This document shows positions 1 to 64,000 of a DNA stretch of 64,000 nucleotides, one piece after another (the first letter of the stretch is position 1; every line of letters starts with the position of its first letter). A model generated the notes under the pieces. That model had not been told where the DNA came from and did no database searches. It worked only from the letters and a program-made list of their open reading frames with translations. The DNA is taken from assembly GCA_015680905.1 (NCBI GenBank), contig CM027381.1, forward strand, positions 64,903,501-64,967,500, read 5' to 3'. Source of the DNA: Coptis chinensis (taxonomy: Eukaryota > Streptophyta > Magnoliopsida > Ranunculales > Ranunculaceae). A program made the position numbers and the translations under genes.

Positions 1-229
1 AGGGAAAACTTCTGCCATGTCCATCTCTGCTAAAGGTATTCTAGGATTTAAAGGTGATTGCACCTATTGGCCATCTTTAAGAAATCCTAGAAGGAATGAA
101 CTTCTAATAAATAAATTTTTAGTACGACTTTAGAAACAGTCTAGAAACGCTCTAGGTCTATTCTCATTATATTGCAAAATCTGGTTTGGACGAGTTCTAG
201 CATGCAAATACTTACACAGGTTCTTGAGC
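1..229. other. unassigned left flank
   Basis: AT-rich sequence outside retrotransposon 1. No open frame, RNA gene or repeat end is recognisable here. It is the presumed target DNA of the insertion: its last bases before the element (230-234, CTAAC) are repeated after the element at 12975-12979. Confidence 0.5.
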
Positions 230-234
230 CTAAC

Positions 235-597
235 TGTAGTGCTTTAAGAAATTGATCACTATTAACAGTAATGAATTGCTAAGATGAAAGATCAAGATTG
301 AAATCGAGTTGAAATAATATTTGTTCTTGAGTAATAATATCGGTTACAGTATTCTCTCTTTTTCTCTCTCTTACTCTCAGTTTTCCATTTTGTTGTAATG
401 ATCTCCCATGAATTAATCTTTTTCTTGCTAGTCTATTTATAGTTCTTTTAGAATAGCTTGGACCAATCCCCTCTTGACATGTGTCCATCCTTTCCTTCCT
501 CCTTTCCTTTTCCCGCTTTCCTGCAACATATCAATTGTAATACAAAATATCGATAATAACTGCCGAAATATGGAATTGATGATATTTGCCCATGACA
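235..597 (-). repeat. 3' LTR of retrotransposon 1
   Basis: 363 bp, nearly identical to 12613-12974. On the plus strand it runs from TGTAGTGCTT to GCCCATGACA. As the element lies on the minus strand, this is its downstream LTR. It contains a short TATA-like stretch (near 434-440) and pyrimidine-rich tracts. Confidence 0.95.
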
Positions 598-612
598 TCG
601 CCCCCTCTCGAA
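598..612 (-). promoter_or_regulatory. polypurine tract of retrotransposon 1
   Basis: Read on the minus strand, a purine run GAGAGGGGGCGA directly abuts the 3' LTR. This is the expected place for plus-strand priming in a Ty3/gypsy element. Similar tracts sit at the matching places in elements 2 (26941-26952) and 3 (36573-36585). Confidence 0.8.
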
Positions 613-746
613 ACTTTCAAATTTCAACTTGCAAAATTTGAATGCTACGAGAATCTATCAAAATATGAACAGTTTCAAATTTTAAAAATTTCAAAAAATC
701 AGGTGGTTACACCTAGAAATCTGAACAGTTATCACGAAATATTCAC

Positions 747-755
747 TATAAAAAG
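747..755 (+). promoter_or_regulatory. TATA-like box facing the antisense frames of element 1
   Basis: TATAAAAAG lies about 150 bp inside the 3' LTR, on the strand opposite to gag-pol, and is followed by a pyrimidine-rich leader (CTTTCTCTCTCTTC). The first antisense start codon is at 1084. Equivalent boxes occur at matching positions in elements 2 and 3. Promoter activity is inferred, not shown. Confidence 0.5.
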
Positions 756-1083
756 AGTTTCACCGCTTTCTCTCTCTTCACTTTCTCCCAAAAAGCTTTA
801 TCTTTCCAAACCCCACCACCATTATCGTCTTCAGAAAAGCTTCATTTTGTCTGTACTTGGTGTTACTTTCAACAAATTCTTCTGCACAATATCAGGTTAG
901 TACTACAAAGTAACTTAATATGTTATTTCTTATTCAGATTCCATAGTTTCTCGAAAATATTTTAACTGATCTTACCATCTTCTTTTTTCTAGATTATGTT
1001 ACTTAGCGTTTAGGCTTTGAATACTTGAATATTACTTGTGTACCCTTATACTAACTAGATTTTTAACACCAATCTTTGACAGT

Positions 1084-3795
1084 ATGGCTAGGAGAAAAAT
1101 TTGTGTTAACTTTATACGTACTCTCTCGAAACAATCTCGACTTCGACATCAAGAACGTATGCATTTGAGACACACCTTTTCACCTCGAAACCCGACATTA
1201 TCATCTCGAGACACCGACACGTGTTTATTACATAATATATTATATACTTATACTATATATAGCGATAGTAGCTCAGATAAAGGATATAATTCTAATAAAA
1301 ATTTATTGTTTTAGTGATACCACCATGTCGAGCGAAAAGTCTTGAAGTCTCGCACTTCGCATCAACTTCGTCTCGCATACGCCCGTCATCCCAACGAATT
1401 GAGTCTGCCGAACCAGAATGGCATGCCTCCTATTTGGCTGATGGTTTACCCTGCCATCCATTCGAGACTGTTGATTCTGACATCGATCGCGAGATTATTG
1501 ATGACCAGAGTATTTGGAGTGGCGGCTTGAACCCTTGTTTACTAGAAAGACCCAACTTACATCTAGTTAGAGCTGTCTATCAAATTCCAGACTGCGTCCA
1601 ACTTCGACACTATGCTGGAAGTAAAAAAGGAACTCAATGCCAAAGTCGCGAGCTCAACACCACCATTATCACTGTTGGTCAATTGGCTGCCGGCTTACGC
1701 CTTCCCCTTTCTACCCTTGACCGAGAAGTATTGAACTATCTGGCCATCTCTCTTGGTCAAGGCACAGGCAACTTTTAGAGATTGTTGTACATTTGCAACT
1801 TCTACAATTCTCGTCTTGAACCCGATGTCCGGTCTTCGAAGAGAATTCGTCTTATCGATATCCAAAAACACTATTCCTTTCTTGAACGTTACGAGAAAAA
1901 TAACCATGATACGAAAGTACCCAGTGGTTATTTTTATCCTAAGAAACGAATTGGCCGTGCTGGTATTATAAGGATAAACCGAGATATTGACTTCCGATGG
2001 CCATTATACCCTATCATTGTTTCTGGTCGGTAGGAATCACTTGAACCGATAGCAGTTCCATCTTTGGCGCACCCTGTTTTTAACCTCAATGGTATGTTAT
2101 CTTTCGATATCCTCTCCTTCTTTATCTCGAGCCTTGATTCTGATTTATCTACTATTGCGAGCTTATTTCAGTTCCTAAACCATCTTTGATGAGAAGTCTT
2201 AGGGAATCTGCTAGAGTAACAGATCTTCTAAAAGGCACTGATAAAGAGATCAATGTTCGAACTGGCGCTGATATTTATGGCAACCCAAAACTGATTGTCG
2301 AACTCATTGATATTGCCAACTATGTTGCTCCTTTATACTGCTTAAAGAATTCCGTTCTTCGAGGTCAAGATTCCTTACCTTCCAAACCCTGTCCCTTAAA
2401 ACCTTGTTCTTTTGAACAAACGCTACGAACGACTTTCAACTTTACTGAACTACCTGTTAATACTCCCCCATGTTATTTTACATATATGCAAATTGGTTTT
2501 AAAATTACTGTAGATATTTTCCTTCAAATCAAACAAGAAATTCCTTACTTCTATAATTATCCTCTTTTGAATGACGTATTTGATCAGCATTGTTTATGTT
2601 TCACAGATATGGCATCTTGTATTCCATAAGTCCCTGTCAAATCCTCAAAATTATTGGATAAGATTTTGAGCAAAAAGAAAACCACGGATAGCAGCTCTTC
2701 CCAAGCTCCTACTTCTTCCCGAGATAAAAATGTCGATCCCATTCATCATTCGAAGAAAAGAAAAGAACCATCCAATCCTTTGGCTCCACTAGCCTCTAAA
2801 ATAAGCAAACCCATCAGACCTACTAACACTGCATCTATTACTTTACCTTAGAAAACTTCCACCCTTCCACCTAACATAAATCCTATTGCTTCTGCCTCTT
2901 CTTTGCCCTCCAGTGACTTTGAAGTTAAACTCGTTAGGCGAGATCAAACCAACGTCCAAAACACTACTTCTCTGTTATCTGAACCTGCAGTACCCTGTCT
3001 CGGGGAAGCTCTTGTGACAAATACTATACTTCCTCGGGATAGGCGAGTAATTGCTGCAATCAGCTCCGATGAACGATTTCAACTTCTGTGTTCTTCTATT
3101 GAAAAAGTAAGTTTCTATGATTTCCCTTATTCTTATCTACTTATTTATTATTCATAAATCATATATTCTCCTTCTCAGGTCAAAATTGCTGCGGTGGGGC
3201 AATTTGATTATGAAATGTCTTGCTTTAAATATATAGAGAAGAAAATGCTCAACTGAAGAAAGATAAACATCATCTTGAGCAAACTCTCGAGACCGAAAAA
3301 CAACATTCTGCCAAGATGAAGAAATTTTTTGACGACACCTCAGCTATGAATGAGAAATTGTCCGCATCTTATCAGTCTATGGAGAAAGAACTTACTCAAA
3401 CCAAAACCTCCTTTGCAACTACCTGGACGACTCGACAAAACAATCTCGAAGTTGAACTGGAAAAAGCCCATGCCCAAGTTGCTTCATATGCTGCCAATAT
3501 GGAATATGTGGCCGAGACCATGAGAAGCTTATGGAGATACATTCCTGACGATGTTGCCGAAGAGAAAGGGCTAGATTCTGACACTGAAATCGAGTTGCCC
3601 TCCGAACCTGCTGATACCGATGCTGTAGATTCTACCCTTCATGTAAATGATGCTGTTGGGACTGGCGACCCAGAGATATCTACTCCACCTTTTAATCCTG
3701 ACACTTTCATTAGTACTCCTAGTGCTGATCTCGACATCCTTCTAGGAGCAAAGAAAGCTGATTTGAACCCCAACGAGGATCTTACTCCACTTTAA
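1084..3795 (+). pseudogene. antisense additional reading frames of retrotransposon 1 (fossil)
   Basis: A run of open segments on the plus strand, opposite to gag-pol, between the tandem arrays and the 3' LTR. The first begins MARRKICVNF and is basic. The middle segments (1314-2851) contain WHASYLADGLP-like and YICNFYNS-like stretches. They recall the plant protein family once named putative gypsy-type transposon (Transposase_28, PF04195). The last segment (3316-3795) is a predicted coiled coil (MKKFFDDTSAMNEKLSASYQ onward) with an acidic end. Element 2 carries a close copy at 23860-26498. Splice-like junctions occur between segments. Extra frames, often antisense, are known in Tat elements. 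This copy is broken at several points and its function is unknown. Confidence 0.65.
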
Positions 3796-4049
3796 TTTGT
3801 TGTCTTATTACTCTATCACTGTAATCTTGATACAATGATCCATTTATTTTTTGTCCAAGATCCCGATGACAAGCTTTAAATGTTGATTATGATTTAAACC
3901 TTCTTTTGTAATCTTTCTAAAACTCCTTTTGATATGTGACCAAAATATCTTTTTGCCTTCTATAGATTCCTCTTGCATACAACACTTATGATATTTACCA
4001 CCTTTAAACAGTAAATAAACTCCTCTTCTCTAATATGTATATAAATTTT

Positions 4050-5145
4050 AAACCAAGTTTCGATACCCCTCTAACTAAAAGAAGTATCGATACTTATCAT
4101 ATAATTATATACTTTTAAAACGAGTTTCGATACCCCTCCAACTAAAAGAAGTATCGATACTTATCATATATTTATATATTTAAAACGAGTTTCGATACCC
4201 CTCCAACTAAAAGAAGTATCGATACTTATCATATACTTATATATTTAAAACGAGTTTCGATACCCCTCAAACTAAAAGAAGTATCGATACTTATCATATA
4301 TTTATATATTTAAAATGAGTTTCGATACCCCTCCAACTAAAAGAAGTATTGATACTTATCATATACTTATATATTTAAAACGAGTTTCGATACCCCTCCA
4401 ATTAAAAGAAGTATCGATGCTTATCATATATTTATATATTTAAAACGAGTTTCGATACCCCTCCAACTAAAAGAAGTATCGATACTTATCATTTACTTAT
4501 ATATTTAAAATGAGTTTCGATACCCCTCCAACTAAAAGAAGTATCGATACTTATCATATACTTATATATTTAAAATGAGTTTCGATACCCCTCCAACTAA
4601 AAGAAGTATCGATACTTATCATATATTTATATTTTTAAAACGAGTTTCGATACCCATCCAACTAAAAGAAGTATCGATACTTATCATATACTTATATATT
4701 TAAAATGAGTTTCGATACCCCTCCAACTAAAAGAAATATCGATACTTATCAATATTTATATATTTAAAAGCGATTTTGATACCCTCCAACTAAAAGAAAT
4801 CTCGATACTTATCATATAATTATATATTTAAAACGAGTTTCGATACCCCTCCAACTAAAAGAAGTATCGATACTTATCATATATTTATATTTTTTAAAAC
4901 GAGTTTCGATATCCCTCCAACTAAAAGAAGTATCGATACTTATCATATACTTAAATTTTTAAAACGAGTTTCGATACCACTCCCACTAAAAGTAGTACCG
5001 ATACTTATCATATACTTAAAATTTTAAAATGAGTTTCGATATCACTTCCACTAAAAGTAGTATCGATACTTATCATATACTGAAAATTTTCAAACAAGTT
5101 TCGATACCACTCCCACTAAAAGTAGTATCGATACTTATCATATAA
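4050..5145. repeat. tandem array A of element 1 (about 64-bp units)
   Basis: About 17 head-to-tail units of roughly 64 bp. Each contains GAGTTTCGATACCCCTCC, AACTAAAAGAAG and the palindrome AGTATCGATACT, then an AT-rich spacer (TTATCATATATTTATATATT). The units on the left are most alike and those on the right more diverged. The same family, in the other orientation, occurs in element 2 at 22885-23525. Confidence 0.93.
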
Positions 5146-5488
5146 TATTATTCTTTGACATGCATTTATTATAACAATTAAATATTCTATTGACTCACAA
5201 AGTATAGGCTCAAATACCAATACTGTTTGTACTAAACTAAGTTATTAAACTTTACACAAACATCTCTCAAACCTTTGACTGTCCCATGCGCATACAACGA
5301 ATAAAACAACTTTTTCGTACCTCTTCCTCGTTTTCATGCCCACCTACCATTAGTACTTCACTTTTTCTTATCAAATCCTTAATAAACAAATTTTTCATCC
5401 TACTATTTCTTCTATAAAATGCCTTACAATCTTTGCATTTTAACATACAACTTTCACACTCTTCACTAATTTTCTTACAAATAACACC

Positions 5489-5866
5489 ATGACTGCCCAT
5501 TCTTTCTTCCTTATTATTCTGGCCATTACTATGGTTTTACCCAATCATCCTGACCCCTCTCCCTCTTCCCCAGAACACTGGTCTGATTCCAACACCACTG
5601 ACCTTTCTGATGAGGAATAACAGTCAGAAGAAGAGCCTAAAGAAGGAGAAGAAAACAAAAATGAAAAAACTGATGAGGAAGAAAATGAAAATGCCCCTAG
5701 CGATGAATGGTTGAAAGATCCCCATTGTAATGACTATGCCAAAGATAACGAAGATGATAATGAAGAAACTCCCAATATTCACTCTGATGAAGATGATGGT
5801 GAAGATGGTGATGATGAAGATGAAGAAGAAGATGAAGATGAAGATGACGATGAAAATTATGATTAA
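5489..5866 (+). pseudogene. second antisense frame of element 1: signal-like start plus acidic tail (fossil)
   Basis: On the strand opposite to gag-pol, between the two tandem arrays, a frame begins MTAHSFFLIILAITMVLP. This is a hydrophobic stretch like a signal peptide or signal anchor. A linker rich in Ser/Pro follows, then a long run of Asp and Glu ending in ENYD. Element 2 holds a clear homologue (22166-22549, minus) with the same hydrophobic start, the motif DPHCNDYAKDN and the same acidic end. Both copies look broken. No known family is recognised. Similarity of both ends of the protein between two elements argues that it was once a real coding unit. Confidence 0.5.
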
Positions 5867-6159
5867 CTTTGTTTCTTACATTTTATCTTCTATTGTAACC
5901 TGTGATAGGCTGCTTCGCATACCCTTGCTCTCTTTCTAATGAAATATTATCGTACTATCTCTGATACTAGCTTTCTTAACTACTAATATCTGCTTCTGTT
6001 TTCGACATAAAAATAAATGTATGTCGATATTCGACACTCGACATCCACATTATATTTAAATATTATTCCTAAAAACATACCTTACTTCATCCGTATTCTG
6101 GCGTTGATCAATCAACCCCATGTATTCCATATCTCCTCCATTCGCCTTTATGCTCAAAT

Positions 6160-6805
6160 TTAGATTTTATTGACCTGAACATGCATGTATGCCAAGAACA
6201 GGGTTTTATTGACCTGGTATCGAGATGAGGATCTACAGCTCACCAGGATTTTATTGACCTAAATTAGCATTTCTGCCAAGAACAGGATTTTATTGACCCG
6301 GTATCGAGATGAGGATATACAGATCACCACGATTTTATTGACCTGAACTCGCATTGCTGCCAAGAATAGGATTTTATTGACCTGATATTGAGATGAGGAT
6401 CTACATATCACCGGATTTTATTGACCTGAACTCGCATTTCTGCTAAGAACAGGATTTTATTGACCTGGTATCGAGATGAGGATCTACAGATCACTAGGAT
6501 TTTATTGACATGAACTCACATTTATGCCAAGAATATGATTTTATTGACCTGGTATCGAGATGAGGATCTACAGATCATCATGATTTTTTGACCCGAACTT
6601 GACATTTATGTCAAGAACAGGATTTTATTAACCTGGTATCGAGATGAGGACCTACAGATCACCAGGATTTTATTGACCTGAACTCGCATTTTTGCCAAGA
6701 ACAGGATTTTATTGACCTGGTATTGAGATGAGGATCTACAGATCACCAGGATTTTATTGACCTGAACTCGCATTTCTGCCAAGAACAGGATTTTATTGAC
6801 CTGCA
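6160..6805. repeat. tandem array B of element 1 (about 84-bp units)
   Basis: About eight units of roughly 84 bp, each made of two related halves sharing AGGATTTTATTGACCTG. One half continues with AACTCGCATTTCTGCCAAGA and the other with GTATCGAGATGAGGATCTAC. The array lies just downstream of integrase on the minus strand. A diverged version sits at the same place in element 2 (21440-21895). Confidence 0.9.
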
Positions 6806-6909
6806 ATCAATCATATAACTCTGTATATACAAATATTTATTATGACAATATCTTTATTGAATGTATAACCTTGATACCAAATATTACCTCATGATACTTG
6901 AAATGTCCT

Positions 6910-8660
6910 TTATTGGTAAAATGCTTTCAAATTGCTTACATTTTGAGGCTTTGGTAATATTACACCTTCAGCCGTTTTTAAGTAATAAGCTCCATTTACT
7001 CCAACCTTGTGAATGATATAAGGCCCCTCCCAGCTTGCCGCTAGTTTGCCAGCCCCTTTTTCTTTAGTTGCTTGAGTGACCTCTTTTAATACCAAGTTAC
7101 CCTCCTGAAAATGCCTCTCTCTAACTTTCTTGTTGAAAGATTTTCTCAGCTGCCTATGATTGGAATCGAGTTTTACCCTTGCTTGATCCCTTGTCTCCTC
7201 GAGACTGAGCACTTCTGAAGCCATTTTTTCATTATTCTTAGTGCTCCCTATCATCCTTGTTTTTTATGTCGATTACACCATTTCAGCTGGCGTTACCGCC
7301 TCCATACCATATGCCAAAGTGAAAGGTGACTCCTCCGTGGCTGTTCGAGGTGTTGTTCTACAAGCCCACAAAACGCTATTTAGCTCATCCACCCAAAGAC
7401 CCTTCTTGTCTTCTAGTTTTTTCTTGATATTATCCATAATGGTCTTATTTGTTGCCTCTACTTGCCCGTTACCCTGAGCATAGTATGGTGCCGATGTGAA
7501 ATGCTTAACCTTATAAGATTCCAAAAAAACTTTCACCTTTCCTCCTTCGAATTGCGGCCCATTATCTGATATAATAGCATATGGTAATCCATATCGACAT
7601 ATGACTCATTCAAAAAGGAAATTTATGACATCCTTTTCTTTGATATGCTGCAGAGCTATGGCTTCAACCCACTTCGTAAAATAATCTGTGACTACCAATA
7701 TGAACCTTCTTTTACCTCTCCCTGGTGTAAGCGGTCCTACAATATCCATCCCCCATAGAGCAAAACGCCATGGGTTTGAAACACAATGTAACTCTTCAGC
7801 CGGAACATGTATGGCTTTCCCATGAATTTGGCATTTTACACACTTTTTTGCATATCGAAGGCAATCCCTTTGCATTGGAGGCCAGAAATATCCCTGTCTC
7901 GTGATTTTATTTGCCAACGATCTACCAGCTGAATGGTTTCCACACTCGCCTTCGTGAAGCTCCACAATGATTAGCTGCGCCTCCTCATACGATATGCATT
8001 TCAAATGTGGCCCTCTAGGATTCTTTCGATATAACTCATTATCAACCAATACATATCTTTGGGCGCCCGACTTAATTTTTCTAGCCTCATTTTTATTCTC
8101 CACTACTTTTCCCTCCGCTAGATATGAAATATATGCTTCCATCCATGACGCCCCCAGTGTATCAATTTCCATGACTTCTTGTTGGTCGATGTCGATGCTA
8201 GGCTTTTGTTGCACTTCGATATGCAGAGTACAACCCTCCGTGTTTTCTAGCATCGCTGCCACATATGCTAAGGCATCCGCATGCCTATTCTCATTTCTGT
8301 TGAGATGCTGAAATCTTATTTTGCTGAAATACTTCAACTTGGATTTTATACAATTCAAATAATCCACCATATTTTCACATCTTGCTGAGTATCCCCCATT
8401 GATCTGACTGACCACGAGCATCGAGTCACTAAAAATCGACAATTCTTTAACATTGAGAGACTTAGCCATCTCGAGCCCAGCTATTAAAGCTTCATATTCA
8501 GCCTCATTGTTGGATGCATGAAAACCCAACGTTATTGCTATCTCGAGCCTTTGATTTTCAGGAGTAACCAACACCACTCCGATGCCACAACCTTTTCCTC
8601 CAGAGGATCCATCGACAAATAGTCTCCAACCATTCGTTCCAGCCCATGGATCATCTGCAT
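6910..8660 (-). pseudogene. second RNase H and integrase region of element 1 (fossil)
   Basis: Minus-strand reading shows an archaeal-like RNase H (WRLFVDGSSGG, NNEAEYEALIAGL, FSDSMLVV, NRHADALA; about 8655-8250). An integrase zinc-binding segment (HEGECGNHSAG then CVKCQIHG) follows, then the integrase core beginning at DIVGPLTPGRGK and ADNGPQFEGG-type sequence, and a C-terminal part ending NVSNLKAFYQ at 6910. No chromodomain is seen. The second RNase H is the diagnostic Tat feature. This part is broken at about one place. Confidence 0.88.
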
Positions 8661-8769
8661 CGATATCATCTTCATGCTCTTGCAGCATTGCAAATTCCTC
8701 TTCTTCCATGCCCCAACTGGCATCCTCAGATGGAAAATCAGCCAGGAAATCAGCTAATATCTGACTCTT

Positions 8770-10047
8770 TTCTGACACACGGTTTCGATATTCGACTCCA
8801 AATTTATTTATGAGTACAGACCATTTAGACATCCTTCCTGACTTTGCTGTCCTTGCCAGAATTTGCTTTAACGAAAGATTCGTCATCACTATCACTGAAT
8901 GTGCTTGAAAATATGGTTTTAACCTCTGAGATGAGAATAATAGCACCAGAGCATATTTTTCTAGCATTGAATATCGAGTCTCAGCCTCGAGCATTGTTTT
9001 ACTTTGAAAATACACTGGTCTTTCCAACCCGCCTTCAACTTTCACCAAGACAGAACTTATAGCGAAATCTGATACAACCAAATAAAGGAGCAAACTTTCT
9101 CCCTCCTCTGGCTTTGTTAGAGTCGGTACTTCTTGGAGATATTTCTTTAATTCAGAAAATGCTTCTTCACACTCTTCATTCCAACAAAATTTGACATTCT
9201 TTTTGAGCAACTTAAAAGTGGCTTACAGCGATCAGAAGTTCTGGAGATGAACCTATTTAGCGCCGCTATCCTTCCCGCCAACCTTTGTATTTCGGATTGT
9301 TGGTGACGGCATTTGCTGAAGTGCTCATATTTGATCAGGATTAGCATCGATACCCCGCTTCGTAACGATATAACCCAAAAACTTGCCCGAGCTGACCCCG
9401 AATGTACATTTTTCCGGATTAAGCTTCATATTAAACTCTCTCAGTATTCTGAATACAGTACCGAGGTCCTTTATATGATCTCCCATTTTCATAGACTTAA
9501 TGACCATGTCATCGATATTGACCTCGACAATACGTTTGATGAGTTTTTTGAATATCTTCTCCACTAATCTTTGGTACATGGCTCCAGCATTCTTTAAACC
9601 AAATGGCATTATGATGAAACAGTATATTCCTCCATTGACCACGAATGCCGTTTTTAACTGATCTAGTACAGCCATTAGAATCTGAAAATATCCTGAATAA
9701 CCATCACAAAAACTAATCAACTCGAAACCAGCAGTTCGGTCCACCAACTCGTCAATTCGAGGCATAGGATAATGATCCTTTGGACACTTTCTATTTACAT
9801 CAGTAAAGTCGACACAGATCCGAACTCTACCATCTTTCTTGGGCACAACCACTATATTTGCTACCCATTCAGAATGCTCGACTTCTTTGATGATGTTATT
9901 ATCTAACATCTTTTGTATCTCTGCTTGCACCGCTTCTTCGTATATTGGTCTCACCTTTCTGTGCTTTTGATGTATTGGAGTTGCGTTTTCTTCCATATTT
10001 AACTTATGCGTACATATATCTGGATCGATACCAGTGAGATCCGACAT
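8770..10047 (-). pseudogene. reverse transcriptase and RNase H region of element 1 (fossil)
   Basis: Minus-strand segments show Ty3/gypsy reverse transcriptase blocks in order (VRICVDFTDVN, YPMPRIDELVD, FCDGYSGYFQI, MPFGLKNAGA, the IDDMVIKS catalytic block, KCTFGVSSGKFLGY). The connection follows, then the first RNase H (FCWNEECEEAF, PVYFQSKTM, SQRLKPYFQAH). This region also copies part of a closely matching region in element 2. The reading frame is interrupted about once between the two domains. Confidence 0.9.
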
Positions 10048-10210
10048 CGACTATGCAAAAACATCCTGATTCTCCTTTAAAAAGACTACCAACTCCTTTC
10101 TTATAATTTTATCCATTTTTGTACCAATGAACGTATGATGTTCACTTTCTCCTATCCTGATATTAATCCTTTCCACCGCTTCTATTGTTTTTCTTTCCCA
10201 TGGTTGCTCC

Positions 10211-10828
10211 TCATGTTGTTTCAGCTCTTGAGTGAACTTTACCTGCTCCTGTATCTGCATATTGATGTCGGCAGGTGAAGTTTGTTGTAACTGCTATGTA
10301 GAGTTTTCCACAACGCCCCCAGATATCTTGGGCTTTACCCTTCATCATTCCCATTACTGTAACAAAATTACACTTTTCTGATTCTGACTGATCACCCCTA
10401 ATCTCATGTAAACCAGATATGGTTGGGAGTCTTAAAACTTGATAAAATGTACTAGGAACAGCACACATTTTATGTATCCATTTCCTTCCTAATATAGCAT
10501 TATGATCAGACTGGTGCTTGATGACCACAAATTTTGTCATCACCGTTTGAGGCCCCGCTCTTACTGGCAATTTTATCTCTCCAGCTGGTCTGGTACACGT
10601 TCCATTAAACCCATACAAACTGAATTTTGGGGGCTTTAAATGTGACTCATCGAAACCAATTCCGCTAAACGCCTTCCAAAATAGAATATTAACTGAACTA
10701 CCACAGTCCACTAATATCTTCTGTACATCATAACCTGAAATACGCAAAGTGATTAGCAAAACATTATCATGTGGTAACATTACCTTTGGACAAATCTTTC
10801 GGTATGAACATGATTGCCCCTGGAACAC
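10211..10828 (-). pseudogene. aspartic protease region of element 1 (fossil)
   Basis: Minus-strand reading contains the retropepsin-like segment KILVDCGSSVNILF, with DCGSS in place of the more usual DTGSS, followed by the downstream YNAILGR-type motif (HNAILGRKWIHKM). It lies between gag and reverse transcriptase, as expected for a gypsy polyprotein. The matching part of element 2 has the same DCGSS variant. Confidence 0.8.
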
Positions 10829-10983
10829 TAGCCGATATCAGTTGCTGGCTCACTGGTACTAGCTCGATATTGACCTCGAGCACTTCTTTGACCATTGAGA
10901 TCTTCCTTATCTTATCTCGAACAATCTTTTTCTGAGGAATTTCCCCCCGATAAATCATGTTTATTACCCCCCAAAGGCTTCTC

Positions 10984-12504
10984 TCATATCATTGTCGTCT
11001 CTGCTGGTCTGATATCTGCCCGAAACTCCCTCAACTTTCCATCTTTCATTAGCCTATCTATTTCCTTAACTAACTGGAGACATCTATTTGTCTCATGGTT
11101 CTCGACCTTGTGAAACTGACAATACGGATTCCCCTTTATTTCTCTTAGAGTGTATTTCGGCCACACAACAAAATCTTCCTTTTCTATTCTTCGCAAAATA
11201 TTTTCTGGGGTAGAATTCAGAGCTATAAAGTTACTAGGATCGAGTTCCTCTCTCAAAGTCTTATCATATTTCCGTCTCTGCTGTGGCTGATTATCTCGAT
11301 TAGAGTAATTGTCTTGAGGTCTCTTATTCTCTGATCTCGAAGAATCTCGTCCTTCATGGCGATCCTTATTATCCTTTTTTCCCCCGCATCGGTTACTTGT
11401 AAAACTGCCTGCGCATTGGCAGTTCTCAACCCCTCTTCTACTAATATATCTTTATCGACCTTGTCATACAACTCTTGCAATGTTTTAACCTGTTTTCTCA
11501 GTAAATACTTATGCATAAAAGATCCTGGCATTAATCCTGCTTGAAACGCTATGACAGCCGTCATTTCCGATTCATCTAACCTTTCTACCGACTGTGTCTC
11601 AGCCTTGAACCTTGTTAAGAAATCCTTCATAGATTCTTTCTTTGCTTGCTTTAACTGAAACAAAGCCGACACCTGCTTAGGTTTCACCCTCTGGTGACCG
11701 TAATTAGTTAGGAACCTTTCTTCAATTTCTCTAAAGCTTCAGATTGACCCCTCTGGAATTGTACAGAACCACTTTAAAGCTTTGCCCTTTAAGCTTGACG
11801 AAAAAGATCGACATAGTACAATATCCCAATATTCAGTATCCTGATATATTGAAAACTGATGTCGGTAACTAAAAAGATGGTCCATTGGATCCGTAGCTCC
11901 TTCATATTGGCTTAATTTTGGATTCTTAAACTTCGGAGGTAATGAAGCCCTCTATATCTCTTTATTTAATGGATTTCTGCCGACATCATCTGCTAGCTTC
12001 CTTATCGATGCTAATACTTTTTCTAACAACTGATCCCCTAACTGCTTCGACATCATTTCTTGCACCATTTCCTTTGTAACTAGTACTTTTCCTTCTTCCT
12101 CTTGGGCTACTGTCGGTGTTGTTCTTGCCACCAATTGTACTTCTCCAATATGACTCCTTCTTCTCTCCTCCTCTAAATAACTTTTTTTTCGCACTATTGG
12201 GTTCCCCGAACTTCGATTCTTCATCACCCTTTCTCATACCTAAGCGTCTTGACACACGCTTCTCCTTCTCTTCCCTTATTAGTTTATTCTCAGCCATTAA
12301 CATCTGATTCTACTTTTCTAAATCATTCATCCTTCTCAACAAATCTTTCAATGACACTTCTTTCTCTTGTATCTCCTCTGCTTCTTCTATCATCCTACTA
12401 GTGGATCTTCGAGTTCTTCTCTCCTCATTCTTAGATATAGCCTGAGAAGTGCTTCCCTCATTAACTATCATTTCCTTATTTGCTGTAGCACGCTTTGGAG
12501 GCAT
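10984..12504 (-). pseudogene. gag region of element 1 (fossil)
   Basis: Starting with MPPKRATANKEM close to the primer site, minus-strand segments show a charged coiled-coil-like N-terminal part, the retrotransposon gag core (QLKQAKKESMKDFLTRF) and a C-terminal YCQFHKVENHETNRC segment resembling a zinc-binding motif. Several interruptions are present. Element 2 has a longer uninterrupted stretch of the same protein. Confidence 0.82.
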
Positions 12505-12594
12505 TCTGATTACTCTTTCTAACCAAAAACTTCAATTAATGGATTCAACCAAAGAAAAAGACAACGAGAAATCACAGTCGCGATCTTTGTCTTT

Positions 12595-12612
12595 GAACCC
12601 AGACGGCGCCAA
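12595..12612 (-). promoter_or_regulatory. primer binding site of retrotransposon 1
   Basis: Read on the minus strand, TTGGCGCCGTCTGGG abuts the 5' LTR. TGGCGCCGT matches the 3' end of plant tRNA-Asp and is common in Tat and related gypsy elements. Element 2 has the longer form TTGGCGCCGTCTGTGGGGAT. Confidence 0.8.
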
Positions 12613-12974
12613 TGTAGTGCTCTAAGAAATTGATCACTATTAACAGTAATGAATTGCTAAGATGAAAGATCAAGATTGAAATCGAGTTGAAATAATATTT
12701 GTTCTTGAGTAATAATATCGGTTACAGTATTCTCTCTTTTTCTCTCTCTTACTCTCAGTTTTCCATTTTGTTGTAATGATCTCCCATGAATTAATCTTTT
12801 TCTTGCTAGTCTATTTATAGTTCTTTTAGAATAGCTTGGACCAATCCCCTCTTGACATGTGTCCATCCTCTCCTTCCTCCTTCCTTTTCCCGCTTTCCTG
12901 CAACATAACAATTGTAATACAAAATATCGATAATAACCGCCGAAATATCGAATTGACAATATTTGCCCACGACA
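12613..12974 (-). repeat. 5' LTR of retrotransposon 1
   Basis: 362 bp, paired with 235-597. On the minus strand it starts TGTCGTGGGCAAATATT and ends CACTACA. The matching ends of element 2 show that the two belong to one family. The copy of target duplication CTAAC follows immediately at 12975. Confidence 0.95.
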
Positions 12975-12979
12975 CTAAC

Positions 12980-13526
12980 GACATCATAACATTAAATTAT
13001 ACCATGTGATCTTACGTGCACAAGAAATTGCAACAAGGATATGCAGAAGTTTGGTCGTATAGCATGCAAAAAAAGTTACTCATCCACCAAAAAGCCACAA
13101 GATTGTTATTTGTGAGCAAAATCTCTCAAGTTTGAGCAGACATCAGGCAATCATCTCTCTAACCAACCTATATTCTAAAATGCGGTATGAGAAATATAGT
13201 ATCACGAACGAATGAACGATGGCAAGGCAAAGTAGATGGCAAATAAAAAGTGACCGTAAAGACAACCAATATAACAGCGCTTGCGAGAAATCTGGAATTA
13301 AATATGAAAACCATCAACATTAACATCAGCACCACAGGGAACTAGGTTGTGAGTCATGACACAACAAGCATGTGGACGAGCACGTACTTGATGAATGCAG
13401 GCAGATCGCAGAGTAACATTCTGCGTATATTCAATGCATTAACGAGCTTTTTGTTAAGTATAAACAGACGATTCATGTAAAATCATTCAGATCAATTTTG
13501 GTAACTTTGGTAGGTATATATAAGCT
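12980..13526. other. unassigned spacer between elements 1 and 2
   Basis: About 550 bp of AT-rich sequence with no convincing coding frame or repeat end. It continues the target DNA of element 1. Confidence 0.4.
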
Positions 13527-13531
13527 GTTAA

Positions 13532-13639
13532 TGTTAAGCCATAGATTGTGTTTCTATATTAGTGAGCATATTGTATTATTCTTCCTATACTAATTAGGAA
13601 TGTATTAGTTGTAATTACCTTTATAGCTATGGCTTAACA
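13532..13639. mobile_element. 108-bp solo-LTR-like element (TRIM or small LTR)
   Basis: A 108-bp unit starts TGTTAAGCCATAG and ends with its exact reverse complement CTATGGCTTAACA (13-bp perfect inverted ends). It is flanked by a perfect 5-bp duplication GTTAA (13527-13531 and 13640-13644). TG...CA ends with a 5-bp duplication are typical of an LTR left by recombination of a small LTR element. The 13-bp inverted ends would also fit a MITE. There is no coding content. Confidence 0.6.
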
Positions 13640-13744
13640 GTTAAAACACACTAACACCTTGAATGGTACAGAATAAAAGTAACATTATATTGTAGCAAAG
13701 ACGAATAGATGATTAACTGTTACTCGTATTATGCTCCACTTTTC

Positions 13745-14316
13745 CTTCGCACTTGTTCCACATAGGTATTTGCACTTGTCCCACTAACGTAAGTCTGAAT
13801 GTGAAAAAGATTTGGAAAATCTTGTTTCTCGTCGTAAGAACCGTTCATGTTTGGGATCGTACAAAACTAAATGTTGAATATTCCGCTGCAGTAGAAGGTT
13901 CCCATTGTTGGTAATACATAGTGGATTACAGAAATCTCCAGGTTCTTTTATGGTGAACAATTTAGACATTTAGTCCATGATTCCTTGAAGCCATATTCCT
14001 TCATCTGTATTACCTCAAAACAGATACTTCTCTTACCACGGTACTTCAATTCCGGCATATGCAAAGGCAACCTTCCAAAACCTCCAACTCTATGCTTAAC
14101 GAGAATGTTATGTCGAAGTCAGGCTTTGGTACCTCTTTGTAGTCCTCCTTCGCAGTATCAAATGAAACAATTCGCAAAGAGTTAGATACCGTCCCTAATC
14201 AATGGATTGCATCATTCAAAAATATCCCTCCATATTCATATGGGCGTCCATTCGAAAACCTATGAATTAAATGAGGAATGTCTTGAATCCTCTTGTATGT
14301 ATTTGTTCGGAGTGAG
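13745..14316 (-). pseudogene. F-box-associated domain gene fragment
   Basis: Minus-strand reading gives F-box-associated (FBA-type) segments in order: EYGGIFLNDAIHW (the NGALHW-like block), a gap, ELKYRGKRSICFEVIQMKEY, then KLFTIKEPGDFCNPL, CITNNGNLLLQ and VLYDPKHERF, ending with TYVEQV. These are the usual order of plant F-box proteins that recruit substrates to SCF ubiquitin ligases, but no F-box N-terminus is present. The frame shifts several times and contains stops, so it is a broken host gene. It is cut off exactly where the LTR of retrotransposon 2 begins (14317). The missing upstream part is not found beyond the far end of that element. Confidence 0.65.
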
Positions 14317-14694
14317 TGTCGTGGGCAAATATCATCATACCGATATTCCAACCTGAAATATGACGATATATCACGAAATGTTAAATAAGTTTGTGCATTA
14401 CAGGTAGAAGGTGAGAAAAAGGAAGGAGGAAGAAGATGGACACGCGGCAAGAGTTGATTGATCAAAGGTGTTCTGAAAGCACTATAAATAGACTAGAAAG
14501 AGAGATATAGTCATTCCAAAATCATTACACAAAACCATTTGTAAAGAACGAGAGCAGAGAGAGAAAATGAGGAAATTGTAACCGCCATTGTTACACCTTA
14601 ATAAAACTGAGTTTCCAGTATAATTCATTCTTCATTTTCTCATCTTTAGTTTCATCATTCTTATAAATCATAAGTGATTGATCTGATCACTACA
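14317..14694 (+). repeat. 5' LTR of retrotransposon 2
   Basis: 378 bp beginning TGTCGTGGGCAAATATCATC and ending CTGATCACTACA, directly before the primer site. A TATA-like CTATAAATAG lies at about 14482-14491. The LTR ends match those of element 1, while the central part is diverged. Confidence 0.9.
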
Positions 14695-14714
14695 TTGGCG
14701 CCGTCTGTGGGGAT
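14695..14714 (+). promoter_or_regulatory. primer binding site of retrotransposon 2
   Basis: TTGGCGCCGTCTGTGGGGAT directly after the 5' LTR. The first bases can pair with the 3' end of tRNA-Asp-like tRNAs. Confidence 0.85.
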
Positions 14715-14804
14715 CAAAGACAAAGATCGAGAGTGTGATTTTTTCATTTTCTTTTTCTTTAGTTGAATCCATTAATTGAAGGTTGGGTAGAAAGAGTAAT
14801 CAAG

Positions 14805-16460
14805 ATGCCTCCAAAGCGTGCTACAGCAAGTAAGGCAATGATGGTGAATGAGGGAAGCACTTCTTAGGCTATATCTAGGAATGAGGAGCGAAGAACTCGA
14901 AGATCAACAAATAGGATGATAGAAGAAGCAGAAGAATTGCAAGAGAAAGAAGTGTCTTTATTAAAAGATTTGTTGAAAAGGATGAATGAATTAGAAAAGA
15001 AGAACTAGATGTTAATGGCTGAGAATAAATTGATAAGGGAAGAGAAGGAGAAGCGTGCTGAAGACGCTATGTATGAGAAGGATGATGAGGAGTCGAGTTC
15101 ATGAACTCCAATAGTGAGAAAGAGCCATCTCGAGGAAAGGAAAAGGAGTCATATCGAGGAAGCACAATCTGTAGCGAGAACAACTCCGAAAGAGGTGAAT
15201 GAAGAAGAAAATAAAGCCTTAGTCACGAAGGAGATGGTGCAAGAAATGATGCAAAATCAGTTAGGAAGTCAGTTGTTGGAAAAGGTCTCGGCATCGATAA
15301 GAAAGATGGCAGATGATGTTGGTAGAAACCCATTAAGAAAGGAGATAGAGAGGGCATCGTTACCTTCGAAGTTCAAGAATCCAAAATTAAGCCAATATGA
15401 AGGAGCTACGGACCCCATGGACCATCTGTTTAGTTATCGACATCAGTTCTCGATATATCAGGGCACCGAATATTGGGATACTGTCTTATGTCGGTCATTT
15501 TCATCAAGCTTGAAAGGAAAAACATTAAAGTGGTTTTGCACAATTCCAGAAGGATCCATTTCATGTTTCAGAGAGATTGAAGAAAGGTTCCTGACTAATT
15601 ATGGTCATCAGAGGGTGAAGCCAAAGCAAGTGTCAGCTTTATTCCAGTTGAAGCAAGCAAAGAAAGAGTCATTAAAAGATTTTCTAACAAGATTCAAGGC
15701 TGAAACACAGGCGGTGGAAAGATTGGATGAGTCAGAGATAACAGTAGTCATAACTTTTCAAGCAGGGGTAATCCCAGGTTCTTATATGCATAAGTATTTG
15801 TTGAGGAAAGAAGTAAAAACTTTGCAAGAGTTGTATGATAAGGTGGATAGAGATATCATAGTAGAAGAAGGATTAAGAACCGCCACGGTGTAGGCGGTGT
15901 TGCAAGTCACAGACACTGGGAAAAAAGAGAAGGATAGTAATGATCGATATGAAAATCGAGACTCATCGAGGTCAGATAACAAAAGGCCTCAGGAGCAGTA
16001 TACAAGTTGAGATAATCAGCCTCAGCAGCGAAAGAAATATGACAGAACACTGAAGGAGGAGCTTGATCCTAGTAATTTCATAGCTATAAATTCCACGGCA
16101 GAAGATATTTTGCAGCGAATATCAAAGGAAGATTTTGTGGTATGGCCGAAATACACTCTTAGAGAAATGAAAGGAAAGCCATATTGTCAATTCCACAAGA
16201 TTGAGAACCACGAGACAAATAAGTGTCTCCAGTTATTAAAGGAGATAGACAGGCTTATGAAAGATGGGAAACTAAGAGAATTTCGTGCCGATGTCAGGCC
16301 TGCAGAAACAGCAACTATCAGAGAAAAGCCATTGGGCGTAATAAACATGATTTACAAGGGAGAAATTCCTCAGAAAAAGATTGTTCTAGATAAGATAAAG
16401 AAGATCTCGACGGTTAAAGAGGTGCTCGAGGTTAATATCGAGCCAGTGCCAGTAAGTTAA
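14805..16460 (+). pseudogene. gag region of element 2 (fossil)
   Basis: It begins MPPKRATASKAM, like element 1. The longest uninterrupted part (15114-15893) contains the gag core (YEGATDPMDHLFSYRHQF, FLTNYGHQRVK, LKDFLTRFKAETQ). A later part has PYCQFHKIENHETNKC, a possible zinc-binding segment. It is broken in about three or more places. Confidence 0.83.
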
Positions 16461-16479
16461 CAATTGATATCTTATAACA

Positions 16480-16925
16480 TTCCAGGAGCAATCATGTTCG
16501 TACCAGAGGATTTGTCTAAGGTAATGTTGCCACATGATAATGCATTACTGATCACTCTGCATATTTCGGGTTATGATGTACAAAAGATATTAGTAGATTG
16601 TGGAAGTTCAGTTAATATTTGATTTTGGAAAGCTTTCAAAGGAGTTGGTCTCGACGAGACACATTTAAAGCCACCAAAGTTCAATTTATATGGTTTTAAT
16701 GGAACTTCTACAAAACTTGCTGGGGAGATAAAATTGCCAGTTCGAGCAGGGCCTCAAACGGTAATGATGAAGTTCGTGGTCATCAAGCACCAATCTGATC
16801 ACAATGTGATATTGGGAAGGAAATGGATACATAAAATGAGGGCTGTACCTAGTACATTTTATCAGGTACTCGATTCCCAACTGTATATGGATTGCACGAG
16901 ATTAGGGGAGATCAATCAGAATTAG
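16480..16925 (+). pseudogene. aspartic protease region of element 2 (fossil)
   Basis: It contains KILVDCGSSVNI and the downstream HNVILGRKWIHKM segment, the retropepsin pattern also seen in element 1. It lies between gag and reverse transcriptase and is broken. Confidence 0.75.
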
Positions 16926-17026
16926 AAAAGTGTAATTTCATTACAGTAAAGGGAATGATGATCGAGGGGAAAAGCTAAGATACCGGGGGCGTCTTGGAAA
17001 ATTCTGCTTAGCAGTTACAGCAAACT

Positions 17027-18526
17027 TTGCCTGCCGATACTAACATACAAATACAGGAGCAGGTAAAGTTCACTCAGGAGATGAATAAGCATGAGGAACC
17101 ACCATGGGAGAGGAAAATCATAGAAACGGTGGACAAGATTAATATCGATAAAGGAAAAGGTGAGCGTAATACGTTCATAGGCACAAAAATGGCTGTAGAT
17201 ATAAGAAATGAGTTGATAGTATTTTTGGAAGAGAATCAAGATGTTTTTGCATGGTCGATGTCGGATCTCACCGGTATCGATCCAGAAATATGTTCGCACA
17301 AGTTAAATATGGAAGAAGATGCAAAGCCAGTGCATCAAAAGCATAGAAAGGTGAGACCAATGTACGAAGAAGCGGTGCAAGCAGAGATACAAAAAATGGT
17401 AGATAATGACATCATTAAAGAAGTTGAGCAATCTGAATGGGTAGCAAATATAGTGGTAGTACCTAATAAGGATGGTCGAGTTTGAATATGTGTCGATTTT
17501 ATTGATGTGAATAAGAAGTGTCCAAAGGACCATTATCCCATGCCCAGAATTGATGAATTGGTCGACAGAACGGCAAGTTTTGAGTTGATCAGTTTTTGTG
17601 ATGGATATTCAGGATATTTTCAGATTCTAATGGCGGTAATAGATCAATTGAAAATGGCTTTCATGGTTAATGGAGGTATATATTGCTTTGTCAGAATGCC
17701 ATTTGGGTTGAAGAATGCGGGAGCCACGTATCAAAGGCTAGTGGAAAAAATGTTTAAAAAACTCATCAAGCGTATTGTTGAGGTCTATATTGATGACATG
17801 GTCATCAAATCTATGAAAGCTGGTGATCATATAAAGGACCCCGATACGGTGTTCATCATATTGAGGGAGTTTAATATGAAGTTGAACCCTGGAAAGTGTA
17901 CCTTCGGGGTCAGTTATGGGAAATTTTTGGGTTATATCGTTATGAAGCGAGGTATCGATGCTAATCCTGATCAAATACGAGTGCTTCAACAAATGTCATC
18001 ACCTACAACTCGAAAGTAAATACAAAGGCTGACGGGAAGAATAACGGAGCTCAATAGATTCATTTCCAGAACGTCTGATCGCTGTAAGCCACTTTTTAAA
18101 TTGCTTAAAAAGAATGTCAAGTTCTGTTGGAATGAGGAGTGTGAAGATGCATTTTGTGAATTAAAGAAATATTTGCAAGAAATGCCAACACTAACAAAGT
18201 CAGATGAGGGAGAAAATTTGCTTCTTTATTTGGTTGTATCGGAATTTGCGATAAGCTCTATCCTCGTGAAGGTGGAAAATGGTATGGAAAGACCAGTGTA
18301 TTTTCAAAGTAAAACAATGCTCAAGGCCGAGACTCGATATTCGATGATAGAAAAGTATGCCTTGGCATTGTTATTCTCCTCTCAAAGATTAAAGCCTTAT
18401 TTTCAAGCACATTCGGTGATAGTAATGACGAACCTACCGCTAAAGCAGACTCTAGAAAAAACTGCTAAATCAGGAAGGATGTCTAAGTGGTCGGTACTAA
18501 TAAATGAATTTGGAGTCGAGTATTGA
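17027..18526 (+). pseudogene. reverse transcriptase and RNase H region of element 2 (fossil)
   Basis: Gypsy reverse transcriptase blocks are readable: YPMPRIDELVD, FCDGYSGYFQI, MPFGLKNAGATYQR, VYIDDMVIKS and KCTFGVSYGKFLGY. RNase H 1 (FCWNEECEDAF, PVYFQSKTM, SQRLKPYFQAH) follows. The region has a few breaks. Order and sequence match element 1 closely. Confidence 0.9.
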
Positions 18527-18550
18527 AACCGCATATCGGAAAAGAGTCAG

Positions 18551-19151
18551 GTGTTAGCCGATTTCCTGGCTGATTTTCCATATGAAGATGCTAGTTGGGG
18601 TATGGAAGAAGAAGAATTCGCAATGCCTCAAGAGCCTGATGATGTTGTTGATACAGACGATCCATGGGCTGGAGCAAATGGTTGGAGACTATTTGTCGAT
18701 GGATCTTCTGGAGGAAAGGGGTGTGGCATAGGAGTAGTGTTGGTTACTCCTGAAAATCAAAGACTCGAGACTGCAATAACATTGGGTTTCCATGCATCAA
18801 ATAATGAGGCTGAATATGAGGCTTTGATAGCTGGTCTTGAGATAGCTAAATATCTCAATATAAAGGAGTTATCGATTTTTAGTGTCTCGATGCTCGTGGT
18901 CAGCCAGATTAATGGAGGATACTCAGCAAAATGTGAAAACATGGCCGATTACTTGAATTTTATAAAGTCTAAGTTGAAGAATTTCAGTAAAATAAGACTG
19001 CAGCATCTCAATAGGAATGAAAATCGACATGCGGATGCTTTAGCATATGTGGCAGCAATGCTGGAAAACACGGAGGGTCGTACTCTGCATATCGGCGTCC
19101 AAGAGAAGCCGAGCATCGACATTGAAGGATTAGCAGTTATGGAGATTGATA
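18551..19151 (+). pseudogene. second RNase H of element 2 (fossil)
   Basis: It contains WRLFVDGSSGGKGCGIG, NNEAEYEALIAGLEIAK and NENRHADALAYVA, the archaeal-like RNase H blocks that mark the Tat lineage. The reading runs into the LINE insertion at 19152. Confidence 0.85.
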
Positions 19152-20009
19152 TTTTTTTGCACACAAGTAAGGATATTTTATTAATATAATAATATAGTTA
19201 CAGAAGATATAAGAGCTTAAAACTTAGGGTGATACATGACCATAGCTAATTAAAACCGGTAATAGATTCTATGAGGATTTTCTAAGCATCTGATGTAGTC
19301 TGGCTTGGTGCAGCTCAAAAGGATGTTCCTCTTTGCATAGATGAGCCCTTCTTTGATGCCACATTAGCTCCAAAATTAGCTTCACGATAGATATGAGAGA
19401 GTTTCCAAGAATCCATCTTTTGAGTTGCTCGTAGCCATCTTGCATTAACAGCCCACGGAATGTTCCTCTTGCTGAATGCTAGGATGGCAGGTTGTGAATC
19501 TGCTTCAATCCATAGTCTTCTCCAACATTTTGCTGCTGCTGTCTCCACTGCCATAACAATTGCTTCACATTCAGCATCGAAATTGGTGGTAACTCCTAGC
19601 CTAGAAGCCATGACCCCCAGAACTTGACAATGGTGATCGCGAAATATAATCCCATCACCCCCATTTCCTGGGTTTCCCCTAGATGAGCCATCAGTATTGG
19701 CTTTGACTGTGCCCGGTTGGGGGAGCTTCCATAAGACTTCTTTTGGGCAGCGCGGTGGCTTAGAGATGCCTCTGATTTGAAGAGAGTGGAGAACTTCCAA
19801 CTCTTCCACTGAATTAAACATGTGCCTAGTAGCAACCAAACCTGCAGCTTGAACTCCTTTGATCACTTCATACTTAATGAGAATAATACTCATCTTCTTC
19901 TCATCGAATAGGATGTGGTTCCTAGTTTTCCAAATCTGTGCCATTAGGTGCGCAGCTCCTACATTCCATAGTTCTTTTCTAATGGGACTAAGAAGCTTTG
20001 TGACCGATA
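19152..20009 (-). mobile_element. 5'-truncated L1-type LINE inserted in element 2
   Basis: 858 bp inserted on the minus strand and flanked by a perfect 10-bp target duplication GAGATTGATA (19142-19151 and 20010-20019). Read on the minus strand it ends with seven A's at the 3' side, the short tail expected of target-primed reverse transcription. Only the C-terminal RNase H end of the second LINE frame remains, plus about 160 bp of 3' untranslated region. The reverse transcriptase and endonuclease are missing, so it is a dead copy. It interrupts the linker between the second RNase H and integrase of element 2: the retrotransposon sequence resumes at 20020 and matches element 1. Confidence 0.92.
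19315..20008 (-). CDS. LINE C-terminal RNase H domain (partial ORF2)
   Basis: An open minus-strand frame of about 230 codons in the LINE. It has no start of its own: upstream codons belong to the target element read antisense. The N-terminal part has LMAQIWKTRNHILF, typical of plant LINE ORF2 between reverse transcriptase and RNase H. The RNase H domain has VKANTDGSSRGNPGNGG (first catalytic Asp), DAECEAIVMAVETA (Glu) and WIEADSQPAI (second Asp). In the last block, YREANFGAN, the usual REAN..AD motif ends in Asn instead of the final catalytic Asp, so the enzyme may be weakened. The frame stops at 19315. The type is RNase H of the RVT_3 kind, found in many plant L1 elements. Confidence 0.85.
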
Positions 20010-20099
20010 GAGATTGATACACTGGGGCGTCATGGATGGAACCATATACTTCATATTTGGCTGGCGGGAAAATAGTGGAGGACAAAAATGAGGCCAGAA

Positions 20100-21268
20100 G
20101 AATCAAATCTGGCGCCTAAAGGTATATATTGATTGATAATGAGTTCTATCGAAAGAATCCTAGAGGTCCACATTTGAAATGCGTATCATATGGGGAAGCA
20201 CAGCTCATAATTGCTGAGTTTCACGAAGGGGAATGTGGAAACCATTCAGTTGGTAGATGATTAGCCAATAAAATCATAAGACAGGGATATTTTTGGCTTC
20301 AAATGCGAAGGGACTATCTTCGATATGCGAAAAAGTGTATATAGTGCCAAATTCATGGGAAAGCCATACATGTTCCTGCTGAAGTATTACATTGTGTTTC
20401 AAACCCATGGCATTTTGCTCTATGGAGAATGGATATTGTTGGTCCACTTACACGAGGGAGGGGTAAAATAAGGTTCATATTGGCAGTCACAGATTATTTT
20501 ACAAAATGGGTAAAGGCCATAGCTCTGCAGCATATCAAAGAAAAGGATGTTATAAATTTCCTGTTTGAACTACTTATATGTCGATATGGTTTGCCTTATG
20601 CTATTATATCAGATAATGGTCCACAGTTCGAAGGAGGGAAAGTGAAAACTTTTTTAGAATCTTACAAGGTTAAGCACTTCACATTGGCGCCATACTATGC
20701 TCAAGGTAACGGGCAGGCAGAGGCAACAAATAAGACTATTATGGATAATATCAAGAAAAAATTAGAAGACAAGAAAGGTCTTTGGGTGGATGAGTTAAAT
20801 AGTATTTTATGGGCTTATAGAACAACACATCGAACAACCACGGGTGAATCACCTTTTACTCTGGCTTATGGTATGGAGGCGGTAACTCCATCAGAAATGG
20901 TGATATCAACATCCAGAACAAAGATGATAAAGAATGGTCAGAATAATGAAAGAATGGCTTCAGAAGTTCTTAATCTCGAGGAAACAAGAGATCAAGCAAG
21001 ACTAAAGCTCGACACCTATCATAGGCAGCTTAAAAAAGCTTTCGACAAGAAAGTAAAGGAAAGACATTTTCAGGAAGGTGACTTGGTATTGAAAGTGGTC
21101 ACTCAAGCAACTAAAGAAAAAGCGGCTAACAAACTAGCAGCAAGTTGGGATGGGCCTTATATCATTCAGAAGGTTGGAATCAATGGAGCGTATTACTTAC
21201 AAATAGCTGAAGGTGTAATATTACTAAAGCCTCAAAATGTAAGCAATTTGAAAGCATTTTATCAATAA
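20100..21268 (+). pseudogene. integrase region of element 2 (fossil)
   Basis: After the LINE, the element resumes with FYRKNPRGPHLKC, HEGECGNHSVG (zinc-binding part), MDIVGPLTRGRGK, ISDNGPQFEGG and ANKTIMDNIKKKLEDKKG, ending NVSNLKAFYQ at 21268. The 279-codon segment from 20429 is uninterrupted. The upstream part has a few breaks. The core DDE residues of a retroviral-type integrase are in recognisable surroundings. Confidence 0.87.
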
Positions 21269-21439
21269 AGAATATTTCAAGTTTCATGATGTAATTTTTT
21301 GTTATCAAGATTATACATTTAATAAAGATATTATCATTCTCAAAAGCAATAGTTATGCATGTATAACAAATATTCGTATCTATACAAGTATATGATTGAT
21401 AATAGGTCAAGCAAAAGCCTAGTGATTTGTAGATCTTCA

Positions 21440-21895
21440 TCTCAATACCAGGTCAATAAAATTCTGTTCTTGGCATAAATGCGAGTTCAGGTCAATAAAA
21501 TCCAGTTCTTGACAAAAATGTCAAGTTCGGGTCAAACAATCCTGGTGGTATGTAGATCCTCATCTCGATATCAGGTCAATAAAATCCTATTTTTGGCAGC
21601 AATGCGAGTTTAGGTCAATAAAATCCATTTCTTGACAGAAATGTCAAGTTCGGGTCAAAAAATCCTGGTAGTCTGCAGATCCTCATCTCGATACTAGGTC
21701 AATAAAATACTGTTCTTGGCAACAATGCGAGTTCAGGTCAATAAAATCCAGTTCTTGATAGAAGTGTCAATTTCGGGTCAAAAAATCCTGGTGATCTGTA
21801 GATCCTCATCTCGATACCATGTCAATAAAATCCTGTTCTTGGAAGCAATGCGAGTTCAGGTCAATAAAATCCAGTTTTGGACTTCAATGCGAGCG
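21440..21895. repeat. tandem array B of element 2
   Basis: About four units of roughly 120 bp built on AGGTCAATAAAATCC, alternating with CTGTAGATCCTCATCTCGAT and GCAATGCGAGTTC. This is the reverse complement of the array B family in element 1 (6160-6805), in the same position relative to integrase, but with a longer unit. Confidence 0.88.
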
Positions 21896-22165
21896 TAGAA
21901 AATATGGAATATGTGATGATGAGTGATCGATACCAGAATACGGTGGAAGTAAGGTATGTTTTATGAGTAATATTTAAATAAAATTTCGATGTCGAATGTC
22001 GAACATCGACGTCATTTTTTTTATGACGAAAGCAGAAGCGGGTATTAATAATTAAGGAAGATAGTATCAGAAATAGTGCAATAATATTTCATTAGAAAGG
22101 GAACAAGGGTAGGCAAGGCAGCCTATTACAGGTAGAAATAAATGATAAAAATATAGGAAACAAGG

Positions 22166-22549
22166 CTAATCATTATATTCATCGTCATTATCATCTTCAT
22201 CTTCATCTTCATCTTTGTCATCACCATCTTCACCATCATCTTCACCAGAATAAATGCTGGTAATGTCTTCATCATCATCTTTGTTATCTTTGGCGTAGTC
22301 ATTACAATGTGGATCTCCCAACCATTCATCGCTATATTCATTTTCATTTTCTTCCTCTTCAGTTTCTTCTTATTTGCTTTCTTCTTTGTCTTCTTTTCTG
22401 TCTTTGGATTCTTTTTCGGAATGCTCTTCATCATCAGAAAGATCAGTGATGTTGCAATCAGACCAGCGTTCTGGGGGAGAGTGATCAGAATGATCGGGTA
22501 AAACCATAGTAATAACCAGAATAATAAGGAAGAGAGAGTTGGAAGTCAT
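22166..22549 (-). pseudogene. second antisense frame of element 2: signal-like start plus acidic tail (fossil)
   Basis: Minus-strand homologue of 5489-5866. It begins MTSNSLFLIILVITMVLP (hydrophobic), has ERWSDCNITDLSDDE and DPHCNDYAKDNKDDDED, and ends in a long Asp/Glu run (DDNDDEYND). It is antisense to gag-pol of element 2. It looks broken. No known family is recognised. The hydrophobic start suggests secretion or membrane insertion, which is inference only. Confidence 0.5.
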
Positions 22550-22884
22550 GGTTTTTTCTGTATGAAAATTAGTAAAGAGGTTGAAAGATATATGTTAAAA
22601 TGCAAGGTTTGTAAAGCGTTTTATAGAAGAAATAGTAAGATGAAAAAGTTTGTTAAATGATGATTTGATAAGAAAAAGTGAAGTACTAATGGCAGGTGGG
22701 CATGAAAACGAGGAAGATGTACGAAAAAGTTGTTTTTCTTCGTTGTATGTGCATAGGACAGTCAGAGGTTTGAAGGATGTTTGTGGTTTAGTACAGTCAG
22801 TATGGATTTTTGAGCTTGTACTTTGTGGGTCAACAGAATATTTATTGGCTATAATAAATGCATGTCAAAGAATAATATTATATA

Positions 22885-23525
22885 TTAAGTATCGATACTA
22901 CTTTTAGTGGAAGTGGTATCGAAACTCGTTTTTAAAATTTAAGTATATGATAAGTATCGATACTACTTTTAGTGGGAGTGGTATAGAAACTCGTTTTTAA
23001 AATTTAAGTATATGATAAGTATCGATACTGCTTTTAGTGGGAGTGGTATAGAAACTCGTTTTTAAAATTTAAGTATATGATAAGTATCGATACTACTTTT
23101 AGTGGGAGTGGTATCGAAACTCGGTTTTAAAATTTAAATATATGGTAGTATCGATACTACTTTTAGTGGGAGTGGTATCGAAACTCGTTTTTTTAAAAAA
23201 ATTAAGTATATGATAAGTATCGATACTACTTTTAGTGGGAGTGGTATCGAAACTCGTTTTTAAAATTTAAGTATATGATAAGTATCGATACTACTTTTAG
23301 TGGGAGTGGTATTGAAACTTGGTTTTAAAATTTAAGTATATAATAAGTATCGATACTACTTTTAGTGGGAGTGGTATCGAAACTCGTTTTAAAATTTAAG
23401 TATATGATAGTATCGATACTACTTTTAGTGGGAGTGGTATCGAAACTCGTTTTTAAAAATTTAAGTATATGATAAGTATCGATACTACTTTTAGTGGGAG
23501 TGGTATCGAAACTCGTTTTAAAATC
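22885..23525. repeat. tandem array A of element 2 (about 64-bp units)
   Basis: About ten units of roughly 64 bp with AAGTATCGATACTACTTTTA, GTGGGAGTGGTATCGAAACT and an AT-rich spacer. It is the reverse complement of array A of element 1 (4050-5145). It lies upstream of the antisense frames and downstream of array B. Confidence 0.93.
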
Positions 23526-23859
23526 AATATAAATGTTATATAAATATCGATGTTTTGTTTTCATACTTATTTAAGAAGGGTATAGAAAATGAGTTTATTT
23601 TCCTATTTAAGGATGATAAATATCACAAGTGTTGCATACAAAATGAGTCTATAGAAAGCAAAAAGGTATATTTTCCACAGTTTAAAAGGAATGTTAAAAA
23701 GTTACAAAAGCAGCTTAAGCCAGTATTGACATTCAAAATTTCTCATCAAGATCAGAGGAAAAAGACAAATGGATCATTGTATCAAATATTACATTCATTC
23801 AACTTTGTAAGACATAAAGATTAGAAGTGGGTTCAAGTCTCGGTAGGTTGGGCGCTGAA

Positions 23860-26498
23860 CTTGTCTGATTCCAGAAGTCTATTGAGACTAGCGTGGATAT
23901 CTGGATCGTCCAAGATATTTTAGGAGTGCTAAGGAGGGAGTTAGGATTAAAAGGTGGAGTAGATATCTCCGTCTCGGCAGCCTCATTTGTAGGAGGGATG
24001 GAATCCACAACATCATTTCCAGCATCACCAGCACCAGTATCGGAGGCAACTCGCTCTCGTTATCAGAATCCAAACATTTATCTTTGATGATATCGGCAGG
24101 AAGAAATTGCCTGAAACTTTTCATGGTTTCCACACAATATTCCATTCATGAAGCATAGTCAATTACTTGGGAATGTGCTTTATCCAGTTCAGTTTCCAGG
24201 TCATTCTTTTCAGCTGCCCGTTCAGATCTTTCAGTAGCGAGGGAGATTTTGGTTTGAGCAAGTTCTTTTTCCATAACCTGAAAAGAGGTGTTCAGTTTCT
24301 GATGTAGCTCAGTGACTTCATCAAAGTATCTCTTTGTCTCGGCAGCATGATCTTTTTCTTTCGCAAGAGAGCGTTTAAGACTGTTTTTGTCCTTTTTCAG
24401 TTGTTGAATTTCTTGAATTTCTTCCCTATACGCGACAATTTTAACCTAGCCATATCAAGGAGAGGATTAGAAACTTACTTTCTCAAGAGAAGTCAAATTT
24501 CTTCGGTGGTGATTTCGGGTCATTGCCCGACCAGAGAGGAAGGATAGTATTCAAACAAGAGTTTCCCGAGACCCAGTTAGATAATAAAGAGGCATTTTTT
24601 TTTAACAGAGGTATGATCTCGAAGAACAAGTTTAACTTCAAAGTCGCTAGTGGACGAAGAGGAGTAAAAAAAAATAGGCTTGGTGGTGGACGGATGAGTT
24701 AAAGGCTTGGAGGGTATAGTGGTAGGGGTAATGTCGGTACTCTTGGCAGGTTTGTTTGGTTTTGAGGCTGGTGGTGCTGTAGTTTGGCAATGTTCTTTTC
24801 TTTTTTTCGAATGATGTACTGGGTCGATATTCTGATCTCGGGAGGAAGTAGGAGCTTGGGATGAACTACCATCTGTTGGTTTTTTCTTGCTCATAAATCT
24901 GTCGAGCATCTTCGAGGTTTTGAGTGGAGCATGAGAAATACGAGATGCCATATCTGTGAAAAATAAGCAATGTTGATCAAATACATCGTTCAAAAGAGGA
25001 TAATTATAGAATCGGGAATCTCTTTTTTGATTTGAGGAAAAAGATCTTCAGTTATTTTAAAACCATTAACAATATATTCAAAATAACATCGAGGAGTATT
25101 AATGGGTAATTTAATAGAATCGAAGTTTGTTCTGAACAGTTGTTCAGAAGAGCAAGGCTGTAAAGGACATGGAGTAGTGTTGTAGGGTATATCAGACTTG
25201 GAAGGTAAGGAATCTTGACCTCGAAGAATGAAACTTTTTAGGAAGTACAAAGGAGCGATGTAATTGGCGATATCGGGAAGCTCGACAGTCAATTTTGGGT
25301 TGCCATACTTATCAGCGCCAGTTCGAACATTGACTTATTTGTCATTGCCTTTTAGAAGATCTGTTACTCTAGTGGATTCCCTGAGACTTTTCATCGAAGT
25401 TGGTTTAGGAACTGAAACAAACTCGCAATAATAGACCAGTCAGATAAAAGCCTTGAGATAAAGGAGGTAGGGGATGTTGAAAGATAACGTACCATTAAGG
25501 TTAAATACAGGATGTGCCAAAGATGGAACTGCTATTGATTCAGATGATTCCCACTGCCCAAATACAATGATAGGGAATAATGGCCATATGAACTCACTAT
25601 CTCGATTTTTCCTTATAATGCCAGCACGGTGCATTCGTTTTTTGGGATAAAAATAACCACTGGGCTCTTTGATACCATGTTTATTTTTCTCGATACGTTC
25701 AAGAAAGGTATAATGTTTTTGGATATCAATGAGACAAATTCTTTTAGAGGGCCGGACATCAGGTTCAAGATGAGAATTATAGAAGTTACAAATATACAAC
25801 AATCGCCAGAAGTTGCCTATGCCTTGGCCAGGGGAGATGGCCAGGTAGTTCAATATTTCTCGATCAAGCTTCAATAAGGGAAGACGCAAGCCGGCAGCCA
25901 ATTGCCCAACAGTGATAATGGTAGTTTTGAGTTCGCCACTTTGACATTGAGTTCCTTTTTTATTGCCAACGTAGTGTCGAAGTTGGATAGATTCGAGTAT
26001 TTGGTAGGCAGCTCTAACTATATGCAAGTTAGGTCTTTCAAGAAAGCAGGGGTCCAAACCACCACTCCACATGCTATGATCGTCTATAATTTCCCGATCG
26101 GTATCCGAATCCACAGTTTCAAAAGGATGGTAGGGTAAGCCATCAGCCAGATACGAAGCGTGCCATGTTGTTTCATTAGTCTCAGTTCTTTGAGATGAAG
26201 AGACTGAAGATGACGAGTTGATTCGAGTTGCAGATTCAACACTTTCATTCGACATGGTGGTATCACTAGAAACAATAATTTTTTTATTAAAAGTATATCC
26301 TATATCGGAGCTACTATCGCTGTATCTAGTATAAGTATATAATATGTTATTTACTAGGCACGTGTCGAAGTCTCGAGAGGATAATGTCGGGGTTCGAGGT
26401 AAAGAAGTGTGTCTCAAACGCATACGTTCTTGACGTCGAAGTCGGGATTGTTTCGAGAGAGTACGTATAAAGTTAACACAAGTTTTTCTCCTAGCCAT
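23860..26498 (-). pseudogene. antisense additional reading frames of retrotransposon 2 (fossil)
   Basis: This is the best preserved copy of the antisense unit. A minus-strand open frame of 373 codons (25440-26561) includes MARRKTCVNFIRTLSKQS. It then has TWHASYLADGLPYHPFETV, GQLAAGLRLPL, WRLLYICNFYNSHLEPDV and PSGYFYPKKRMHRAG, followed by downstream segments at 24990-25292 and 24577-24993. The last part (24150-23860) is coiled-coil-like and acidic. The order is the same as in element 1 (1084-3795). The WRLLYICNFYN block recalls Transposase_28-type proteins. A few breaks are present. The direction of transcription would be opposite to gag-pol. Confidence 0.68.
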
Positions 26499-26765
26499 AC
26501 TGTCAAAGATTGTAATTAAGAATCTAATTAGTATAAGGATACGCATGTAATTTACAAGCATTCAAAACCTAAACCTTAAGTAGAATAATCTGGATAAAAA
26601 AGAAGGCGAAGTAAGCTATTTTGTAGTACTAACCTGATATTGTGCAAAGAAATTCTTTGAAAGTAACAGCGAGTACAGACAAGATGGAACTTTTCTAGAG
26701 ATGATAATGGTGGTGGGGTTAGATGTTTTTTGTGTAGAAGTGAGGAAAGAGAAGATGAAACAAGG

Positions 26766-26774
26766 TTTTATAAG
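26766..26774 (-). promoter_or_regulatory. TATA-like box facing the antisense frames of element 2
   Basis: On the minus strand CTTATAAAAC lies about 180 bp inside the 3' LTR, upstream of the first antisense Met (26498). This mirrors the box at 747-755 in element 1. Confidence 0.45.
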
Positions 26775-26940
26775 TTCGAACAAGTAAAGAGAGAGAGAGA
26801 TAAAAATAAGGCGTTTGTGATTTCGAGGCAACTAAGTTGTCCACAGTTGTAACCGTTTGAGTTTTGAATATAGCTTTGTGGTGATATTTTTTATGTTTCT
26901 CGAAACATTCAAATTTTTCGAGATGAAAATTTGAACATTT

Positions 26941-26952
26941 TGAGAGGGGTGA
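26941..26952 (+). promoter_or_regulatory. polypurine tract of retrotransposon 2
   Basis: TGAGAGGGGTGA directly before the 3' LTR start TGTCGTGGG at 26953. Confidence 0.78.
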
Positions 26953-27253
26953 TGTCGTGGGCAAATATCGTCATACCGATATTCCAACCTAAAATATGAC
27001 AGTATATCATGAAATGTTAAATAAGTTTGTGCATAAAGGAGGAAGAAGATGGACACGCGGCAAGAGTTGAAAGAGAGAGGAGTCATTCCAAAATCATTAC
27101 ACAAAACCATTTGTAAAGAATGAGAGAGAGAGAAAGTGAGGAAATTGTAACCCCCATTGTTAGTTGTTACACCTTAATAAAACTGAGTTTCCAGTATAAT
27201 TCATTCTTCATTTTCTCATCTTTAGTTTCATCATTCTTATAAATTGTAAGTGA
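26953..27253 (+). repeat. 3' LTR of retrotransposon 2 (incomplete)
   Basis: It begins TGTCGTGGGCAAATATCG like the 5' LTR, is shorter than it and lacks the CACTACA end. It passes into the AT-rich dispersed repeat at about 27253. Confidence 0.85.
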
Positions 27254-27645
27254 TAATTCAGTTAATATTTCGATATACCAAAAAACCAATATATATCAAA
27301 AATATTAGAGATATCTATTTTTTTATTAATCAGTCAAAATTTTGTTTTGTATGTCGATATATCAAAAATATCATTGATTATATAAAAAATATCATTAATA
27401 TATCAGTTAAAGTCAATAATATTTGGTCAAAATCAACAATATCGATCAAAATCAACAATTTATATTAAATATATCGGATATATCACTCAATATATATCAT
27501 TATATCAGAAATTACGATATATATAAAAAAAAAAAATTCAATATTCGATTGAAATATATCAAATATATCTATATCGGTGTACTAAAAAAACAATATATAT
27601 CAACGATATATCAGATATATCGACGATATTTTGGGCCTTGGTATG
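27254..27645. repeat. AT-rich dispersed repeat, copy 1
   Basis: About 390 bp rich in ATATATC/GATATAT. It starts near AATTCAGTTAATATTTCGAT and ends CGATATTTTGGGCCTT. A second copy with the same start, middle (CAAAATTTTGTTTTGTATG) and end lies at 37288-37675 inside the CACTA element. No inverted ends or coding capacity are seen. The class is unknown. Confidence 0.7.
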
Positions 27646-27735
27646 AAGTGTCTCACATAAGATGTATTTCCACAGTTCTAAGGCAAGAGACGCTAGAGAT
27701 TTGTATGAAGTGTCTCATATAAGATGTGTTTCCTT
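27641..27735. repeat. short direct duplication
   Basis: GTATGAAGTGTCTCACATAA followed by GATGTATTTCC at about 27641 recurs with few changes at about 27702, as an imperfect tandem pair about 61 bp apart. It lies between the AT-rich repeat and the 3' side of VDAC. The following 27736-28292 holds no other recognised feature except the presumed VDAC 3' untranslated region. Confidence 0.6.
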
Positions 27736-28292
27736 CCAATGAAACTCTTACGACACACCCGCAACAACCACCTACGTCTGCTACTATGGGTTGAATTGGC
27801 ATAAGAACAGTCTCCCAATAAAATGACGTTCACATGAGACAGCTCAGATTTGTATTGTATACTGTCTCAAACAAACAAATCACCTTGTCCCCAGCCAAAG
27901 AGATAGAGCAATCAAGTAAAACCACCACCACCCACCCCTCCCGTCCCATCCAAACAGTGAGCAAAAAATTTACTGTTAAATTGGCAGGATGTAGCATCGA
28001 TAGAAATAAGAAAACAATCAAACTTGAAACTCACAGCAAAGCAAACAAAAATCCTTCAAAAAACTGAGGTGAAATAGAAAATAACTGGTTTGACGCCAGC
28101 TAAATTATTTCTACAATCCCATGACCACAGCACCGAACAAATAAATCCCAAAGAAAGCTACTATCATAAAATTGGTCTTACAACCTAACTTATTTCCGCC
28201 ACTACCATTTTCATCAAAACCCAACTTTCGAACTAATCCCAAACAAGCTATTTACTACTCATACCCACTTTCAATGAAAAGATTTTACTCAT

Positions 28293-31200
28293 CTAGGGTT
28301 TGAGAGCTAGGGCCAACCCAACCTTAGCGCTCTTCTCAATCGCCCTAGTGTCAACTTCTCCAGAAACGGTAACAAGAGACTTTGGCCGCCATTCATGCTG
28401 TATGATGCCACTCAACTTACCATAGTTGTCAACCCGTGCTTTCACCATGGTCAAGGGGTCCAATGCGTGCTGTGTACCAAATGTGAGGGTGTTCTCATTA
28501 GTTGAGAAACTATGAGCAAGCTCACCACCTACTGCAGTACTGGTCAAGGGACTAAGCACATGATAGTAGGACGCAGTCAGGGTCTCACCCTTGTTATTCC
28601 TGAATAATCAGTAAAAACCATTATATCAGCACACTCCACAAAATAACATTAGCTCGAATGAACTCAAAATTTAAAATCGAATATAGAATCAAAGACACTT
28701 CTTACAGAGTAAGAGCAGCAATTAAGTCGCTGTTGGAAAAAGTCAATCCAGTATTGCACTTTGTGAGGTTTCGAGCGGCAGTATCAAAGGAGATATCAGT
28801 GCCAACTGCAAGAACATTTGTTCCTATAACACCTGAGAAGTTCAGAATGGGATTTGCGGTCAATCCAACGCTTGTGCTTATTCCTGCGTAGTCATGCTGG
28901 TACTGGAGTTCCACCTGTTGAAAACAGCCACCAGAAATTCCATATAGAAAATTCGCAGAGTCAAACAAAATGTATACACAGGATAATCGACAATCAAGAC
29001 TGACAAAATATTATGAGAATAATAGATGTGATAACTAAAGTTCTAAACAATCGTTCAATTATTGCCAATCCAAGGGGAATTATAACTAACGTAACTGTAG
29101 TTTTATTACAGAACGAAAAAGAAAAAGAAATCGCATAAATCTCCATATGCAAAATTACATAAATATGGCATCAAAACTCATATGACTTGGTTTTCTTGGT
29201 GCAAGCCACCAGAGCAATTACTAACCTAACATATTAAAAAGGGTTAGAACAGCCACCCCCCCAGTTTCAAACAGAATTTAGACATTATGCAGGGGTAAGA
29301 CTGGACATTTGATCCTCCCCAACCCAAACCACTCTTCAGTTAGGGCTTGATAAATACTCAAGTTTTTACCATTAGATTAGATGCCAAGAATATGCCTTGT
29401 CCGTCAGATCTTGGAATAAAACACAAATGAAATCCCTACATTCTCCATTTCTCATTCTCAGCCGTCTTAACTCCTCCCTCATATGACTTGGTTTTCTTGG
29501 TGCAAGCCACCAGAGCAATTACTAACCTAACATATTAAAAAGGGTTAGAACAGCCACCCGCCCCCAGTTTCAAACGGAATTTAGACATATTATGCAGGGG
29601 TAAGATTGGACATTTGATCCTCCCCAACCCAAACCACTCTTCAGTTAGGGCTTGATAAATACTCAAGTTTTTACCATTAGATTAGATGCCAAGAATATGC
29701 CTTGTCCGTCAGATCTTGGAATAAAACACAAATGAAATCCCTACATTCTCCATTTCTCATTCTCAGCCGTCTTAACTCCTCCCTCCCCCAACTACTTTCT
29801 CCTCATTTATTCTCACATCTCAATCCAAATCTCTCCCTCTCTAAGAGAACACCCATCCAAGTTCTCACTCACCCACTCACAAAAATAACATCAAGCACAC
29901 ATCAAAGAAATTTGGATTGATTTCTTATTTGTCTTGAAGAAATATGCATTGTTCTTTGGGTTAAGTTGGAATTTGAGTGTTAAAATCTAAGAATAAGTAA
30001 GAAAGAAAGATGAGCAATAAAAATCATCTTTCTCTCGACTTTCTTCTTTGATTTGACGTTTTCTATTTGAAATCAAATGGATTTGAGAAACCAACCGATC
30101 AAAACTGAAATTTGCCGTCTCATCCAGATCGGTTTGCAGTACTTCTCGGTTTGGGTGTGGTTTGCTTAACTGTGAAACACCCCTAAGTATATCATTTACA
30201 ATGTGTCCGTGAAATGCATCAGCGTTGGATACGTGGTTGTATTTAAAATATGGCGTGTCCATGTAAATCACAAAAAATGTAATCTTTACATGTTCCTCCA
30301 TCCAAAGCCAAAAGCATAGAGTACATACAAATTGAAGATAATCAAGAGCAAACTAGCTTAAAACATAAATATGGTGGAAAAACTAGTAAATATGCTGCAA
30401 TATTGTAAGCATATAACTAAATATATATCACATGATATAGGTGCTAAGGCCTCCATCATATCTCCAATAAACATCTAAATCTCGAAATAAATAGCCATTG
30501 GAAAAGAAGTCATCCACATACAGTTGGCAAGGTTTGCTCCGAACATAGTCATGCATATCATCAAGTCAAGAACGAAGTATAAAAATTAAAAGGGTGCAGA
30601 AGATCACTCACTTTGCCGGACTTCTGGTCGGGAGCAACAAAGCTGACAATTGTCTTGAGACCTGGTGCTGCTTCATCAACTGTAATAGTCGTTGTAAGCT
30701 GGAAAAAGTGAATAAAACTATCAACTAAAACTAACCATTGCAAGTCAAACTTAGCCAATACAACATTATAACTGCACCCAAAGACCAAATGCTAACAAAA
30801 AAGGGATAACAAATTATACAACAGAAACAACTTACCCTGGAGTTGGTGTCCACTTTCAAATCAGTAGTGACATTCTTGTTTACCAACTTAGCATTCAGAT
30901 CAGCCAAAAGAAGATCACCTTTTACGGTAGCTGATGTAGTGATAGCCTGCAGAAAAAAAAATACCATACAGGTTACAAAAGAAATTATTCTCAGCAACTG
31001 GTGTAGAGTGATTATTGTGTTTTCAAAAGTCAATTGAAGAGTTTTCACGACTCCTGAATGTATATCAGTTGCTTGCATAATCATTACCAGAAGAACATTA
31101 TTCGAGTAAAATGATATTAGAGACAGAGAGGGAGGAAGTTGTTAAATAGTTAATATACATTGCAAGTCCTCCATAGATCCTAGAAACACAATCATGAAGT

Positions 31201-31786
31201 TGTTCAATGCTTTAATATACCTCTAGGAGTCTGCTACAAACACCAGCAGATCTCAAAAAGACAAGCCTTTGGCATAGATATCAACCCCCTATCTTTTAGG
31301 TTCAAATTCAGTAGCACAAAAAAACTACCCTAACATACACAGATTTTTCCAACAAAAAACAAAAATGCCACACAGCTCACCATGGTAAAAAGCATATTAC
31401 TATAGTAAATTTCTAATCATACATGCCTTTTCGGTTAAACCCTAACTTCAAACAAATAGTTTTTCCCCTCATTATTCATCACTCACACCAGTAGAAACAA
31501 ATCCACAACTCAATATATTACCATTCCCATTTCAAATAAAATAATATCAAACATGTTTAAATAAATGCCTGAAACAAATTAAAAAAAAAAAAACAAACTT
31601 ACAAGTCCAGATGCAGTAACAGTAGTAAGGGTAGCCTTCTTATCACTCTGAAAATCCTTATACAGAAGATCTACACACAAAAAATGATTATTATCAAAAC
31701 AGTAAAAGTAACTTTTACTTTAAAATAAATAAATTACCTCTAGTTTTCTTTCCAAGATCAGTGTAAAGACCAGGACCCTTCACCAT
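28293..31786 (-). CDS. VDAC: voltage-dependent anion channel (mitochondrial outer membrane porin)
   Basis: A 19-strand beta-barrel porin that passes ATP, ADP and other small metabolites across the mitochondrial outer membrane. Six exons with GT-AG borders: 31738-31786, 31603-31670, 30836-30946, 30612-30698, 28706-28914 and 28293-28599. Together they make 831 nt, or 276 residues plus stop, the normal plant VDAC length. The start [20 protein letters not shown] is the typical plant porin N-terminal helix and no other Met precedes it in the exon. Further blocks are [43 protein letters not shown] and [10 protein letters not shown]. The eukaryotic porin signature region is followed by [26 protein letters not shown] and the C-terminus LALALKP. 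All exons are open with no defect seen, so the gene is probably functional. The sequence is most like the 34/36-kDa porins of potato from memory; the exact isoform is uncertain. It has no neighbour in an operon sense. Upstream is a TATA box and telo-box. Confidence 0.96.
29177..29784. repeat. tandem 301-bp duplication in VDAC intron 4
   Basis: The segment starting CTCATATGACTTGGTTTTCT at 29177 is repeated from 29478, with only a few differences, to about 29784. It lies wholly within the 1.7-kb intron between exons 4 and 5, so it does not touch coding sequence. High identity indicates a recent duplication. The intron also holds a short hairpin at about 30000-30040 (GAAAGAAAGATGA against TCATCTTTCTCTC). 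Confidence 0.9.
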
Positions 31787-31867
31787 TTTGAGACTAGAGA
31801 AAAAAAATGAGTGTGTTTGTGTGTAAAAAAAGTGTTGTTGAAAGAGAAAGAAGAGACTAGTACTGTG

Positions 31868-31889
31868 CTTTATAAATGAAAAACCCTAA
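31868..31889 (-). promoter_or_regulatory. VDAC core promoter: TATA box and telo-box
   Basis: On the minus strand TATAAAG lies at 31868-31874, about 80 bp before the VDAC start codon. The telo-box motif AAACCCTAA (plus-strand reading, 31881-31889) is directly upstream. Telo-boxes are common near the start of plant genes for ribosome and mitochondrial proteins. A pyrimidine/purine-rich 5' leader follows. Confidence 0.6.
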
Positions 31890-32627
31890 ATATTTAAAAA
31901 GAATCTGGACCGTTGGATTAAAGATTGGTTTTAAGAGATGTGTGTTATTAGCCGTTGATTTTTATTATTTTGTTGGGCGGCGGACATTTTCTTCTTTTGC
32001 AAGATAAAATGTTTCTCGGGTTTATTATCGAATCTTATGGTTCAAGAAATTTGAAACCGGGTTTGGTTTTGGTTTTTTGTTAATGGAAGATTCCAGAGAG
32101 AAATATCGTGTTTATCTTGAAATCAGTGATATATTTGTAGAGGGTATTTGAGATCATGTGCTCTTGGGAGTTTGTTATTATATATATGATGGTCAGGTAG
32201 ACTTTGGTCAATGATGGGAAATGGTCTCATGGGCAAAACGTGTTTTTCGTTTATAGACTAGACACCTTACCATCAGTTAAATTAGCTTGCTATTTGTATG
32301 GATAATGATCCAATTTCTGTAGTTTCCCTATAAATGTTTATCATTTTGAATGTTTATAGACCGCAGTGCATAATTTTGAGATTTCAGGTTTTTCCCATAC
32401 TGATTCTTTTTTTCTTTTTCAATTTACATTTGCATCTTGTTGGCTATGGTTATTCAATTTAGTTTTCCTTAAGCTTCTCATTTTATTGGAAGGATTAACA
32501 TAATTTATTATAAATAAAAAAAAGTTATAATTGTTCAATGTTCATGTTCTGGTTTTACCTATTTCCCAACTTTTGGACCAGATTATTACTCATAATTGGT
32601 TGTTATGTTGGGCATCTTCAGAAAGTT

Positions 32628-32628
<1 letters not shown>
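31890..32628. other. VDAC upstream region
   Basis: AT-rich non-coding DNA with no recognisable gene. It presumably contains upstream promoter elements of VDAC, but none can be assigned. Confidence 0.4.

Positions 32629-32666
<38 letters not shown>
32629..32666. repeat. 38-base poly(T) tract
   Basis: Thirty-eight consecutive T's followed by AAATAATAAT. It may be the tail of a decayed minus-strand retroposon, but no element body or flanking duplication can be seen. Confidence 0.8.
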
Positions 32667-32670
<4 letters not shown>

Positions 32671-32753
32671 AATAATTCTAGGGATTTGCCAATACCACAA
32701 TGAGACTTATACATGACCTAGCACTTGGCACTCCCCATAGTCAAATTCATTGT

Positions 32754-32770
32754 TTATCGAAAAAAAAAAA
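32754..32770 (+). mobile_element. 17-bp micro-retroposon (TTATCG + A11) with 18-bp target duplication
   Basis: TTATCG followed by eleven A's sits between two perfect 18-bp copies of CATAGTCAAATTCATTGT (32736-32753 and 32771-32788). A long target duplication plus an A tail is the signature of LINE-machinery integration. Only six bases of the element body remain, an extreme 5' truncation. Confidence 0.72.
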
Positions 32771-33204
32771 CATAGTCAAATTCATTGTATGCAAATAAAA
32801 TCCTGTACTTGTTGGCGTGCCTTAAGTACATGTGTCCCTTCAACATGCACCTTGCGCATTTCAAGCCCCTCATGCGATTTGGCGTGTATGTTAACATAAT
32901 TTGATAATTACTAACAAAGCCTTCGAAACTCCCATACTTGTTGGCAAGATCAGTGCAAATGACGTTTTTCCTCGTTTTTTGAATTTCATTACTTAGTTAT
33001 TGAGATAACTCGCTAAGTGGTTTTACACATAGTTATCATTTTCGTAAAATTCGATTGTGTGATTTTCTAGTGGTATATAAAGACATTTTCACCTTTGTTA
33101 TGAAACTCAATTAAATGTGAAGTGTAATTAGTGTAATGTTGCTCTGCACCTAGCTAGCTACTTAATATTAATTATATTATTATTTTGGTTCACTTTTATT
33201 GTAG

Positions 33205-33630
33205 GAGGAATCTAAGTAGGAAGGATCTACAACTGTGACTAAGTCTAATTTAATGGGAGAGACCAAAGTAGAGAAGAATGAAGCTTCAGCTGAGATGGAA
33301 AATAAAGTGGACAACCATGCAAAGAAAGAAGAGGAAACATCTAAAGAAAAGAAGAAAAAGAAGGACAAGGTTGTCGAGGGTGAGGAGGATAAGGAAGGTG
33401 GTGGGAAAAAAGAAAAGAAGAAGAAGAATCCTGAAGATAAAAACGATCCAGGAAAACTCAAGCTTAAGTTGGAAAAGCTTGATGCTAAGATGCAGGCTTT
33501 GGCAATAAAGAAAGATGAGATTTTGAATTTGATTAAGGAAGCTGAGAAGAATGTGACGAGTGGGGCAAGTTCACCCGCGGGCGTGACAAATAAGGTTGAA
33601 GAACAAAATTCTCCAGAAAAGCTAAATTAA
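33205..33630 (+). CDS. lysine-rich hypothetical protein, possibly a terminal exon
   Basis: An open frame that from its first ATG (33253) encodes 125 residues and stops at 33630. The N-terminal half is extremely Lys/Glu-rich (KEKKKKKDKVVEGEEDKEGG). It is followed by a predicted helix KLKLKLEKLDAKMQALAIKK and a Ser/Pro-rich end. The frame stays in phase upstream to TATTGTAG at 33197-33204, a possible splice acceptor, but one in-frame TAG (33217-33219) lies between. It may be the last exon of a gene whose other exons are lost, or a pseudogene. Low-complexity composition makes a chance frame possible, though the helix looks protein-like. No family is recognised. Confidence 0.35.
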
Positions 33631-33642
33631 CTAAAAAGTTAT

Positions 33643-33870
33643 GGGTTAACTAGTATTACCCCCCCCACTAGATGAGCCAATTAGGATTTCCCCCCCACTA
33701 GATGAGAAATTAGGGTCTCCCCCCTAAATACACACAAAAAAAAAGTCAAAGTGGGTTGACCGAAATTTTTTTGTGTGTATTTAGGAGGAGACCCTAATTT
33801 CCCATCTAGTGGGGGGGGGGGGGAGGAATTCTAATTGGCTCATCTAGTGGGGGGTAATACTAGTTCACCC
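33643..33870. mobile_element. fold-back MITE with C/G runs
   Basis: About 228 bp with arms of roughly 100 bp in inverted orientation. The left end GGGTTAACTAGTATTACCCC pairs with the right end GGGGTAATACTAGTTCACCC. Inside, CACTAGATGAGCCAATTAGG and TAGGGTCTCCCCCCTAAATA are mirrored on the right. The loop contains AAAGTCAAAGTGGGTTGACC. A runs flank both sides (AAAAAGTTAT and AAAAATTATT), possibly a degenerate 9-10-bp target duplication, so a Mutator-like MITE is possible. There are no coding frames. Confidence 0.75.
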
Positions 33871-34725
33871 AAAAATTATTAAACGATCAAAATGTGTGTA
33901 TGTAGTTGTTTGTAGAATGCAACTCAAACACTCATTATCATTTGGAATGCATGTTGCATTTAGAGGTTTTTTTTTCTTGCTCACTTCCTCATATGTAAAT
34001 TTTATAATTTGTACATCTTGTGGAGGAGTACTATTATATATCACCTATTTGGTAAGATGTATATCTTGTTTGATTAAGTTATTGGAGAAATGATAGAAAA
34101 TCTTGCAGCTAAACTCATTGAATTGATCATAATGTAACTAATTACTATCTGCATATTTGCGCGTTTTAATTCTTTGTCTATACGCGAGTGCTGTTATCTC
34201 TGCTGCAAGTAAACAAATTCATACAAATAAAATGGATCAGGGGAAATAAGGTATGTACGACTGTGCCTGATTAATGACAAGACTGCATACTACTACACCG
34301 GTAAGTGTAATTAAGAAGAAAATTATTATTCACTTAAACCATGAATTCATGAAGAATTAATTATTTAAATATACCTCTGGGTTGAAATTCATAACTAACT
34401 AATGTAAGGAATGAATTCTGGTTACAAATGAATTTAAGTAGAAACATACTAGTTTCATCCATATAAGGCGTAAATACCAAAATAAGTCTATTTAGGACAT
34501 AATTTGATATCACACTAAATATAATTAGAATTGAGTTTAGTTTATATTGAGAGGGGAAGATTTTGAGTATTTGTTAATGGCTGCTCTTCTTTGGATAAGA
34601 TATCTACGTATCCAGTTTGTGTGGGAAGATCTGGAATCAAGCCAACATAATTCTAGGATTGGCTTTTATAGATGTGGTCGGCATGGTGCGAAGCATGGTG
34701 AAAGGTATGATGAAGAGGCAGGGTG
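33871..34725. other. unassigned intergenic DNA
   Basis: Mostly AT-rich. A short open stretch near 34547-34738 has no recognised homologue, and the end AGAGGCAGGG resembles a polypurine tract before a possible LTR start at 34726. Confidence 0.35.
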
Positions 34726-36083
34726 TGTCACAATCTAAATTTCTAAACAATTACAGAGTAAATATTTGAACTATAAATATCTCAAACATCACTATATTCA
34801 ATTGTCTAAAACCCAGACTATGTCGCGGTGGATACAACATATACAAACACCTTAAAAACCATATCATAAAATAATAAACTTTAAATAAATAATCCCAATA
34901 TTATTCCGCCATCACTTTATTAATATTCTATCTTTCGTCCCAAAAAAAAACATCAAACAAACTCTAAGAATAATAGTCATCAATACCATATTCTCATGTC
35001 ATACTGAATGTGTAAACTACGATATTACATCCTTCCCATAATAATCGGACCTAATGAAAGAACTAATGGACTGCTCCAGGCAAGAATCCAAATCACACGC
35101 AGTGGTTCTACTGTCTTCCACCTATGTTCCCAAGAACACACCCACGTTGCCAAAACAAAGCAAACATATGGGTCAACAAAATAGAATTTGCTGATATGAG
35201 TAGATTAACAACATAAAAACATTTCCAGACTTTAATTATCCAAACAAACACTTTATATGTACCCATAACTTAACCATTCTCAGCTTGGAAGACAGGTAGT
35301 TTCGACATTTCAACCGCATAGTTTCTTCCCAAGCAAGACTTCCATTCTATTAACTCATTATAATAACTCATTTTAATAACTTAGTAATTGAATTAAATCT
35401 TACCGATATCCACTTCTATATAAGGGTAGGACAGCTGTCCCTGCACAAAATATTATTAAGTTTTGCCATCCTGCAAACAGAAGTTAGAAATTCTAAATAA
35501 ACATATGTAGTTATCCTATAAGTATTCAAATGCAAGTCCAAGCACACCCACACAATCAAATTAATTTCTCTTATTAATTAATCGATTACTTTTCTTATAC
35601 ACTCACCCTTTAGTACCTACTCCACGATTTGCACTCCACACATTTGCCAAATCACACATTCCTGTGTGCCTCTCTCCCATCGAATACCACGATATTATAG
35701 CCATCTCTGGGCTTTCATACACATATTTCACAACCTCTTTGGGCATAAAAACTCAGGTCATTCATGGCACATTCAATGAATACTTGGGTCATTCATGGCA
35801 CAGTTAATGAATACCCATTTATAACGTTAACGGGCCATTTATGGCACATTTAATAAATGCCCACCTATCACATGACATCACCAGTCATAAAATCTCATTT
35901 CCAAAATTTGAGGCGTGGAGAGTTCTAAAAGGGTGTGGTAAATTTATTGAGAACATTATTGAACTTTATTGCATATATTTTTTAGAGTAAAGAGGAGTAC
36001 CTTGATTCGTGTATTATTGTTTACGCGTTATTAATTCAATGTCTAAGTGTCATAACGTCGTATATCATAAAAGAATTATAGTA
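34726..36083. other. possible older Ty3/gypsy LTR, left part (split by element 3)
   Basis: It begins TGTCACAATC after a purine run, as chromovirus-type gypsy LTRs often do, and includes the near-duplicated phrases GGGTCATTCATGGCACA (35754-35806). It would continue after element 3 at 54575. The right end and a target duplication are not found, so this is only a suggestion. Confidence 0.3.
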
Positions 36084-36088
36084 ACAAT

Positions 36089-36572
36089 TGTTTCGACCAG
36101 ATATGATCAAAACATCAAGTGTTGATAAAAGAGACGAAGAACGTAGAAAAGTAATTGGAAAAATGATGGTGATCGGGGGAATGATGAGATCAGACCCTTC
36201 GCGGTTGCCTCGCATCCAAATTATCAATGAGATCAAGTCTCAAGAACGTAGTTCTGAATGAAAAATAGTTTTGTATTTATATAGGTAGAGTAGAGAGTCC
36301 TTGTAGCTCAAGTAATCTTGTAACTTAGGCAATTGTGATAGACTATAACTTTCAACTGATAATTATCTCTTTGATAAGAAATGAATCTGGACATAAATCA
36401 ATGTACATTAGTGGCAAGCCATGTGGCTAAGGTTCAGCCTTAGACACATGAGTTAATGGGCCTGTACATTGATCTATGGTATTGCAAATTGGGCTTTAAC
36501 CCTGTCGATTAAATGAATAAAAATAGAGACCCTTAGTAATGGACGTTTGCCACGTAGGTGGGGGTCGAAACA
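36089..36572 (-). repeat. 3' LTR of retrotransposon 3
   Basis: 484 bp, from TGTTTCGACCAGATATGATC to GGTGGGGGTCGAAACA on the plus strand. It matches 54087-54569. Confidence 0.95.
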
Positions 36573-36585
36573 CCGCCCCCTCTTT
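36573..36585 (-). promoter_or_regulatory. polypurine tract of retrotransposon 3
   Basis: On the minus strand AAGAGGGGGCGG directly precedes the 3' LTR. Confidence 0.75.
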
Positions 36586-36780
36586 GTCATGCGAACAAAG
36601 TTCACATGGCAAAGAAGAGAAGACAAATGAGCGGAATGTATAACGAAGTGTTGTGCGAAAGGAAATGATAGGAAAACTGATTGTCAAAAAATCGTGAATT
36701 ATCGGGAACGAAAAAATGTCAAACTAACATATACGGAACGTAATTAAATAAAAGATGGACCCGAAAAATGCACGAACTCA

Positions 36781-37160
36781 CACTACAACAAATATGACAT
36801 ATGACATCACTAATTTTAGATCACTTTCAAAGTGATGTCATATGAAAACTATGACATCACTTTTCTCAATATGTGATGTAATAATTATCACAATTTTTTT
36901 TTAACATCACTTATTTGAAAGGCTGATTTAGTAGAGTTGTACAACATCATTTTAATAAGTGATGTCGTAATAGTGATATAGTAACACTTTTTACGCCACC
37001 GTGTCACTTATAAAGTGATGTAATATCTATGTATTCAACATCACTTTAAAAGTGTTGTCACTCACCGTGTCACTTATAAAGTGATGTAATATCTATGTAT
37101 TCAACACCACTTTAAAGAGTGATTTTGCCAAGTTTTGAAATCACTTGTGATGTGACTTCC
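36781..37160. repeat. left terminal and subterminal repeats of the CACTA element
   Basis: CACTACAACA at the tip, then at least eight copies of the AAGTGATGT / ACATCACTT motif. One 55-bp segment (CGTGTCACTTATAAAGTGAT onward) occurs twice in tandem at about 37003 and 37067. Confidence 0.88.
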
Positions 37161-37287
37161 GAAGTGTTATTAATGATATACCTATTAATTATTAAGTTAA
37201 TTAGTTAGAAAAACAATCGAAAAAAAAAAATAGGTTAAATAGAAATGAAATAGGCGCGTGATTGGTTTGCTAGACCAAGGTCCAAAT

Positions 37288-37675
37288 TATTGAATTCGGT
37301 GAATATTTCGATGTACCCAAAAACTGATATATATATATCAAATATATCGAAAATATCGGAGATATATACTTTTTGTTGACCACCAAAATTTTGTTTTGTA
37401 TGTTGATATATCAAAAAAATATCGCCGATTATATCGAAATACTTGTCAATATATCGGTCAAAGTCAACAATATAAGTCAAAGTCAATACTTTATATCAGA
37501 TATATCGTATATATCGGTCGATATATATCATTATATCGGAAATTGCAATATATATTGGGAAAAAAATAATTCAATATTTAGTTGAGATATATCGAATATT
37601 TTTATATCGGTGTACCAAAAAAACAAGATATATCGGAGATATCTCCGATATATGGGTGATATTTTGGGCCTTCTT
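37288..37675. repeat. AT-rich dispersed repeat, copy 2
   Basis: Second copy of the repeat at 27254-27645, starting AATTCGGTGAATATTTCGAT and ending GTGATATTTTGGGCCTT. It lies just inside the left subterminal region of the CACTA element. Confidence 0.7.
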
Positions 37676-38980
37676 AGACATGCCGAGAAATAAAGAAATA
37701 AAAGACCGCGGTTTTTTCTACTCAATATATTTTGGTTTCCCTTTAGAACTGGTTTGCTCGACTAGCATTAAACCAAAATTAGAAATAAAAAACCGCTAAT
37801 TTGATACTGGAAATTTTGGTTTCGCGAGAACTTGGTATAAGTTATACTTAGGGCAAACTGTTATGGGAAAAGCTAGAAAGTCGGCTGAAAATTATTGTGA
37901 AGCGGGTTTTGTTTCTTCTTCCTTTCTTCCTCCCTCTTGATTTTCTTCTCATATATCGGTTTGAAACTAACTAATTTATACCTTGTTTTCACGATTTCTT
38001 AAAAAAAATCTTCTTTTTCGTTACACGTGAGCCGGGCGAAGAACGCAAACATGTTCCTCTTTTTTTTCTCCCTCTCTCCATACCGATTTCGATGTTTTTA
38101 TTCAATATATTTGTGTTTGTCCGGTGGGTGCTAAATTTTTACCGCTTTTCAATTGGGTGTTTTTCTACTTGTGAATCGGCATGGCCTCTTTAAGATTTCT
38201 CGATATGTTTATTGAATTATTATTGTGATTTGTTTGTGGTTCATTAAGTCTTTAAGATTAATTGTTTGGGATTGTTTGGCTGCAATCTTTTGGATTGCAC
38301 TTGTTTATGGATAAGTTTAAGGATGGTTTGTAGAGAAAAGTAGTTTTTTGTATGTGGAATTGGGCATGATGATACTTTGCAATGGTGATACTTGCCGCCT
38401 AGATGGTAGTCATGGAGTCCGGTTTTACAAGTTGCAAGATAACTCATGGTTTGGGTTTGAGGTCTATCGACATTGTTTAGTAGTCTGCATGGTGTGTTTC
38501 TGGCTGGTCATCTTTCCGACCTGCCTCTCTGTATGAAAAGGGAAATTACGCTGAGTGCCAAGGAAACGATAAGCCTTGGGCTAAATTCGTGACCTTGGGA
38601 GCTAATTAAAACCATAGTTTGTGACTGAAGTGAGCTATCATGTAAAAGAACACAGAAGTTGCCATAACATCCAACTAAATATTATTCTTCATAAATTAGC
38701 ATCAAACTGCCCGACCTTTATTAAATAGAGGTACCTTGTCCTTTAAAATGATTTTTTTTCTTGCTTTTTGATAATCTAGCGTTACTGCTGAGGTTCTGTA
38801 ACACATACTACTGCCTTCTTAAAAAGGTCACTATCTTGGCTTACAAGTACCCAGTTTCGAGCTTAATCTGTTTAAAAGACCATACGATAGAGAATATTTT
38901 TGATGCTTACAAGTATAGGTTTTGTTGATGAATGGAGAATCTTTGAGTTGGATCGATGGCATGAAGATGCGCTTGACTAT
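37676..38980. other. unassigned internal CACTA sequence
   Basis: It contains splice-like junctions and short open stretches (for example 38348-38536) but no recognised protein. It may be part of a further captured fragment. No transposase signal is seen. Confidence 0.4.
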
Positions 38981-38984
38981 TGTT

Positions 38985-39145
38985 GTTGTTGAGGAATAAG
39001 AGTAGTATGATATAGTGCAGGTTTTAGTCCCACATTGAGTAGGTAATAATTGTAGTATGTCTACTCTCATATATTAGCAGAGTGAGTCCCATGTAATTAT
39101 TTACCCTATGTAGATTTTAACTTGGTATCGGTGTCCTAGGGTTAC
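38985..39145 (+). mobile_element. possible small copia/TRIM LTR and primer site
   Basis: TGTTGTTGTTGAGGAATAAG, GTCCCACATTGAG and the end TTTAACTTGGTATCGG resemble a short copia or TRIM LTR followed by a tRNA-Met primer site (TGGTATC). There is no matching second LTR and no coding part. Low confidence. Confidence 0.3.
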
Positions 39146-39889
39146 AGTTGGGGATTCATGTTTTCGGTCATTGGCGTAGACAAATCCGCAAACCGATTGG
39201 TGATCACAATTTTCCTCGGTCACTATTAGGGTTATATTTCTCGATGGTTTTGGTGCCGTGGTTTTGTCTTTTGTTTGCTTCTTGTGGTCTAAAGTCCGCA
39301 CACCTTGCCACCTTGGCAACATGTTTTGATTGATGTTGGTTTACAATTATCATGGGATTTTGTCGGCATGATCCGTTGTTCTCGAATCCGCTTTCCCCTG
39401 TTAATCTTCTACTAATTTCTTTGGTGATACGTTGATGTCATCTTGGTTCACCATGGTCGGAAGCCTTGGTAATGACCATCTTAATGTGCTTAGAGAAAAA
39501 AGAAAAAGAAAATATGGAATTGTTGCTACTTGTGTGTTTTTGTGGTCGTAGGTTGTGATAGAATACTCTCTTATGAACACTTTTTTTTTTGCTGAAATTT
39601 CTAAGGTTCGAGCTTGTTTTAGTGAGCCCTCTTTTATTTTGATTGATATGGTAAGAGCTATTTTAACGGACATTACTTTAAAAATTATCCGTCCATGTAT
39701 CGTCCGTGTCAGATACGTATCTACGTGTCCATGTCGAGCACGGCACGGACACACTGCATGTGATATATCTCAAATGTGAATGGAGACTCATTATACAAGT
39801 TGCAAATGTGTACGGTGCTGTTTTATACAAGTTGCTGTAATCTTTACCACAATGTCAATGCACTATTTTTGAAATTGTGAATATACTTT

Positions 39890-42128
39890 CTCCGTCTGCT
39901 CGTGTGAAAGGACTTTTCTTTGTGTTGACAAAGCTAGATTTGATGGACAAGGGAACAAATCTTTGTTGATGTAAGTATTAAGATCCTTTTCATTGTGAAC
40001 GCCCATTAACCGCACAAAGTAGAACTCTTTTGGTCATATTTTGAATTTTTCACTAAAATTCTTTCTCCCAAAGACTTCATATTTGTTGAAGTTATTGGTG
40101 AAGTTTCTCCCAACACTTCAGATTTGTTGAAGTTCGGTGAAGAATAATTTCTTTATCTCTTGGATTTTAATATATCTTTGATTAAAGATACAACACTTGT
40201 TTGTATTCATATTTGTTTTAGCTTATTTTGCTCCTCTCCTATTACCTTGCTTGGGGTGCTTCTACTTTGTTGGATTGACTCGAAACATATGTATTTGTTT
40301 GTTTTATTGGTGAAACCAAAAAGGTTCTTGAAGGAAGAGCATATAGGTCGCAACATCCTTGGGTAGGAGTTGTGAATCGCTCTCGGGCCGATATCAATAG
40401 AAATGTGGACATGATTGTCGCGCACGGCGTAGGGAGCTTAATACTTTGCAAGTAGTCCCGATAACAAACACTTAGTAAGTAAAATGGGTCCGAATATCTC
40501 GCAAAAACTTCACAAAAGGTAAGATACTAATAAGTTTTGTTTCCCTTTATCGATTATATGGTTCAGCATTAAAAGGATATGATACACTTGGATGGTATCA
40601 TGAATATGGAAACTCATTTTTGTACTTTTATGTTTTGCAAAGACTTGGAGGCGTTATTAGGCACGATACCAAATATCACATCCTTGATTAACAAAACCAT
40701 TGATGAACTTGAATCTGAGATGGACCACCTTGGCGTGCCTATTGCTCTTGACGTAGGGGTATGAACAATGTTATCTCATGTTTGTCTTGTAGTGACTTTT
40801 GTGTTCACCGATCTAGTTATCCAGATAATAGAGTTTTGAGTTCTTAGATCTAGCTATATCTATGAGAGTTCTATGAGGCTTACAACAAGTTCTATGAGGC
40901 TTTCTCCAAGAACCTGAAACTTGGCATCCATGAGGACTCCTGCACGTAAACCAAGCTTCTTTGAATTGCTCGTATCATCACTCGACCAAGAGTGGTGATG
41001 AGTTGACTAGTTTGAAGGATTATATGACTAGGATGAAGGAAGGCCGTAATGACATCTATTACATCACCGGGTGAAAGCAAGAAGGTCGTGGAGAACTCTC
41101 CTTTCCTTAAGAAGCTCAAGAAGAAGGGTATTGAGGTCTTGTACATGGTTGATGCTATTGATGAGCATGTTGTGGGCGGCTTAAAAGGAATTTGAAGGCA
41201 AAAAGCTTGTCTCTGCCACAAAGGAAGGTCTGAAGCTAGATGAGAGTGAGGACGAAAAAAAGAAGAAAGAGGAACTAAAGGAAAAGTTTGAGGGTCTCGC
41301 AAGGTGATCAAGGATGTTCTAGGTGACAAGGTCGAGAAGGTGATTGTCTCGACGTGTTTGTGGATTCTCCCCGCTGTTTGGTGATCGGTGAGTATGGGTC
41401 GACAGACTAACATGGAGAGGATCATGAAGGCTCGTGCTCTCGAGGGATTCAAGCATGGCTGGCTACATGTCTAGCAAGAAGACCATGGAGATCAACCCCC
41501 TGAAATTCTATCATGGAAGAGCCGAGGAAGAGGGTCGATCTTGATAAGAATGACAAGTCGGCTTAAAGATTTGGTTACATTCTTTGTTTGAAACCCGCCT
41601 TCTTCTCACTTCGGGTTCGGTCTTGATGAGCCCAATACTTTCGCAACAGATTCACAGGGATGCTAAAGTTGGAGTCCGAGCATTGACGAGGACGATCGAT
41701 CTTGAAGTGACACGACATGCCACCATTGGAGGGATGTTGATGCCGAGGGAAGCAAGATGGAGGAAGTTGATTAAGTCTTCACCTATCTCATTTTAGTACT
41801 TGACATTTAGTATATTTGGGGTATTTGGTAGTGTTTTTATTTATGTTGAGTGTTGAAACTTGAAACAATAGTCTCAATGGTAGTGATTTTGGATGGTCTG
41901 TATGTTGTTTCATCATGTCGGTTGTAGGTTTTGGATGGTTATTTTGCTACTCTGACAATTTTATATGCTAGTATACAGTGTTTGTCTAAAATCTATCTTA
42001 TATCTATGAGAGTTCAAGTTCATAACCAAATTTGCTACAACTTTACCTTGCAGGCTCATTTATATACTATCTTGGAACTTTGTCGGGCATTTGACCAAAT
42101 TTTCAAGGAACATCTAGATGGAGGGTAA
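39890..42128 (+). pseudogene. captured dynamin-related protein 1 fragment (GTPase to middle domain)
   Basis: Exons of a plant dynamin-related protein 1 (DRP1-type GTPase of membrane fission and cell-plate formation), with introns kept. Exon pieces: about 39890-39970 (FFVLTKLDLMDKGTN, containing the TKLD guanine-recognition motif), 40323-40516 ([31 protein letters not shown]), about 40640-40759 (SLINKTIDELESEMDHLG, PIALDVG) and 42051-42128 (HLYTILELCRAFDQIFKEHL). GTAAG-type donors and AG acceptors are intact at several borders. The genomic, intron-containing form shows DNA-level capture by the CACTA element rather than retroposition. In-frame stops (TAG and TAA near 40426-40440) and the missing N- and C-terminal parts make it a pseudogene. 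The third intron holds an HSP90 insertion (40872-41998). Confidence 0.88.
40872..41998 (+). pseudogene. HSP90 C-terminal fragment inserted in the dynamin intron
   Basis: A cytosolic HSP90 3' portion starting within [17 protein letters not shown]. It goes on through SLKDYVTRMKEG-like, [53 protein letters not shown] and RIHRDAK, then ends MEEVD and TAA at 41774. MEEVD is the TPR-cochaperone docking tail of cytosolic HSP90. About 220 bp of apparent 3' untranslated region follow. It is flanked by perfect 17-bp direct repeats TATATCTATGAGAGTTC (40855-40871 and 41999-42015), so it was inserted as a unit into the dynamin intron. This looks like a 5'-truncated retrocopy, although no poly(A) remains. 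Several frameshifts and stops (for example near 40945, 40980 and 41180) show it is dead. Confidence 0.88.
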
Positions 42129-42259
42129 GCCCTTCTCAAAAGCTTTGATCTTCCCTCTATTTAACCTAGCCCCATGTCCCCACTGCTGATTTTCGTAGAC
42201 CAAATAAGAGTTTTTAATTTTTTTTCATTAATCAAACTTTTCTTTATGATGCAAAGTAG

Positions 42260-43993
42260 AAGGAAGACGAGTTCATATTTCCAAATATATTTGAGAGACC
42301 AATTCCATCTATCTTAAGGGACTACAGTGCACCTATTTGTCTTGATTCTGATCTCACTCAAAGTGACCTGCTTTTTCTACTTGCGCATGATTCAGATGAA
42401 TTTAATCGGTATGTCTTGTCTATTACCCTTTTATTGATATTGTCAGGAAATACATAATATGTTAAAACAAAGCACATTGTGATGGGTATATATGTGTTAT
42501 ATAGTTGGGAGGCGGACAAGTCTTGGCCGAAAGCTTATGCTTAACTTAGTCACTTTTCAAAGAAAACAAATCACTGGTTTTGAACCCAGAATTTTTACAT
42601 GGACTCAAAAGTCTTCTATCTGACTCCAGCTTGGATAAAGTCAGAGCTGTAACGATTACTTGAGATTTAATAGAGTTTTTGTCAAACCCATATATATTTA
42701 CTAGCATTGTGGAACATCTCCCTCGGGGACTTGGGCCTTCCTCTTAGAATTCTAACAGTTGTATAGTTGCATACCAATGACTGAGGCACCGTATATCTGT
42801 TTCTCTGGGTAGTTTATTCTTCATAAACTGAATTGTTTCAAGTTGATTCTTGCCAAACAGATGAATGAACTAAATCCACTAAAAATTTCTACATCATGAA
42901 ACTTTTTGTGTATAAAACAGATGATATTGGCTCCCCATTCTACATCGTCCCGAGAGTTGTTAGTCATGGTGTTTTATGCTTTAGGAGATGGAAAACAGCC
43001 CTTTTCCGACGGCATGGGTGCTATCTCTCCAATGCCTTCTTGGATTGGCTTTTGTGTCCGTGTTCCGCTTTGGCGCCGCGAGGACCGGGTATGATACATT
43101 TTACTTGATGGGGGCATTGAGAGCCTATTGTGTGAAGTTGTGTTAGTATATTTAGAGTCCTAACGGTCACTTTCACCGTTAAGGCACTTTCTACATCTTT
43201 GGTTACTTCTTTGTCGCCTTTGGCTCTTCACTCTCCTCTCAAGAAAACTTAACCAAAATTTGGACCTGCGGGATTGTTCGACGCGACAAAGATCGGTTCA
43301 CCCTCTCTTGCATAGAAGGTTACCGCTAAAATAGGTAGATCCATATTGATTTCTCATCAAAACAAAGTACATCTTTGTCGGGCCTTTACAAGCCGGAATA
43401 AGTTACAATGCAGGATCATTTACTCATTAGTTCTAACTACTACTTGATAATTTTTAGAATTCATCGCAAAGGTGCTTACTCTTCCTGGAGATGGGGAGAT
43501 CATGGATATGATGGAGGTTGCAAATCCCGATGTTGTTCATGCTGTCAGCTCTTTCATCAGGAAACTTCTTGCTTCGGAAATGAAAGCTGAATTTCTTAGC
43601 ACAGTATGACATCTTCAAATATAAATATATGTTAAATCAAAATAGTATTTGCTTTTATTGTTCTTATTCTCTATTCATTTGGTCTTCCTCGCTTCATTTA
43701 ACGCATCACATGTTCTAGGTTGAAAATAATAGGAGTATTGAGCCTTACATCTTTGACCATGCTAATATCTCCAGACGTGCTTTGAAGAATATTTCTCTTG
43801 GTGACTCTCCAAGGGTTTTGTTTGTGTAAGATGGATGCAGGAAAACTTGTTATGCTATCAAGTACATTATCCGACTGATCTGGTTTTTGTTCCTTGTATA
43901 GCCTATCTTGCTTCTCATGAAGATCCGACATTGTCAAACTATTCTTGCATGAGTACAAGTCTGATTGATTTTCTAGTACAATGTTTCGATCTT
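42260..43993 (+). pseudogene. captured M1 aminopeptidase (puromycin-sensitive type) fragment
   Basis: The C-terminal half of a plant puromycin-sensitive aminopeptidase-like zinc M1 peptidase, with introns kept. Exons: 42260-42408 ([32 protein letters not shown]), 42505-42639 (QVLARKLMLNLV, then NKSLVLNPEFLHGLKSLLSD after a frameshift), 43458-43603 ([40 protein letters not shown]), 43719-43800 (VENNRSIEPYIFDHANISRR, ALKNISL) and 43902-43993 (AYLASHEDPTLSNYS). Borders are GT-AG and several exons are open. The HEXXH catalytic domain, which lies upstream in the family, is absent. About 230 bp between exons 2 and 3 hold an unrelated-looking open stretch (42915-43085). Confidence 0.87.
42906..43094 (+). 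other. unidentified open stretch between aminopeptidase exons
   Basis: A 62-codon frame containing ELLVMVFYALGDGKQPFSDG, MGAISPMPSWIGFCVRVPLW and RREDRV, with protein-like composition. It is not part of the aminopeptidase family as far as I can tell and sits within an intron of the captured fragment. It may be a fragment of a further gene. Not recognised. Confidence 0.35.
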
Positions 43994-44339
43994 GTAAAAA
44001 AAACAGAGTGGTTGGTTAGGCTGTGATAGGTTCTTAGATTAAATTGATTGCATCAAGTCAGGTGGATAGGTTCTTGGTTGGGTGATTGTGTTCTCTTTGG
44101 CTCGCCTCGCATCATGCAGATTAGATTTTGTTGGTTTATGTTGGCTCGTTACAATTTTTGTATTTAGTGTAATATTTGTAATTGGAGATGATATTTGTGT
44201 GATGAATGTGATTTTAAGATACGTTTAATCTTTATTTGATGATAAATGACTAGGAAAATGGTATTATATTGGGATGATATTGGCAATTTTATTTTATTTT
44301 ATTTTTATTATTTTATTATTTTATTTTTTTAATTATTTT

Positions 44340-44756
44340 GATAAATGGGACATCACTTTTAAAGTGATGTATAGAGTTATTTCACATCACTTTACAAGTA
44401 ATTTAGAATCTGAATAAGACGTCACTTCCTAAGTGATGTTAATCGGCCTTATTGATTTCACTTAAAAAGTGATGTTAAACGTTATAACATCACTTGTGGA
44501 CATCGATTAAAAAGTGATGTAACGTTATAACATCACTTGTGGACGTCGATTAAAAAGTGATGCAAAGTTATAACATCACTTGTGGACATCAATTAAAAAG
44601 TGATGTGAAGTAACATCACTTATGGACATCGTTTAAAAAGTGATGTGGAAACCCTGACTTTTCACGTCGCCACCAGTTACATCACTTGCAAAAGTGACGT
44701 CGTATATTTTTGACATCACTTATGGAGTGATTTTAAATGTCTTTTCTGTTGTAGTG
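44340..44756. repeat. right subterminal repeats of the CACTA element
   Basis: At least six near-tandem units of about 43 bp with AAAAAGTGATGT, GTTATAACATCACTTGTGGA and CATCGATT, ending TCTGTTGTAGTG at the tip. Confidence 0.9.
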
Positions 44757-45946
44757 GCATCATGTAACAATAGGAAAGTTGATTACGACGACGCGTGCCA
44801 GTGGAATAGGGATACTAGGAATAGACCGTTTGAAATTAAACGTAGGGGTAGTATAGTAATAATAGTAATAAAATGAAGTTAAATACTAATTGGACTCAAA
44901 TGTTTCGGATGAGATAAGAATTGAGAGTAGAGATGAAATTGGAGTTGGAGAAGAATCCCACCAGCACTAGAAAACCCGCTCGTAAACCTATATAAGTGCT
45001 GGGGCCGCACATCCCAATCCATAAAAACACTTTACGCTCATCCAACAAAACAGACGTAAGCAGAATTTTTTTTGACATCGCACAAAGCTCGTCCTCTTCC
45101 GTAGTACTGCCGCTCTAGAATGCTGTGTTCCGTCTCAATCAGGTACGTTCTCTCACCATCATCTCTTCTCATATATCTCGCTTTGACACTGTAGGCTCTT
45201 GATGACTCACACTTGGGGCTCTAGAATGTCCTGCCCTTGAAAGTGGAGAAACCCTAGCTTGACCTTCAATCACCATAGCAATCCGTTCCCTGGCTACGTT
45301 GTCTGCATGATCAACAGTAGAGGGTGCAGCAAGCGTACTCCCCAACATCTCACTCATCAAGCCTACGGGAGTAGGAGATATCACCAAACACCCCTTGGCC
45401 CTTGAAGATTCAACCCGCCTAGGTGGGGAGCTTCGGGTGGTATGAGGGAGATTTCTCTCGACTTCGAGAAAACCCGGGGGGGAAAAATGCATGGCGGTGC
45501 TAATTTTCGTGGGTCATTTCCATCAGCAAAAGAAAGCATGCGAAAAAGAAATCTCGCCGTCTTTGCCCATAGAGAAAACGACCTTTACCTTGGCTTGTAA
45601 GGTCAACATGGGTGGCGACAAAACATATTAACTTTGGTTTGTTTGTAGACCCTCCAAGATCGGGCCGGAGAAGATGGTGAGGTGGCCATACCGATGGCGC
45701 CAATAAACAGAAACATGATACAACCAAACAAGATATGGTGCAAATACCAGGAAAAGGGGCACCGTGATTTGTTTTGCCTTTAAAAAAAAAATTCATCGGA
45801 GTTAATAAATCCGGTTTTGAGCAATCCGATGAGTTTTTTTTATTTTTTTTTTTTATTTTATTTTATTTTTTTTTTTTTTTTTTTTTGCAGGTAGAAACTA
45901 ACCGCATTATACAAGTGAAAAAAATACTTTTAAAGAAAAAACTTCG
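44757..45946 (+). other. 3' region of element 3 with antisense promoter-like start
   Basis: Element 3 resumes at 44757. On the plus strand, antisense to gag-pol, CTATATAAGTG (44989-44996) looks like a TATA box. It is followed by a leader with AATCAGGTACG at about 45136-45146 (possible splice donor), a long T-rich stretch and TTTTTTGCAG (ending about 45890; possible acceptor), just before the antisense frames at 45947. The use of this promoter is inferred. Confidence 0.4.
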
Positions 45947-46820
45947 ATGACGATCGCAGACTTCGTGAGGTTGAAAGAAGGTGACAGATACAGCGACTAC
46001 CTGAAACCGCGTCGATGGTCGCTTAAGAAAATACAAAAAATACTAGTACTCGAGAAATTTGAGATAGATGAAGTGTACGAATTTGAAATGAAAGTCAAAG
46101 AAGATGAAGTAGTAATGGCTTATACACAATTAAATTGCAGGAGTGCAATTTTGTTGAGTAAAGAAATTGCGCAATTATTGGAGTGGTGGCAAATTGTACC
46201 GAGACAATTGCCAATATCGTTCTGGTTAATCTTTACGAGAGCGCACCATTTACAAAATGAATTTAACAGAAGGTTTGGGGCTCAAGATATCTTCGTGTTG
46301 ATACGGCTGAAAGCCATACTGACGAAAGGATACATAAAATTTGAAGTTGAATTCAAGGATTCAAACAGAACTTTTAAAGGGTTCCCAAAAGTATACACCG
46401 GATAGGATAGATTTCTGTACCGCTTGCGAGGGAAGTGGAATCCAACAGAGATTTAGAAGACGAAAACAAAAACTTAACCGAAACGGATTTTCGGTTGTAG
46501 TGATTATAGCGGCGAGATCGTACGAAGACTTTGGGAAAACCTGTGAGATAATGGAATAACACAAACACTTAAAAGCAGATGTGATAGAATTAAAGTCACT
46601 CATAGCGACCAAAGATCAGGAACTTAAACGTGCGCAAAAAGAGGCAGAGAAAAATAACAAGCGAATGACAGATTTAAACGAGCAGCTCGGCCAATATCAC
46701 GTGCAAATGGCACATTGTGAATCATCCGTAAGACAATTAACAGAGACTTTAATAGAAACGGGAGATGAACTAGAACGTGAGAAGATGAATTACAAAGATT
46801 TGTATGACTTGTATATGTGA
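45947..46820 (+). pseudogene. antisense additional reading frames of retrotransposon 3 (fossil)
   Basis: Plus-strand open segments opposite to gag-pol. The first (45947-46405) starts MTIADFVRLKEGDRYSDYLK and contains EWWQIVPRQLPISFWLIF. The last (46581-46820) is a strong coiled coil (ELKSLIATKDQELKRAQKEA, RQLTETLIETGDELEREKMN). The arrangement of a globular part followed by a coiled coil resembles the antisense units of elements 1 and 2, but the sequence is different. It is broken in a couple of places. No known function. Confidence 0.55.
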
Positions 46821-47049
46821 AAAGTTTGTAAGGAACCATTGGATTTGCCCAAACCAATGATCATGTGATTGTGCGTTTGTAATACCATAGAGCTAAAAAT
46901 TCTTTTTTAATAAAATAAAGTATGTGTTGGCAATTGAATATCATTGTGATGTCAGATAACATACCTGTGGAAAATTGACAATATTGTTGAATTATATAGA
47001 TGACTCGAAATAGAATGAAACGCTAATGAATACTAACTTTAAGCTTGCA

Positions 47050-47695
47050 AAATTAGATTGAGCTTAAAAAAATGCTCCGAAATCCGAACAAACCCTGTAA
47101 ACGGGTAACTTCATCGATGTTGACATAGTGCGCGAGTAACCGACTAAGCGAAAAAAATCGCTCAATTTAGATTGACGAAATGAAATGTGGTAAGTTCGTC
47201 AGATTTTGTCGTAGCGATAATACGACTAAGCGAGCATAACAACATTCAACTTAGACTGTCGAAATTAAACGTGGTAATTTCGCCAGAGTTTGTTGTAGTG
47301 ATAGTAATGCGACTAAGCGGCGTAAAAGCGTTCAACTTAGATTGACGAAATTAAACGTGGTAATTTCGCCAGTTTTGTTAGTTTTGATAGTAATGTGATA
47401 GTAACGACTAAATTTGTTGCGAAAAAAGCCGCTCAACTTAGATCGACGAAAAATTAAACGCGGTAACTTCGCCATATTTTGTTGTAGCGATAGTAATATC
47501 GACTAATTACGAGCTAAAAACGTTCAACTTAGATTGGCTAAATTAAACATGGTAATTTCGCCCGATTTTGTTGTAATTTGGTCAGCGATAGTAACGACTA
47601 AGCGAAAGTAAAAGCGCTCAACTTAGATTGATCGAAATTAAACGTGGTAATTTCGCCCGTTTGATTTTGTTTGTAGTGATTATAAGGTTCGCTTT
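47050..47695. repeat. tandem array of element 3 (about 90-bp units)
   Basis: About seven diverged units of roughly 90 bp, each with CAACTTAGATTGACGAAATT, AAACGTGGTAATTTCGCC, TTTTGTTGTAGCGATAGTAA and CGACTAAGCG. It lies between the antisense frames and integrase. The sequence is unrelated to arrays A and B. Confidence 0.85.
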
Positions 47696-48122
47696 GGAGA
47701 ACCAAAATCATACAATTGAACCGAAATGAAAGACCCCGCTTCTTTATTGATTACCGAAGTCTTAAAAAATGCAAAGATAACAACGAAAAATACATGCTTG
47801 AACTGGAAACAAACTAAATATTGTATTATTTTATTTCTCCAGGATAATGGAAAAACACAACTAAAATCTACTTATAGAACTTGCGCAGATGAAACACATT
47901 CCACGGCTTATCGAGAACATTCCCATCTAAATCTTGGAGAAAATAAGATCCTTTGGTGGCAGGGAGATCTATGATGTATGGACCTGTCCAGTTTTCTCTA
48001 AATTTACCGGAATCTATCAACCTCGTCTTTCAACAGAGTACCTAGTCATCTTTTTCAAACACTTTAAGTCGAACTTTCTTATCATATTTTCGTTTCATAT
48101 CAGCTTGATAACGAATTAACTA

Positions 48123-49121
48123 TTAAAGACCAACATCTCTTGTCTCATCAATCAAGGCTTTGGCTTGAGCAAGTGCTTGATCATTCGACTCCAATTCCAC
48201 GTTAGAAGTTCGTGTGGTTGGTGTCATCACCTCTGTAGGCAAGACCGCCTGCATCGTAAGCAAGATTAAACGGAGAAAATCCAAATGAATGCTTAGGTGT
48301 GGTTCGATAAGCCCACATAACCGCGGGAAGTTCCTTAACCCAATTTCCTTTGGCCTATTGAAGTCGCCGCTGAAGCATTGCAAGAATGGATTTGTTAGTA
48401 GCTTCAGCCTTGTCCATTAGCTTGAGGATGGTATGGTGCGAAAATTGTGATTAATCTTCAAGTCGAACAAAATTGTCGAATTTCTTCAAAGATCAAATTG
48501 TTTGCCATTGTCGGAAGTCAATGATGTTGGAATACCGAAATGACAAACAATGTTTCGCCATAAGAATTTTTAACATTTGAAGCATGGATCCGGGCTAAGG
48601 GCATAGCTTCACCTACTTGGTAAAATAATCGGTTCGACGAGTAAAGAAACAAACACCGCCAGAGCTTTCGAAGAGGACCGACGATGTCAAGACCCCACTT
48701 TGCAAACGCGACCAAGGGCTCAAGATTGGATGAAGTTCCGTTCTTTGGAAGATTTCCTATATTAGCATATTTCCAAAGGAACACACTTCTCGGATAAACG
48801 CTTAGCATCCTTTTGCATGTACGGCCACCAAGATCCTTGTGTCATTGCTCTATGAGCTTTAGACTTAAGCCCGTGAGTGGTTCCCACATAGGCCTGAATG
48901 AATTTCCGCCAGGACGAGCAAACCTTCAACTCTGTTGAGACAACGAAGCATAGGGTTAAGACTTGTGCCTTTGCGATAAAGTTGCAACAGACCGTTCGAA
49001 GTCGATATGAGACAATATTTCCAAGCATCGCGTTTGACACGATCACCCACTTTATGATCGGGAGGCAAGATGTGATCATGTAAATATATGATATAAGGAA
49101 GACGCCAATCATCTTCGTCAC
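48123..49121 (-). pseudogene. integrase region of element 3 (fossil)
   Basis: Minus-strand segments: the zinc-binding part (YVGTTHGLKSKAHRAM, SWWPYMQKDAKRLSEKC), the core start KWGLDIVGPLRK, and downstream segments to about 48123. It has many breaks and follows the second RNase H as in elements 1 and 2. Confidence 0.78.
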
Positions 49122-49329
49122 AAGGTGTAAGCGGAAAACTTAGCTCTATATCAGGAACCTTTGGAGCATTGTCAACTTCATGATCGTCGTCGGTATGGAT
49201 CGAGACAATATCATTGACAGGATCATTGTGGTAATCTGATAGCATAAGTTGTGGATCAAGCGTTTTCTCTGCAATGATAGCTTGATTATCAAGATCACGC
49301 TTTGGCGGCTTCCGAAATCGACAGAGAGA

Positions 49330-50007
49330 TATCAAATTGGCATGACGTGATTCCTCAGAAAATGTCTGAATGAAAAAACAACTCTGAGTGATGTACATAT
49401 CGCACATATCCTCAATGGACAGATCGATACTTGGTTCCTTTTGAAATTCAATGGTAATCTGGTGAGGCTTATCTGACTTAACTGCCAAGGATAAATATGC
49501 GAGAGAATCCACATGTCGCACGTCATGACGCGGACGCTGTACAATACTGATAGAATCAAAATTTCGAGCAATCCGATGAATTAAGTCCACATAAGCCGCC
49601 ATGCTATCGTCACGAAATGCATAATGATCCACCAAACCGGCTAGCTTAATTAACTTAGAATCTGTGAATAATTGTAGCTTAGTCGCCCCCAAGTGAAGAG
49701 CAGTGCGCAAACCGCAAATGAGAGCTTCATACTCGGCCTCATTATTTGAAGCGTCAAAACCCAAACGCACTAACTTCTCAATTTTGTCTCCATTCGGTTG
49801 CAAGATTACACACCCAATACCGGAGCCATACTTATTATGTGAACTATCAGTGTAAACAATCCAACAATCAGTAGATACATCTGATAAGTTTGGCAAATCA
49901 TCGTCCCTAAGAGGTAATGGCGTGTTGTCGACGACATTCTCTTCGTCTAGTAATGCGTCAGACATAAGAATATCCTTAATTGGAAAATCAGCCATTAGCA
50001 AAGCCAA
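49330..50007 (-). pseudogene. second RNase H of element 3 (fossil)
   Basis: An uninterrupted minus-strand segment with DCWIVYTDSSHNKYGSGIGC, DASNNEAEYEALICGLRTAL, LQLFTDSKL and RPRHDVRHVDSLAYLSL. These are archaeal-like RNase H blocks and place the element in the Tat lineage. Confidence 0.85.
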
Positions 50008-50056
50008 AGCTTGTCATTTCTCAGCTGTGCGAGTTTCAAACACAATGCTATAAGCG

Positions 50057-51331
50057 CTAAGGTAACTTTCCCATTCTGTGAGGCTTAATTTGATTCCCCG
50101 AAAGCATTGCGAAAAAGCTTTCACAGTGGATATTCGGTATAAACTTTGACGACTCGTCCGTGGAAATAAGGCTTAAGACGTCGGGCAGCATGAACCAAGG
50201 CCAATGCAATTTTCTCCACTCGAGAATATCTTGTTTCAGCAGTTGTAAGAGTCTTGCTAACAAAGAATATAGGACGACCATCGCCACCGTTGACAAATAA
50301 GACGGCACTTACGGCATGATCAGTGGCGGCTAAATACAGACCTATAGGCTGCCCCATTACTGGACTGGCAAGAACTGGAGGTTGGACTAAGTATGCTTTC
50401 AATTGACGAAATGCAAGTTCACAGTCCTCCGTCCAAATTGATGCGTCTTTCAATGTTTGGAAAAGAACGCATCGATCGACGTATACCGAGATAAAGAGAT
50501 TTAGGGCAGCCAAGCGTCTTGTAAGTCGTTGAATTTCTTTCTTTGACGTCGGAGAAAACATTTCAAGGATAGCTCGAATCTGATCCGGATTTGCTTCAAT
50601 TCCGCGTCTAGTCATCATGTATCTTAAGAATTTACCAGATGATAAACCAAAAGAACACTTAGCCGGATTCAAACGCATGTTGACATTGGAGAGTCTGTCG
50701 AAAATAGCTTGCAAATCAGTAAGATGATTAGGTGCTTCTGTAGATTTGACAACCATGTCGTCGATGTATGCTTCGAATCTTTTTCAAGTAGATCGTAAAA
50801 AAATAGTGTTGACTAGCTTTTGATATGGCTGGCTCCGCTTTTCAGACCGAAAGGCATTACCGGTAACGAGAAATGCCTTGGTCTATAATGAATGCCGTGA
50901 ACTCTTGGTCCTCAATGAATAACGGAATCGATGATAACCGGGAATAAGCATCCAAAAAGACAAACGGCAAAACCGGATGTTGCATCGACCATTTCAGATA
51001 TACGAGGCAATGGATACGGATGAACCGGACAAGCCTTATTGAGATTTGTGAAATCGATACAAACACGTAATTTGCCGTTCTTTTTAGGCACTACGACAAC
51101 ATTTGACATCCATGTTGGATAAGTCACAGGCCTTATAAAGTTAACAGACAAGAGACGGTCGATTTCGTCTTTCACTTTCATCTTTCTATCGGGGGCCATC
51201 CTTCGGGGATTTTGTCGAACTGGCTTTGCATTGGGATCAATGTCGAGTTTATGACAAGCCACCGAAGGATCTATACCAGGCATTTGCTCTATTTGCCAAA
51301 CAAAAACATGATTATTCTTCCGCAATAACAA
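50057..51331 (-). pseudogene. reverse transcriptase and RNase H region of element 3 (fossil)
   Basis: Minus-strand blocks MPGIDPSVACHKL, VPKKNGKLRVCIDFTNLNKA, YPLPRISEMVDATSGF, then MVVKSTEAPNHLTDLQ, KCSFGLSSGKFLRY and EANPDQIRAILEM. RNase H (IWTEDCELAFRQLKAYLVQP, PIFFVSKTLTTAETRYSRVE, ARRLKPYFHGR) follows. The region is broken in a few places. Confidence 0.86.
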
Positions 51332-51604
51332 AATAAGCTCTTGTCTCTCCGCTTCTGGAAGTTCGGCTGAAATAAAAGTAGTCTCTTCAGGGAATTGGCC
51401 AATTTGAACTTCTAAAAGTGGATCGACTGTCGGGGGTCTTTCAACATTTCTATTGGCAGAGTAAACTGAAGGTCCCGGATGCTGTAATTGCTATTTGACG
51501 GCGTTGGAACTTAGAGTAGTTCGTCCAACAACTTCAGACTTCTTATAATCATCGAGAACATTGTCGTGGCAAATTAGAGATGCCAGTTGATCGTTACAAG
51601 ACCT

Positions 51605-51913
51605 TTACGGACTTTTATTGAATGGGAACTTGATGGCTTGATGATATGTTGAGACGACAGCTTCCATATAATGAATCCAATCGCGACCAAAGATGACATT
51701 GTAAGGGGATTTACAGTCCATCAATAGGAAATCAATATTGACTTCCTTCTGTATAAGAGTGACCGGGAGAGACACCTTTCTAACGGAATGAATAGCGGTA
51801 CCATCAAAACCAACGATAGGCGCATTTTCAGGGGTGACCAAGTTATCAATAAAATGAATACTGCAATAACACCCAGAAAACATGACGCTAGCTGAACTAC
51901 CAGTGTCGATCAT
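51605..51913 (-). pseudogene. aspartic protease region of element 3 (fossil)
   Basis: A minus-strand open segment with MIDTGSSASVMF (protease active-site pattern DTGSS) and PYNVIFGRDWIHYMEAV. It lies between gag and reverse transcriptase. Confidence 0.8.
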
Positions 51914-52431
51914 TATACGTTATGCGCTTTATACAACCGATATATCGCATGCAGTATCACGACAACATCATAATGAGGAACATGCACCCATTAGATCTTG
52001 GTCGCTGAAACATAATGGTTCATCTTCGGTGAGTCTCCGTCGCGAAAACCTTCCACGAAATTGATCCCGTTAACTTCGTAAGAATTAGACAGATATTTGA
52101 CTTTAGAACGGCGAGCATTTTTCGGTGAGTATTGACAATGAATCAATGATGGCATGTCCAACCTTAATGACATTGTGATCGATAGTTAAAGCTTGAGTTG
52201 TTACTTTCTTCGCACATATTGATCAAGTTTCCCATTCTGCACAAGCTTTTCAATTCTTCCCCGCAAAGACCGACAATTCTCCGTCTCATGACCATAATCT
52301 TTATGAAATTTGCACCATAACGATTTATCACGAGTTGTTTTAGTGTCGTCGCCAAGGGAAAACGGGCGGAGTGAGCGGACTCTTATCCTTGATTTTGTCG
52401 TAAAACTCGCGATATTTGGTATTAAGCGGAG

Positions 52432-54060
52432 TTAATTCAAAATCGAAAAAGGCTTTCCCGTCCCCGCCCGCCGCGTGGAGTCTTCTTTCTTATCACGGAG
52501 GCTTCGACCGGGTTGTTGTTGATCAAAAGTCGAATTCTTCGCGCTTATTTCATCATCATTGAAATCCTTTCCTTTATTATCTTTGTCACGAAAGTTCGAA
52601 AGCGGCCGTGTCGCCTTCAACATTGATAAATTGTTGAACTTCGGCCGGTATAACGACGCCGGGAAGATGGAATATCCCGAACAAGAGAGTTGTATAACCC
52701 ATCTTTATCAAACAAGATAGCTTCTTTAAAAGCGTAAACCACCATTAGATTGGATTGTTCAGAAATCTCAGCTGCAGCTTGGCGGAAACGAGCGATAAAA
52801 TTACGGAGAGTTTCCTCACATTGTTGCTTGATGTTGAAAAGAACTCGGACTCCATTTGGACGTTTTAGATTATGATGAAAACGTCTTGAAAACTTTTCGG
52901 TTAAGTCCTTGAACCGACGAATAGAGTGCGGAAGTAATTCACTAAACCATACCAACGCTTCCCCTTTTAATGTAGAAGGGAAAAGTTTGCATTTTAAAGC
53001 ATCATCACCTCTTGATAAAACTAGTTTGTTTGTGAAATTAATCACATGAAGCATAGGGCAACCCTCGACATCATCATATTGATCAAACACTAGTTGTTTG
53101 AAGTCTTTGTTATGAGTAGCCCTTTAGACGGCGAGAGAAAATTTGTCCAAAATACCATCTTCAACTGCCAGATTTTCTAGTGTCGATTCAAAAGGATCCC
53201 TGTCCAGAAGAGCTTTTTTAATCATTTCTCTGACACGTTGAGGAGTCATCAGATCCGTATCTGTTGGATTGCAATCATAGTCACGATTATGCCTATGGGA
53301 GCGAATAGAACGAGAAGAAAACAACGAAGATTCATCGTTTCCGTGTCGAGATGATTGTGGATGGTACTTTGGGCTTTTAGTACGATAATGTTCGGAATGA
53401 TAAGAACCGCGTTGCTGAAGTGTTTCACCATACTGATGGTTCTGATCATGAGTGCGATCATTATTTTGTTTGCCACTCGAGTTCCTCGGGACTTGCCGAT
53501 AATTTGTAGGACCGTGGGGTGTAGTCGGACGATTATTAGCAGTACCTTGCCTACCGAGAACGTGACCAAGTGGGTGGAGATTTCTCGGCGGAGGTCGGGG
53601 AATTCGTCGCCCATTACTCTTAACTCGTTGATAGCTATTGCGAATATCGCGAATCTCATCCTCACCACTTAAACGATCCCACACACTTTTATGTCGCGGC
53701 GCGGTGTGACGTTAGTGGTGTGATGATACAACATCATCTGCTAGTGGAGCGAGTCCTTTAAGATGACGCTTGTAGTAATTTTTCTATTTGCGGACAGTTT
53801 TTAACTTTTGAAGAAGTGCTTCTCGAGACATATGACTTACATTAACTGCATCAGATACTGGAGAATCGTCAGAGGCAATAACCTCACGCTGAATAATTTG
53901 GCGCGTTGGTGGAACGACAAGATTAGAAGGTATTATCTTTGTCGGTATGCCAAGTTGTCCTTGACCATCATGTTCGTGATGATCGTCGGTAATCACATCG
54001 GGACCTTGAGCTCTTCGAGTATGCGTCATAACTTTCGCAGAACGTGATCGAGGGTGTAGT
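52432..54060 (-). pseudogene. gag region of element 3 (fossil)
   Basis: Minus-strand segments include a charged N-terminal part rich in His/Arg/Ser (53124-53684) and a gag core (MLHVINFTNKLVLSRGDDAL, EALVWFSELLPHSIRRFKDL, FNIKQQCEETLRNFIARF). A later part reads KFHKDYGHETENCRSLRGKI-like on the minus strand at about 52310-52250. It is broken in several places. Confidence 0.78.
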
Positions 54061-54070
54061 ATAAGGACCG

Positions 54071-54086
54071 TAGACAGTGCCAATTA
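54071..54086 (-). promoter_or_regulatory. primer binding site of retrotransposon 3 (diverged)
   Basis: On the minus strand ATTGGCACTGTCTACGG follows the 5' LTR. It resembles the TTGGCGCCGTCTG site of elements 1 and 2 with changes. Confidence 0.6.
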
Positions 54087-54569
54087 TGTTTCGACCAGAT
54101 ATGATCAAAACATCAAGTGTTGATAAAAGAGACGAAGAACGTAGAAAAGTAATTGGAAAAATGATGGTGATCGGGGGAATGATGAGACTGTACCTTGCGG
54201 TTGCCTACGTACCCAAATTATCAATGGGATTAAGTCTCAAGAACGTAGTTTTGAATGAAAAATAGTTTGGTATTTATATAGGTAGAGTAGAGAGTCCTTG
54301 TAGCTAAAGTAATCTTGTAACTTAATCAATTGTGATAGACTATAACTTTCAACTGATAATTATCTCTTTGATAAGAAATGAATCTGGACATAAATCAATG
54401 TACATTAGTGGCAAGCCATGTGGCTAAGGTTCAGCCTTAGAAACATGAGTTAATGGGCCTGTATATTGATCCATGGTATTGCAAATTGGGCTTTATCCCT
54501 GTCGATTAAATGAATAAAAATAGAGACCCCTAGTAATGGACGTTTGCCACGTAGGTGGGGATCGAAACA
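54087..54569 (-). repeat. 5' LTR of retrotransposon 3
   Basis: 483 bp matching 36089-36572, starting TGTTTCGACC and ending GGGGATCGAAACA on the plus strand. Target duplication ACAAT follows at 54570. Confidence 0.95.
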
Positions 54570-54574
54570 ACAAT

Positions 54575-56000
54575 GAAATTTCACATAATAGTTAATACAC
54601 GTACACATGTATATATAAAAAGTCCTAGCCTAAAGCCGAGCACGCTAATAACCTTAGACCTATCCTAATAGACCTATTCTTAGCCAAATCAAAGGTCAAA
54701 CTTGGTCAACTAGTCAATGTCAATCTTGGTCAACTGGTCAAAATGTTGACTGGTCAATAGCAGTCAACCAGTCCTAAACTCATCTAACCAAAACTCAAAA
54801 ACTAAGGCCCAAAAGTCTTTAACCTTTCCCAAGCCCAACTAAAACTTAAGCCCATATGGGAATATCTCAAACAAACCACTCAAGCCCACAAGTATTTCGA
54901 CCCAAGCCCAATAAAAACAGGAACAACATCGCTACCTTCTTTTTCTTCTTCCTCACAGCTCACCACCTCCACCGAATAGCCACCATCAACCACCAACCCT
55001 CCTCCACTCTAAACCCATCGGTTTTAATCCTAATAAAAAACCAAATCTTTTGACACAACTAAAACCCAATTCTATCACTCGTCAGAAATCTATCTTGATG
55101 CCATTAACGACATCTTAGCTACTTTGACAACACTCAACCAACAACCAAACCCCACCGAAACCGCTCGGTTTTAATCCCCAACAAAAACCCAACATTATGG
55201 TATAGCCAAAACTCGATTTCCCCACTCCTCACAAATCGCGATTTGACTCCATTACTGCCTTTCAAAGCTTCGCAATACCCAATCAAACACCAATTCAACA
55301 TGCCCAACACTTCACAACAACAACCAAAAAATTTAAACGACCAAACACTTGATTTAAAACACAACAACCCATATATTCATTCGACAGTATACCACAACCC
55401 TTACAGCCAATCTACACCGGTAGTATAAAGGTATTCAAACACATAACTTTAACTGTAAAGAGAACAATCTTGATAGAGCACATAGAATAATCTATAACGG
55501 CACATAATGAATAACACTTACCTAACACAATTATAGTTATATGAAATCAGTTTTTTTGTATACGCGTAGTTATATAAAATCAATTTGTTTTGAGAGAAAA
55601 TGATACCCTAAATGAAGTTCAGTGAAACATTTAAAAATCTACTCACCTGTGAAACACTTCTGCTATCAGCTATCTATCAGTAGATTTCCAGGAAGAATCC
55701 TCCCTTCTCCTGTATGTGCAAAACTTTATTTTTTTTCTCTGTGTAAAATAAAACTCTCTCCGTGTGAACTCCTCTGTTTGTTCCTTTTTGTTTTAAAACC
55801 CCTGAAAACAGGGATGAAGGTAACTCTTTACCTACGGGGTTTCCTATCCTTAACTAATATTTATCCTATTTTTTGTTTTATCTATTCTTATTATTTTTAT
55901 TATTATTATTATATAAAACTAGGTTCAAAACCCTGATTCCAGTCTTTATTAACCTAAAATCCATTGACGTTATAAATTACGTCTAAATCCCACCCGATTT
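54575..56000. other. possible older gypsy LTR, right part, and unassigned DNA
   Basis: It continues the target DNA of element 3. It includes GTCAA-rich stretches (54680-54770: TTGGTCAACTAGTCAATGTC) and C/T-rich, CCACC-rich DNA (54940-55020) of a kind often found in chromovirus LTRs. No end motif or duplication could be matched. There is no convincing gene. Confidence 0.3.
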
Positions 56001-56157
56001 TTAAAAGTGTCAAATAAAAGTTTCATTTTCAATAAGTCACAAGAAAAAACCAACCGTACTTTATTTGTTTTTTCAAAATACCATATATACCCTTTTACGG
56101 TATTTCTTATTCATTTCATTAAAATCCCAAAATTGAACACATTAAACTTCAATTCCA

Positions 56158-56656
56158 ATGACAGAAACGAAATAAGAAGAAGAAAAGAGTGTCATCCAAT
56201 TAGATGAAGAAGTAAAAGAAGGAGACTTCAAAGAATTAGAAGACTTGTTTTTCAAAAAAATTGGTCATTCCATTCCTTTAAAACCTCAACCTTTCATTTT
56301 CGATCTTCAAAACCCACCAACACATCCATTAACAGTATCAGAAAGTTATGTGGCAAGAACTAAGAAAGTTATCGAAACAAATTGGTAGGGTTTTCACAAT
56401 TTTTATTTATTGTGAATTAGGGTTTTATCTTATTAATTGAATTGCAATTTTCTAGGGTTTTATGTGGCAAGAACTAAGAAAGTTATCGAAAGGGCGAAAG
56501 GGAAAAAGGATTGTTGTATTGAGGAGCGAGATGAGTGTTGTTTATGTACAAATTGGTAGAGTTCATATTGTAGTTGTGTCCAGAGATTGTTTGACATTGG
56601 CGGCTTATGTTGGTGCGAAGATTTACTTCTTCGAGATTGAGTCGCTTTTGAATAAG
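56158..56656 (+). pseudogene. NUP214-like nucleoporin gene start, broken
   Basis: The first segment has ELEDLFFKKIGHSIPLKPQP, FIFDLQNPPTHPLTVSES. A second segment has FYVARTKKVIERAKGKKDCC and VQIGRVHIVVVSRDCLTLAA, KIYFFEIESLLNK, ending at a GTATAA donor (56657). This follows the N-terminal beta-propeller start of plant NUP214 (LONO1 type) at the nuclear pore. An in-frame TAA follows the first Met (56173-56175). The block coding YVARTKKVIE occurs twice (about 56346 and 56460): the first copy is joined directly to sequence from the end of the second block (CAAATTGGTAG), which looks like a template-switch rearrangement. The conserved RFQLIFVAHSDG-type stretch is missing. The family assignment is from memory of the sequence and is moderately sure. 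Confidence 0.6.
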
Positions 56657-57370
56657 GTATAATGTTGTTGAAATTTTGAATTTATTGTTGTTGTTGTTTT
56701 GGATTTTGTGGTAATTATTTTCCTATATTTGTGATAGATATTAGATTGGAAAATTGGGCAAATGCATACTTCCACGATGCTATATACATTGAGATGTGAT
56801 CGACACTAGCTGAATGTCTTAATGCATGGATCACTAAGGAGTGTTTCCTGCCTATTACTCCTATGCTTTTTGGAATCATGGAAGATGGAAATGAGTTGGA
56901 ATAGATTGGAGGAGTATATGAAATGGAATTCCATTTTATGTCCAAAAATGAAGATAGTATTGGCTAGCAAGGTTGAAGATGTAAGGACTTTGAAGGTGGT
57001 TAGATCTAATGAAAATTAGTTTCTAGTTCATAGCGACGTTATTCATTTAGACTTGGGATATTTTTCTCGACAGTGACTTACGTGGTAGTGGAGCTTTTCA
57101 AAGTTCAGGGGGTGCGACTGCCCCTACACGCACCCCCTAGTTCTATATGTGCATTCAGTTGATTTGATGAATAGAACATGTACTTTTAACTATTGATGTA
57201 TCGATGATTTCCCTTGCATACATGCTATCGCCTGTATTGGTAGTAAGGGTGATGAAGGATATATGATGATCACGTTTAGGCAATGTTATGGCTACATTGA
57301 TGAAGGATATATGGTGATCGTGTTTAGGGAATGTTACTCACATTCTATCAAGCCAGTTCCGAATGGTTCC
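56657..57370. other. unassigned DNA after the NUP214-like fragment
   Basis: An open stretch at 56822-57019 is not recognised. A short hairpin AGGGGGTGCG...CGCACCCCCT lies at about 57107-57139. A near-duplicate GATGAAGGATATATG phrase occurs at about 57251 and 57299. No gene can be supported. Confidence 0.35.
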
Positions 57371-57744
57371 CACTACAACAAATGCCTTGTTTAGAGACAA
57401 AACTATTTGCGACGCCAAGAAAAACGTAGCCAATGAATACAATTAGCGACACTTTTCTTTGTCCCTAAACATTTTTCATCTTAGGATAATCTTACCACTT
57501 TGGCGATGTTCTTTTCGTCAGAAATAGGACTTCAAAATATTATAAAATTATAACCATCTCTTCTACGACGATTTAAGCGCTGTTAATAGGCTGTAAATTT
57601 CGGTCATGATAGATATCGTCGCTAGTAAAATGGCATTGCCAACGCTTTGGAATATTGTCATTGTCCGTCTATCTTCAGCAACATTTCGTTTTGCTGACAA
57701 TTCTTATTTGTGAAATACATTAAAAACAAAAGAAAAGGGACTAA
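57371..57744. mobile_element. one end of a second CACTA-like element
   Basis: CACTACAACAAATGCCTTGT at 57371 is a CACTA tip, followed by subterminal motifs such as GCGACGCC, AGCGACAC and CTACGACGATT. The subterminal motif differs from that of the 36781-44756 element. No matching right end is found up to 64000, so it is an end fragment or the rest lies outside the window. Confidence 0.5.
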
Positions 57745-58148
57745 GAGCATCTTGAGGTGGACGCATTCGTGGTCGCATTCTTCAAATTTGAAGAAATGCG
57801 TCGGAATTTTCCGGAATTCCAACTCTAGGTGGTCGCATTCGTGGCTCGCATCACCTGCTTGTTCGCATTCGTGGTTGCAAATTTGGCAATTTGGATGCGG
57901 ATGCGGAGCGACAATAGTAATGTCGCGCCACTTTTTGACTTTGACCACAACAAAGCCACGCCATTACCACTGTCGCACGCCACTACTACTGGCACGCACC
58001 ACTCCTACTGTCGCGTGCTCCAACGGGCAAAAAACGGCCGGATTTCTACCTCCTATATCTACACTCATCTCCTTCTTCATTTTCACACACAACACTCTCA
58101 ACTATTTCACACACAACACTCTTAACTATTTCACACATAACACTCTCA

Positions 58149-59215
58149 ATGTCACAACCAAAACAAGGAAGGGGTCCAAGTTGGACAAATGAAGAAAATA
58201 TTGCTCTTACTAGAGCGTGGATTGAGATTGGAGAAGATCCTATAGTAGGGAATGATCAATCGGGTCAAGTTTATTGGGAACGAATTATGGCTAGAATGAA
58301 TCAAATTCAAGGTTTTGACCGCAACCGTAAGTGGAAGGGAGTCTCACAACGTTGGTCGATTATTTTACCGTTCTTCAACAAATATCATGCTATACTAAGA
58401 AAGCTTGAAGAACAACCTCTCCCGGGTGGGGGGCGTGAAGACATTGTAAGATTCGTTTATACTTCGTTTTATATACTACTTGATATTGATTTTTTTTTTA
58501 ATAAACGTAGCTTTCAGACGCAGCAACAACTTATGCGGCTACTACTGGAAAACCATGGATATGGCAAGATTGTTATAATCTAGTAAAAAATACGCCAAAG
58601 TGGCAAAGAACTCAGTTACACAACGAAACGCTTGCTCCAAGACCAAAGAAGAAAGCAAGATCCGGAGATGTTGAAGGTTTCGATTCTTCACCCTCAACCC
58701 CAACCCCTTCAACGCCTTACTCTACCCTTCACCTTCATCAGTTCGAGAGTACTATCCTAGCAGTACAGGAGGTTTTTTGGAGAGGTCAGTCGGTAGAAAG
58801 TAGAGCAAAGAAATTGAGAAGAACAACAAAGTTGCTTCTACTGTTGAGGGTAATGTTGCATCCACTACTAAAAATATGGATGATTTTCTTGAAGCTTTTA
58901 AAGAAAGTCGAAGAAATAAAGAAGTGATTCAAAATGAGCAATTTCAAAGTATGATGAAATTGAAGCAAGAGAAGACACAAAAAAAGTTATTTTTGAAGCA
59001 AGAAAAACTCCGTGTTAGAGAGGAGGAAAGTGAGACTAGGTTGTTGGCAATGTCACTCGACAATGTCAATCCTCGTTTGCGAAGGGTTTTAAAGCTAAAA
59101 CAAGATGCAATTGTAGCTAAATATGAAAAAAAAAGCTGGAGCAAGTAGTACAAATGAAGCTTCCAACAACGAAGAAGCCAATGATGAAGAAAATGATGAC
59201 TGGCTTGATAATTAG
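58149..59215 (+). pseudogene. Myb/SANT-like (NAM-associated) transposon protein gene
   Basis: It starts MSQPKQGRGPSWTNEENIAL, with an N-terminal Myb/SANT-like trihelix region: LTRAWIEIGEDPIVGNDQSG, YWERIMARMNQIQGF, RKWKGVSQRWSIILPFFNKY. An intron (58454 to about 58510, GT-AG) follows. The second exon has DAATTYAATTGKPWIWQDCY and LVKNTPKWQ. It then has the NAM-associated C-terminal type (SSTGGFLERSVGRK, NMDDFLEAFKESRRNKEVIQ, RLLAMSLDNVNPRLRRVLKL), ending EENDDWLDN at 59215. Such proteins are the DNA-binding partner in PIF/Harbinger elements. It has a frameshift near 58700-58760, a TAG after GRK (about 58802) and an A-run slippage near 59128, so it is now broken, although most of the sequence is conserved. 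Confidence 0.82.
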
Positions 59216-59473
59216 AGTAACTCTAGTAGTATGTAATAAGGGTGATATGTAATAGTTATCTTTTATTTATTTATTTTTATTTTATGTTTTTGCAATCATG
59301 TATTAGTTGTCGTTCTATTAATAAAAATTGTAATTCATTTGCTAAATCAAAGGAAGTAAATTCTAAATCACACAACATAATAATAATCACACAACATATC
59401 AAAATGATCAAATGAATAATTCTAAATCACACAACATAATAATAATCGTCATACAACAACCTCCTAGACTATC

Positions 59474-61698
59474 CTACATACGCCTCCTCTGCCGTGAACT
59501 CCTCATCAACTGTCCTTGTGCTGAACTCTCCGTCTGTCCATGCTGTGATGAACTCACCCTTGTGCGATCAATCCGAGCCACAGAACTCATCAATCTGGCG
59601 TTGCAAATCGTCATAATCCACATGAGCCTGGGAAAGAAGTCTCTATCTCTCAACACTGTAGGCGAATACCGAGGAGCGCAAGCCATCATTTACACGAATG
59701 CTTGTCTCATATCTCATGCGTAGGTCATTCTGAAATAATGATTCATTAATAATTTATAACATTTTCATAATAAACCAAAATAATAAAACAAAACCAATAA
59801 AAATAATTACCAGAGATAGATGTCCAAGGTCAAGCTCTAACTGTACGACGCGAGTGGCATCAATAGAAGAAATGGGCTGGTAAATCGTCTGGCCACTCGG
59901 ATCGCTCAAACTGAAAACCCAAGGCCACTCTGACTGAGGGGGATTTGGCGCTGGAACAAATGTGTGCACATGTCCAGCTTGAAACGTCGGCTGTGACGGC
60001 TGGCCAATCTGGAATTCACGTCTGACACCTAAATTGCTAACCGTATGAATTTTGCCTGTACGACCTACAGCTAGGAGCAAATGACCAATAGACACCCTAA
60101 ACCAGTAACGGTAGTATTGCTCATAAGTCTGCAATGTAACTAGGTCAGAAGCCTGTAGCCAAGTCCAATGCACGTTTCTCTCGATGACTTGCTCTAAGGT
60201 CATGTCCTTAGCCTCTGATACATGGGTAGGCGGATCAGGAGGGATACCAAAGCATGGTGTGAGATTTTATGCAGAACATCTATCCCCTAAATACCACTCC
60301 ATATCACTCCCACAAGTGAATACCATCCTCCTATGAGAAATGAACAATGCATATCTACAGTCATTCGCGCCAATGTGCACAGATGTCCTCCAAGGCCTCC
60401 AAACAATAAAAGCCTGTGTGCTAAGCTCGATCTGGGTTCGGACAGAAGTTATGTTATGACTGATCTCACTGGTCAGACGAGCTCGACAAGGTCCGTGCCA
60501 ATCCCTGAGCCTAGGCCTCTCATCGGTATACTCTGTGAGGATAGGATTTGCAGCACGGAAATACTCATAAAACCATACCTCTAAGAGAATGACAAACCCT
60601 CCCATCCGGGACTACCGACAACACCAAATCACCGAGAAGCCCTATCTAAACAACGCAACAAATGACAATATATGGCTCCACCAAAATCAATACCGCCCAA
60701 CTCATGCAATTGCTCAAAGTTAGCTAGATATCCCAAGTTAATCGTGGAATGGCCAGAAGGAAAAAAAAAGACACCCATCAAATACATACAGAAAGCTCTT
60801 ACATACTTATCAACATGTGCTTGACCATCATCATCGAATCAAGTGACAAATAATCTATCAAAACTGCAATCCCGAATCGAGAGTCAACGGGTGTAATGTA
60901 TGCAGCCTTGATACCGTAAATCCTAACACCAAAGACTATCATATGACTCCTCGGTCGACAAAGGGAAGAAAGTCATCATTTGGGCACAACTCGAATTCAA
61001 AGTCCATCATTACCTAATCCTATACTCAAACCAGATATCATGCAAAAATCTAATGGAGTGAACCCCAACTCTCCCTGAGGGAAGTGAAAAGTATGTATAC
61101 TATCCCACCATCTCTCAACTAAACCATTAATAACTCCCTGAATGTCAGTCTTATTGTAAGGGATGTCAACTAGATGAGCAAAGGGAGTCGCTAAAATTGC
61201 ATCTCTAACATGGTCAAGTGCACCGACTTTCTTAATATCATCCCACCACGTCTTAAGCGCACGTGGAGTGCACCGAACCCGATACATAACACATCTCTGA
61301 TGTACGCAAAATGAAACTAAAATTAAAAAAAATAAAAATAAAAATATACGTATTGAACTACTAAAATTAACTACTACTACTACTAATTTATGAAATTAAA
61401 ATACATACCTATTGTTCAAGAACAACTCTTGAGACATGCCTGTCATGAAACCTCTTAGACACCGGCCTAAGATGGCTGAAATCAATAGCCTCCGCAGGAA
61501 ATTCAAAATCGACTTGCTGATATTGAAGCAGCAATGGATCGTCAGCCTCAGCTCCTTGATTTCCAGCTCCGGAAGTGGTTGGTTCATCATCTAGATCACC
61601 ACTGGGATTATCCCAAATGTATGCACTGTTTTCTTCTTCCTCACCGCCACCACTCCATCGTGTTTGGTTATTATAGACGGATTCGTTGTCGGAACTCA
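59474..61698 (-). pseudogene. plant mobile domain (PMD, MAIN/MAIL-type) gene
   Basis: A minus-strand gene starting MSSDNESVYNNQTRWSGG at 61698 with an acidic leader (EEEENSAYIWDNPSGDLDDE). The second exon (about 61300-60997) is RCVMYRVRCTPRALKTWWDD, ALDHVRDAILATPFAHLVDI, GLVERWWDSIHTFHFPQGEL and TPLDFCMISGLSIG, the diagnostic start of the plant mobile domain (PF10536). Further segments are VWFYEYFRAANPILTEYTDE (60605-60267), NVHWTWLQASDLVTL (60203-59754) and a final exon ending QLMRSSRQRRRM at 59474. PMD proteins of the MAIN/MAIL kind act in the nucleus on genome stability and transposon silencing, and transposon-borne versions are known. The part between 60606 and 60996 is degraded, so this copy is likely non-functional. 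Confidence 0.78.
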
Positions 61699-61936
61699 TT
61701 TTTTTCCTATTAACTAGAGTGACTGAGTTGAAAAAAAATTTGTAAAATGACAAAAGTCCGACTGTCAAACATAGCACGCAACATTAGTATTGGCGCGCGC
61801 CAGTACTAATGTCGTGCAGGGTGGGTCTACAATGAATTTTGCGACCACCTAGAGTTGGTCAAAATTTGCTACCAGATTCTGTGGTCGCATTCTTCAAATT
61901 TGAAGAGTATGCTACCACCACCTAGAGATGCTCTAA

Positions 61937-64000
61937 CCCTAAACTAAAAAAATTGGACAATCTCATCCTGCCCTCTCCCTCTTTTTCTTACTCTCACTCT
62001 TTCATCAATGCCTAGCGCCATCTGAAATGGGATGAAACCCAATTGTGTGCGTACTTGCCTAGGAATGAAGGTAATTTTTATCTATATTGTTCAATTGATT
62101 GATTTTTATCTTATCCTTTCTATAAAGTTAAGGTTTTTGTGAAATGTTTTATGTGGATTCCACTTCCATACACAGGAAATTTACCATTGGAAGAAACTCA
62201 CTTATCTCCTGGAAACCGAATGGGAACAGAACTGAAGCAGAAGAAAATATTACAATTTTCTCTTTTGTCGTTTGTTACCAATGGAGAGTTTGGTAGGTAA
62301 GCAAAATTCTTTTAGTTTGTAGAAAATTCAGAGTGAGGTTTGGGTTTTCTGTTCATATAGGAGTCTTAACCCTTGGATACAAGTTGATATATTGTAGATA
62401 TATTGCTTTAATATATATAATTGTTTTTGTGTTTCTCGTTTTGGAAGCGTGTTGTTGATGTTTAGAAGATTATTTAATGTTGCTTCTAATTCTTGTTGTG
62501 GTGCACTGAATCGGGTTTGGGACAATTTGGTTATGTGGTGCGCTGAACATTAGTTGGTTCTGCATTTAATTGGTAAAGGGTTAATAAGTATAAATCTTAT
62601 TCAATCTATTTCATTTTGAGTTTTGTAGGCACAACACAAGTAGCGAATTTGAGTCAAAGCCCAAAGGATAGAAATATTTTAATGTGAAAGGGGGTGGGGA
62701 GGCACAATAAACAAAGTGGATTGCTAAAATGCTAAACATGAACAATATGAGTATAGTTGGATTGGTGGTATCATATTGTCATTGTTACTCTCATTCTTAT
62801 TGGCATTTGTTATGCATGGATATAATGTACGTATTATTTAATCATCGAATTAGTATGTTTCTTGCATTTCTTTGTATTCATAGTATTATATTAGTCCTAA
62901 AATGTATTGTTGTTTATTGCTTTGTGCTTAGGTAAGGTACCTGGTCCTTAACGTGGATGTTTAACAAGCAAGTATCAAGGAACAACAATGCTTATTAAAT
63001 TTGTTCATGTAGAAGTTTCACGATGATCCTTGACTGTGGTACAAATTCTAAATTTTCTATAATATATGCTGGTCATTGTTTCTGTATGAATTTTAAGTTT
63101 TCTACTATTATATGTTGGTTTACTATCTTTCTCAACATTCATGGGACATGTGTCATGTTGCTTTTGTTTGTGGAACACTTCAATTACTTAGTTGAATCTC
63201 TGTGTTCTACAAACTATTGGAATTGGATATGTGTGTTTTGAGTTTCAACTTACCCCATTGTCTGAAACTATGATCATAGGAACTTAAGTGTGAAAAGGGT
63301 GGGAGTTGCTTAGAGCAAAATCAGTTTCTATTTTGGGTTATAATTTCTATTAAAAAATTGGAATACTTGGTCTTTTTTGTTTGGTAGCTTTAGGTGTTGA
63401 ACATTTTGGATTATGTTAGGTTGTCTCTCGCTAGGGATGATGTCCATACGTTCACCATAGGTAATTTTATCTGTTTATATGTTTTGAGTCACCGAACTTA
63501 AGGGAAGCCATTAATACTTGATTATTTAGACCATAAGCATCCATTTTAAGTTTACTTTATTTTATTCCATATGTGAGTTGTAAAGTTATATTATGTCATA
63601 CGGTAGCTACTACATACATTCTTACTTCTATTTTGGGCTTCTTAGTAATTGTATTGTCTTATCGGGTTTGTCTTCATCTTTTGTTAAAGTAATCCTTTTG
63701 CTTTGAATAAATGCTATGAAGGAAGACCAAGTTTAGTTCATAATATATTGGGGATTTTTGGACCTTTTTTTAAAAAACTTTTGCCATACTTATTATTTTA
63801 TTAATACATATTAGAAAGTGATTTGACATTTTTGTTACAGAGGGACTTGTGTTCTAAGCATTGAAGCTTGGCCTTGGCCTTATAAGGACGGCTTGTACCA
63901 GATTCAATTTTGTGCTCCTGCAATGTTTTAGCATTTTCTAAGGCATTCAACTAGCAAGAAAGATCAGCGCAAGAAGCTTTAGATGTGGGAGCTTGTTTCT
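61937..64000 (+). other. unassigned right end, possible spliced transcript
   Basis: After the Harbinger-type element the plus strand shows good splice-like pairs: GAATGAAG|GTAATT (62070) with ACACAG|GAAATT (about 62177), TTGGTAG|GTAAGC (about 62294) and TTTTGTAG|GCACAA (about 62628). The exon-like piece 62177-62293 is open (LPLEETHLSPGNRMGTELKQ) but is not recognised. No long coding frame follows, so it could be a noncoding RNA, a 5' leader or a decayed gene. Confidence 0.25.

Follow-up and report, generated by a model that had tools for sequence, protein, structure and literature searches.

Tgm-Express1 of the soybean wp allele, as described by Zabala and Vodkin (PMC1947982), is a member of the CACTA superfamily that carries fragments of several unrelated host genes. 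The Pack-CACTA elements of the Pack-TYPE account (PMC8903248) are likewise non-autonomous CACTA transposons with coding DNA from several loci, and the CACTA elements described from Chenopodium (PMC8978399) combine captured pieces of host genes with subterminal repeats. The element that we report here, found in a window of 64,000 nucleotides from Coptis chinensis, shares these features; it is Pack-CACTA-like, resembles Tgm-Express1 and belongs to a kind of gene-shuffling element already known. Our literature searches returned no related element for the end sequence CACTACAACAAA and no account that combines a CACTA transposon with dynamin, HSP90 and aminopeptidase. We consider it very likely that the locus is an old, non-autonomous transposon of the Pack-CACTA kind which carries pieces of a dynamin, an HSP90 and an aminopeptidase gene and which later landed in an LTR retrotransposon.

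The element runs from 36781 to 44756 exactly, and its two end regions contain the following features:

36781 to 36811, plus strand: left terminal inverted repeat, starting CACTACAACA
36821 to 37160: left subterminal repeat region, 7 exact copies of ACATCACTT / AAGTGATGT, 66-nt tandem unit
37293 to 37672: AT-rich stretch of another repeat family, 75% identical to 27255-27639
44350 to 44721: right subterminal repeat region, 14 exact ACATCACTT copies, 43-nt tandem unit
44726 to 44756, minus strand: right terminal inverted repeat

The presence of CACTACAACA at both ends gives the element terminal inverted repeats that begin with CACTA, as is typical of the CACTA/En/Spm superfamily. The first bases of the two ends match at 10 of 10 positions, and 25 of the 31 nucleotides of the inverted repeats agree, compared with a maximum of 24 among 200,000 random end pairs. 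All 21 exact ACATCACTT sites of the whole window fall within 36830-37087 and 44350-44721 (mean of 0.99 and at most 4 sites in 100 shuffles), and the motif occurs there closely spaced and in both orientations, another trait of the superfamily. The first-pass annotation had proposed such ends and subterminal repeats around an interior lacking a transposase, and our analysis agrees on each count. The only families returned by six-frame Pfam scans at E values up to 0.05 were HSP90, Dynamin_M, DUF3458 and DUF3458_C; no transposase family was among them, with the proviso that a heavily decayed one could escape such scans. In the whole window, the 69 stop-to-stop segments of at least 100 amino acids matched 13 Pfam families at E values up to 0.001, none of them a DNA-transposon transposase. 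The lack of a transposase is expected for a non-autonomous derivative, because only the autonomous CACTA members encode one, and host gene pieces between the ends, here three, together with no detected transposase domain are what characterizes a Pack-CACTA element. Rfam at gathering thresholds gave 0 matches and a tRNA scan 0 genes. Exact patterns used to look for other copies had no match either in viral_contigs (pattern of 20 nt) or in genome_contigs (34 nt), an unsurprising outcome for plant sequence.

The target site duplication of CACTA elements is 5 nt according to PMC8903248 and 3 nt according to PMC8978399. A perfect 3-nt duplication is absent here, TCA on the left and GCA on the right agreeing at 2 of 3 bases, and the 5-nt flanks (ACTCA and GCATC) agree at only 1 of 5 positions; measured against the 3-nt rule the duplication is hence imperfect, and it does not satisfy the 5-nt length given in the Pack-TYPE account. 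A single later substitution could explain the imperfect 3-nt duplication, which nonetheless lowers the claim of one clean insertion. Despite it, the element stays with the CACTA transposons because of its ends and repeats. Another CACTA-like right end, at 47291-47300, was rejected, as it is part of the retrotransposon, in an ~85-nt tandem array.

Between the ends lie exons of a DRP1-type dynamin (39893-42124) and of an M1 aminopeptidase (42260 to ~43961), both on the plus strand and with their introns retained, just as the first-pass annotation had stated. It had counted two unrelated genes. Both are there, but the 3' half of an HSP90 gene at 40875-41774 makes the number at least three. The exon limits given below are approximate, since they were set without the parent genes of Coptis chinensis:

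39893 to 39970, plus strand: E1, a piece of a dynamin (DRP1) exon coding for the end of the GTPase domain, LTKLDLMDKGTN, with donor gtaagt; 5' limit uncertain, with no acceptor AG at 39893
40324 to 40518, plus strand: dynamin exon E2, with 3 frameshift events and in-frame stops
40643 to 40758, plus strand: dynamin exon E3, LEALLGTIPNITSLINKTIDELESEMDHLGVPIALDVG, donor gtatga
40855 to 40871, plus strand: left copy of a 17-nt direct repeat, TATATCTATGAGAGTTC
40875 to 41774, plus strand: piece of a cytosolic-type HSP90, from roughly 300 codons before its end to MEEVD and the stop, with many frameshifts
41775 to 41998, plus strand: presumed HSP90 3' untranslated region, judged from its position, without an A-run at its end
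41999 to 42015, plus strand: right copy of the 17-nt direct repeat
42054 to 42124, plus strand: dynamin exon E4, acceptor ttgcag, donor gtaagc, carrying on Dynamin_M from E3
42125 to 42256, plus strand: fused intron, made of a dynamin donor half and an aminopeptidase acceptor half, with the capture junction inside
42260 to 42408, plus strand: aminopeptidase exon X1, ending HDSDEFNR, acceptor at 42256 or 42259
42505 to 42639, plus strand: aminopeptidase exon X2, frameshift-broken, GT at 42640 with a phase misfit to X3
43458 to 43603, plus strand: aminopeptidase exon X3
43719 to 43800, plus strand: aminopeptidase exon X4, VENNRSIEPYIFDHANISRRALKNISL
43902 to 43961, plus strand: start of aminopeptidase exon X5, AYLASHEDPTLS..., 3' limit uncertain

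In single reading frames, Pfam recognized HSP90 (E values of 3.6e-11 and 1.1e-7), DUF3458_C (1.8e-8), DUF3458 (5.9e-6) and Dynamin_M (2.5e-5), the last two with scores under the Pfam curated cut-off. Composites joined by hand over exons and frames matched AtDRP1A (3t34; E value of 7.5e-28), the HSP90 structure 3q6m (1.1e-95) and aminopeptidase N (5dll; 8e-25), and Dynamin_M covered the joined E2-E4 without a break (1.4e-12). An open stretch at 42900-43091 in an aminopeptidase intron had no match in a PDB search at E values up to 10. The splice sites had been described as kept, which is largely true: an AG precedes all eight exons from E2 to X5, and in the models a GT follows seven of the eight from E1 to X4, the exception being X2, whose GT is out of phase. 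The retained introns and largely intact splice dinucleotides support well the earlier view that dynamin and aminopeptidase were captured at the DNA level.

How did a piece of HSP90 come to lie in a dynamin intron? It is a nested insertion, either a retrocopy or repair filler. The intron that holds it would without it have an ordinary length of 150 nt, and the insert is flanked by the 17-nt direct repeats; among 1000 random segment pairs in 37701-44000, no 17-mer was shared other than this one, and the longest match after it measured 14 nt. One explanation is LINE-type retroposition: a 5'-truncated HSP90 mRNA would have been copied by reverse transcription into the intron of dynamin, creating the 17-nt duplication, and the CACTA element would have carried both. 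We regard the chances of this as evenly balanced. The target duplications of LINE-type retrocopies measure ~7-20 nt, a range that includes the exact 17-nt repeat; moreover, the insert begins within the coding sequence and passes the stop into probable 3' untranslated sequence, and the uninserted intron would be unremarkable in length. However, the 3' poly(A) of a retrocopy is lacking, with no A-run in the 40 nt preceding the right repeat. The absence of an intron from the ~900 nt of the piece is weak evidence, as cytosolic HSP90 genes have few introns, only two or three in Arabidopsis, poplar and rice according to PMC3750472. Alternatively, the genomic 3' end of HSP90 was copied as filler DNA, either into a double-strand break of that intron or while the CACTA element was capturing its cargo, the 17-nt repeat then coming from repair synthesis. 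This possibility, to which we give somewhat less than an even chance, is consistent with the lack of an A-run, with a short additional repeat, TTCTATGAGGCT, present twice at the 5' junction, and with the DNA-level capture of the other two genes. It fits less well with an exact 17-nt target duplication, which is more usual with target-primed insertion.

Unlike dynamin and aminopeptidase, HSP90 may have come in by way of RNA. We tentatively suggest, as a scenario that falls short of being probable, an assembly by two routes in which HSP90 was retroposed into the dynamin intron, the CACTA element took up both of them as DNA along with a younger, less decayed aminopeptidase piece, and the whole moved as a unit into a retrotransposon. 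If this were true, one CACTA element would hold RNA-derived and DNA-derived gene copies, nested and gathered stepwise.

The aminopeptidase part is much less decayed: X1 and X3 have no frameshifts, in a count that did not take in E1, E4, X2, X4 and X5, and X3-X4-X5 when spliced form an open run of 96 amino acids. Part of the cargo could hence be of more recent date. We considered a later capture of the aminopeptidase than of the other two genes and do not claim it, X2 being broken and the counts small.

The dynamin had been reported to be followed directly by the aminopeptidase. The last dynamin exon does lead to the first aminopeptidase exon, via a fused intron of 132 nt with a GT donor and an AG acceptor, but the dynamin piece is itself split by HSP90. 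Judged from the sequence, the dynamin and aminopeptidase pieces could be joined in one transcript. There is no support for a protein made of both, since neither of the two acceptor positions tried keeps the splice between them in frame. The production of such a chimeric protein by read-through and splicing could be argued from the shared strand of the two pieces, from the GT and AG of the fused intron, from the 96 amino acids of aminopeptidase that are still open once spliced, and from the splicing of Tgm-Express1 exons into chimeric RNAs in soybean (PMC1947982). It is nevertheless very improbable in view of the out-of-frame junction, the frameshifts and stops of dynamin E2, and the longest open runs of four nine-exon models, which never join both genes (96 amino acids with the GT donor of X2 and 126 if a non-GT donor one base further on is used, in each case entirely inside the aminopeptidase part). 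Most likely the captured pieces do nothing as protein, and they would give at most non-coding or small-RNA-producing transcripts.

The CACTA element is nested inside an LTR retrotransposon that the first-pass annotation had not noted around it and that may be of the 'Gypsy' type:

36089 to 54569, minus strand: host LTR retrotransposon, LTRs at 36089-36572 and 54087-54569, 5-nt duplication ACAAT
48868 to 50013, minus strand: RNase H
52620 to 53123, minus strand: gag

Paired TG...CA LTRs, the 5-nt duplication, a purine-rich tract, AAAGAGGGGGCGG (with one C), beside 36573, and gag and RNase H in the same orientation identify it as an LTR retrotransposon. Its LTRs differ by a K2P distance of 0.043 over 482 sites. 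Aligned to a human HSP90 chain, the HSP90 piece shows 13 frameshift events in 799 nt, 2 of which adjoin alignment insertions and may be artefacts, compared with 2 runs of indels over the 485 columns of the LTR alignment (conditional binomial P of 0.0012). In Poisson terms, the 13 events have a P of 2.3e-8 at the point rate and of 0.008 at the upper 95% indel rate, the latter rising to 0.15 if just 9 events are real; for the 3 events in dynamin E2, the values are 0.008 and 0.18. HSP90 therefore probably decayed before the CACTA element reached the retrotransposon, an argument that depends on just 2 LTR indel runs and on the human chain as reference. We conclude with moderate confidence that the element moved together with its cargo.

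Among the points against our preferred explanation are the imperfect TCA/GCA target duplication and the dependence of the evidence on a single copy of the element. The same two points would favor the CACTA ends being chance neighbors of a decayed gene cluster, which is barely conceivable given that the end match and the motif confinement are beyond chance and that the whole unit lies inside a retrotransposon with its own intact 5-nt duplication. In the preferred history of a Pack-CACTA transposon, as we infer it, a CACTA element would have acquired stretches of genomic DNA from a dynamin (DRP1) gene and an M1 aminopeptidase gene, introns included. The 5'-truncated 3' end of HSP90 would have entered the dynamin intron before or after the capture of dynamin. 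Movement of the element, past or present, would depend on a CACTA transposase provided in trans, which presumably recognizes its CACTA ends together with the ACATCACTT repeats next to them, and the element would later have landed in the retrotransposon with its HSP90 cargo already decayed.

The locus shows clearly how a CACTA element can capture fragments of genes, here of three. It carries internal time marks, namely, an insertion nested between direct repeats, a retrotransposon host that can be dated and an unequally decayed cargo, from which one can argue, at this one locus, in what order capture, decay and transposition took place. It also calls for caution, as an annotation could present loci of this kind as chimeric genes despite their broken frames.

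Compared with the Chenopodium elements, which carry transposase domains in the account of PMC8978399, the Coptis chinensis element has none that we detected. Its likeness to Tgm-Express1, as far as PMC1947982 describes the latter, extends to size (8.0 kb here and 5.7 kb in soybean) and to the retention of exons, introns and GT/AG sites, with three gene fragments in place of five. The soybean element lies in an intron of a host gene and its exons are found in many chimeric RNAs, whereas ours lies in a retrotransposon. Unlike Tgm-Express1 as described there, the Coptis chinensis element has broken frames in much of its cargo and holds one captured gene within the intron of another.

The element opens at 36781 with CACTACAACA and closes at 44756 with TGTTGTAGTG, exactly where the first-pass annotation had placed its CACTA ends. 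These match inversely at 25 of 31 nt, compared with a maximum of 24 among 200,000 random end pairs 4 to 9 kb apart in the window. The subterminal repeats that it described also held: all 21 exact copies of the motif ACATCACTT in the 64 kb lie in the two element ends (7 at 36830-37087, 14 at 44350-44721, and none elsewhere in the window); 100 shuffles averaged 0.99 copies and never exceeded 4. The 3-nt flanks, TCA and GCA, agree as a target duplication at only two of three bases, and the 5-nt flanks at one of five. A second CACTACAACAAA end, facing right and followed by different sequence, lies at 57371, with no exact partner TGTTGTAGTG between 57371 and 64000. By eye, we take ~58150-59210 to be a trihelix/Harbinger-like coding stretch (no Pfam match in three segments scanned), and fragments of the Plant mobile domain (PMD), scoring E 8.8e-11 and 8.2e-7, lie on the minus strand at 60270-61395.

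A six-frame Pfam scan of the element (stops replaced by X, E up to 0.05) detected no transposase, in line with the earlier claim. The plus strand yielded HSP90, Dynamin_M, DUF3458 and DUF3458_C, and the three minus-strand frames yielded no family. Pfam searches with 56 stop-to-stop segments, out of 123 that reach at least 35 aa, agreed, their other matches having E 0.035-0.18. Within the element, an AT-rich repeat at 37293-37672 is 75% identical to one at 27255-27639, directly beside a retrotransposon end. At 38985-39150 a short LTR-like stretch seen by eye, followed by the primer-site-like word TGGTATC and likewise within the element, is possibly a small retroelement remnant.

Gene pieces in the CACTA element (E, DRP1-type dynamin exons; X, M1 aminopeptidase exons)
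39893-39970, plus strand, E1 (5' limit uncertain)
40324-40518, plus strand, E2
40643-40758, plus strand, E3
40875-41774, plus strand, HSP90 3' half, ~300 codons, ending in MEEVD and stop, in the E3-E4 intron
42054-42124, plus strand, E4
42260-42408, plus strand, X1
42505-42639, plus strand, X2
43458-43603, plus strand, X3
43719-43800, plus strand, X4
from 43902, plus strand, X5

The dynamin composite matches Arabidopsis DRP1A (3t34) over E1-E3 (E 7.5e-28; the match stops at residue 115 of the 140-residue query), and its match to dynamin-1 (3zvr) extends through E4. Dynamin_M runs unbroken over E2-E4 (E 1.4e-12; E3 and E4 alone, E 4e-6). The aminopeptidase composite matches aminopeptidase N (5dll) at E 8e-25. 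AG precedes all eight exons E2-X5, and GT follows E1, E2, E3, E4, X1, X3 and X4; after X2, GT follows only in a phase unfit for X3. Because introns are retained, both genes were captured as DNA, as first proposed; that proposal missed the third gene, HSP90. The open part (42900-43091) of 42900-43446 in an aminopeptidase intron matches neither a PDB entry (E up to 10) nor a Pfam family (E up to 1).

A dynamin-aminopeptidase fusion protein is not supported: with E4 ending in phase 2, a splice to either of the two acceptors tried, 42256 and 42259, leaves the aminopeptidase in the wrong frame. In four nine-exon models the longest open run was 96 aa (X3-X5) with the GT donor for X2 and 126 aa (X2-X5) with a non-GT donor one base later, both entirely inside the aminopeptidase part. 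By analogy with soybean Tgm-Express1, a joint dynamin-aminopeptidase RNA is possible.

The HSP90 piece is a nested insertion in the dynamin intron, which without it measures 150 nt, an ordinary size. Single-frame pieces match HSP90 at E 3.6e-11 and 1.1e-7; the composite's match to HSP90-alpha (E 1.1e-95) reaches the final residue. The exact 17-nt repeat TATATCTATGAGAGTTC occurs at 40855 and 41999; among 1,000 random segment pairs within 37701-44000 the sole 17-mer was this pair itself, the next longest repeat being 14. The 5' truncation and the duplication flanking the insert point towards retroposition; with an A-run lacking, an origin as repair filler is a plausible alternative. The absence of introns says little, because in Arabidopsis, poplar and rice the cytosolic HSP90 genes contain only two or three (PMC3750472).

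The CACTA element is nested between the LTRs of a minus-strand retrotransposon and therefore landed after it.

Host retrotransposon
36089-36572 and 54087-54569, minus strand, LTRs with TG...CA ends
48868-50013, minus strand, RNase H domain, between the LTRs
52620-53123, minus strand, gag domain, between the LTRs

This host measures 10.5 kb without the CACTA element, is flanked by a 5-nt duplication (ACAAT) and has a purine-rich tract (one C) adjoining 36573; it also contains an ~85-nt tandem array at 47104-47680. Its LTRs differ by K2P 0.043 over 482 sites, giving an age of roughly 1.6-3 million years at substitution rates of 0.7-1.3e-8 per site per year. In an alignment with a human HSP90 chain, 13 frameshift events fall within 799 nt of the HSP90 piece (two adjoin alignment insertions and may be artefacts), compared with 2 indel runs in 485 columns of the LTR pair (conditional binomial P 0.0012). 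With the upper 95% rate, P rises to 0.008 when all 13 events are counted and to 0.15 if only 9 of them are real. Since frameshift density exceeds LTR indel density, HSP90 decay most likely preceded arrival at the present site, a conclusion of moderate strength; we therefore infer, with moderate confidence, that the CACTA element moved with its HSP90 cargo. The aminopeptidase may have joined later, because X1 and X3 have no frameshift events versus three in the 195 nt of dynamin E2.

Two related LTR retrotransposons in opposite orientations (235-12974, LTR K2P 0.022, and ~14309-27254) share matching 65-nt (4047-5144 and 22879-23524) and 84/123-nt (6163-6803 and 21413-21876) tandem arrays. At 28296-29010 (minus strand) two exon-like eukaryotic porin stretches (Porin_3, E 6.5e-30 and 2.3e-17), presumably VDAC, are probably a host gene or a fragment of one; a 305-nt tandem duplication (29177-29785) adjoins them.

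CACTA elements with captured gene pieces are a known kind, of which this is a good further case. Soybean Tgm-Express1 carries five gene fragments with exons and introns and produces chimeric RNAs (PMC1947982); Chenopodium CACTA elements likewise have gene pieces aboard (PMC8978399). A capture route through aberrant excision of closely spaced neighboring elements has been proposed (PMC13317346). The combination of CACTA, dynamin, HSP90 and aminopeptidase did not turn up in a search of openly licensed papers. What is unusual about the Coptis element is a captured HSP90 nested in an intron of a captured dynamin.
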